Shown here: piece after piece, positions 1 to 38,900 of the stretch | Position numbering within the stretch: the first letter of the stretch is position 1 | How the letters are laid out: each line of letters opens with the position of its first letter | Source: Promicromonospora citrea | Lineage (GTDB): Bacteria > Actinomycetota > Actinomycetes > Actinomycetales > Cellulomonadaceae | Reading direction: 5' to 3' | NCBI RefSeq assembly: GCF_013004695.1 | Contig: NZ_JABEMG010000031.1 | Coordinates: 1-38,900 of the forward strand | DNA: 38,900 nucleotides | The notes under the pieces: model-generated | What the model was told of the DNA's origin: nothing | Database searches by the model: none | What the model saw: only the letters and a program-made list of their open reading frames with translations | Position numbers and translations under genes: made by a program

Positions 1-1106
1 CCGGCCGTGCGCCTGCCGCCGGGGCGCAGCGCGACCGACGACACGTTGCGCGCGACCGACGACCGGACGACCAGGCCCTGCAGCCGCCGGTCCTCCGGGA
101 CGAGCGCGAGCCCCGCCGCGATCGCCGCGGCCGGGTCGCCCGGGCGCAGCACCCTGCCGTCGACGAGGACGCGCCCGGCGTCGTACCGGTCGACGCCGAA
201 GACGGCGCGCGCGATCTCGCTGCGCCCGGCTCCGACGAGGCCCGCGAGCCCGACGATCTCGCCCGCGCGGACCTCGAAGGTGACGTCGTGGAACGTGCCG
301 GCGGACTCGAGGCCCTCGACCCGCAGCGCGACGTCGCCAGGCATGCTCGGCACCTTGGGGTACAGCTCGGCGACCTCCCGGCCGACCATGCGCCGCACGA
401 GTTCGTCGGCCGTGACCTCGGCGACGGCGTCGGTCGAGACGTGCTCGCCGTCGCGCATGACGGTCACGGTGTCGCAGAGGTCGGCCACCTCGTCGAGGCG
501 GTGCGAGATGAAGACGACGGCGCACCCCGCGTCGCGCAGGCCGCGGGCCACGGTGAACAGGCGACGCACCTCGACCGCGCTGAGCGCCGCCGTGGGCTCG
601 TCCATCACCAGCACGCGGGCGTCGAGGGAGATCGCCTTCGCGATCTCGACGATCTGCTGGTCGGCGATGGACAGGCCCTCGGCGGGGCGGTCCGGGTCGA
701 GCTCGACGCCGAGGCGGCGGAAGAGGTCGCGAGCGTCCTCGCGCATCGCGCGCCGGTCGATGCGGCGCAAGCGCCCCAGCGGCTCCCGGCCGAGGAAGAT
801 GTTCTCGGCGACGGTGAGGTCGGGAAAGCTCGCGGGCTCCTGATGGATGACGGCGACGCCCGCCGCCTTGGCCTCGGCGGGCCCGGCGAAGTCGACGGGC
901 TCGCCGTCGAGCTCGACGACGCCGGCGTCGCGCCGGTGCACGCCGCCCACGACCTTGACGAGCGTCGACTTGCCCGCGCCGTTCTCGCCGACCAGCGCGT
1001 GGATGCTGCCGCGCTCCACCACCAGGGTCCCGGAACGCAGGGCGGTGACCGGCCCGAAGGACTTGGCGACGCCCTGGAGGCGCAGCATCGGTGCGACGTT
1101 CGGCAT
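1..1106 (-). CDS. Sugar ABC transporter ATP-binding protein, RbsA/XylG class (3' end cut by window edge)
   Basis: The gene reads leftwards and leaves the window after 368 codons; family members are about 500 residues with two fused ATPase domains, so roughly the last quarter is missing. Visible in the first domain are Walker A GENGAGKST, a Q-loop region reading HQEPASFPDL, a signature reading LSIADQQ, Walker B LVMDEPT and the switch His in FISHRLDE. A second domain begins after the PKVP linker and reaches LVPEDRRLQGLV, typical of RbsA-like CUT2 proteins. It would power pentose or deoxyhexose import at the inner face of the membrane. Rhamnose is a reasonable guess because rhaM lies 1.8 kb away, but the permeases and binding protein would be outside the window. 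The ATG at 1106 follows GGGGAG with unusually short spacing; a second in-frame ATG at 1088 lacks a ribosome site. Confidence 0.9.
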   Translation of the reverse strand, partial: MPNVAPMLRLQGVAKSFGPVTALRSGTLVVERGSIHALVGENGAGKSTLVKVVGGVHRRDAGVVELDGEPVDFAGPAEAKAAGVAVIHQEPASFPDLTVAENIFLGREPLGRLRRIDRRAMREDARDLFRRLGVELDPDRPAEGLSIADQQIVEIAKAISLDARVLVMDEPTAALSAVEVRRLFTVARGLRDAGCAVVFISHRLDEVADLCDTVTVMRDGEHVSTDAVAEVTADELVRRMVGREVAELYPKVPSMPGDVALRVEGLESAGTFHDVTFEVRAGEIVGLAGLVGAGRSEIARAVFGVDRYDAGRVLVDGRVLRPGDPAAAIAAGLALVPEDRRLQGLVVRSSVARNVSSVALRPGGRRTA

Positions 1107-1166
1107 GTCTCCCCGTCGAGCGTGCGGGCGGTCGGCGGTGACCGCTGGGCGGTGTCACGAACGGTG

Positions 1167-1179
1167 TTGAATCGTTCAA
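1167..1179. promoter_or_regulatory. LacI-type operator-like palindrome
   Basis: TTGAA-TCG-TTCAA is a perfect 5-bp inverted repeat with a 3-bp centre, 61 bp upstream of the ABC ATPase start. Its half-site resembles the operator-like sites at 3278-3289 and 10898-10909. The regulator is not known; the LacI protein at 3319-4335 is the nearest candidate. Confidence 0.45.
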
Positions 1180-1246
1180 ACGCTAGTGGGGAAGATAGAC
1201 CCGCCTGGTCAGCGCGTCAAGAAGTGACGGCGAGTCCGTTGCCGTG

Positions 1247-1261
1247 CCGTATCAGTTACGG
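1247..1261. promoter_or_regulatory. Short inverted repeat upstream of the APC permease
   Basis: CCGTA-tcagt-TACGG lies 86 bp before the permease start. It could be a regulator site, but it is short and no copy was noticed elsewhere in the window. Confidence 0.25.
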
Positions 1262-1346
1262 AACGCTTGGCCCATCAGGGGTGAAGACCACCCGTAGCTC
1301 ACAGGTGGCTCGAGGACGCGCCACCGCGGAACGGAGGCGACCGGAC

Positions 1347-2786
1347 ATGAGCCAGCCCACGGCCGGAGGGAACACGGCCCTCGGTGAGGAACCCACCGAG
1401 CTCAAGCGGGTCATGGGACCCAAGCTCCTCCTGCTCTTCATCGTCGGCGACATCCTCGGCACCGGTGTGTACGCCCTCACCGGGCAGGTGGCCGCGGAGG
1501 TCGGCGGCGCGGCGTGGGCACCCTTCATCGTCGCCTTCGTCATCGCGCTGATCACCGCGTTCTCCTACCTGGAGCTCGTCACCAAGTACCCGCGGGCCGC
1601 CGGCGCCGCGCTGTACACGCACAAGGCGTTCGGCATCCACTTCCTCACGTTCATCGTGTGCTTCACCGTGATGTGCTCCGGCATCACCTCCGCCTCCACC
1701 GCCGCCCGGGCCGTCGGGTCCAACCTGCTCGTCGGCATCGGGGTCGAGGACGCCGGCACGTGGACCGTCGTCACCGTCGCCCTCGTGTTCATGGCGCTGG
1801 TCGCCCTGGTGAACCTGCGCGGCGTGGGCGAGTCGGTCAAGGCCAACATCGTGCTGACGCTCGTCGAGCTCTCCGGTCTGCTCTTCATCATCCTGGCCGG
1901 CATCTTCGCGGCGTTCGGCGGCCAGGCGGACTTCAGCCGCGTCACGGTCTTCGAGAGCCCGGGCGACAAGAGCGCGTTCCTCGCCGTGACCGCGGCGACC
2001 GCGCTGGCGTTCTTCGCGATGGTCGGCTTCGAGGACGCCGTGAACATGGCGGAGGAGACGCACGACCCGGTGAAGAACTTCCCGCGCATGATGATCGCGG
2101 GCATCAGCATCACCGGCGTCATCTACGTGCTGGTCGCCATCTTCACCGTGGCGATCGTGCCCGTCGGGGAGCTGGGCGAGAGCGACACCCCGCTCACCCT
2201 GGTGGTCGAGCGGGCGCTGCCCGGGTTCCCCATCGGGGCGATCTTCCCCTTCATCACCATCTTCGCCGTCGCGAACTCGGCGCTCATCAACATGCTCATG
2301 GCGTCCCGCCTGCTCTACGGCATGGCCAAGCAGCGGGTGCTGCCGCGCTTCCTCGGACGCGTCTCGCCGCGCCGGCAGACGCCCACCTCGGCGATCCTGT
2401 TCACCACCGTCATCGCGCTCGGCCTCATCGTGCTCGTCACGCTGCAGGAGGAGAACGGTGTCATCGCGGCGCTCGGCGGCACCACGTCGCTGCTGCTGCT
2501 CGCGGTGTTCACCATCGTCAACGTCGCGGTGCTCAAGCTGCGCAGCGACATCGTCGACCGCAGGCACTTCGTGGCACCGACCATCCTGCCGATCCTCGGC
2601 GCGCTGCTCTGCGCCTTCTTCGTCGGGCCGTGGACCGGGCGCGACCCGCTGCAGTACCAGATCGCGGGCTGGCTGCTGCTCATCGGTGTCCTGCTGTGGT
2701 TCGTGACCTGGGCGTTCAACCGCCCCGACCCGACCGAGATCACGGACATCGAGGCCCTCAGCGAGCGCGAGGGCGGCACGAACTAG
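1347..2786 (+). CDS. APC superfamily amino-acid/polyamine permease
   Basis: A 479-residue polytopic membrane protein with about 12 hydrophobic segments, the usual length for APC-family permeases. The first segment contains the family-typical glycine-rich stretch GDILGTGVYALTGQVA, which forms part of the substrate site in APC transporters. The cytoplasmic stretch FEDAVNMAEETHDPVKNFPR matches the conserved region that reads GFE....EE..(N/D)P.+..P in related permeases. It probably imports an amino acid or other amine by cation symport; the substrate cannot be read from sequence. ATG 1347 follows GGAGG. The open frame extends upstream to 288, but that part is antisense to the ABC ATPase. The gene has no evident link to sugar metabolism and ends at a strong hairpin. 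Confidence 0.9.
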   Translation: MSQPTAGGNTALGEEPTELKRVMGPKLLLLFIVGDILGTGVYALTGQVAAEVGGAAWAPFIVAFVIALITAFSYLELVTKYPRAAGAALYTHKAFGIHFLTFIVCFTVMCSGITSASTAARAVGSNLLVGIGVEDAGTWTVVTVALVFMALVALVNLRGVGESVKANIVLTLVELSGLLFIILAGIFAAFGGQADFSRVTVFESPGDKSAFLAVTAATALAFFAMVGFEDAVNMAEETHDPVKNFPRMMIAGISITGVIYVLVAIFTVAIVPVGELGESDTPLTLVVERALPGFPIGAIFPFITIFAVANSALINMLMASRLLYGMAKQRVLPRFLGRVSPRRQTPTSAILFTTVIALGLIVLVTLQEENGVIAALGGTTSLLLLAVFTIVNVAVLKLRSDIVDRRHFVAPTILPILGALLCAFFVGPWTGRDPLQYQIAGWLLLIGVLLWFVTWAFNRPDPTEITDIEALSEREGGTN

Positions 2787-2810
2787 CGCGGTACGCGCCG
2801 CGTTCCGCCG

Positions 2811-2862
2811 ACCCCGTCATCGTGCCCAGGACCGACCCCGGTCCTGGGCACGATGACGGGGT
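2811..2862. terminator. Long perfect hairpin between convergent genes
   Basis: Two 23-nt arms (2811-2833 and 2840-2862) are perfect reverse complements around the 6-nt loop GACCCC. It lies 24 bp after the permease stop and 33 bp before the end of the convergent rhaM, so it can act as a bidirectional terminator. There is no U-tract. The stretch 2846-2867 is repeated exactly, inverted, at 6821-6842. Confidence 0.75.
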
Positions 2863-2895
2863 GGGCGGGCGCACGCGCTCACCGCGGGCGGGGCG

Positions 2896-3249
2896 TCACT
2901 CCCCCAGCGCCGCGAGCTGGGTCTCCAGGTGGAACACCTCGTCCAGCACCACGAAGCCCTCGTCCGGGTTGCCCTCGTCGACGAAGAACCCCGACATCGC
3001 CTCCTGCCAGCGGGCGTTGACCTCGGTCGCGGCCATGCGCCGCTGCGCGGCCGCGTAGTCGTCGGTCACGAGGATGCCGACGAGCAGGCCGTCGTCGCGC
3101 AGGTAGAGGTGGTAGTCGCGCCAGCCCGTGTCCCGCAGGGCCCGGAGCATCTCCGGCCAGACGGCGGCGTGCGCCGCGCGGTACTCGTCGAGCCGGTCGG
3201 CTCGCACCCGGGACGTGAAGCAGACGCGTGCGCCCGACGACGTCGACAT
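2896..3249 (-). CDS. rhaM: L-rhamnose mutarotase
   Basis: A 117-residue protein of the RhaM/DUF718 family, slightly longer than the roughly 104-residue E. coli enzyme. It interconverts alpha- and beta-L-rhamnopyranose in the cytoplasm, supplying the anomer needed by rhamnose isomerase. The N-terminal strand ends in YRAAHAAVWPEM, which matches the family KH..VWPE region and carries the likely catalytic His (residue 27). The middle reads YHLYLRDDGLLVGIL, followed by the W..AMSGFF region. ATG 3249 has GAGGAGG upstream. It diverges from the LacI gene at 3319 across an operator-like palindrome, and rhamnose is a product of the rhamnogalacturonan breakdown encoded next door. No rhamnose isomerase or kinase is in the window. 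Confidence 0.92.
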   Translation of the reverse strand: MSTSSGARVCFTSRVRADRLDEYRAAHAAVWPEMLRALRDTGWRDYHLYLRDDGLLVGILVTDDYAAAQRRMAATEVNARWQEAMSGFFVDEGNPDEGFVVLDEVFHLETQLAALGE

Positions 3250-3277
3250 GTTCGGTCCTCCTCGACCCAGCCCACCG

Positions 3278-3289
3278 TGAAACGGTTCA
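3278..3289. promoter_or_regulatory. LacI-type operator TGAAACGGTTCA
   Basis: A near-palindrome with one mismatched pair, in the divergent rhaM/lacI gap. It overlaps a possible -10 CATAAT (3288-3293) for the LacI gene. The exact reverse complement occurs at 12094-12105 before the Gfo/Idh gene, arguing for one regulator acting at both places. Confidence 0.65.
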
Positions 3290-3318
3290 TAATGTAGCCC
3301 GAAGCAAGGAGGTGCTCC

Positions 3319-4335
3319 ATGTCCCGACCGGCTGCTCATCGCCGAGCATCCATCGCCGACGTCGCCCGAGCAGCCGGGGTCTCCGTCGGCACGGTGTCGA
3401 ACGTCCTCAACCGGCCCGACCGGGTGCTGCCCGGCACCCGCGAGCGGGTCGAGGCCGCCATCGCGGAGCTCAGCTTCGTGCGCAACGGCTCCGCCCGCCA
3501 GCTGCGGGCCGGCACCATCACGACCATCGGGGCCGTCGTCCTGGACATCGCGAACCCGTTCTTCACGGACGTCGCGCGCGGCATCGAGGAGCGCCTCGAC
3601 CGGGACGACTACACGCTCATGGTCGCCTCGTCCGACGACGACCCCGGGCGCGAGCAGCGCTACCTGCGGCTGTTCGAGGAGCACGGGGTGCAGGGCGTCA
3701 TCGTCGTGCCCGCCACCGACGACATCGAGCACCTCCAGGCGATCCGTCGGCGCGGCACCGGCGTCGTCCTGCTGGACCGCCCGTCTCCCGACCCGGGCAT
3801 CTCGTCCGTCGCCGTCGACGACGTGCGCGGCGGCGAGCTCGCCGCCCAGCACCTGCTGGAACAGGGGCACACCCGCATCGCGTTCCTCAACGGACCGCAC
3901 ACGATCCGCCAGTGCGCCGACCGCCACGAGGGCGTGGTCAAGGCGCTGGCCGCCGCGGGCCTCGACCCCGAGGCAGCCCTCACCGAGATCACGGTGACCA
4001 GCCTCAACGCCGAGGGCGGCGAGGCGGCGATCCGCGGCCTGCTGGAGTCGGGCGACCAGCCCACCGCCGTCTTCTGCGTCAACGACCTCGTCGCGCTGGG
4101 CGTGCTGCGCACGCTCCGCACGGAGAACATCGCGGTCCCCGCCGACATGGCGGTGGTCGGGTACGACGACGTCGCGTTCGCCGCGGAGCTGTCCACCCCG
4201 CTGACGTCGGTGCGCCAGCCGACGCACGAGCTGGGCCTGCGCGCGGCCGACCTGCTCCTCACGGCCCCGGACACGGCCGAGCACGTGATGTTCCAGCCCA
4301 CCCTGGTGGTCCGCACGTCGAGCGCCCGCCCCTGA
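3319..4335 (+). CDS. LacI-family transcriptional regulator (candidate rhamnose/rhamnogalacturonan repressor)
   Basis: A 338-residue LacI/GalR protein. The N-terminal helix-turn-helix reads SIADVARAAGVSVGTVSNVLN, followed by a hinge helix region (residues about 50-65) and a periplasmic-binding-protein-like effector domain with IANPFF, VVLLDRP, GHTRIAFLNGP, FCVNDLVALGVL and VVGYDDVAFA blocks. ATG 3319 follows AAGGAGG. It lies between rhaM (divergent) and the rhamnogalacturonan lyase (convergent). The operator-like palindrome at 3278-3289, in its own promoter region, recurs before the Gfo/Idh gene. I infer that it represses the surrounding genes and is released by rhamnose or a rhamnogalacturonan oligosaccharide; the effector cannot be read from sequence. 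Confidence 0.92.
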   Translation: MSRPAAHRRASIADVARAAGVSVGTVSNVLNRPDRVLPGTRERVEAAIAELSFVRNGSARQLRAGTITTIGAVVLDIANPFFTDVARGIEERLDRDDYTLMVASSDDDPGREQRYLRLFEEHGVQGVIVVPATDDIEHLQAIRRRGTGVVLLDRPSPDPGISSVAVDDVRGGELAAQHLLEQGHTRIAFLNGPHTIRQCADRHEGVVKALAAAGLDPEAALTEITVTSLNAEGGEAAIRGLLESGDQPTAVFCVNDLVALGVLRTLRTENIAVPADMAVVGYDDVAFAAELSTPLTSVRQPTHELGLRAADLLLTAPDTAEHVMFQPTLVVRTSSARP

Positions 4336-4355
4336 CCCGCGGGCCCTGCCCCGCC

Positions 4356-4429
4356 GGTCCGCTTCGAGAACGACCTCGGGGACAGATCCGGGCCGGATCC
4401 GGTCCCTGAGGTCGTTCTCGAAGCGGACC
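4356..4429. terminator. Very long hairpin between convergent lacI and lyase genes
   Basis: Outer arms 4356-4377 and 4408-4429 are perfect 22-nt reverse complements. The inner part continues as an imperfect stem (GGGAC..GATCC against GGATC..GTCCC) around a GCC loop, giving about 33 paired positions per arm. It sits 20 bp after the LacI stop and 9 bp from the lyase stop, so it fits a bidirectional terminator. No U-tract is present. Confidence 0.7.
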
Positions 4430-4438
4430 CCTCGGGGG

Positions 4439-6778
4439 TCAGCGGCGCGGGACCGGGACCGTCGACCAGTCGGTGTCCGAGGCCAGGTAGAAGCTCGGGT
4501 AGGAGGGCTGGTTGTACGTGGTCTGCTGCCGGGCCACCTCGACGCGGTACTGCCGGTCCTGCATGAGCGTGTAGAGCGCGACGTCGCTCGGCTCGGTCGT
4601 GGTGTAGAGCCGCAGCGCGCTGGAGTCGGCGGTGCGCACCAGCACCTCCTCGCGCCAGTCGCCGAGCACGTCGGCCACGAGCGACGGGTTGCCCTTGGTG
4701 CCGTTGTTGGTCAGCGTGCCGTCGAGGGTCTGCACCACACCGCGCGACCAGTCCCGGATCACCGGGGTGTCGGGCTCCGCGCCGTCGACGATCTGCGTGG
4801 TGCCGTCACCGGCCCAGCGCACCGACTGGTTGGTGCCCATGGTCGTCGTCGACACCTGCTCGCCGGTGGCGCTCAGCGTCCCGGAGCCCAGGGTGCCGTC
4901 GGGCATGGACGCCCACACCTCGATGCCGGGGACGCCGGGCAGCACGTCGCCGATCATCGACCGGCCCGTATCCCGGCCGGAGTACTGGCCGAACAGCACG
5001 GCGCCGTCCTCGGCCGAGCGCATCGCCGACCCGTACGGCGCCCAGGTCGCGCCCTCGTGGGCGGTCCAGATCTCCAGGCCCGGGCGTGCCGGGTCGATGT
5101 CCGTCACGTGCATGGCGTCGCCGTGGCCGAGGCCCGCGAGCGCCCCCGGGTCGGCGGACCCCTCGGGCAGCGTGTCGAACGACGAGTAGAGCAGCGAGCC
5201 GTCGTCGTCCAGGGTCGCGGAGCCGTAGACGATCTCCTGGCGGCCGTCGCCGTCGACGTCGGCGGCCGACAGCGAGTGGAAGCCCTGCGTGGTCATGCTG
5301 CCCCACTCGGGCGAGGTGCCGGGCACGCCGTGCGGGGAGTCGTCGAACGGGTTGCTCATCGGCGTCCACCCGGAGTCGGCGAGCCAGCGCCGGGTCAGGT
5401 GCCGGCCGTCCCAGTCGTAGGCGGCGACGGTCGAGCGGGTGTAGTAGCCGCGCGCGAAGATCGCGCTGGGCCGGTCCTTCGACAGGTACGCCACGCCCGA
5501 CAGGAAGCGGTCCACGCGGTTGCCCGGCTCGATGCGGCTCATGGCGTAGTCGCCCCAGAGCAGCCCGTCGTCGGTGCGCCCCGGCTCGTAGTCGACGGTC
5601 TCCAGCGGGCGGCCGCTGCGCCCGTCGAACACGGTGAGGTACTCCGGCCCGGTGAGCACGAAGCCCTCGAACGCCCGGAGCTGGTTTCGCGTGGAACGGG
5701 ACGGCGCGTAGACGTCGATGAAGTGGTCGGCAGCGGCACTCGCGTCGGCGTCGGACAGCGGGTAGGTCCAGCGCGGCTCGATGCCCCACGCCTCCTCCAG
5801 CGTGGCGGGCCACTCCCCCGACACCACCTCGGGACGCTCGGACCAGCCGCGGAAGACCTCGACGAGGTGCTCGTGGTAGTCGCTCGCGGACATCCGGTAG
5901 TCGTCGGTGTCGCGCACGCCCGCCCGCCGGTCGTCCTTCGCGATCGGCACGTAGCGCTCGGTCGTGGGCCGCCCGTTGCGGTAGGTGGTCACGCGGCTGC
6001 CGGGCGCGGTCTTCGTCATGAGCTCGGCGCGGCCGTCGCCGTCGTAGTCGTAGACGGGGAACTGCGTGTAGTGCGCGCCGGCACGGATGTTGACGCCCAG
6101 GTCGATGCGCCAGAGCTGGGTGCCGTCGAGCTCGTAGGCGTCGAGGTAGACGTTCCCGGTGTAGCCCACCTGGGAGACGTCCTTGGAGTTGGACGGGTCC
6201 CACTTCACGACGATCTCGTACTCGTCGTCGCCGTCGAGGTCGGCCACGGAGGCGTCGTTGGCGCGGTAGGTGTAGGTCTCGCCCGCGGGCGTCACGCCGT
6301 CGGCCGGTGTGTTGAGCGGGATGTCGAGGTGGCCGTCGGCCCACACCTCGGCCGACGCCGCCCGGCCCTTGTTCGGGCCGCTCAGCGGCACGACGCGGTA
6401 CCGGGTGCCGGGGCTGCCCGCCGGGTCGGAGAAGTTGGTCGCACCGGTCACCGTCGCGATGCGCCGCCCGTCGCGGTACACCGCGAAGCCCGGGCCCTTC
6501 AGGCCGTCGGCGCCGTGGCCGGTGACCTCGGGGGCGAGCAGGCGCCAGCTGAGGAACACGCCCTCGCTGGTCGACACGGCCACCAGGCCCCGGCCGAGCG
6601 TCTCGGTCCCCTGGCTGCCCGACGGCGCGCGGCCGTGCGCGGTGTGCGTGTCGCGGGCGGTGTGCGTGTCGCGGGCGGGCTCGGCGGACTGCGCGGACGT
6701 CGCGACGCCCACCCCGCTCAGCCCGAGGCAGAGCGCCGTCGCCAGGGCGGCACCCACACGGGTGGATCTCGGGATCAT
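4439..6778 (-). CDS. Secreted rhamnogalacturonan lyase, polysaccharide lyase family 11
   Basis: A 779-residue protein with a signal peptide (basic MIPRSTR, hydrophobic core, cleavage near SAQSAEPA). It cleaves the alpha-1,4 bond between rhamnose and galacturonate in rhamnogalacturonan I by beta-elimination outside the cell. PL11 (YesW/YesX) hallmarks are NDASVADLDGDDEYEIVVKW, WDPSNSKD, GNVYLDAYELDG, AHYTQF and VYDYDGDGRAE; the repeated D.DGDG motifs are calcium-binding loops of the beta-propeller. It is longer than YesW (about 620), mainly through an extra block at about residues 260-365. A duplicated ARDTHT peptide follows the signal peptide. ATG 6778 follows AGAGGA. It is the last gene after the YesOPQ-like importer and YesL-like gene, separated from them by a hairpin. 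Confidence 0.93.
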   Translation of the reverse strand: MIPRSTRVGAALATALCLGLSGVGVATSAQSAEPARDTHTARDTHTAHGRAPSGSQGTETLGRGLVAVSTSEGVFLSWRLLAPEVTGHGADGLKGPGFAVYRDGRRIATVTGATNFSDPAGSPGTRYRVVPLSGPNKGRAASAEVWADGHLDIPLNTPADGVTPAGETYTYRANDASVADLDGDDEYEIVVKWDPSNSKDVSQVGYTGNVYLDAYELDGTQLWRIDLGVNIRAGAHYTQFPVYDYDGDGRAELMTKTAPGSRVTTYRNGRPTTERYVPIAKDDRRAGVRDTDDYRMSASDYHEHLVEVFRGWSERPEVVSGEWPATLEEAWGIEPRWTYPLSDADASAAADHFIDVYAPSRSTRNQLRAFEGFVLTGPEYLTVFDGRSGRPLETVDYEPGRTDDGLLWGDYAMSRIEPGNRVDRFLSGVAYLSKDRPSAIFARGYYTRSTVAAYDWDGRHLTRRWLADSGWTPMSNPFDDSPHGVPGTSPEWGSMTTQGFHSLSAADVDGDGRQEIVYGSATLDDDGSLLYSSFDTLPEGSADPGALAGLGHGDAMHVTDIDPARPGLEIWTAHEGATWAPYGSAMRSAEDGAVLFGQYSGRDTGRSMIGDVLPGVPGIEVWASMPDGTLGSGTLSATGEQVSTTTMGTNQSVRWAGDGTTQIVDGAEPDTPVIRDWSRGVVQTLDGTLTNNGTKGNPSLVADVLGDWREEVLVRTADSSALRLYTTTEPSDVALYTLMQDRQYRVEVARQQTTYNQPSYPSFYLASDTDWSTVPVPRR
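6641..6676. repeat. 18-bp tandem duplication inside the lyase gene
   Basis: Two adjacent identical 18-bp units (6641-6658 and 6659-6676) encode the duplicated ARDTHT peptide just after the signal peptide. The frame is kept. Confidence 0.9.
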
Positions 6779-6820
6779 GGCTGAATTCCTCTCTGAATTC
6801 TCGATCTCACGGACCTCTCG

Positions 6821-6882
6821 CGCCCACCCCGTCATCGTGCCCACGATCAGGTGCTGCGACGGGCACGATCGCTGGGTGGGCG
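6821..6882. repeat. Intergenic hairpin sharing sequence with the one at 2811-2867
   Basis: Arms 6821-6842 and 6861-6882 pair over 9 bp at each end with a 4-nt internal mismatch between. The left arm is the exact reverse complement of 2846-2867. It lies between the YesL-like gene (ends 6901) and the lyase start (6778), both read leftwards, so it could attenuate readthrough or stabilise mRNA, or it may be a copy of a dispersed palindromic repeat. Confidence 0.65.
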
Positions 6883-6900
6883 AGCTGGTGCGGCGGCGCG

Positions 6901-7659
6901 TCAGGGCAGCGAGGGGCGCCCGGTCCGCCGCGTCTCGACGGCGGTCGCCGCCAGGCTGAGGAGGCCGCCCGTCACCAGCACGAGCGGCAGCAGCATCCAC
7001 ACGAGCACCGCGCACAGGCCCAGGGCGGCGAGCAGGAGCGCGGAGCCGACCAGGTCGTCGCCGGCGCGGGCTGCGCCACGGGCCAGCAGTGCGCGGGCGC
7101 TGCGGGGGGCGTCCCGTCCCCCGACCGGACCGCGGTCCGTCTCGGCGGGGCGGGCGGTCGCCCCCTCCCCGTCCGACCACGCCGCCGCCGCGCGGACCAG
7201 CACGACGGCCGCGCAGGCCGCTGCGGCCCACGTCACCCAGCGCACCACCGGCGCGCCGGGCAGCACGCCCGACGCCGTCAGCCCGGTGTTGACCAGCACG
7301 ACCGCACCGGCCGCGAGCGCCAGCACGCCGAGGAGCCAGGTCTCGCGCACCGCCGCCCGCCAGTCGCGGGCGAAGGAGTGCGCCGACGTGTCGTACCCCG
7401 CGACGTACCGCCGCAGGTGCGCGACGCCGGCGGCGAGCGCGGCCGGGAGCGTCACCACGAACAGGCTCCCGGCGAGCACGAGCAGGCCGGTCAGGAGCGT
7501 CTCGCCCAGCAGTGCGAACCGGCCCTCGCCGGGCACCCGCTCGCCGGGCTGCTCGTCCGGCCGCTCGTCCGGCCGGCCGCCGGCACCGCCGCTCGCACCG
7601 GCAACCGGACCGGCGTCCGGTTGCCGGGCGGCACCCCGCTGTGCGCCCACCGCGGTCAC
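6901..7659 (-). CDS. YesL-like DUF624 membrane protein
   Basis: A 252-residue integral membrane protein. After about 50 residues of low-complexity linker (with a PDERPDE repeat) come hydrophobic segments around LLTGLLVLAGSLFVVTLPAA, LLGVLALAAGAVVL, WVTWAAAACAAVVLV and LLAALGLCAVLVWMLLPLVLV. The block P.AL.AG....RRYVAGYD..A..FARDWR is characteristic of DUF624/YesL proteins, which are encoded next to sugar-oligosaccharide importers. Their exact role is unknown; a helper function for the importer is usually assumed. The GTG start at 7659 overlaps the upstream permease stop in GTGA, implying translational coupling. It is longer than the usual 210 or so residues because of the linker. A second, shorter family member is at 23831-24511. 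Confidence 0.8.
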   Translation of the reverse strand: MTAVGAQRGAARQPDAGPVAGASGGAGGRPDERPDEQPGERVPGEGRFALLGETLLTGLLVLAGSLFVVTLPAALAAGVAHLRRYVAGYDTSAHSFARDWRAAVRETWLLGVLALAAGAVVLVNTGLTASGVLPGAPVVRWVTWAAAACAAVVLVRAAAAWSDGEGATARPAETDRGPVGGRDAPRSARALLARGAARAGDDLVGSALLLAALGLCAVLVWMLLPLVLVTGGLLSLAATAVETRRTGRPSLP

Positions 7660-8534
7660 CCCTTGAGTCCCTGCGTCGCGACGCCGTCCACCAGGTACCG
7701 CTGGAACACCACGAAGAACAGCAGCACCGGCACCAGCGCGAGGACGGCCATGGCCATCTGGGCGCCGTAGTCGGACACCGACGTCTGGTCCACGTAGAGC
7801 CGCAGGGCGATGGGCAGCGGGTAGGTGTCGGGACGCTTGAGGTAGAGCAGCGGCCCGAGGAAGTCGTTCCACGACCAGATGAAGGCGAAGATCGAGCTCG
7901 TGATCACCGCCGGCCGCATGAGGGGCAGCAGCACGCGGCGGAAGATGCCCCAGTGCCCGCAGCCGTCGATGCGCGCGGCCTCGTCGAGCTCGCGGGGCAG
8001 CCCGCGCAGGAACTGCACCATGAGGAACACGAAGAACGCCTCGGTGGCCAGGAACTTCGGGGCCAGCAGGGGCAGGAACGTGTTCACCATGCCCAGCGAG
8101 TTGAACAGGATGTACTGCGGGATGATCACCACGTGGAACGGCAGCAGCATCGTGCCGATCATGATCGCGAAGAACACCCCGCGGCCCGGGAAGCTGATCC
8201 GTGCGAACGCGTAGGCCGAGACGCTCGCGGACAGCACGACGCCGACCACCGAGCCCACCGCGAGGATCAGCGAGTTGAGCACGAACGTCCAGAACGAGAC
8301 GCCGCCGATGCCGCCGAGCGCCGAGACGTAGTTCTCCAGGGTCCAGGTCTCGGGCCACAGGTTCACGTTGCCGACGATGTCGCCGCTCGGCTTGAACGAG
8401 CTCATCACCATCCACACGCCGGGGTACAGGATCACCACGGCGACGGCGATCACCAGCACGTGGAAGCCGACCGACCGGCCGCGCCGGCGTCGGGCCGAGC
8501 GGACGGGGGCTGAGGTCACGGTCGCTGTCGTCAT
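7656..8534 (-). CDS. CUT1 sugar ABC permease (MalG/YesQ type)
   Basis: A 292-residue inner-membrane permease with six predicted helices and the EAA loop EAARIDGCGHWGIFRRVLLP, the CUT1 form that contacts the ATPase. The first periplasmic stretch MSSFKPSGDIVGNVNLWPETW.LENY is typical of MalG-like subunits. With the next two genes it forms an importer resembling B. subtilis YesOPQ, which takes up rhamnogalacturonan oligosaccharides; here the lyase and YesL-like neighbours support that substrate. The ATG at 8534 overlaps the upstream permease stop (ATGA). The operon contains no ATPase gene. Confidence 0.93.
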   Translation of the reverse strand: MTTATVTSAPVRSARRRRGRSVGFHVLVIAVAVVILYPGVWMVMSSFKPSGDIVGNVNLWPETWTLENYVSALGGIGGVSFWTFVLNSLILAVGSVVGVVLSASVSAYAFARISFPGRGVFFAIMIGTMLLPFHVVIIPQYILFNSLGMVNTFLPLLAPKFLATEAFFVFLMVQFLRGLPRELDEAARIDGCGHWGIFRRVLLPLMRPAVITSSIFAFIWSWNDFLGPLLYLKRPDTYPLPIALRLYVDQTSVSDYGAQMAMAVLALVPVLLFFVVFQRYLVDGVATQGLKG

Positions 8535-9511
8535 CGCACGTCTCCCGTGTAGTGGACCCACGCCCGCGAGGTGCGGAACAGGACGGCCGTGATGACGCCC
8601 ACGACGATCACCAGCACCCAGGCCATGGCCGACGCGTACCCCATCCGGAACTCCGTGAAGCCCTTGAGGTAGAGGTAGAAGGTGTAGAAGAGCGTCGAGT
8701 CGGCGGGGCCGCCCGTGCCGCCCGAGATGATGTAGGCCGAGCTGAACACCTGGAACGCGCCGATGGTCTCGAGCAGCAGGTTGAAGAAGAGCACCGGCGA
8801 GAGCATCGGGATCGTGACGGACACGAACCGCCGGACCGGGCCCGCGCCGTCGACGGCGGCCGCCTCGTGCAGCTCGGCCGGGATCTGCTTCAGCCCGGCG
8901 AGGAAGATGACCATGGGCGCGCCGAACTGCCACACCGCGAGCAGGATCATCATCGGCATCGTCATGCCCGGGTCGCCGACCCAGCCGCCCGCGGGGAACC
9001 CGAGGAGCTGCTGGATCCGGTCGGCGACGCCGTCGTCGATGAACATCGCGCGCCACACGATGGCGACGGACACGCTGGCCCCGATGAGCGACGGCGCGTA
9101 GAACATGGACCGGTAGGCCCCCTGCCCGCGGTGCCGCGCGTTGAGCAGGACGGCGACGGCGAGCGCCGCCGCGAGCTTCACCGGCACGCCTACGACGACG
9201 TACACCGCCGTGACCTGCGCGGACTTGAGGAACCGCGGGTCGGAGACGAGGGCGGCGAAGTTGTCGAGGCCGACGAACGTCGGCGCCCGGAACAGGTTGT
9301 AGTCGGTGAACGCGAGGTACAGCGACATGAGCATCGGGCCCGCGGTGAGCAGCCCGAAGCCCAGCAGCCACGGCGTGAGGAACGCGTAGCCGGCCTGGGT
9401 GTCGGCCCGGTTGCGCCGCGGCCGACCGCCCCGCGCGGGGGACGACGTCTCCGTCGCCCCCCGCACGTCGGCAGGCCTCCTGCGCTCTGCGGTCGCCGCG
9501 GACACGGTCAT
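8531..9511 (-). CDS. CUT1 sugar ABC permease (MalF/YesP type)
   Basis: A 326-residue permease whose first about 40 residues are basic and cytoplasmic (ARGGRPRRNRADTQAGYAF). Six helices follow, with the EAA loop EAAAVDGAGPVRRFVSVTIP. The start of the membrane part, FLTPWLLGFG, the block LYLAFTDYNLFRAPTFVGLDNF and the segment RSMFYAPSLIGASVSVAIVW are typical of UgpA/YesP-like subunits. It pairs with the 7656-8534 permease to form the channel for the lipoprotein-delivered oligosaccharide. The ATG at 9511 overlaps the binding-protein stop (ATGA), so I reject a longer start at 9547. Confidence 0.93.
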   Translation of the reverse strand: MTVSAATAERRRPADVRGATETSSPARGGRPRRNRADTQAGYAFLTPWLLGFGLLTAGPMLMSLYLAFTDYNLFRAPTFVGLDNFAALVSDPRFLKSAQVTAVYVVVGVPVKLAAALAVAVLLNARHRGQGAYRSMFYAPSLIGASVSVAIVWRAMFIDDGVADRIQQLLGFPAGGWVGDPGMTMPMMILLAVWQFGAPMVIFLAGLKQIPAELHEAAAVDGAGPVRRFVSVTIPMLSPVLFFNLLLETIGAFQVFSSAYIISGGTGGPADSTLFYTFYLYLKGFTEFRMGYASAMAWVLVIVVGVITAVLFRTSRAWVHYTGDVR

Positions 9512-10842
9512 GCCCCGCCGAGGTTCGCCTCGGCGCTCGCGAACCACTGGTCGGCGAACTCCTCGGCCGTGATGTTGCCGTAGGCCAGCTCCTCGCCCAG
9601 GCGCTTGAACTCGGCCTCGACGACGCCGTAGCCCTCACCGGGCAGCGGGGTCTCGGCCGTGACGCGCTCGGCGACGTGGTCCTCGTAGCCGACGATCTTG
9701 TCGTCGATCGAGCCCTCCTCGACCCCCATGGCGTCGCGCTGCTCCGCCACGGCCGGGACGCCCTTCGAGGTGCCGAAGATCTCGCCGACCTCCGGGTCGT
9801 TGACGAGGAAGTCGATGAGCGCGGCAGCCGCGTCCGGCTCCTCGGTGGTCGACGACGCGGAGAGCAGCATCGACGGCTTCCAGAACTGCGACGAACCCTC
9901 GGCACCGGTCGGCACGGGCAGCAGGTCGACGTTCTCGGTGCCCGCGTTGGCCGAGTAGCCGGCGGTCATGTTGTCCCAGGTCATCTCGGTCGCGGCCTCG
10001 TTGACCTGGAGGCCGGTGAGCGGCTCGACCTGCTTGGTGCGCTCGACGGGGTAGAACACGCCGTCGTCGCGCAGCGGCTGGGTGCGCTCGACCCACGCCA
10101 CGAGGTCCTCCTCGGCGAAGGCGGGCGTGCCGTCGTCGTTGAACGCCGTCTTGCCCTGCTGCAGCAGCCACTGGATGAACAGCCACAGCGTGCCCGTGTA
10201 GTCGGTGCCGCCGTAGACGCGCGGCTCGGCGTCGGCGCCGGCCTCGCTGACCTCGCGGACCCAGGCGTCGTACTCGTCCCAGGTCAGGCCCTCCTCGGGC
10301 GCCTCGACGCCGAGCTCGTCGAGGATGTCGTGGTGCACGATCATGCCGAGCGTGTTCGTGCTGGTCGGGATGCCGTACTGGCCGTCGTTGACCGCTCCGG
10401 AGGCGAGCAGGCCGTCGTCGTACCCCTCGGCGTCGAGGTTGACGCCGAGCTGGTTCGACAGGTCGAGGAGCTGGTTGTTGGACGCGTACTGATGGATGTA
10501 GGCGAGGTCCATCTGGAAGACGTCGGGCAGGGTCTGGCCTGCCGCCTCGGTGCTGCGGGCCGTCCAGTAGTCGTCCCAGGCCTGGAACTGGGTCTGGACG
10601 TCGATGTTCGGGTACTTCTCCTCGAACAGCGCGACGGCCTCCTCGTACCGGCCCGCGCGGTCGTCGTCGCCCCACCAGACGAGGGACAGCTGGATGTCCC
10701 GGTCGGTGGCGACGGGGGCGGCCTCCGCCGAGGCGGTGCTGCCGCCTCCGCACGCCGAGAGCGCGAGGGCCGATGCCGCCGCGAGGGCCGTGACCTGGAC
10801 GGCGGCCGTCCTGGTCCTGGAAGTGGTGCGTGTGCGGACCAC
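9508..10842 (-). CDS. Sugar-binding lipoprotein of a CUT1 importer (YesO-like)
   Basis: A 444-residue extracellular solute-binding protein (family 1). It has a lipoprotein signal ending in LALSACGGGS, so the mature protein is anchored through Cys30. The mature part begins with IQLSLVWWGDDDRAGRYEEAVALFEEKYP, the usual first strand and helix of MalE-like proteins. Context (two permeases, YesL-like protein and PL11 lyase downstream) suggests a rhamnogalacturonan oligosaccharide ligand, as for YesO; this is inference. The GTG start at 10842 has AAGGAGG five bases upstream. The promoter region carries an operator-like palindrome at 10898-10909. First gene of a coupled set with ATGA/GTGA junctions. 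Confidence 0.93.
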   Translation of the reverse strand: MVRTRTTSRTRTAAVQVTALAAASALALSACGGGSTASAEAAPVATDRDIQLSLVWWGDDDRAGRYEEAVALFEEKYPNIDVQTQFQAWDDYWTARSTEAAGQTLPDVFQMDLAYIHQYASNNQLLDLSNQLGVNLDAEGYDDGLLASGAVNDGQYGIPTSTNTLGMIVHHDILDELGVEAPEEGLTWDEYDAWVREVSEAGADAEPRVYGGTDYTGTLWLFIQWLLQQGKTAFNDDGTPAFAEEDLVAWVERTQPLRDDGVFYPVERTKQVEPLTGLQVNEAATEMTWDNMTAGYSANAGTENVDLLPVPTGAEGSSQFWKPSMLLSASSTTEEPDAAAALIDFLVNDPEVGEIFGTSKGVPAVAEQRDAMGVEEGSIDDKIVGYEDHVAERVTAETPLPGEGYGVVEAEFKRLGEELAYGNITAEEFADQWFASAEANLGGA

Positions 10843-10897
10843 GTGAGCCTCCTTGCTCGTGCTGCTGGGCGCGCCGGCTACTCCGTCGGCGGCTGAC

Positions 10898-10909
10898 TGA
10901 ATCGATACA
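10898..10909. promoter_or_regulatory. Operator-like palindrome before the rhamnogalacturonan importer
   Basis: TGAATCGATACA is palindromic except for one pair and lies 56 bp upstream of the binding-protein start. It resembles the sites at 1167-1179 and 3278-3289, so it may be a variant site of the same LacI regulator. Confidence 0.45.
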
Positions 10910-10963
10910 ATACCGCTCCGGGAAGCGTTGTCCAGGCTTTCTGCCCACGAATTTCGGCGGCCG

Positions 10964-12064
10964 TCATTGCGCAGGCGCCGCCTCCTTGACCGCGGGCCAC
11001 GCCGGGCCCGTCCCGCGCATCGAGGCGTGGAAGGGGTCCCCCTCGGCGATCTCCCCCGCGCGGACCACCCGGCCGGTGAACGCCGAGCGGTAGATCGCGG
11101 CGACCAGCTCGAGGGTGCCGCGCGCGTCGGCGAGCGTGACGGGCGGGGCCTCGCCGGCGGCGAGCGCCCGGTACGTGGGCACGAGCTGGGCCAGGTGTCC
11201 CGAGGGCAGCGCGCCCGGGTCCTGCTGCCACAGGTGCGCGACGTCGTCCCGGCCCGGCGCCGGCGTGAACGTCCAGTCGGCGTCGGTGTACCCGTACAGG
11301 TGCGACAGCTCGATGGTGGCGGCCTCGGTGTCGAACCGCAGGTCGGAGGTCTGACGGGGGGACAGCAGCGAGTTGGTCACCGTCGCCATCGCGCCGCTCT
11401 CGAAGCGCACCACGGCCATCGACACGTCCTCCGTGTCGACGGCGCGCGCGAGACGCCCTGCCATCGCCGTCACCTCCGACCACGGGCCGAGAGCCGCGAG
11501 CAGCAGGTCGAACTGGTGGATGCCGTGCCCCATCGTGGGCCCGCCACCCTCGGTGTCCCACCGGCCGCGCCACGGCACCTCGAAGTACTCCGGCGGCCGG
11601 AACCACAGCGTGTCGCACGTCGCGACGAGCGCGCGCCCCAGCGCCCCCTCGTCCAGCAGCCGCCGCAGCTGCCGGATGCCGTGCCCGAACCGGTGCTGCA
11701 CCACCTGCGTGAACGAGGCCGTCGACCGCGCCTCGGCCGCCGCGATCCGGTCGAGCTCGGCGAGCGAGAGCGTCGCGGGCTTCTCGACGACGACGTGCAC
11801 CCCCGCCTCCAGCGCCGCGATCGCGGCCCCGGCGTGTGCGCCGGGCGGCGTGCACACGTGCAGCACGTCGGTCTCGGCGAGCACGGTCTCGAGCGCGGTG
11901 CCGTGCGCCGCGACGCCGTGCTGCCGGGCGAGCTCCTCGGCGCGCGCGGGATCGAGATCGACGACGTGGGTCAGGGTGGCGTCGACCCCGTGGTCCGGCA
12001 GGGCGGCGACCGCCTCGGCGTGGGCCCCGGCGATCGCACCGGCCCCCAGGATCGTGACTCTCAT
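10964..12064 (-). CDS. Gfo/Idh/MocA-family NAD(P)-dependent oxidoreductase
   Basis: A 366-residue cytosolic enzyme. The N-terminal Rossmann fold reads MRVTILGAGAIAGAHAEAV, and the family EKP motif is at residues 94-96 (VVVEKPATLS) with the conserved lysine. The C-terminal domain carries GGGPTMGHGIHQFDLLL (residues about 173-189), whose histidines correspond to the GG...D.G.H.ID catalytic region. Family members oxidise or reduce sugars, inositols, sugar acids or glycosides; the substrate cannot be deduced. ATG 12064 follows GGAG; a longer start at 12148 would run through the operator. It has its own operator-like site, TGAAACGGTTCA, and lies 121 bp before the binding-protein gene, so a rhamnose- or rhamnogalacturonan-related substrate is likely. 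Confidence 0.9.
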   Translation of the reverse strand: MRVTILGAGAIAGAHAEAVAALPDHGVDATLTHVVDLDPARAEELARQHGVAAHGTALETVLAETDVLHVCTPPGAHAGAAIAALEAGVHVVVEKPATLSLAELDRIAAAEARSTASFTQVVQHRFGHGIRQLRRLLDEGALGRALVATCDTLWFRPPEYFEVPWRGRWDTEGGGPTMGHGIHQFDLLLAALGPWSEVTAMAGRLARAVDTEDVSMAVVRFESGAMATVTNSLLSPRQTSDLRFDTEAATIELSHLYGYTDADWTFTPAPGRDDVAHLWQQDPGALPSGHLAQLVPTYRALAAGEAPPVTLADARGTLELVAAIYRSAFTGRVVRAGEIAEGDPFHASMRGTGPAWPAVKEAAPAQ

Positions 12065-12093
12065 TGCTGCTCCGTCCCCGTCGACAGTCGGAA

Positions 12094-12105
12094 TGAACCG
12101 TTTCA
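12094..12105. promoter_or_regulatory. LacI-type operator, second copy of TGAAACGGTTCA
   Basis: TGAACCGTTTCA on the plus strand is the exact reverse complement of 3278-3289 and lies 29 bp upstream of the Gfo/Idh start. Confidence 0.65.
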
Positions 12106-12112
12106 ATACGTG

Positions 12113-12141
12113 CTGGCGAGCGTGCCAGAGCCTCTCGCCAG
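12113..12141 (-). terminator. Candidate terminator after the fructuronate reductase gene
   Basis: CTGGCGAG and CTCGCCAG form an 8-bp stem with a 13-nt loop, 28 bp beyond the stop of the leftward uronate operon and just before the Gfo/Idh promoter region. No U-tract. Confidence 0.45.
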
Positions 12142-12169
12142 TGGTCAACAGCTCCAGCCCGGCGGCTGC

Positions 12170-13663
12170 TCAGCCCAGCACCGACTCCAGCTCGCCCGCC
12201 ACCAGGTCGACGAACGCGTCCGGCGCCCCCTCCGGGAGCAGCCCCGGCAGCGTGAGCAGCGAGCGCAGGTCCTCCTCCGCGCCGGCGAGCCCCGCGACGT
12301 CGCCCAGGCCGTCGCCGCCGCCGGGCACCTCCGCGGCATCGACCAGCGCGGCGAGCTCATCGGCCCGCGGGTCGTCGACGCCCTCGCCCGTGTGGACCCG
12401 GCGTCCGACGAAGGCGGCCCAGGCCGCGAGCCCGAAGGCGACGCCGCGCGGCTCGCGCCCGGCGGCCAGGGCCTCGGCGAGCACGCCGCCCCAGCGGAAC
12501 GGGATCTTCTGCGTGCCGTCCATGGCGACCTGCGTCGTCGTGTGCCCGGTGTGCGGGTTGGCGAAGCGCGCGAGGATCTGCTCGCCGTACGCGTGCAGGT
12601 CCAGGCCGTCGGGCGGGGAGAGGGTCGGCAGCGCGTCCTCGAACAGGTACTGCCGCGCCCGCTCGGCGATCACGGGGTCGGTCACGGCCTCGGCGATCGT
12701 GGCGTGGCCCGCGATCCACCCGGAGTAGGCGACCAGCGAGTGGGTGCCGTTGAGCAGCCGCAGCTTGGCCTGCTCGAAGGGTGCGACGTCCTTGGTCAGC
12801 GTCGCCCCTGCGGCCTCCCACGCGGGGCGCGGCCCGGCGAACCGGTCCTCGATCACCCACTGCGCGAACGGCTCACCGACCACCAGCCCCTCGTCCCGCA
12901 CCCCGAGCAGCGCGCTCACGGCGTCGCGCTGCTCGGGCGTCGTCGCGGGCACGATGCGGTCGACCATCGAGCACGGGAACGTGACCCGCGCGCCGAGGTA
13001 CTCCCGCAGGGCGTCCCCCTCCGCGCCGGGCAGCGCGGCGTCGACCGCGGACCGCACCAGGCCCTCGAGAACCCGACCGTTGTCGACCATGTTGTCGCAG
13101 GTCAGCACGGTCAAAGGTGCGCCGGAGGGCGCCCGCGCGGCGAGCCCGCGCACGAGCAGGCCGATCGCCGACACGGCCGGTGCCGCGCCGGCCCCCGCGA
13201 GCGCCTCGAGGTCCGGGCCGACGACGGAGGTGTCGAGCGACCCGTCCGGCCGCCGCGCGTACCCCTTCTCGGTGATGGTCAGGGTCACGACGTGCGTGGT
13301 CGGCGCGGCGATCGTCTCGAGCACCCGCGCGGTCTCCTCCGCCGGGTAGGCGACGTCGACCACCGACCCGATCAGCTCGACCGACGACTCCCGCTCCCCC
13401 GCGGTGAGCACCGTGTAGACGCCGCCCTGGGGCCGGAGCTGGTCGCGCACGGTCGCGGAGCGCTGGGTCACGCCGAGGATCCCCCACGCCGTGTCGCCCG
13501 TGGCCAGCGCGGCGCGCTCGGTGTAGACGGCCTGGTGCGCCCGGTGGAACGCGCCGATGCCGAGGTGGACGATGCCGACGGCCGTCGGAGCGACGGGCGC
13601 GTCGACGCCCTCGGGGACGCGGTCCCTGTGCAGGCGGTCCTGCGGGTGGTCCTCAGTCGTCAT
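12170..13663 (-). CDS. uxuB: Fructuronate reductase / mannitol dehydrogenase family
   Basis: A 497-residue polyol-specific long-chain dehydrogenase. It has the NAD-binding region VGIVHLGIGAFHRAHQAVY at the N-terminus and the family catalytic motif K-x4-N-x2-H in KLRLLNGTHS (K300, N305, H308). Family members include mannitol 2-dehydrogenase, UxuB and UxaB. Because it follows a uronate-linked importer and is divergent from uronate isomerase, reduction of D-fructuronate to D-mannonate with NADH is the best assignment; mannitol or tagaturonate activity remains possible. ATG 13663 follows GAAGGAGG and the gene overlaps the upstream permease by 11 bp. It is the last gene of the leftward LacI-controlled operon. 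Confidence 0.85.
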   Translation of the reverse strand: MTTEDHPQDRLHRDRVPEGVDAPVAPTAVGIVHLGIGAFHRAHQAVYTERAALATGDTAWGILGVTQRSATVRDQLRPQGGVYTVLTAGERESSVELIGSVVDVAYPAEETARVLETIAAPTTHVVTLTITEKGYARRPDGSLDTSVVGPDLEALAGAGAAPAVSAIGLLVRGLAARAPSGAPLTVLTCDNMVDNGRVLEGLVRSAVDAALPGAEGDALREYLGARVTFPCSMVDRIVPATTPEQRDAVSALLGVRDEGLVVGEPFAQWVIEDRFAGPRPAWEAAGATLTKDVAPFEQAKLRLLNGTHSLVAYSGWIAGHATIAEAVTDPVIAERARQYLFEDALPTLSPPDGLDLHAYGEQILARFANPHTGHTTTQVAMDGTQKIPFRWGGVLAEALAAGREPRGVAFGLAAWAAFVGRRVHTGEGVDDPRADELAALVDAAEVPGGGDGLGDVAGLAGAEEDLRSLLTLPGLLPEGAPDAFVDLVAGELESVLG

Positions 13664-14516
13664 CGCGTGCCTCCTTCACCTGTGCCACGAGCTGCGTCGG
13701 GTTCACGAACCGCAGCGCCACCACGAGCATCGCGAGCATGGTCGCGGTGTAGATCACCGACATGGCCGAGATGAGCTGCCTCGCCTCGCCGCCGCCGGCC
13801 GCCGTCATGCCACGGTAGATCGCCACGACGAGCGTGTCCGACCCGGGGCCGGAGACGAGGAACGTCAGCTCGAAGAGCCCGACGGTCCGGACCAGCACCA
13901 GGATGCCTGCCGCGAGGATGCCCGGCACGAGGAGCGGTGCGAGCACGCGCGTGAACACCTGCCGGGTCCTGGCGCCGCACATGCGCGCGGCGGACTCGAT
14001 GGCCGGGTTGATCTGCTCGATGAACGGCGTCATGGTCAGGATGACGAACGGCACCGACGGCACGAGGTTGACCAGCACGACGGCGGTCAGCGTGCGCCCG
14101 AGCCCGAACGAGTACATGACGGTCGCGAGCGGGATGCCGTAGGTGATGGGCGGCATGAGCACGGGCAGCAGGAACAGCAGCATGACGACGCGCTTGCCGG
14201 GGAACTCCCGCCGCGCCAGCACGTACGCGGCGGGCACGCCCACCAGCACGGAGATGACGACGACGAGCAGTGCCACCCCGACCGTGACGCCGACGACCTC
14301 GCCGAGCGAGAACCGGTCCCAGGCCTCGGCGTAGCGGTCGGTGGTGAACCCCTCGGGCAGCCAGGTGGCGAACCACTGGCGGCCGAACGAGTCGACGACC
14401 ACGGCGACGAGGATGCCGAGCAGGAACACTCCGAACGCGGTCATGCCCGCCCAGACGAGCCAGGTGGAGGGGCGGGCGGCGAGACGCCGCTCGCCCGGTG
14501 CGACAGTGGCGGCCAT
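13653..14516 (-). CDS. ABC permease, PotC/FeT-like (non-CUT1)
   Basis: A 287-residue permease with six predicted helices. Its EAA loop reads ESAARMCGARTRQVFTRVLA, in which the CUT1 'EAA.IDG' pattern is replaced by the 'AAR..GA' form of polyamine/opine/phosphonate and ferric-iron importers. The helices include LVVVISVLVGVPAAYVLARRE, also typical of PotC-like subunits. It starts at 14516 in a TGATG overlap with the upstream permease stop. Its partners are the next three genes. Location before uxuB points to a uronate or other sugar-acid cargo. Confidence 0.88.
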   Translation of the reverse strand: MAATVAPGERRLAARPSTWLVWAGMTAFGVFLLGILVAVVVDSFGRQWFATWLPEGFTTDRYAEAWDRFSLGEVVGVTVGVALLVVVISVLVGVPAAYVLARREFPGKRVVMLLFLLPVLMPPITYGIPLATVMYSFGLGRTLTAVVLVNLVPSVPFVILTMTPFIEQINPAIESAARMCGARTRQVFTRVLAPLLVPGILAAGILVLVRTVGLFELTFLVSGPGSDTLVVAIYRGMTAAGGGEARQLISAMSVIYTATMLAMLVVALRFVNPTQLVAQVKEARDDD

Positions 14517-15442
14517 CAGCCCTTACCTCCCGTGGTCCCGCGGTACAGGAGCGAGCGGAGGCCGAGCACGGCCACCACGACGAGCAGCTCGACCGCCCCC
14601 ATCATGAGCGCGATGGTGGAGGCCATCGCGTAGTCGTTCTGCTCGCCGAACGCCCGGAACGCCATGAGGGACATGACGCGGGTGGAGCCCATGGCGTCAC
14701 CGACGAGGCGCGCCGACGGGAACACGGAGAAGGCGAGCACGAAGGTGAGCACGAACGTCGTGGCGAGGCCGGGCGCGAGCAGCGGCAGCACGATCCGCCG
14801 GAACCGCTGCCACCAGCCGGCGCCGAGCGTCCGCGCGGCCTGCTCGAGCGACGGGTCGATGCCCGACAGGTAGGACGAGATGAGCAGGAACGCGAACGGG
14901 AACCCGGTGATGACCAGCGAGAACATCACGCCGAGGTAGTTGTTCACGAGCTGCAGCGGCTCGTCGATCAGCCCGGCCTGGAGCAGCGCCCGGTTGAGCC
15001 AGCCCTGGCGCCCGGCGAAGATCAGCAGGCCCTGGGCGGTGAGCACGGTGCCGAGCGTGATCGGCAGCACGAGCAGCGAGGTGAGCAGGCGCTTGCCCCG
15101 GAACCGGTGCCGCAGCACCATCGCGACCGGGATCGACGCGAGCACGTTGAACAGCGCGGCAGGCAGCGCGAGCCGCATCGTGATCCCGATGGAGTCGAAC
15201 ACGAACGGGTCGCGGAAGAACGCCACGTAGTTGGCGAACACGCCGCCGCCCCACTGCTCCTGCATCGCCGCCGTCGGCTGGACGGTGAGCCCGATGCCGT
15301 AGGAGAACGGGTAGACGAACAGCGCGACCGCCACCACGAGCCCTGGCACCAGGAGGAGCAGGGTCGGGTCGATGCCCCGCTCGGCCAGGCGGTGCCGCAG
15401 GCTCGCGGTGGACCGCTGCGCGCCACCCGTGCGGCTGGTCAC
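14516..15442 (-). CDS. ABC permease, PotB/FeT-like (non-CUT1)
   Basis: A 308-residue permease with an N-terminal cytoplasmic segment, first helix LLLLVPGLVVAVALFVYPF, a periplasmic stretch NYVAFFRDPFVFDSIGITMR and EAA loop EQAARTLGAGWWQRFRRIVL. The 'AARTLGA' form is that of PotB-like permeases, not CUT1. GTG at 15442 overlaps the ATPase stop (GTGA), indicating coupling. It forms the heterodimeric channel with the 13653-14516 protein. Confidence 0.88.
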   Translation of the reverse strand: MTSRTGGAQRSTASLRHRLAERGIDPTLLLLVPGLVVAVALFVYPFSYGIGLTVQPTAAMQEQWGGGVFANYVAFFRDPFVFDSIGITMRLALPAALFNVLASIPVAMVLRHRFRGKRLLTSLLVLPITLGTVLTAQGLLIFAGRQGWLNRALLQAGLIDEPLQLVNNYLGVMFSLVITGFPFAFLLISSYLSGIDPSLEQAARTLGAGWWQRFRRIVLPLLAPGLATTFVLTFVLAFSVFPSARLVGDAMGSTRVMSLMAFRAFGEQNDYAMASTIALMMGAVELLVVVAVLGLRSLLYRGTTGGKG

Positions 15443-16563
15443 GCCGCCACCTCCTGCGGCACGGGTGCGTCGAGCGACTCGGGGAACACGAGCACGCGCT
15501 CGACCGGCGCCGTCAGCCGCACCGCGCCGCCCACGACGGGCGGCGTCGCCGACCGCGCGTGGAGCATGACGTCGCCCGCCTGCACGCTCACGGCGTGCTC
15601 GCGCCCGTGGTACTCGACCACGGCCACGGCGCCGCCGATCGCGCCGGCCCCGCCGTCCGCGGCGGCGCCGGGTCCCGCGACCACGAAGTCCTCCGGTCGC
15701 ACGGCCACACGCACGCTGTCGCCTGCCCGCAGGGCGCCGACGGCGCGGCCCGTGAGCCGGACGCCGTCGGCACCGCCCGTGCCCGGCAGCTCCACGACGG
15801 CCTCGCCGCCCGAGGCCGAGACGACGGTCGCGGGCAGGATGTTGCGGTAGCCCATGAAGTCGGCGACGTACCAGCTCGTCGGGCTCTCGTAGAGCTCGTC
15901 GGGCGTGCCGACCTGCTGCACGCGGCCCTCGCGCATGACGACGAGGCGGTCGGCCAGGGACAGCGCCTCCTCCTGGTCGTGCGTCACGTAGATGGTGGTC
16001 AGCCCGAGCGACTGGTGCAGGCGCCGGATCTCGGTGCGCATGTCGAGGCGCAGCTTGGCGTCCAGGTTGGACAGCGGCTCGTCCATGAGCACGAGCGACG
16101 GCTCGAGCACGACGGCGCGCGCGATGGCGACGCGCTGCTGCTGGCCGCCCGAGAGCTGGCCGGGCAGCTTCCTGGCGTGCTCACCGAGCTTGACCAGCTC
16201 GATCGCCGCGCGCACGCGCCGGTCGGTCTCGGCGCGCGGCACGCCCTGCATCTGCAGGCCGAACGCCACGTTCTTCTCGACCGACAGGTGCGGGAACAGC
16301 GCGTACGACTGGAACACCATGCCGAACCCGCGACGCTCGGGCGGCAGCGTGTCGATGCGCCGGCCGTCGAGCAGGATCTCGCCGTGCGTGAGCGGCAGCA
16401 GGCCGGCGAGGCAGTTCAGCGCCGTCGACTTGCCGCAGCCGGAGGGGCCCAGCAGGGCGACGAACTCGCCCGCGCGGATGGTCAGGTCGAGGCCGGCGAG
16501 GGCGTCCACGCCGCCGAAGCGCCGGCCGACGCCCCGCAGCTCGAGGGACTCGAACGCGCTCAC
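15439..16563 (-). CDS. ABC transporter ATP-binding protein, PotA/FbpC-like
   Basis: A 374-residue ATPase with Walker A GPSGCGKST, Q-loop FQSYALFPHLSVEKNVAFGL, signature LSGGQQQRVAIARA, Walker B LVLMDEPLSNLD, and H-loop THDQEEALSLAD. Residues about 240-374 form a TOBE-like C-terminal domain (FMGYRNILPATVV ... VRVAVRPEDFVV), usual in PotA, FbpC and MalK proteins. It energises the importer made with the neighbouring permeases and lipoprotein. It starts at GTG 16563 in a GTGA overlap with the binding-protein stop; longer open reading upstream is antisense or frame-shifted coding of that gene. This is the only complete ABC importer in the window with its own ATPase. Confidence 0.93.
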   Translation of the reverse strand: MSAFESLELRGVGRRFGGVDALAGLDLTIRAGEFVALLGPSGCGKSTALNCLAGLLPLTHGEILLDGRRIDTLPPERRGFGMVFQSYALFPHLSVEKNVAFGLQMQGVPRAETDRRVRAAIELVKLGEHARKLPGQLSGGQQQRVAIARAVVLEPSLVLMDEPLSNLDAKLRLDMRTEIRRLHQSLGLTTIYVTHDQEEALSLADRLVVMREGRVQQVGTPDELYESPTSWYVADFMGYRNILPATVVSASGGEAVVELPGTGGADGVRLTGRAVGALRAGDSVRVAVRPEDFVVAGPGAAADGGAGAIGGAVAVVEYHGREHAVSVQAGDVMLHARSATPPVVGGAVRLTAPVERVLVFPESLDAPVPQEVAA

Positions 16564-17789
16564 CCCTCCTCCACCTTGCCGCCGCCGATCTCGCGGTCCC
16601 AGATGTCGAAGGCCTGCACCATGGAGTCCGCGTCGAGCGGCACGACGGCGTCCTGCGACTCGATGAGCTCGTCGAACAGCGGGCGGCCGTACTCCTCGAT
16701 GACCTGCTGCGACTCCTCCGGTGCGAGGTCGATCGTCGCGCCGTCGACCGCGGGACCCGGGTAGAAGTAGCCGGAGTCGTACGCCTTGGCGTTCTGCTCG
16801 GGCGTGAGCATGTCCTGCAGCAGGAGCAGGATCGCGCTGATCTTGTCGGCGCTCTGGCCGCGGGGGATGGCGGCGTAGTGCGCGTCGGTGACCCACGTGA
16901 AGTCGTCGAACGCCGACGCCTCGAGCGTGTCCGGGAGCTGGCCCTCGGCACGCGGGGCGATCTCCCAGCCGGTCGTCGTCGGGACCATCGCCCACGTGCC
17001 GTCGGCCATGTTGGTCACGACCTGGCCGGTGCCCGTCGGGTAGGTGTCGACGTACTGCCCGAGCTCCTTGAGGTACGCCCAGGTCTTGTCCCAGCCGTTC
17101 TCGGGGTCGGTCGGGTCCTCGTCGCCCAGGAGGTACGGCAGGCCCATGAGGAACGTCCGGCCCGGGCCGGAGTTCGCGGGGCGCGCGTAGCCGAACTTGC
17201 CGGGGTTGGCCTCGGCCCACTCCAGCAGCTCGTCGGGCGTGGCGGGCGGCGTGCCGACGACCTCGGGGTCGTACTGCAGCAGCGGCCCGGACGGGTAGTA
17301 CGTCGTCACGACGCCGTAGCCCTGGGCGAGCTCCTGCATGTTCGCGGCGGGCTCCAGGTAGTTCTCCTGGTTGGTCAGCCGGTCACCGTAGTCGTCCACG
17401 ACCGGCAGCCACAGGTCCTGGCCGATGCCGGCCGAGAGCCCGTCGTTGCCGGTGAACACGACGTCGATGGACAGGTTGCCGCTGTCCACCTGCGGCTTGA
17501 CGATGCCCGTGACGTCGGGAGCGCCGCCGGTCTCCCAGGTCACGGACTCGATGACGTCGGGGTTGTTCTCGACGAACTCCTCGACCATGCCCTCGGTCAG
17601 CCGCTGGTTGCCCGCGACGTCGAGGATGTTGAGGGTGACGGGCTCCGAGGGGGTCTCGGGCACGGCGGCCGGGTCGGTGACGGCTGCGCCGCCGCCCTCG
17701 CCGCCGGGGGGCGCGGGCGGGGTACAGGCGGTGAGCAGGGTGAGCGCCGCGACGCCGACGAGCGCGGCGGCCTTCTTCGAGGTGCGCAT
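16560..17789 (-). CDS. Solute-binding lipoprotein of the uronate-linked ABC importer
   Basis: A 409-residue extracellular binding protein with a lipobox LLTACTPP (lipidated Cys22) and a Gly/Pro-rich linker. The mature start VTLNILDVAGNQRLTEGMVEEF and the blocks QDLWLPVVDDYGDRL, KFGYARPANSGPGRTFLMGLPY and ANMADGTWAMVP-like (NMADGTWAMVP) resemble PotD/iron-type (cluster D/E) proteins rather than MalE. It would capture the substrate outside the cell for the permease pair. ATG 17789 is preceded by GAGAGAGGAAGG. It lies 56 bp after the LacI gene, with no separate operator seen in the gap, so both probably share a transcript. Confidence 0.88.
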   Translation of the reverse strand: MRTSKKAAALVGVAALTLLTACTPPAPPGGEGGGAAVTDPAAVPETPSEPVTLNILDVAGNQRLTEGMVEEFVENNPDVIESVTWETGGAPDVTGIVKPQVDSGNLSIDVVFTGNDGLSAGIGQDLWLPVVDDYGDRLTNQENYLEPAANMQELAQGYGVVTTYYPSGPLLQYDPEVVGTPPATPDELLEWAEANPGKFGYARPANSGPGRTFLMGLPYLLGDEDPTDPENGWDKTWAYLKELGQYVDTYPTGTGQVVTNMADGTWAMVPTTTGWEIAPRAEGQLPDTLEASAFDDFTWVTDAHYAAIPRGQSADKISAILLLLQDMLTPEQNAKAYDSGYFYPGPAVDGATIDLAPEESQQVIEEYGRPLFDELIESQDAVVPLDADSMVQAFDIWDREIGGGKVEEG

Positions 17790-17845
17790 GGTGCCTTCCT
17801 CTCTCTCGGGCGTCTTCGCCCAGGGGGGTCGTGCCAGGACGGGCG

Positions 17846-18853
17846 TCAGGTGCCCGCGCCGGCCGGAGCGGGCCCGGAGGACCCGCGGATGACGAGCTCG
17901 ACGGGGAGCTGCGCGCTCGCCGGTGCGCTGTCGCGCAGCCGGGCGAGCAGGAGGTCGACGGCGCGCCCGCCCAGGCGGGCGAGCGGCGCGTGGACCGTGG
18001 TGAGGGCCGGCGAGAACATGGCGGCCATACGGACGTCGTCGAAGCCGACGACCGACATCTCGCCGGGCACGTCGACGCCGCGGTCCCGCAGCCGGTCCAG
18101 GATGCCGATGGCCATGAGGTCGTTGAACGCGGTCACGGCCGTGACCCCGCGCGCCAGCGCGTGATCGGCGGCCTGGACGCCGCCCTGGAAGTAGGGCTGG
18201 AAGCTGCCGAGCTCCACGAGCGTCACGCCCCAGCGCTCGGCGGCCGCCTGCAGCCCGGCGACGCGTCGCCGCCCGGACCACGACGTCGGCGGGCCCGCCG
18301 CGATGCCGACCGAGCGGTGCCCGAGCGCGGACAGGTGACCGAGCACCTGGTCCACACCGGCCGCGTCGTCGACCGCGATGTACGGCACCTCGTCCGCGCC
18401 GTCGGCGCCGAGCGAGAGCTCGCGGCTCGCGAGCACGACGGTGACGCCGGCCAGCGCGGCGCGCAGGCTCTCGTCGTCGGACCGGGGCGAGGCCACCACC
18501 ATGCCGTCCGTGCGGGCGGCGAGCGCCCGGATGAGCTCGGCCTCCGCGGCCGGGTCCTCGTCCGAGTCGGCCACGAACACGTCGTACCCCTCGGCGCGGG
18601 CCCTGGCCTGGACGCCCTTGGTCACGGACGCGAAGTAGGGGTTCTCCAGGTCGGGCACCACGAGCCCGACGGCGTGCATCCGGCCCCTGCGCAGGCCGCT
18701 CGCGGCCCGGTTGGTGCGGTAGCCGAGCTCGTCGGCGGCACGGGTCACGCGGTCGCGCGTCTCGGCGGCCACGCGCTCCGGCGTGCTCAGGGCACGCGAG
18801 ACCGTCGAGATCGAGACCCCGGCGGCGCGTGCGACGTCGTGCACCGTGACCAT
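17846..18853 (-). CDS. LacI-family regulator of the glucuronate genes
   Basis: A 335-residue LacI/GalR protein. The helix-turn-helix reads VTVHDVARAAGVSISTVSRALS, followed by a hinge region with YRTNRAASGLRRGR. The effector domain begins at VGLVVPDLENPYFASV and contains VTAFNDLMAIGILDRL and VVGFDDVRMAAMFSP. ATG 18853 follows GAGGAGG; longer starts extend over an operator. Two identical inverted sites lie in the divergent region, one over its own -35 and one after its likely transcription start, so autoregulation is expected. I infer that it controls both the importer-uxuB operon and uxaC, with a uronate or pathway intermediate as inducer. Confidence 0.92.
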   Translation of the reverse strand: MVTVHDVARAAGVSISTVSRALSTPERVAAETRDRVTRAADELGYRTNRAASGLRRGRMHAVGLVVPDLENPYFASVTKGVQARARAEGYDVFVADSDEDPAAEAELIRALAARTDGMVVASPRSDDESLRAALAGVTVVLASRELSLGADGADEVPYIAVDDAAGVDQVLGHLSALGHRSVGIAAGPPTSWSGRRRVAGLQAAAERWGVTLVELGSFQPYFQGGVQAADHALARGVTAVTAFNDLMAIGILDRLRDRGVDVPGEMSVVGFDDVRMAAMFSPALTTVHAPLARLGGRAVDLLLARLRDSAPASAQLPVELVIRGSSGPAPAGAGT

Positions 18854-18881
18854 GGCACCTCCTCGTGACCCGTGCGTCGCT

Positions 18882-18893
18882 GCGAACGTTTGC
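18882..18893. promoter_or_regulatory. LacI-type operator, copy 1 (GCGAACGTTTGC)
   Basis: A near-palindrome 29 bp upstream of the LacI start codon. It is the exact reverse complement of 18913-18924, and the centres are 31 bp apart, close to three helical turns. Confidence 0.75.
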
Positions 18894-18896
18894 GCC

Positions 18897-18926
18897 ATAG
18901 TGCCCGAAGGTTGCAAACGTTCGCAA
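18897..18926 (-). promoter_or_regulatory. Candidate promoter of the leftward lacI-importer-uxuB operon
   Basis: On the minus strand TTGCGA (18926-18921) and CACTAT (18902-18897) are separated by 18 bp. The -35 lies inside operator copy 2 and operator copy 1 begins 3 bp beyond the -10, so a bound repressor would cover both. Confidence 0.5.
18913..18924. promoter_or_regulatory. LacI-type operator, copy 2 (GCAAACGTTCGC)
   Basis: Inverted exact copy of 18882-18893, extended to TTGCAAACGTTCGCAA (18911-18926), a palindrome apart from one pair. It overlaps the -35 of the leftward promoter and the likely -35 zone of the rightward one. Confidence 0.75.
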
Positions 18927-18944
18927 CCATCTCGCCCGATGCCC

Positions 18945-18968
18945 TACGATGACCGCGCAAGCGCTTAC
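18945..18968 (+). promoter_or_regulatory. Candidate -10 and operator of uxaC
   Basis: TACGAT (18945-18950) fits an actinobacterial -10. GCAAGCGCTTAC (18957-18968), with perfect core AAGCGCTT, lies where transcription would begin. It resembles a LacI-family site but differs in sequence from the two upstream copies, so a second regulator or a weaker site is possible. Confidence 0.45.
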
Positions 18969-18999
18969 CGCCCGGCGACGACGCCTCAGGAGGACACCC

Positions 19000-20424
19000 G
19001 TGACCGACACCTGGACGCTGCATCCCGACCGGGCGCTGCCCGCCGACCCGACGACCCGGCCGATCGCCCGCGAGATCTACGCCGCGGTCCGGGACCTGCC
19101 GATCGTGTCGATGCACGGCCACGTCGACGTCGCCGCCTTCGCCGACGACGAGCCGTTCCCCGACCCCGCCCAGCTCCTCGTGGTCCCCGACCACTACCTG
19201 ACCCGCATGCTCGTGTCCCAGGGCGCGCGGCTGCCGGAGCTGGGCGTCGGCCCGGCAGGCACGCCGGGCCTGGAGACGGACCCGCGCGAGATCTTCCGCC
19301 GGTTCTGCGCGGGCTGGAAGCACTTCCGCGGCACGCCCACCCGGTACTGGCTCGAGCACGAGCTCGTCGAGATCTTCGGGGTCACCGTGCGACCGTCGGC
19401 CGAGACCGCCGACGAGGTGTACGACCAGGTGGCCGCCGCGATCGCCGACCCGGCGTTCCGGCCGCGCGCGCTGCTCGACCGGTTCCGGATCGAGACCATC
19501 GCGACCACCGACCCGGCGTGGAGCCCGCTGGACGAGCACGCCAAGCTGGCGGCCGAGCTGCCCGGCCGCGTGCTGCCCACCTTCCGGCCCGACCCCCTCC
19601 TGCACCCGGCCCGCGCGACCTGGCGGGACGACCTGGACCGGCTCGCGGCGGCGTCGGGCATCGCGACCGACACGTACGCGGGGTTCCTCGACGCGCTGCG
19701 CGAGCGGCGCGCCGCCTTCGTCGCGGCGGGCGGCCTGGCGACGGACCACGGGCACCTCGCCGCGGACACGACCCCGCTGCCCGACGACGTCGCGCAGGCG
19801 CTGTTCGACAAGGCGCGCGGCGCGGACGGGGCCGGCCTCAGCACGGAGGAGGAGGCCGCGTTCTCGGCGCACATGCTGTTCCAGATGGCGGCGATGTCCG
19901 CGCAGGACGGCCTGGTCATGCAGCTCCACCCGGGCGTGCTGCGCGACCACGACCCTGCCGTCGCGGCCGCCTTCGGCCCCGACAAGGGCTACGACATCCC
20001 CGTCGCGGCGGAGTTCGCCCGCGGGCTGCGGCCGGTGCTCGAGGCGTTCGGCCACGCGGAGTCGTTCCGACTCGTCGCGTTCACCATCGACGAGGACGTG
20101 TACTCGCGCGAGCTGGCGCCGCTGGCCGGCGTGTACCCCGCGCTGCGGCTCGGCGCACCGTGGTGGTTCCTCGACGCGCCGGACGCGATGCGCCGGTTCC
20201 GCGAGGCCGCGACCGAGACCGCCGGGTTCTCGAACATGTCCGGGTTCGTGGACGACACCCGTGCGTTCTGCTCGATCCCCGCGCGTCACGACCTGGCCCG
20301 CCGCGTGGACGCCGGCTACCTCGCGCGGCTCGTCGCGGAGCACCGGCTCGAGCTCGACGAGGCGGTCGACACCGCCGCCGACCTGGCCTACCACCTGCCG
20401 AAGCAGGCCTACGCGCGGCCCTGA
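19000..20424 (+). CDS. uxaC: Uronate (glucuronate) isomerase
   Basis: A 474-residue cytosolic enzyme of the UxaC family (about 470). It converts D-glucuronate to D-fructuronate, and D-galacturonate to D-tagaturonate, as the first step of the Ashwell pathway. The amidohydrolase-fold H-x-H metal motif is in IVSMHGHVDV near the N-terminus. Other family blocks are FRIETIATTDPAWSPLDEH, MQLHPGVLRDHDP, LGAPWWFLDAP and the C-terminal FVDDTRAFCSIPARHDLARR. The GTG at 19000 has AGGAGG at the right distance; the open frame reaches farther upstream only through the operator region. It diverges from the LacI gene and lies upstream of the alpha-glucuronidase that would supply glucuronate or its 4-O-methyl ether. 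Confidence 0.93.
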   Translation: MTDTWTLHPDRALPADPTTRPIAREIYAAVRDLPIVSMHGHVDVAAFADDEPFPDPAQLLVVPDHYLTRMLVSQGARLPELGVGPAGTPGLETDPREIFRRFCAGWKHFRGTPTRYWLEHELVEIFGVTVRPSAETADEVYDQVAAAIADPAFRPRALLDRFRIETIATTDPAWSPLDEHAKLAAELPGRVLPTFRPDPLLHPARATWRDDLDRLAAASGIATDTYAGFLDALRERRAAFVAAGGLATDHGHLAADTTPLPDDVAQALFDKARGADGAGLSTEEEAAFSAHMLFQMAAMSAQDGLVMQLHPGVLRDHDPAVAAAFGPDKGYDIPVAAEFARGLRPVLEAFGHAESFRLVAFTIDEDVYSRELAPLAGVYPALRLGAPWWFLDAPDAMRRFREAATETAGFSNMSGFVDDTRAFCSIPARHDLARRVDAGYLARLVAEHRLELDEAVDTAADLAYHLPKQAYARP

Positions 20425-20443
20425 GCCGCATCCCCCCTTTCAA

Positions 20444-20491
20444 CCCGACGTTGTTCGGCTCTGACGGCCCCGAAAGCCGAGCAACGTCGGG
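20444..20491. terminator. Hairpin between uxaC and the alpha-glucuronidase gene
   Basis: Arms 20444-20460 and 20475-20491 (17 nt) pair completely if one U-G pair is allowed; the loop is 14 nt. It is 19 bp after the uxaC stop. Both flanking genes are on the plus strand, so it may end uxaC transcription or reduce readthrough. Confidence 0.6.
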
Positions 20492-20609
20492 CTCGACACC
20501 GAGCGCCGCGAGGCCCTGGCCACCCGGGCCTCGCTGCGGCAGAGTCGGAACCAGCGTCGGTATCACCGCACACCAGGACATCCATCGCACCACGGACGGG
20601 ACTCGACCC

Positions 20610-22691
20610 ATGACCACAACGCCCCACCCGGCCTGGCTGCCTGACGACGCGTTCACCGCGATCGGCCGCCGCCGGGTCGTCGTGGCGGGCGACGGCGCGC
20701 TCGCCGGGACCGTCGCCGAGGAGGTGGCCGCGGCCACCGCCCGGTTCGGCGGCTCGTTCTCCCGCCTCGAGGTCGGCGACGGTGTGGCCGACGCCGAGCT
20801 CGTGCTCACCCTGACCCCGCCCGGCCTGACCGAGCCCGGCCCGACCGAGCCCGGCGCCGACGTCGACGAGAGCTTCCGGTTCACGCGCGAGGGGGGCGCC
20901 GTCGTCGTGCAGGCGCCGTGCGACGCCGGGCTGCTGCACGGCCTGTTCCACGTGGTGCGCCTCGGCGAGGCGGCGTTCGACGGCCCCGACGCCGACGAGA
21001 CGCACGCACCCGCCACGGGCCTGCGCATGCTCGACCACTGGGACAACGTCGCGGTGCACCCGGTGATGGGCCAGGTCGAGCGCGGCTACGCGGGTGGCTC
21101 GCTCTTCTACGACGACGGCGCCGTCCGGGCGGACCTCTCCCGGCTCGAGCGGTACGCGCGCCTCCTGGCCGCCGTCGGCATCAACCGGGTGGCGATCAAC
21201 AACGTCAACGTGCACGCGCGCGAGGCGTTGCTGCTCACCGACGACCTCCCCGAGGTCGCGCGCGTGGCCGCCGTGTTCCGGCGGTGGGGCATCCGGGTGC
21301 ACCTCGCGGTGTCGTTCGCGTCGCCGATCCTGCTCGGCGGCCTGGCCACGTCCGACCCGCTCGACGCCGACGTCGCCCACTGGTGGGTCCGCGCCGCGGC
21401 CCGGGTCTGGACCGCGATCCCCGACTTCGGCGGGTTCGTCGTCAAGGCCGACTCCGAGGGGCAGCCCGGCCCGTTCGCGTACGGCCGCACGCACGCCGAC
21501 GGCGCGAACATGCTCGCCGCCGCCGTCGCGCCGTACGACGGGCTGGTCCACTGGCGTGCGTTCGTCTACGACCACCGGCAGGACTGGCGCGACCGGTCCA
21601 CCGACCGCGCCCGTGCCGCGTACGACCACTTCCGCCCGCTCGACGGCGCCTTCGCCGACAACGTGGTCGTGCAGGTCAAGTACGGCCCGATGGACTTCCA
21701 GGTGCGCGAGCCGGTGTCGCCCGTGCTCGCGGCGATGCCGCGCACGCGCATCGCGCTCGAGCTCCAGGTGACGCAGGAGTACACGGGTCAGCAGCGGCAC
21801 GCCGTCTACCTCGGCCCGCAGTGGAGCGAGATCCTCGGCTTCCGGTTCTGGGCGGCGCCCGGCGACGCCGCGGCCGACGACTCGCCCACCGTCGCCGACC
21901 TGGCGACGGGCCGTGGCAAGGCCGCGGAGGACCCGGGCACCGGCGCGTGGCGCAAGCCGGCCGGCGGCTTCGCGGCCGTCTCGAACACGGGCGACGACGA
22001 GTTCTGGACCGGTCACCCGTTCGCGCAGGCGAACCTGTACGCCTACGGGCGGCTGTGCTGGGACCCGGGTCTCGACCCGTCGGCCCTGCTCGACGAGTGG
22101 GCGGGGCTCACGTTCCCGGGCGCACCCGACGCCGTCCGCGCGGCCCTGCACGCCGTGCTCGACCGGTCGTGGGAGACGTACGAGCAGTACACGACCCCGC
22201 TCGGCGTCGGCTTCATGGTGCGCCCCGGCCACCACTACGGCCCTGACGTCGACGGCTACGAGTACACGCCGTGGGGCACCTATCACTTCGCGGACCGCGA
22301 CGGCATCGGCGTCGACCGCACGACGCGGACGGGCACGGGGTACGCGGGCCAGTACCCCTCGCCGTGGCGCGAGGTCTACGAGTCCGTCGAGACGTGCCCC
22401 GACGAGCTGCTGCTCTTCTTCCACCACGTGCCCTACACGCACGTGCTGCACAGCGGCAGCACCGTGATCCAGCACGTCTACGACACCCACTTCGAGGGCG
22501 TCGAGCGGGTCGAGCGCATGATCGAGGCATGGTCGGCGGTGTCGCCCCTGGTGGACGAGCGGCTCGCGGAGCGCGTGGCCGAGCGGCTCGCCGAGCAGCT
22601 CCGCAGCGCGACCGAGTGGCGCGACCAGGTCAACACCTACTTCCTGCGCAAGTCCGGCATCCCCGACGAGCGGGGCCGCACGATCTACTGA
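20610..22691 (+). CDS. Alpha-glucuronidase, glycoside hydrolase family 67
   Basis: A 693-residue enzyme without signal peptide, hence intracellular. It removes (4-O-methyl-)glucuronate from the non-reducing end of xylo-oligosaccharides produced from glucuronoxylan. Family motifs are clear: VAINNVNV, VKADSEGQPGPFAYGRTHADGANMLA with the acid/base Glu at 283, KYGPMDFQVREP with Asp362, and LQVTQEYTGQQRH with Glu390; the last two correspond to the catalytic pair (Asp365/Glu393) of the Cellvibrio enzyme. The C-terminal domain contains TPLGVGFMVRPGHHYGPDVDGYEY and WGTYHFADRDGIGVDRT. Length is usual. The ribosome site is weak. It needs an importer for aldouronates; the two nearest are the leftward importer at 13653-17789 and the one at 26130-29766. 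Confidence 0.95.
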   Translation: MTTTPHPAWLPDDAFTAIGRRRVVVAGDGALAGTVAEEVAAATARFGGSFSRLEVGDGVADAELVLTLTPPGLTEPGPTEPGADVDESFRFTREGGAVVVQAPCDAGLLHGLFHVVRLGEAAFDGPDADETHAPATGLRMLDHWDNVAVHPVMGQVERGYAGGSLFYDDGAVRADLSRLERYARLLAAVGINRVAINNVNVHAREALLLTDDLPEVARVAAVFRRWGIRVHLAVSFASPILLGGLATSDPLDADVAHWWVRAAARVWTAIPDFGGFVVKADSEGQPGPFAYGRTHADGANMLAAAVAPYDGLVHWRAFVYDHRQDWRDRSTDRARAAYDHFRPLDGAFADNVVVQVKYGPMDFQVREPVSPVLAAMPRTRIALELQVTQEYTGQQRHAVYLGPQWSEILGFRFWAAPGDAAADDSPTVADLATGRGKAAEDPGTGAWRKPAGGFAAVSNTGDDEFWTGHPFAQANLYAYGRLCWDPGLDPSALLDEWAGLTFPGAPDAVRAALHAVLDRSWETYEQYTTPLGVGFMVRPGHHYGPDVDGYEYTPWGTYHFADRDGIGVDRTTRTGTGYAGQYPSPWREVYESVETCPDELLLFFHHVPYTHVLHSGSTVIQHVYDTHFEGVERVERMIEAWSAVSPLVDERLAERVAERLAEQLRSATEWRDQVNTYFLRKSGIPDERGRTIY

Positions 22692-22739
22692 CACGGCCGC
22701 TGCCGAGTTCGGCACCCTGCGCCGCGCGGGCCCGCGGCA

Positions 22740-22797
22740 TCGGTCCTTTGTCGCGAGATCGGCAGGCCGACGTGCCGATCTCGCGACAAAGGACCGA
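22740..22797. terminator. Perfect 25-bp hairpin between convergent genes
   Basis: Arms 22740-22764 and 22773-22797 are exact reverse complements over 25 nt with an 8-nt loop. It lies 48 bp after the alpha-glucuronidase stop and 82 bp from the end of the convergent membrane-protein gene. No U-tract follows on either side. Confidence 0.7.
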
Positions 22798-22879
22798 CCA
22801 CGTCGGAGCAGGCCCTGCAGGGGACCGATCTCAGCGCGCCCCGGCGCCCAGCGCTGCCACCTCGCGGCCCTGAGGGCCG

Positions 22880-23782
22880 TCACGCCGCAGCGGGCGCCTC
22901 TCGCGCCCGCGCCGGCAGCCCCACGTCCCAGAACTGGATGGTCTGCAGCACCCAGAACAGCGCGAAGACCAGCATGAGCACGGTCTCGACGACGAACAGC
23001 GTCTGCGGGAACACCGCGGGGAACCACCGGTCGAGCACCACCATGGTGGTCAGGCCCACGACGAGCACCGTCGCCATGACGACGGCGATCCACCGGTACC
23101 AGACCCGGTAGGCCACGGCGGACATGCCGCGCAGCCGCTCGAGCGCCTGGACGGTCACGGCCCGGTCCGAGCCGTTGATCCACGCGACCGCCACGAGGCA
23201 TGCGAAGAGCAGGACGGCGGCGAGGTAGTGCGCGACCGAGCGGAACGTCTCGGGCGACGCCAGCAGCCACACGCCGGTGGCCGCCCACGCGAACCAGGTG
23301 AGCCACAGGTCGAGGCCGTGCGCGGTCAGCAGGTCGCGCCGCCGGGGCCAGGTCGCGAGGGCGAGCACGAGGCCGCCGACGATCAGCAGCGTGCCGACGT
23401 TGTTGGCGATCCGCTCCGGCACGTCGACGCAGTACGGCTCGGCCGTGCACATGTCGGCCGCGAGCGGCGTCGGGACGAGCGCGACGAGGAGCGCGAGCAT
23501 GCCCGCGAAGTTGAGCAGCACCTCCTCGGCGCCGCGGCGGCCCTTGATGGCCACGAGGCAGGTGCCGATGCCGACGAGGGAGCTGACGAAGATGCTCTGG
23601 ACCGGCGAGTAGAAGTAGGCACTGATCGACGCGTGCCACCACTCCTCGCCCGACGCGAGGCGCCCGTGGTCGGCCACGATCTGCAGCGCGAGCGACACGA
23701 ACAGCACGAGCACGACGGCCACGATCGCCACCCGGAGGTAGCGGTAGGTGAGCCGTGCCGGGTCCCCCTGCTTGATCACCAT
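22880..23782 (-). CDS. Polytopic membrane protein of unknown function
   Basis: I do not recognise the family. The 300-residue protein has about seven hydrophobic segments, for example VAIVAVVLVLFVSLALQIV, VLLNFAGMLALLVALVP, VGTLLIVGGLVLALA, YLAAVLLFACLVAVAWI and VLMLVFALFWVLQTIQFW. An extracellular-type loop reading ADMCTAEPYCVDVPERIANNVG holds two cysteines that could form a disulphide. A WWHASISAYFYSPVQSIFVSSLVGIG segment is aromatic-rich. The start is uncertain: ATG 23782 lacks a clear ribosome site, and a TTG at 23818 would add 12 residues. It lies 48 bp after the YesL-like gene on the same strand, so it may be the end of the xylan operon or a separate gene. Confidence 0.75.
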   Translation of the reverse strand: MVIKQGDPARLTYRYLRVAIVAVVLVLFVSLALQIVADHGRLASGEEWWHASISAYFYSPVQSIFVSSLVGIGTCLVAIKGRRGAEEVLLNFAGMLALLVALVPTPLAADMCTAEPYCVDVPERIANNVGTLLIVGGLVLALATWPRRRDLLTAHGLDLWLTWFAWAATGVWLLASPETFRSVAHYLAAVLLFACLVAVAWINGSDRAVTVQALERLRGMSAVAYRVWYRWIAVVMATVLVVGLTTMVVLDRWFPAVFPQTLFVVETVLMLVFALFWVLQTIQFWDVGLPARAREAPAAA

Positions 23783-23830
23783 GGGCACACTGTGGCGCAG
23801 GTGCAACGTTCCGGACAACGCTGCATGCGG

Positions 23831-24511
23831 TTACGCGGAGGCCGTGAACCGCACCTCGACGTCGGTCAGCACGGCGGTGGCGTTGCGCAGCACGAGCGCG
23901 AGCCAGACGACCGCGAGCAGGCCGAACACCACCTCGGTCACGAGCACGACCATGCCCGCCGCGAGCACGAGGAGGGAGAGCGACCCCAGCGTGACCAGCG
24001 GGCGGGCCGCGAGGTAGTAGGCGGCCAGCCGCGCCGCGTCCCGCGTCCGGAAGCCGAAGAACGAGACGATGACCAGCGCGTTCACCAGCCAGAGCAGCAC
24101 ACCGACGCCGATCACCACGAGCGCGGGGGCGAACCACCCGGGCACCCCCGCCGCGCGCAGGCCGCCGAGGGAGACGGCGACGATGCCGAGCACCACGAGC
24201 GCGGGAGCCCAGACCCGCAGGGCGTCGGCCCAGTTCTGGCGGTACCCGCGCCAGAACGACGCGGCGGGCGTCAGCGCGTCGGCCTTCGCCCGCCCGCGGA
24301 GCGCGTAGAGCCCCGCCGACGCGGCGGGACCCAGCGGGAGGAGGCAGAGCACGACGAGCGGCGCGTTGGTGACCGAGCGGTCGAGCAGCGTCAGCGCGAG
24401 CAGGCCCGGCAAGGAGGTCAGCACGAGCAGCAGCTCGACCACGAGGTACCAGTAGACCGCGCTCGCACCCCGCCCCAGCGGGCCGTCGCCGTACTCCCTG
24501 CGCTCAGTCAC
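23831..24511 (-). CDS. YesL-like DUF624 membrane protein, second copy
   Basis: A 226-residue membrane protein of normal YesL length. It has four to five hydrophobic segments (LVVELLLVLTSLPGLLALTLL, LVVLCLLPLGPAASAGLYAL, APALVVLGIVAVSL, ALVVIGVGVLLWLVNALVIVSFFGF and the C-terminal VLAAGMVVLVTEVVFGLLAVVWLAL). The P.GPA.SAGLYALR.....A....FWRGYRQNW block is the DUF624 signature region, equivalent to that in the 6901-7659 protein. Role unknown; the family is encoded with sugar importers. The GTG start at 24511 overlaps the GH39 stop by 8 bp, which places it in that operon, although its ribosome site is poor. Confidence 0.8.
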   Translation of the reverse strand: MTERREYGDGPLGRGASAVYWYLVVELLLVLTSLPGLLALTLLDRSVTNAPLVVLCLLPLGPAASAGLYALRGRAKADALTPAASFWRGYRQNWADALRVWAPALVVLGIVAVSLGGLRAAGVPGWFAPALVVIGVGVLLWLVNALVIVSFFGFRTRDAARLAAYYLAARPLVTLGSLSLLVLAAGMVVLVTEVVFGLLAVVWLALVLRNATAVLTDVEVRFTASA

Positions 24512-26030
24512 GCGCCACGATCCGCGCGTCGTCGACCCACGGCGGCGTCTCGTCCCGCACGGGGTCGAGGGTCACCAGGGTCACGCCGTGCCGGCCGAGC
24601 GTCAGGTCGAGGTCCACCCGCCCGCCGTCGGCCCCCGGTGCGACAGGCAGCGAGAACGCGCGCCGGGCGGGCTCGCTCGCCTCGTGCAGCGCGTCCAGCT
24701 GCCAGGCCGACGGCGACGCGGGGCGTCCCATCTCGCGCCAGGCGGCCCAGGCGTTGCCCGCGGTCTCGTCGACGTCGTGCCGCATGGCGAACACCCGGCC
24801 GCCGGTCGGCGCAGGGATGCTCAGGCGCACCTCGTGCCGGTCGGGCTCCTCGGGGCTCTCCGAGCCGCCGACGGGCTGCCAGGCCAGGACCGTGACCTGT
24901 CCCGTGCCGGCGTGCCGCGTGACCAGGTGGTCGTCGCCGCGCGCCAGCACCTCCTGGCCCATCCGCGCCATGAACGCGTACAGGTGGTACGTCGGCTTGC
25001 GCACCTGGCGGTACGCCAGCATGCCGAACCCGCCGTGGAAGAACGACGCCGGGACGCCGTTCTCCTCGAACACGTCGGAGAACGTCCAGTAGGAGAACGA
25101 GTCGGCGTGCGTGCCGCCGTTCGCGAGGACCGGGGCGAGGTAGGCCGCGTTGTAGGCCGTGTCGTGCACGGGGTTGTCCGGCCGGTAGCTCGTGTTGAAC
25201 TCGGTGATGTGCAGCGGCCGGTCCGCGAGCACCGTGCCGGCGAGGATCTCGCGCGGGCGGGCGAACTGGTCGAGCAGGTTCTGCGGCGCCCGCAGGGTCT
25301 GGTAGACGCCGAACGGCACGTGCTGGGCGGGGCCCGAGCTGTACGCGTGCACGGAGAGGAAGTCGGCGGGCAGGTCGCGGGCGGTGACGAAGTCCGCGAA
25401 GGGCTTCCACCAGTCGTCGGCGCCGGGCGAGATCGCCGGGCCGCCGACCTGGAGCTCGGCGTCGACCTCCTTGACGGCGAGCACGGACGCCTCGTAGAGG
25501 CGGAAGTACGCCTCCTGGTCGGCGTCCTTCCAGAAGATGTCGAGGTTGGGCTCGTTCCACACCTCGACCGGCCAGGTGCGCACCTCGTCGAGGCCGTACC
25601 GGTCGATCAGGTGGCGCAGCAGCGCCTGCACGAGCTGGGCCCACTCGGCGTGGTCCCGCGGCGGCGTGACGTTGCCGTGCCACCAGAACACGGTCTGGTC
25701 GCCGGAGGCCAGGGCGCTCGGCATGAAGCCGAGCTCGAGGAACGGCTTGATGCCGATCTCCAGGTAGGCGTCGATCACCTGGTCGACGTAGGTGAAGACG
25801 TACGCGGTGCCCCGGTGGCCGGCGGCGTCGTACGGGCGGTGCACGGCGACGTCGTCGTGCAGGATGCCGTGCCCCCTGATGTACCGAAAGCCGATGTCGC
25901 GCTGCGCCAGGGCCAGCGAGTCCTGGTAGTCGCGGCGGAGCGCGAGGTTGAACCGGCCGGTCCCGACGCAGGTGCGCCAGGCGTCGCTGAGGGTTCCGGC
26001 GGGCTCGGTCGGCACGATGGTGCGGGGCAC
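24504..26030 (-). CDS. Beta-xylosidase, glycoside hydrolase family 39
   Basis: A 508-residue enzyme without signal peptide, so cytoplasmic. It releases xylose from the non-reducing end of short xylo-oligosaccharides with retention. The (beta/alpha)8 domain carries VEVWNEPNLDIFW with acid/base Glu160 and LHITEFNTSYRPDNP with nucleophile Glu277. These numbers coincide with those of the Thermoanaerobacterium XynB enzyme, and length is also the same class (about 500). The C-terminal beta-sandwich covers about residues 360-508. GTG 26030 follows AAGGAG; a longer start at 26102 would cross a hairpin. It lies in an operon behind an importer and could finish what the alpha-glucuronidase begins. Confidence 0.94.
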   Translation of the reverse strand: MPRTIVPTEPAGTLSDAWRTCVGTGRFNLALRRDYQDSLALAQRDIGFRYIRGHGILHDDVAVHRPYDAAGHRGTAYVFTYVDQVIDAYLEIGIKPFLELGFMPSALASGDQTVFWWHGNVTPPRDHAEWAQLVQALLRHLIDRYGLDEVRTWPVEVWNEPNLDIFWKDADQEAYFRLYEASVLAVKEVDAELQVGGPAISPGADDWWKPFADFVTARDLPADFLSVHAYSSGPAQHVPFGVYQTLRAPQNLLDQFARPREILAGTVLADRPLHITEFNTSYRPDNPVHDTAYNAAYLAPVLANGGTHADSFSYWTFSDVFEENGVPASFFHGGFGMLAYRQVRKPTYHLYAFMARMGQEVLARGDDHLVTRHAGTGQVTVLAWQPVGGSESPEEPDRHEVRLSIPAPTGGRVFAMRHDVDETAGNAWAAWREMGRPASPSAWQLDALHEASEPARRAFSLPVAPGADGGRVDLDLTLGRHGVTLVTLDPVRDETPPWVDDARIVARD

Positions 26031-26073
26031 GTGTCTCCTTGGTGTTCGGTGGGGTGGATGTCCCGGGACGCCA

Positions 26074-26108
26074 CCAGGTGTGCGACCCGTCGAGGGTCGC
26101 ACACCTGG
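26074..26108 (-). terminator. Intra-operon hairpin between binding protein and xylosidase
   Basis: CCAGGTGTGCGACCC and its exact reverse complement (15-bp stem, loop GTCGA) lie 22 bp after the binding-protein stop and 44 bp before the xylosidase start. It could reduce downstream transcription or protect the 3' end of the binding-protein mRNA, giving more binding protein than enzyme. Confidence 0.6.
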
Positions 26109-26129
26109 CTCAGCGGTGGGCCGCTGGTG

Positions 26130-27770
26130 TCACTCGCCGGCGACGGCGCTGTTGGCGAGCTCGACGTAGTCGGCCATGCCCGCCGCCTCGAGCTCGGCGA
26201 CGTAGTCGTCCCACTCGCTGAGCGGCCGGTCACCGACGATGAACTGCGCGGTGTTCTGGTAGACGATGTCCTGCAGGTTCGTCTGGTAGAGCGTGGCCTG
26301 CTCCTGCTGCATCTCGTCGTACGTGATCGCGGGCGGCAGGGGCAGCTCCTCCTTCTGGTTCATCCCGTCGAGGAACTCGACGACCTCGTCGCGCAGCATC
26401 GACTTGTCCAGCTCCTCGGTCGAACCGTGGGCCAGCATCCAGACGCCGTTGTGGTAGCCGAAGTCCTTGCGGAGCTCCTTGGGCGCGCCGGGGTTGAGGC
26501 CGTTGACGTCGATGTCGTCCTTGAGGACGCGCTTGTCGCCCTCCCACTCGAACGTCTCGCCCTCGACGCCCCACTTGGAGAACTCCAGGCCCTCGTCCGA
26601 GTAGTACAGCCAGTCGACGAACTGCAGCATCGCCAGGAAGTCGTCGTCCTTCGCCGCCTCGGCGCCGAACACGATGCCCGACTCGCGGCGCGAGCCCGCG
26701 ACCAGGTAGCTGCCGTACGGACCGGCCGGCACGACGATCTGGTGCACCTCGGCCTCCTTGGTGCCGAGCTGCTCGAAGTTGTCGCGGTACTTCACGAGCT
26801 CCTGGTCGTTCGAGCTGATGGCGGCGACGCGGCCGGACGCGAACTTCTGCTCGCCCTGCTCCATCTCCTGGGTGACGGACTCGGGGTCCATCAGGCCGTC
26901 CTCGACGAGGGAGGCGAAGTACGTGACGAGGTCGCGGTAGCCGTCCGAGGCGCCGGCGTAGGTGAACTCACCGGCCTCCTCGTCCCACCACAGGCCGTTG
27001 ATGAAGCCGGTGCCCGCCGTCGTGCCGAAGTTGGGTGCCGCGGCGTTGAGGGTCTGCTCCATCGGGCTGTTGATCGACCACTTGTCGCTGAACGGGTAGT
27101 CGATGTCCGGGTTGGCCTCCTTGACGGCCTCGAGCTGCTCCTTGAACTCGTCCCAGGTCTCGGGGTCCTCCGTGATGCCCGCCTTCTCCCAGAGGTCGGC
27201 ACGGACGGCGATGGAGTACTGCGGCTTCGCGATCTCGTGGATGCCGGGCAGGAGGTAGAACTTGCCGTCCTCCTGCCGGAGCTGGTCGACCTCGGCCTGC
27301 AGGCCCCACTTCTCGATCTTGTCCTGGAAGTTCGGCATGTACTGGACGTAGTCGGAGATCGGGAGCAGCGCGTTGCGGAACTGCGCCTCCTCGCCGGCGT
27401 AGATGGAGGGCATGATGTCGGGACCGTCACCCGAGCTGATGAGCACCGAGCGGCGCGTGGCCAGGTCCGCGAGCGGCACGTTGACGTACTCGAACTCGAC
27501 GTTCTGGTTGTTCTTGAGGTGCTCGACGATCGGCCAGTCGTCCTTGAACGGGTAGTCGGGGTGGTCGCGGTACAGGAGGCTGAACTCGACCGGCTCCGTC
27601 GCCTTGAACGTGGTGCCGACCTCGAAGTCCTCCATGTAGCCGACCTGCGACTCCATGTCGATCTCGCCGGACTCCTCCGCGCCGCCGCCGCTGGTCGAGC
27701 ACGCGGTGAGCGTGACGACCAGGGCCGACGCCGCGAGGCCCGCGGCAGCCCTCCTCGGGGTGATCCTCAT
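26130..27770 (-). CDS. Large solute-binding lipoprotein, LipO/YtcQ type
   Basis: A 546-residue binding protein with lipobox VTLTACSTSGGG (lipidated Cys24). It is longer than MalE-type proteins, as is normal for the LplA/LipO group that works with LplB/LplC permeases. Mature-part blocks include EPVEFSLLYRDHPDYPFKDDWPI, LISSGDGPDIMPSIYAGEE and the C-terminal QTNLQDIVYQNTAQFIVG.RPLSEWDDYV, the last typical of the group. Context suggests xylo-oligosaccharides or aldouronates as ligand (inference). ATG 27770 follows AAGGAGAACC. It is third in its operon, after both permeases, the reverse of the usual binding-protein-first order seen in the 9508-10842 system. Confidence 0.92.
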   Translation of the reverse strand: MRITPRRAAAGLAASALVVTLTACSTSGGGAEESGEIDMESQVGYMEDFEVGTTFKATEPVEFSLLYRDHPDYPFKDDWPIVEHLKNNQNVEFEYVNVPLADLATRRSVLISSGDGPDIMPSIYAGEEAQFRNALLPISDYVQYMPNFQDKIEKWGLQAEVDQLRQEDGKFYLLPGIHEIAKPQYSIAVRADLWEKAGITEDPETWDEFKEQLEAVKEANPDIDYPFSDKWSINSPMEQTLNAAAPNFGTTAGTGFINGLWWDEEAGEFTYAGASDGYRDLVTYFASLVEDGLMDPESVTQEMEQGEQKFASGRVAAISSNDQELVKYRDNFEQLGTKEAEVHQIVVPAGPYGSYLVAGSRRESGIVFGAEAAKDDDFLAMLQFVDWLYYSDEGLEFSKWGVEGETFEWEGDKRVLKDDIDVNGLNPGAPKELRKDFGYHNGVWMLAHGSTEELDKSMLRDEVVEFLDGMNQKEELPLPPAITYDEMQQEQATLYQTNLQDIVYQNTAQFIVGDRPLSEWDDYVAELEAAGMADYVELANSAVAGE

Positions 27771-27844
27771 GGTTCTCCTTCAGGGTGTGAACGCCGTCGC
27801 CTCTGACGGTCGGGACGGGGGCGGGTGGTGGTCGTGCGTGGCGG

Positions 27845-28759
27845 TCAGCCCTTGACGGAGCCGAGCATCACGCCGGACACGAAGTACTTCTGGATGAACG
27901 GGTACACGCAGACGATCGGCAGGACCGTGAGCAGCATCGCCACGGACTGGACGTTCGCCTGGATCTGCACGGTGTCGCTGCCGAGGTCGGTGGTGGACGT
28001 GGCCGCGGCGAGCAGGTTGCGCAGGTAGAGGGTGACCGGGTACATGTCGCGGTCGTTCAGGTACAGGTACGCCTGGAACCACGAGTTCCAGAACTGGACC
28101 GCGTAGAAGAGGGTCATCGTCGCGATGACCGCCTTCGACAGCGGCAGCACGATGCGGAAGAACACGCCGTACTGCGACATGCCGTCGATCTCGGCGGCCT
28201 CCTCGAGCTCCCGGGGGAAGTTGTCGAAGAACGACTTCATGACCAGCAGGTTGAAGACGTTGATCGCGCCGGGCACCACGATCGCCCAGATCGTGTTCTT
28301 GAAGCCCAGGGCGTCGATGAGCAGGTAGTTCGGGATCAGGCCGCCCGCGTACAGCATGGTCACCATGGCCAGGCCGACCAGGACGCCGCGGCCCTTCAGA
28401 TAGGGCTTGGACAGCGCGTACGCGAAGGTCGTGGTGAGCGCCATCGCGATGAGCGTGGCGAGGAGCGTGTACACGACCGTGTTCCGGTAGTTGACCCAGA
28501 AGATCGAGTCACCCATCACGCTCGCGAAGGTCGTGAGGTTGAACCCCCGCGGCCACAGGTTGACCTCCCCGGCGGCGATGTAGGCCTGCGAGCTGAACGC
28601 CTTCGCCACCATGTTGAGGAAGGGGTAGAGCGTGAGGAACGTGATGACCACCAGCAGGAACGCGTTGGCGATCCGGAACGCCCGGTAGCCCGGCGTGTCC
28701 CTGACCGTCGTCGTGGTGGTGCGGACCGCCGTGATGTCAGGAGTGTTCGTCGTCACCAC
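27845..28759 (-). CDS. CUT1 ABC permease, LplC/YtcP type
   Basis: A 304-residue permease with six predicted helices and EAA loop EAAEIDGMSQYGVFFRIVLP. LplC-type features are FLTLYPFLNMVAKAFSS near the N-terminus, the TMLYAGGLIPNYLL segment and the C-terminal FIQKYFVSGVMLGSVKG. GTG 28759 has GGGAG seven bases upstream; the adjacent GTG at 28756 would give a four-base GTGA overlap with the upstream permease and is equally possible. It forms the channel with the next protein. No ATPase gene accompanies the pair. Confidence 0.92.
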   Translation of the reverse strand: MVTTNTPDITAVRTTTTTVRDTPGYRAFRIANAFLLVVITFLTLYPFLNMVAKAFSSQAYIAAGEVNLWPRGFNLTTFASVMGDSIFWVNYRNTVVYTLLATLIAMALTTTFAYALSKPYLKGRGVLVGLAMVTMLYAGGLIPNYLLIDALGFKNTIWAIVVPGAINVFNLLVMKSFFDNFPRELEEAAEIDGMSQYGVFFRIVLPLSKAVIATMTLFYAVQFWNSWFQAYLYLNDRDMYPVTLYLRNLLAAATSTTDLGSDTVQIQANVQSVAMLLTVLPIVCVYPFIQKYFVSGVMLGSVKG

Positions 28760-29766
28760 AGGGAGGCTCCCACCGCTCGCTTCGAGATCTGGTTGGCCGT
28801 CACGACCAGTGCCACGCCGATCAGCGCCTCGAACAGGCCGATCGCGGCGGCGAACGAGTAGTTGCCGCCCTCCCCGATGCCGACCCGGTAGAGGTACGTG
28901 GACAGCACGTCGGCCGTGTCGTACGTGAGGGGGTTGTAGAGCAGGAGGACCTTCTCGAACCCGACGGCCATGAAGGTGCCGATGTTGAGGATGAGCAGCA
29001 CCATCATCGTCGGCCGGATGCCCGGGAGCGTGATGTGCCAGGTCTGCTGCCACCGGTTCGCGCCGTCGATCCGTGCCGCCTCGTAGAGCTGGTCGTCGAT
29101 CGTGGTCAGGGCGGCGAGGTAGAGGATGGTGCCCCAGCCGACGGTCTGCCACACCTCCGACGTCAGGTAGATGGGCCGGAACCAGTCCGCGCGCTGCATG
29201 AACGGGATCGCCTCACCGCCGAACGCCTCGATGAGCTGGTTGACCGACCCGTTGATGGCGGTGAGCTGGAAGACCATCCCCGCGACGATCACGATCGACA
29301 TGAAGTGCGGCAGGTAGGTGATGGTCTGCACCACGCGCTTGAACGTCCGCGACCGCAGCTCGTTGAGCAGCAGCGCGAGGATGATCGGCAGCGGGAAGCA
29401 GACCAGCAGGGTGAGGCCGCCGAGGATCACGGTGTTCCAGAAGACGTCCCAGAACGGCTTGCTCTGGATGAACATCTGGAAGTAGTAGAAGCCGACCCAC
29501 TCGTCGCCGAACATCGAGCCGCCGGGGCGGTACCGCCGGAAGGCGATCACGTTCCCGATCATGGGCACGTAGCGGAACACCAGGAGGAAGAGCACCGGCA
29601 GGATCACGAACGTGTACAGGCGCCAGTGCCGGCGCAGGGACACACGCCACGTGTCGTTGCGCCGGAGCTGCTGCGGTCCGGGCCCCGCGCCGACGGCGCC
29701 CGCAGCGCCGCTCGGCGCACCGCCCGTCCGCGGGGCGACGTCGACCGTCCCCGTGCCTTGTGTCAT
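28753..29766 (-). CDS. CUT1 ABC permease, LplB type
   Basis: A 337-residue permease with a Gly/Ala-rich cytoplasmic leader of about 40 residues. Then follow LYTFVILPVLFLLVFRYVPM, the LplB-typical NVIAFRRYRPGGSMFGDEWVGF stretch, five more helices and EAA loop EAARIDGANRWQQTWHITLP. ATG 29766 has GGAGG five bases upstream. It is the first gene of the leftward xylan operon, divergent from a LacI gene across 260 bp that contain operator-like repeats. Confidence 0.92.
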   Translation of the reverse strand: MTQGTGTVDVAPRTGGAPSGAAGAVGAGPGPQQLRRNDTWRVSLRRHWRLYTFVILPVLFLLVFRYVPMIGNVIAFRRYRPGGSMFGDEWVGFYYFQMFIQSKPFWDVFWNTVILGGLTLLVCFPLPIILALLLNELRSRTFKRVVQTITYLPHFMSIVIVAGMVFQLTAINGSVNQLIEAFGGEAIPFMQRADWFRPIYLTSEVWQTVGWGTILYLAALTTIDDQLYEAARIDGANRWQQTWHITLPGIRPTMMVLLILNIGTFMAVGFEKVLLLYNPLTYDTADVLSTYLYRVGIGEGGNYSFAAAIGLFEALIGVALVVTANQISKRAVGASLW

Positions 29767-29829
29767 CAAGTCCTCCGGTCACCGCGCCGTGCCGGGCCCT
29801 CCGGAGAGGGCGCCACGTCGTCGTGGAAC

Positions 29830-29840
29830 GTTTTCGAAAC
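29830..29840. promoter_or_regulatory. Operator-like palindrome before the xylan operon
   Basis: GTTTTCGAAAC has the perfect core TTTCGAAA and lies 64 bp upstream of the LplB-type permease start. It is a candidate site for the divergent LacI protein. Confidence 0.45.
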
Positions 29841-29994
29841 TATCGGTGTCTTTACCGACAGTTCTTGGCTGGGACATTAGGGCGACGGTCGCGAGGCCGT
29901 CAAGGCTCGTTCAGAATCACGTCTGTCACGATGTGATCACGGCTGATTTGTCATCAGAAGCGCCGCGGGCTGGTGTACCTTCGGCCCAGAGAAA

Positions 29995-30016
29995 CTTTCG
30001 ACCACGGTTCCGAAAG
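29995..30016. promoter_or_regulatory. Inverted repeat before the xylan LacI gene
   Basis: CTTTCG and CGAAAG are separated by 10 bp and end 10 bp before the LacI start codon. The half-sites share TTTCG/CGAAA with the site at 29830-29840, suggesting a second operator for autoregulation. Between the two sites I saw no gene. Confidence 0.4.
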
Positions 30017-30026
30017 GCGTTACGGA

Positions 30027-31055
30027 ATGACCGGCACGCGGCCAGGCCCCACCATCGCGTCGATCGCGAACGAGCTCGGCCTGTCGGTGCCGACGGTCTC
30101 CAAGGTGCTCAACGGCCGCGCCGACGTGGCGCCGGCGACCCGCGACCGGGTCGAGGCAGCGCTGGAGAAGCACCAGTACCGGCGGCGGCGCCAGGCCGCC
30201 GCGCCCGCCGGCACCGGCCTCATCGACCTCGTCTTCCACCGGCTCGGCTCCGAGTGGTCCATGGAGATCATCCGCGGCGTCGAGCCCGCCGCCGCGGAGT
30301 CCGGCACCAGCGTGATCCTCTCGGAGCTCGGCGGGGTGCACCGCCCGCCCGCCCGGTGGCTCGACACCACCATCGCCCGGCCGCCCCTGGGGGTGCTGCT
30401 CGTGGCGGCCAACCTCTCCGAGGGCCAGCACCAGCAGCTCGACCGGCGGGGGATCCCCTACGTGGTGATCGACACCGACGGCGAACCGCCCGCCGACGTC
30501 GCCTCCGTCGGCTCGGACAACTGGAACGGCGGGCTCCAGGCCACGCGGCACCTCCTCGGCCTCGGCCACCGCCGCATCGCGGTCATCGCCGGGCCCTGGG
30601 ACATGCTGTGCAGCCGGGCCCGGGTGGACGGCTACCGCTCGGCGCACGAGGAGGCAGGCGTCCCCGTCGACCCCGCGCTCCTGCGCAAGGGCAACTTCTA
30701 CGTGGAGGCCGGGTTCCGGCACGGCCTCGAGCTGCTGTCGTTGCCCGACCGGCCCACGGCGGTCTTCGCGGGCTCCGACATGCAGGCCCTCGGCCTGCTG
30801 CGCGCCGCGCACCAGCTCGGGCTGCGCGTGCCGGAGGACCTGTCGGTCGTCGGCTACGACGACCTGCCGCTGGCCTCCTGGGTCGGGCCGCCGCTGACGA
30901 CGGTGCGGCAGCCGCTCCGCGAGATGGGAGCGGCCGCCACCGAGATCCTGCTCGACATGGCGCACGGCAGGTCGCCGAAGGTCCGCCGCCTCAACCTCGC
31001 GACGGAGCTCGTGACCCGCGAGTCCACAGCACCCCCACCCCCCACCCCGAGGTAG
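30027..31055 (+). CDS. LacI-family regulator of the xylan operon
   Basis: A 342-residue LacI/GalR protein. Helix-turn-helix TIASIANELGLSVPTVSKVLNG is followed by a very basic hinge YRRRRQ and an effector domain with LIDLVFHRLGSEWSMEIIRGVE, GHRRIAVIAGPWD, AVFAGSDMQALGLLRA and VVGYDDLPLASWVGPPLTTVRQP. The tail is proline-rich (APPPPTPR). Such proteins often regulate xylan/xylose genes in actinobacteria (XylR/BxlR type); here divergence from an importer-GH39 operon supports that. ATG 30027 has a weak AAAGG site; an upstream start at 29973 would include the inverted repeat and is less likely. The stop codon lies within the first unit of a tandem repeat. Confidence 0.92.
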   Translation: MTGTRPGPTIASIANELGLSVPTVSKVLNGRADVAPATRDRVEAALEKHQYRRRRQAAAPAGTGLIDLVFHRLGSEWSMEIIRGVEPAAAESGTSVILSELGGVHRPPARWLDTTIARPPLGVLLVAANLSEGQHQQLDRRGIPYVVIDTDGEPPADVASVGSDNWNGGLQATRHLLGLGHRRIAVIAGPWDMLCSRARVDGYRSAHEEAGVPVDPALLRKGNFYVEAGFRHGLELLSLPDRPTAVFAGSDMQALGLLRAAHQLGLRVPEDLSVVGYDDLPLASWVGPPLTTVRQPLREMGAAATEILLDMAHGRSPKVRRLNLATELVTRESTAPPPPTPR

Positions 31056-31096
31056 TCACCCGGCGAGGTAGTCACCCGGCGAGGTAGTCACCCAGC
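31049..31096. repeat. Three tandem 16-bp units between convergent stops
   Basis: Units 31049-31064 and 31065-31080 are identical (GAGGTAGTCACCCGGC), and 31081-31096 differs at one base. The first unit contains the LacI stop TAG, and the third ends one base before the epimerase stop. No hairpin is visible here, unlike other convergent junctions in the window. Confidence 0.95.
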
Positions 31097-31097
31097 G

Positions 31098-32090
31098 TCA
31101 GAGCGAGCGCGCGTGCGCGACGAGGCGGTCGAACGCCGCGTCGAGCTCGGTGTCCACCACCTGGGCCTCCGGGTGGGCGTCGAACCACGCGACCTGCTCC
31201 TGCGCACCGATGTCGTAGGTGATGGTCGTGCCGAACTCGGGCACGAGCGAGCGCACCTTCGAGATGTCGAAGACCATCGAGTGCGCCTTGTCACCCACGA
31301 GCCCCGGGCCGATCTCCGGCAGCACGCGCCCGATCGTCTCCGAGGCCACGTGCACGAGCTCCGGCGTCCGCACGCCGGCCGCCTCGGCCAGCCACGTGTA
31401 GATCTGGTCCCACGTGGGGGCGTGGGTGCCGGTGATGTGGAACGACTCGCCGATCGCCAGCGGGTGGCCCAGCAGCCCCACGAAGCCCACCGCGAAGTCC
31501 TCGGTGTGCGTGAGCGTCCACAGGGACGTGCCGTCGCCGTGGACGACGACGGGGCGCCCCGCGCGCAGGCGCGCCACGTCCGTCCAGCCGCCCGACGTCG
31601 GCAGCAGCGTGCGGTCGTAGGTGTGCGACGGGCGCACGATCGTCATCGGGAAGCCGTTGTCCCGGTACTCGCGGACCAGCAGGTCCTCGCACGCGATCTT
31701 GTCGCGGGAGTACTGCCAGAACGGGTTGCGCAGCGGCGTCGACTCCCGCACGGGCAGGCGCGCGGGCGGCGTCTGGTACGCCGAGGCCGACGAGATGAAC
31801 ACGTACTGCCCCGTGCGGCCCGAGAACTGCGCCACGTCGCGCGCCACGTGCTCCGGTGTGAACGCGCGGAACTGGGCGACGACGTCGAACTCGCGGGCGC
31901 CGAGCGCCGCCGCGACGGCCTCGGGGTCGTTCGCGTCGGCGACCAGCGTCTCGACCTCGTCCGAGAGCGGACGCGTGGCCGATCTGCCCCGGTTGAGCAC
32001 CGTCACCCGGTGGCCGAGCCGTGCGGCCCGGGCCACCGAGGCATGACTGATGATTCCGCTTCCGCCGATGAACAGGATGCTCTGGGACAT
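31098..32090 (-). CDS. NAD-dependent epimerase/dehydratase-like protein (extended SDR)
   Basis: A 330-residue SDR-fold protein. The Rossmann start is MSQSILFIGGSGIISHASVARAA, with GGSGIIS in place of the usual GxTGFIG. VFISSASAYQ and the YSRDK sequence supply the Ser and Y-x3-K catalytic residues, and VRPSHTYD follows. The C-terminal half has WTLTHTEDFAVGFVGLL and GESFHITGTHAPTWDQIYTWLAEAAGV, typical of a divergent SDR branch often annotated only as 'NAD-dependent epimerase'. Substrate unknown; a sugar, nucleotide-sugar or uronate is plausible because it is third behind eda and the KDG kinase, 50 bp after the latter. ATG 32090 follows AAGGA. Confidence 0.85.
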   Translation of the reverse strand: MSQSILFIGGSGIISHASVARAARLGHRVTVLNRGRSATRPLSDEVETLVADANDPEAVAAALGAREFDVVAQFRAFTPEHVARDVAQFSGRTGQYVFISSASAYQTPPARLPVRESTPLRNPFWQYSRDKIACEDLLVREYRDNGFPMTIVRPSHTYDRTLLPTSGGWTDVARLRAGRPVVVHGDGTSLWTLTHTEDFAVGFVGLLGHPLAIGESFHITGTHAPTWDQIYTWLAEAAGVRTPELVHVASETIGRVLPEIGPGLVGDKAHSMVFDISKVRSLVPEFGTTITYDIGAQEQVAWFDAHPEAQVVDTELDAAFDRLVAHARSL

Positions 32091-32140
32091 GCGGCCAATC
32101 CTTGCACCGAACGACCCGTCTGCGCTGGTCGGCGGCGTGA

Positions 32141-33244
32141 TCAGCGCTGCACGCGCGCGCTCCCGCCGCCCGCGAGCTTGGCGACCTCCGGGAGCGTCAC
32201 CATGGTGGTGTCGCCGGGCGTCGTCATGGCGAGCGCGCCGTGCGCCGCGCCGTACTCGACGGCCTGCTGGAGCGTGTCCAGCTCCATGAGTCCGTACGCC
32301 AGGCCGGAGGCGAAGGAGTCGCCGCCGCCCACACGGTCGAAGATCTCGAGATCGGCCCGGTGGGTCGCCTCGGCGAAGCCCTCGGCACGCGACCAGGCGA
32401 TCGCGCCCCAGTCGTTGCGGGACGCCGAGCGCACGCCGCGCAGCGTCGTCGCGATCACCTGGAAGTTCGGGTAGGCCTCCGACGCTGTCTCGATCATCGC
32501 GCGGAACGCCCCGGTGTCCAGGTCGGTGAGGTTCTCGTCGACGCCCTCGACCTCGAAGCCGAGCGAGGCCGTGAAGTCCTCCTCGTTGCCGATCATGACG
32601 TCGACGTGCTGCGCCAGACGCCGGTTGACCTCGCGCGCCCGCTCCTCGCCGCCGATGCCCTTCCACAGCGAGGGCCGGTAGTTGAGGTCGTAGGAGACGA
32701 TCGTGCCGTGCCGGCGGGCCGCGGCCATGGCCGCCTCGGCGACGTCGGCCGTCGACTCCGAGAGGGCCGCGAAGATGCCGCCGGTGTGCAGCCAGCGCAC
32801 GCCACGGGAGAACAGCGCGTCCCAGTCCACGTCGTCGGGCCGCATCTGGGAGACCGCGGTGTTGCCGCGGTCGCTCACGCCCACCGCGCCACGCACGCCG
32901 AACCCGCGCTCGGTGAAGTTGAGGCCGTTGCGCACGGTGCGGCCGATGCCGTCGTAGGGCACCCACCGCACGTACTGCGTGTCGAGGCCGCCGGTGAGCA
33001 TGAAGTCCTCGACGAGCCGGCCGATCTCGTTGTCGGCGAGCGCGGTGACGATCGCGCCGCGCAGGCCGAAGCAGCGCCGCAGGCCGCGGGCGACGTTGTA
33101 CTCGCCGCCGCCTTCCCAGACGTCGAACCGGCGCGCGGTACGCACGCGGCGGTCGCCCGGGTCGAGGCGGAGCATGACCTCGCCCAGCGCGACGGCGTCA
33201 TAGGCGGTCTCGGCGGCGGGACGGACGGTGAGGGAGGTGCTCAT
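32141..33244 (-). CDS. kdgK: 2-keto-3-deoxygluconate kinase, PfkB family
   Basis: A 367-residue PfkB-family carbohydrate kinase that phosphorylates KDG to KDPG using ATP. The N-terminal block ALGEVMLRLDPGDRRVRTARRFDVWEGGGEYNVARGL matches KdgK enzymes (GE.M.R..P......ARRF....GG.E.NVA). The C-terminal DRVGGGDSFASGLAYG contains the catalytic Asp (about residue 309) and anion hole. It is somewhat longer than the usual 310-340. ATG 33244 overlaps the KDPG aldolase stop (ATGA), giving a coupled pair that performs successive steps. It links all uronate routes in the window, since both glucuronate and unsaturated galacturonate breakdown converge on KDG. Confidence 0.92.
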   Translation of the reverse strand: MSTSLTVRPAAETAYDAVALGEVMLRLDPGDRRVRTARRFDVWEGGGEYNVARGLRRCFGLRGAIVTALADNEIGRLVEDFMLTGGLDTQYVRWVPYDGIGRTVRNGLNFTERGFGVRGAVGVSDRGNTAVSQMRPDDVDWDALFSRGVRWLHTGGIFAALSESTADVAEAAMAAARRHGTIVSYDLNYRPSLWKGIGGEERAREVNRRLAQHVDVMIGNEEDFTASLGFEVEGVDENLTDLDTGAFRAMIETASEAYPNFQVIATTLRGVRSASRNDWGAIAWSRAEGFAEATHRADLEIFDRVGGGDSFASGLAYGLMELDTLQQAVEYGAAHGALAMTTPGDTTMVTLPEVAKLAGGGSARVQR

Positions 33245-33903
33245 CGGGTGCTCTCCTGGTCGATCGTGCGGGCGAGGGCGACCGCCTCGCTCGTGCGGCG
33301 GGTGATCTCGGCCCAGTCGCCGCCCGTGACGAGCGAGCGCCCGACCATCCACGACCCGCCGACCGCGAGGACCGGGTCCAGGCCGAGGTAGTCGCCGAGG
33401 TTGGCGGCGCTGACGCCGCCCGTCGGCACGAACCGCACGCCGGGGAACGGCGCGGAGAACGCCTTGATCGCGGCAGGCCCGCCGACGACGGCGGCGGGGA
33501 ACAGCTTCACGGTGTCGAGGCCCAGGTCGAGGGCCGCCATGATCTCCGACGGCGTCGCGACGCCCGGCAGCACGGGCACGCCGTGCTCCTGCGCCCGGCG
33601 CACGACGGCGGCGGACAGCCCGGGCGAGACGATGTAGCGCGCACCGGCGGCGACGACGTCGTCCACCTGCTCCGCCGTCGTCACGGTGCCCGCGCCGATC
33701 ACGACGTCGGGCTGGTTCTTCGCCACCGCGCGGATGGCGTCGACGCCGCCTGCCAGGCGCAGCGTGATCTCGGCGACGGGCAGTCCGCCCGCGACGAGCG
33801 CGTCGGCCAGGCGGGCGCCCTCGTCGGCACCGTCGACCACGACGACCGGCACGAGCCGGTGCGCGGCGAGCGCCTCGAGGACGGGGGTGTCCGGGGATGA
33901 CAT
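33241..33903 (-). CDS. eda: KDPG/KHG aldolase
   Basis: A 220-residue class I aldolase that splits 2-keto-3-deoxy-6-phosphogluconate into pyruvate and glyceraldehyde-3-phosphate. Catalytic Glu45 (VAEITLR) and Schiff-base Lys133 (DTVKLFPA) fall at exactly the E. coli Eda positions. GAGTV, SPGL, PGVATPSE and FVPTGGV complete the barrel motifs. ATG 33903 follows GGAG. It is the first gene of the leftward eda-kdgK-epimerase operon, divergent from the IclR gene across 67 bp containing an inverted repeat. Confidence 0.95.
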   Translation of the reverse strand: MSSPDTPVLEALAAHRLVPVVVVDGADEGARLADALVAGGLPVAEITLRLAGGVDAIRAVAKNQPDVVIGAGTVTTAEQVDDVVAAGARYIVSPGLSAAVVRRAQEHGVPVLPGVATPSEIMAALDLGLDTVKLFPAAVVGGPAAIKAFSAPFPGVRFVPTGGVSAANLGDYLGLDPVLAVGGSWMVGRSLVTGGDWAEITRRTSEAVALARTIDQESTR

Positions 33904-33923
33904 AGAGGCTCCGTTTCGCTATG

Positions 33924-33942
33924 GTGAACGCCAGTTGTTCAC
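33924..33942. promoter_or_regulatory. IclR-type operator candidate
   Basis: GTGAAC-(7 bp)-GTTCAC is a perfect 6-bp inverted repeat in the short eda/IclR gap. A GTTC...GAAC arrangement (33937-33949) overlaps it. The position lets one bound dimer affect both promoters. Confidence 0.55.
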
Positions 33943-33970
33943 TGCGGAACGATGCTACGTGAGGAGCCCC

Positions 33971-34747
33971 ATGGAAGCCAGCCCGCTCGGCAGCGTCGAC
34001 AAGGCGCTGCTGGCGCTCGACGCGCTCGCGAGCTTCGGCGCCGCCGGTGCGCCGCTCGGCACGCTGGCCGAGGCCGTCGGCGTCTCCAAGCCGACGCTGC
34101 ACCGCACGCTCGCGGCCCTGCGGCACCGCGGCTACGCCGAGCAGACCGCCGACGGCGCGTACCGGCTCGGCCCCTCCGCCCTCGCGCTGAGCAACGCCTA
34201 CCTGGCCGAGGAGAACCTGCCCGCCCTGCTCCACCCGGCGCTCACCGCGCTCAGCGAGGCGGTGGACGAGCTGGTGCATCTCGGCGTGCTCGCCGGACGC
34301 GAGGTGGTCTACCTCGACAAGGTCGAGCCGCAGCGCGCGGTGCGCGTGTGGTCGGCGGTCGGACGGCGGCGCCCCGCCGCGACGACGGCGCTCGGCCGGG
34401 CGCTGCTCTCGGTGCAGGAGCTGGACGAGGCGGCGCTGGAACGGGTCGCGGGGGACGTGCCTCTCGCGCGGCTCCGCGAGGTGCTGGCGGAGGCCCGGCG
34501 GAGCGGCGTCGCGGGCGAGACCGAGGAGAACGAGCCGGGCATCGCGTGCATCGCGGTCCCGCTGGTGCGAGCGGGCCGTGCCGTGGCAGCGGTCAGCGTG
34601 ACGGCGCCCGTGGAGCGGCTGCGCGGCGCTGCCCGCACGGAGCGGGTCCGTGCCCTCCGCGACACGCTGCCCGCCCTGCTCCCGGCCGGCCTCACGGTGC
34701 CGGGCGCCGGGATGCCGAGCGCCGGGGCGCCGGTCCCCCGCGCATGA
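33971..34747 (+). CDS. IclR-family regulator of the KDG operon
   Basis: A 258-residue IclR/KdgR-type protein. The N-terminal winged helix (residues about 8-65) has GTLAEAVGVSKPTLHRTLAALRHRGYAEQ. The effector domain contains VDELVHLGVLAGREVVYLDKVEP, RRRPAATTALGRALL and the GIACIAVPLVRAGRAVAAVSVTAP block that lines the ligand pocket in family structures. ATG 33971 follows GAGGAG. In related systems KdgR-like members bind KDG; placement divergent from eda and kdgK supports that here, but it is inference. The last 25 or so residues are Pro/Gly/Ala-rich. It ends 3 bp before a bidirectional terminator. Confidence 0.92.
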   Translation: MEASPLGSVDKALLALDALASFGAAGAPLGTLAEAVGVSKPTLHRTLAALRHRGYAEQTADGAYRLGPSALALSNAYLAEENLPALLHPALTALSEAVDELVHLGVLAGREVVYLDKVEPQRAVRVWSAVGRRRPAATTALGRALLSVQELDEAALERVAGDVPLARLREVLAEARRSGVAGETEENEPGIACIAVPLVRAGRAVAAVSVTAPVERLRGAARTERVRALRDTLPALLPAGLTVPGAGMPSAGAPVPRA

Positions 34748-34750
34748 CGA

Positions 34751-34782
34751 AGGCCCGGCCACCCCGCAGGGTGACCGGGCCT
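34751..34782. terminator. Bidirectional terminator between the IclR gene and clpC
   Basis: A 14-bp stem (AGGCCCGGCCACCC against GGGTGACCGGGCCT, one mismatch) with loop CGCA lies between two convergent stops. Confidence 0.75.
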
Positions 34783-34803
34783 CGTGTCAGGGCCTGGCCG
34801 GGG

Positions 34804-37365
<2,562 letters not shown>

Positions 37366-37664
37366 GTGCTGCTCCCTCACGAGCGGCGTACACCTGCACC
37401 GGCGGTACCAGGCCTGACCGCAACGACTCTATGCGCTCCCAACGCGCCCATGGGCCGGTTGATGCCCTTGTTCGCCAGGGGCGTGACGACGTGATGGTCC
37501 CGAGGACGCCGCGCGGACGCGACACGCCGGTGGGCACACCGTTCCACGGCGATTCCTCGCCGGTTCCGTACCTGATCCGGTACCTGGTGCGGCACGGGTC
37601 GTTGACGCGTCCCCCGCCACCCGGCAGGCTCGTTACCTGACGCGTACCCGCTCCGGGAGGCCAC
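37366..37664. other. Gene-free divergent region upstream of clpC
   Basis: No gene is seen. CGC-(5 bp)-GCG at 37473-37483, 108 bp upstream of clpC, resembles the core of ClgR-activated sites in actinobacteria. On the plus strand TTGACG (37602-37607) and CAGGCT (37625-37630), 17 bp apart, form a plausible promoter for the gene at 37665. GGTACC- and GTACCTG-like repeats occur around 37566-37586 without clear function. Confidence 0.4.
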
Positions 37665-38285
37665 ATGGCGGAGGAACCGAGCCCGACCCCCGAGTCCTGG
37701 GAACAGATCGTCGCGCGCTTCGCGCGGTTCTCCGGCGTCGTCGGCGAGGTGGACGACCCCCTGACCTGGGGGCTCGACCTGGTCGAGGAGGAGGTGACCG
37801 GCGGCGCCGACAGCGCGGACCCCACCGAGGAACGCTTCCTGCGGTCGTACCGCACGTTCGCGGGCGAGACCGTCGAGGTCGAGACGCTGCGCGTGCCCGC
37901 GACCGCGGCACAGGTCGAGGACATCGTGCGCGCCGCGTGCAGCGGGGCCCTCGTCGCGCCCCTGCACGCCGACGTCGACCCGGCGGCGTCGCCGGACACC
38001 ACGGACGTGACCGACCTGGCCGAGTCGTACCGGGACTACCGCAGCGCGATGCGCGCGATCGTCGCGGAGGTCGACGACGTGCCCTGCGAGTCGCGGGAGT
38101 TCCGCGTCGACGGCGAGGCCCGCCGCTGCATGCGCGTCACCGTCCGCGACGTGACCGCCGTCTACTCCCCCGCGGCCGACCGCGGCGTCGTCGTGACGGG
38201 ACCCACCGACCTCGTCGACCGGGTCGACGTCGTCACCCGCCCCATCCGCAACCTGCTGCACGGCGAGGAGGGGCCGCGGTTCTGA
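37665..38285 (+). CDS. Hypothetical acidic cytosolic protein
   Basis: I do not recognise the family. The 206-residue protein has no signal peptide or membrane segment and is rich in Asp and Glu. It begins MAEEPSPTPESWEQIVARFARFSGVV and has two likely alpha/beta parts, around EVETLRVPATAAQVEDIVRAA and RCMRVTVRDVTAVYSP. The end reads VDRVDVVTRPIRNLL. ATG 37665 follows GGGAGG, and a plausible promoter lies just upstream. Codon use matches the neighbours. It is divergent from clpC, but that alone does not suggest a role. Confidence 0.8.
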   Translation: MAEEPSPTPESWEQIVARFARFSGVVGEVDDPLTWGLDLVEEEVTGGADSADPTEERFLRSYRTFAGETVEVETLRVPATAAQVEDIVRAACSGALVAPLHADVDPAASPDTTDVTDLAESYRDYRSAMRAIVAEVDDVPCESREFRVDGEARRCMRVTVRDVTAVYSPAADRGVVVTGPTDLVDRVDVVTRPIRNLLHGEEGPRF

Positions 38286-38369
38286 GCCGTCGGCCGGCCG
38301 GACCGACTCTCGCCGGCCCTCACCCGGCGGTCACCCGTCCGGCCCTCCCGGGCGCGCCGACCCCGGCGG

Positions 38370-38385
38370 TAGTATCGCCGCTGTG
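38370..38385 (+). promoter_or_regulatory. -10 element of a probable leaderless transcript
   Basis: TAGTAT (38370-38375) is followed after seven bases by the GTG start codon at 38383, so transcription would begin at the start codon itself. No ribosome site and no good -35 are visible. Confidence 0.55.
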
Positions 38386-38900
38386 ATCCGCGCCACCGCC
38401 CGTTCCGTGCCCCCGGGGCCGGGGCCGCGCGGTGCCCGGTCCGGCCGCGCCGCTGCCGCCGTCCCGACGCTGCTCGTGGCCGCGTCGCTGCTGCTCGGCG
38501 GCGTCGTGACCGCCCCGGGGGCCGCGGCGTCCTCCACCGCCGACGTCGACGTCAGCACCGACGGCGTCGCCTTCCGGCCGGGGTACCGCAGCGACGAGGT
38601 CGCCTACGTGGTCCTGCCCGCGGGCTCCCGCCACGGCGGCCAGGCCTACACCCGCCGGCTCACCCGGGACGAGCAGCGCAGCGGCTGGGCCGCGTTCTGG
38701 GAGGCCCGCCAGGCGTACCCGGACGGCTACTGCGTGGTGTGGGTCGAGGTCGAGGACGCCGGCACGTGGCACGACCCGGGCCGGGGCAGCGCCTGCACGG
38801 CGGCGGCAGAACCGACGTCGGCGCCGACCCCGACGGCCGATCCCGCCCCCGCCCCCACGCAACCCCCGCAGGCCGCCGAGCCGACCCGGAGCCCGCGGCC
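38383..38900 (+). CDS. Hypothetical secreted protein (cut by window end)
   Basis: The open frame runs out of the window after 172 codons. An N-terminal Arg-rich stretch is followed by a hydrophobic core VPTLLVAASLLLGGVVTAPGAAAS, a signal peptide with cleavage near GAAA. The exported domain reads VDVSTDGVAFRPGYRSDEVAYVVLPAG and contains two cysteines (in DGYCVVWVEV and GSACTAA) that could pair. From about residue 145 it becomes a Pro/Ala/Thr-rich linker, suggesting a second domain or a cell-wall spacer beyond the edge. No family is recognised. The GTG start is chosen because of the -10 element seven bases before it. Confidence 0.6.
   Translation, partial: MIRATARSVPPGPGPRGARSGRAAAAVPTLLVAASLLLGGVVTAPGAAASSTADVDVSTDGVAFRPGYRSDEVAYVVLPAGSRHGGQAYTRRLTRDEQRSGWAAFWEARQAYPDGYCVVWVEVEDAGTWHDPGRGSACTAAAEPTSAPTPTADPAPAPTQPPQAAEPTRSPR

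Follow-up and report, generated by a model that had tools for sequence, protein, structure and literature searches.

The locus analyzed here raises the question of what is carried by an ABC importer whose genes lie between a LacI-family regulator gene and a uxuB-like gene in the soil actinobacterium Promicromonospora citrea. The window, that is, the whole stretch of DNA analyzed, is 38,900 nucleotides in length, and its features around the importer are shown in Table 1. The first-pass annotation of this DNA placed the four genes at 13653-17789 in one coupled operon between the regulator and uxuB, and the reading frames, their strand and their overlaps agree with this. Along the operon in the 5' to 3' direction, the genes of the binding protein and the ATPase overlap by 1 base, those of the ATPase and TM1 by 4, those of TM1 and TM2 by 1, and those of TM2 and the UxuB-like protein by 11. 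Because adjacent genes overlap in this manner, a single coupled operon is credible.

Table 1. Positions of the importer genes and their neighbours in the window.
Feature	Position	Strand	Remark
UxuB-like fructuronate reductase, Mannitol_dh family	12170..13663	-	11-base overlap with TM2
Permease TM2, BPD_transp_1 (Pfam)	13653..14516	-	EAA loop ESAARMCGA
Permease TM1, BPD_transp_1 (Pfam)	14516..15442	-	EAA loop EQAARTLGA
ABC ATPase, ABC_tran and TOBE_2 (Pfam)	15439..16560	-	GTG start
Substrate-binding lipoprotein (SBP_bac_8; distant YnjB relative)	16560..17789	-	409 aa, ATG start
LacI-family regulator	17846..18853	-	likely ATG at 18853, preceded by GAGGAGG ribosome site
Second operator copy, TGCGAACGTTTGCG	18881..18894	+	31 bases from first copy
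LacI-type operator, TGCGAACGTTTGCA	18912..18925	-	between lacI and uxaC
uxaC, glucuronate isomerase	18949..20424	+	NCBIfam equivalog 508.9 bits, cut-off 387
GH67 alpha-glucuronidase	20604..22691	+	start approximate

The binding protein, which carries the lipobox LTAC at residues 19-22, was found in 35 of 200 genomes of the family. These gave 38 matches, the weakest with an E value of 6.7e-155 (cut-off 1e-8). The gene order of the cassette is also conserved among its relatives. Since the matches lie far beyond the cut-off and the order is kept, the cassette is not a chance arrangement.

CUT1 permeases have an EAA loop with an IDG-like pattern. At this site the two other importers of the window, both CUT1, have EAARIDG, EAAAVDG, EAARIDG and EAAEIDG in their four permeases, that is, (I/V)DG, whereas both permeases of the cassette read xxGA, as had been pointed out earlier. 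Among the relatives, the xxGA loop was present in 19 of 20 rows of TM1 (the remaining row was missed by the pattern) and in 20 of 20 rows of TM2. The annotation had also described the ATPase as dedicated and the CUT1 sets as having none. A six-frame scan of the window for the signature LSGGQ/LSGGE/MSGGQ bore this out by giving a single site, at 16155. By this motif, therefore, the window contains no ATPase other than that of the cassette.

The annotation had further called the importer polyamine/iron-type and non-CUT1. In order to place it, trees were built from 21 loci chosen for breadth, of which two were too short for permease rows; the permease tree was built without ferric (Fbp) references. 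In this tree TM1 and TM2 form separate, fully supported clades of their own on long stems, and neither is nested in the CUT1-F (support 100/98) or CUT1-G (100/99) clade, each of which holds four rows. Thus the non-CUT1 part of the claim stands in the sense that the permeases are outside the CUT1 clades. The polyamine/iron part is less certain. AU tests did not reject a position as sister to CUT1 for either TM1 (p=0.476) or TM2 (p=0.304), nor the position of TM1, constrained as a clade, as sister to PotB (p=0.326), and the grouping of TM2 with PotC had a support of 91/56. In the ATPase tree the set was not firmly joined (49/49) and the reference branches were very long, and for these reasons we gave this tree no weight.

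The best matches among the NCBIfam profiles were PhnT2/PotA for the ATPase and CysT/PotB and ModB/PotC for the permeases, the sulfate, molybdate and polyamine profiles scoring higher than MalG and UgpA, but all of these were below the curated cut-offs. For the ATPase, the scores and cut-offs were 348.5 and 482 for PotA, 358.8 and 457.7 for PhnT2, 331.4 and 355.6 for the potA subfamily, and 289.7 and 496 bits for the ferric ATPase. The exact importer family thus appears less certain than the term polyamine/iron-type suggests.

We compared the binding protein with ten single reference sequences by hhalign. YnjB was the nearest (probability 95.8%, E value 7e-9, 187 columns), followed by PotF at 25.7%, and the remaining eight were below 14%. 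The score against NCBIfam PRK11622, which we take to be YnjB, was 52.7 bits, far under its cut-off of 203. The profile of the binding-protein family found no sequence relative in the PDB at E<=1. Residues R203, N206, R211, W275 and R280 of the binding protein are nearly invariant. In a Foldseek search with the predicted model (mean pLDDT 71.9), SpuD, SpuE, PotF, PotD, MotA and AgtB were among the best 50 of 1378 matches, receptors of the PotF/SpuD/MotA type having target TM-scores of about 0.59-0.72, and the sugar binders 7v09 and MalE of S. scabiei (8art) ranked third and fourth among the same 50. The model thus suggests a PotF/SpuD/MotA-type fold, to which we give moderate weight because of the ranks of the sugar binders and the mean pLDDT. 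Since the opine binders MotA and AgtB and the maltose-binding MalE occur together with the polyamine receptors among these matches, the fold does not set the ligand.

We then examined the neighbours of the cassette in other genomes, as had been proposed for uxaC and uxuB. Most stretches spanned about 9 kb on either side of the binding-protein gene; those of L054 and L064 were set off centre to take in a known UxaC, which in both lies within the limit of 10 kb. In the family sample, UxaC and/or UxuB lay within 10 kb of the binding protein in 27 of 36 loci, the other three ABC genes were present in 35 and a LacI gene in 34. UxaC occurred somewhere in all 35 carrier genomes and in 120 of 165 non-carriers (Fisher p=4.9e-5, with genomes counted regardless of kinship). 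For a second count, 25 of 57 loci were omitted as belonging to genomes already in the family sample; 20 of the 32 left were linked to uronate genes, and UxaC was found in 19 of the 20 genomes searched among them.

UxaC and UxuB were not found near the binding protein in 9 of the 36 family-sample loci, of which L062 and L063 end at contig ends, and in 12 of the 32 other loci, three of which are shorter than 8 kb. Some unlinked loci adjoin amidases (Ruania) or unrelated genes, and the neighbours of those scanned (L047, L048, L051, L053, L060, L083, L085, L087, L104, L117, L138, L207 and L211) showed no alternative shared pathway. Some of the 32 loci, that of Cellulomonas sp. SG140 among them, appear to belong to the family sampled.

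The linkage was also found in Proteobacteria, where 8 of 13 full cassettes adjoin genes of the uxaC/uxuB/uxuA type or of the uronate dehydrogenase pathway. In Sinorhizobium and Aureimonas the order is uxuA-GntR-uxaC-cassette, and a UxuB match is present; Rhizobium grahamii has uxuA-GntR-cassette, and two betaproteobacterial MAGs have cassette-uxuB(-uxaC). In Ancylobacter the cassette occurs with uxuA, a uxuB-type gene and an altronate dehydratase gene, in Azospirillum B510 it stands beside a uxuB-type gene, and in Gemmobacter it is accompanied by genes for a uronate dehydrogenase (PDB 3rft, E value 7.5e-63) and a lactonase and by a KdgD-like gene that scores below cut-off. Uronate genes were not in reach of the other five (L117, L124, of which the locus ends early, L138, L207 and L211). 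A sample of the class around Azospirillum contained 5 carriers in 385 genomes; the five new loci obtained after this comprise three lone binding proteins and two full cassettes, the latter without the uronate genes searched for. Taken together, the link of the importer to uronate genes far beyond this genome is well supported.

Because this linkage recurs in both phyla, we rejected a chance insertion into the operon. That is, an importer for polyamines, iron, phosphonates or thiamine is highly improbable here, even though the NCBIfam matches and the polyamine receptors among the best 50 Foldseek matches would agree with one.

Which sugar acid is carried may be considered from the accompanying enzymes. 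The uxaC and GH67 genes diverge from the importer operon, and the GH67 protein has no obvious signal peptide in its first 60 residues as inspected by eye (its start being approximate). An importer of aldouronates (methylglucuronosyl xylo-oligosaccharides), which intracellular GH67 would split, would agree with this arrangement, and GH67 is also near uxaC in 13 of the 35 other family-sample loci, all of them among the 15 nearest relatives (L031-L045). Elsewhere, however, GH67 was found in a single one (L091) of the 27 other named loci from Actinobacteria and in none of 22 proteobacterial or plasmid loci, where genes for uronate monomers recur, and a separate CUT1 set at 26133-29769, which presumably has an LplABC-like layout, could serve aldouronates in this window. 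We therefore regard aldouronates as unlikely, so that of the earlier proposal of a uronate or aldouronate importer the first half is retained.

Instead of glucuronate or galacturonate, the importer might carry fructuronate, tagaturonate, mannonate or an aldonate, all of them related sugar acids, since in Azospirillum B510, L122 and Rhizobium grahamii the cassette is flanked by UxuB-type or UxuA genes with no UxaC in reach. Uronate dehydrogenase acts on the uronate itself, and its presence in Gemmobacter argues against this reading, which we consider quite improbable. Because the isomerase route and the oxidative route have the hexuronate monomer in common as substrate, D-glucuronate and/or D-galacturonate is likelier than an aldouronate. 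We thus predict, with a probability of about three in four, that the cassette imports monomeric hexuronates with high affinity and at the expense of ATP, D-glucuronate being the most likely substrate and D-galacturonate a possible one. Here we infer the direction of transport, the substrate, the affinity and the ligand of the repressor.

In the mechanism that we propose for this hexuronate importer, the sugar acid, bound by the lipoprotein on the outer side of the membrane, would be passed inward by the TM1/TM2 dimer, and the energy for transport would come from the ATPase pair. UxaC, the UxuB-like reductase and UxuA, encoded elsewhere, may then feed the hexuronate into the KDG pathway. The UxuB-like protein scored 297.1 bits against fructuronate reductase and 137 against tagaturonate reductase, both under cut-off. 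This genome has one UxuA match, outside this locus, and one partial match of the altronate/galactarate dehydratase type (101 of 136 positions). From the pair of operators in the lacI-uxaC interval, the LacI repressor would control both divergent arms, which would be switched on by the presence of a uronate or of an intermediate. The listed reading frame of lacI starts from TTG at 18916.

At up to one mismatch, this genome contains three matches to the operator: two in the lacI-uxaC interval and one within a long frame on C219, the last of which we judged to be due to chance. The consensus was derived from the same upstream regions as were later counted (86 loci, some genomes twice). With up to three mismatches and repeats removed, it was present in 32 of 35 loci of the family sample, in 21 of 23 other named loci and in 1 of 3 from the phylum sample. 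At a score of at least 14, a cut of our choosing, it also preceded 5 of 16 unlinked or second UxaC copies in carriers and 10 of 24 UxaC genes of genomes without the importer. We therefore dropped the argument that the operator proves the regulon to be shared, and regard it as the mark of a common regulator type, not of the importer. In a genome of the same genus (G048), the importer, lacI and the operator are missing at the locus; uxaC, uxuB and GH67 are kept.

Among known systems, E. coli YnjBCD, annotated as a putative ABC importer and uncharacterised, shares with the cassette a binding protein related at the profile level, but has one long permease (YnjC) and a short ATPase (YnjD) in place of two permeases and a long TOBE ATPase. 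PotABCD, PotFGHI and YdcSTUV share the four-gene layout with a dedicated long ATPase, and importers of polyamines, opines and phosphonates (presumably TC 3.A.1.11) share the xxGA loop; SpuD, PotF, MotA and AgtB have a fold like that of our model. The permeases of the cassette differ from those of the Pot and Ydc importers in forming separate clades, and the cassette differs in its uronate gene context. The CUT1 importers (MalFGK, UgpAEC and the two sets of the window) likewise combine a BPD_transp_1 pair with a binding protein whose fold is related; they differ in the EAA loops, in the dedicated ATPase of the cassette and in the position of its permeases outside both CUT1 clades.

A 2019 study in J Bacteriol reportedly treats hexuronate regulons in Proteobacteria and may touch these genes. 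In the titles and abstract openings of the literature found, an ABC importer of this type for hexuronates did not appear. Hexuronates are carried by the TRAP transporter STM3169-3171, of which STM3169 binds D-glucuronate, and by the MFS transporter ExuT (PMC7660916). These have the same predicted job as the cassette and, in some relatives, the same neighbours (uxuA, uxuB and uxaC), but they are not ABC transporters and have no ABC ATPase. AfuABC, likened here by description, is a precedent: it is annotated as ferric but imports hexose phosphates, and its binding protein, of cluster D, is named for iron and carries a sugar derivative (PMC4546632). Its substrates are thus sugar phosphates.

If our prediction is right, a transporter could be named where the annotation reads generic solute-binding protein and ABC permease, dozens of genomes would receive a testable assignment, the ligand of the related YnjB family would gain a clue, and, like AfuABC, the cassette would be another case of a family name misleading about the substrate. 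The breakdown of plant wall and mucus has glucuronate and galacturonate among its major products. We lean towards the view that the cassette represents a subfamily of ABC importers not described before, which lies outside the CUT1 clades, is only distantly related to the polyamine, sulfate and YnjBCD systems, and may provide a hexuronate route common to Actinobacteria and Proteobacteria. It may have spread with or been recruited by two different uronate pathways, and sugar acids of other kinds or amino sugars may be the ligands of its wider relatives. In Phyllobacterium and Roseomonas, lone binding proteins that are related are located behind nagB-nagA, and the wider family may therefore have other ligands.

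The four cassette genes, for which the first-pass annotation had given coordinates that exactly match the reading frames, encode an SBP_bac_8 lipoprotein (the binding protein), an ABC ATPase that carries a TOBE_2 domain, and the BPD_transp_1 permeases TM1 and TM2. They are flanked by genes for a LacI regulator, a fructuronate-reductase-like protein, UxaC and GH67 (Pfam, NCBIfam). Neighbours in the cassette share 1 to 4 bases, and the overlap with the uxuB-like gene is 11 bases. The window holds one LSGGQ-type signature. The most economical reading of the cassette is ATP-driven uptake of free hexuronates by an importer that would be de-repressed along with the hexuronate catabolic genes; both substrate and transport direction are predicted from gene context.

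Coordinates of the cassette and other features of the window
Feature	Position	Strand
Importer cassette	13653-17789	-
lacI start, ATG	18853	
lacI start, TTG	18916	
GH39 and DUF624 genes	23831-26102	
Second CUT1-type importer set	26133-29769	

In the family sample, 36 loci, the window counted in, were compared with a limit of 10 kb from the binding-protein gene. UxaC was found at 26/36, UxuB at 27/36 and either at 27/36, while the three other ABC genes accompanied 35/36 and a LacI gene 34/36. At the named loci outside this sample, the values were 18/32, 18/32 and 20/32. UxaC occurred anywhere in the genome in 35/35 family carriers (12 of one genus) as against 120/165 non-carriers, counts that ignore kinship, and in 19 of the 20 genomes searched among the 32 outside. 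At two Ruania loci (L085, L087), an amidase-family gene lies two genes past the cassette, with no uxaC or uxuB in reach.

A plasmid protein search matched 46 records, 12 of which were examined; the proteobacterial cassettes among them showed 48-53% identity. In Aureimonas and Sinorhizobium, the cassette adjoins uxuA, uxaC and uxuB-type genes. Its neighbour is uxuA in Rhizobium grahamii and a mannitol-dehydrogenase-family gene in Azospirillum B510, and in Ancylobacter it lies with genes for altronate dehydratase, UxuA and an UxuB-type protein. In two betaproteobacterial MAGs the order is cassette-uxuB, with uxaC following in one. The Gemmobacter locus encodes a match to a uronate dehydrogenase of solved structure (3rft, E 7.5e-63), an SMP-30 lactonase and a KdgD-like protein scoring below the cut-off. 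Thus, two unrelated degradation routes adjoin one importer, and the starting compound common to both is a hexuronate. GH67 was found at none of 22 proteobacterial and related loci, one Streptomyces plasmid included. In betaproteobacterial MAGs (L121-L124), a tandem pair of binding-protein genes precedes the ABC genes.

Some loci count against the uronate link. Uronate genes adjoin the full cassette at 8 of all 13 proteobacterial full-cassette loci examined, and are absent beside it at L117, L124 (truncated), L138 (Caballeronia), L207 and L211. The alphaproteobacterial L211 cassette has a TauD-type dioxygenase gene on one side and a peptide/nickel-type ABC system on the other. In Streptomyces, the genes at a distant locus (35%) include those for LacI and a Gfo-type protein. 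The binding protein stands alone at seven loci, three of them behind nagB-nagA on Roseomonas and Phyllobacterium plasmids (L139, L140, L144; about 45% to the window protein, no cassette permeases adjoining), which suggests an amino-sugar branch or the sharing of another importer. Around Azospirillum, 5/385 sampled genomes carried the binding protein (E 1e-60 or better); at the five new loci then examined the search for uronate genes gave 0/5, and ABC genes were missing in 3/5.

The palindrome TGCAAACGTTTGCA lies upstream of lacI with three or fewer mismatches at 76/86 loci versus 16/1,720 shuffled sequences, where some genomes count twice and the consensus was derived from the same upstream regions. 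It is not specific to importer-bearing genomes. In the window, the gap between lacI and uxaC contains two copies at a distance of 31 bases. The longest lacI frame opens at the TTG and spans an operator; translation more probably begins at the ATG, which has a ribosome site. In a same-genus genome (G048), the locus keeps uxaC, uxuB and GH67 and has no lacI, importer or good operator, as though these three formed one block that was either lost or never acquired.

The first-pass annotation had read the EAA loops correctly and placed the importer outside CUT1. The loop is xxGA without IDG in 19/20 TM1 and 20/20 TM2 rows examined, and the placement is borne out by a tree of 61 permease rows, in which TM1 and TM2 each form one fully supported, long-stemmed clade outside CUT1, Pot/Ydc and Cys/Mod; the sister may be any of these. 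Profile comparison relates the binding protein to YnjB, and hardly at all to PotF, MalE or UgpB. Among the best 50 of 1378 matches to its model (mean pLDDT 71.9), polyamine and opine receptors ranked first, and sugar binders, MalE among them, followed closely. No PDB chain matched the family profile at E<=1; the search with the window sequence alone produced one match, at chance level (E 0.94). The second CUT1-type set, with its adjoining GH39 and DUF624 genes, has an LplABC-like layout and is a candidate for aldouronate uptake.

In the available text of PMC7660916, hexuronates are taken up by STM3169-3171, a TRAP transporter, and by ExuT, an MFS protein, and in that of PMC4546632, AfuABC, an importer named for iron, is able to carry sugar derivatives. 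The available parts of PMC9007349 and PMC4052901 make no mention of an ABC hexuronate importer of this type.

The binding protein is 97% identical to that of P. thailandica and occurs in 35/200 genomes of the family sample and 7/396 of the phylum sample (own genome and one partial match counted). A named-genome scan of 80 candidate stretches gave at least 57 loci, in Promicromonospora, Isoptericola, Sanguibacter, Cellulomonas, Georgenia, Cryobacterium, Microbacterium, Brachybacterium, Tessaracoccus, Ruania, Arthrobacter and others, and, beyond actinobacterial genera, in Azospirillum (52%) and betaproteobacterial MAGs (46%). Multiple copies occur, three in one Sanguibacter genome and two in one Cellulomonas genome (L050, L056, L059), and some of them have no adjoining ABC genes.
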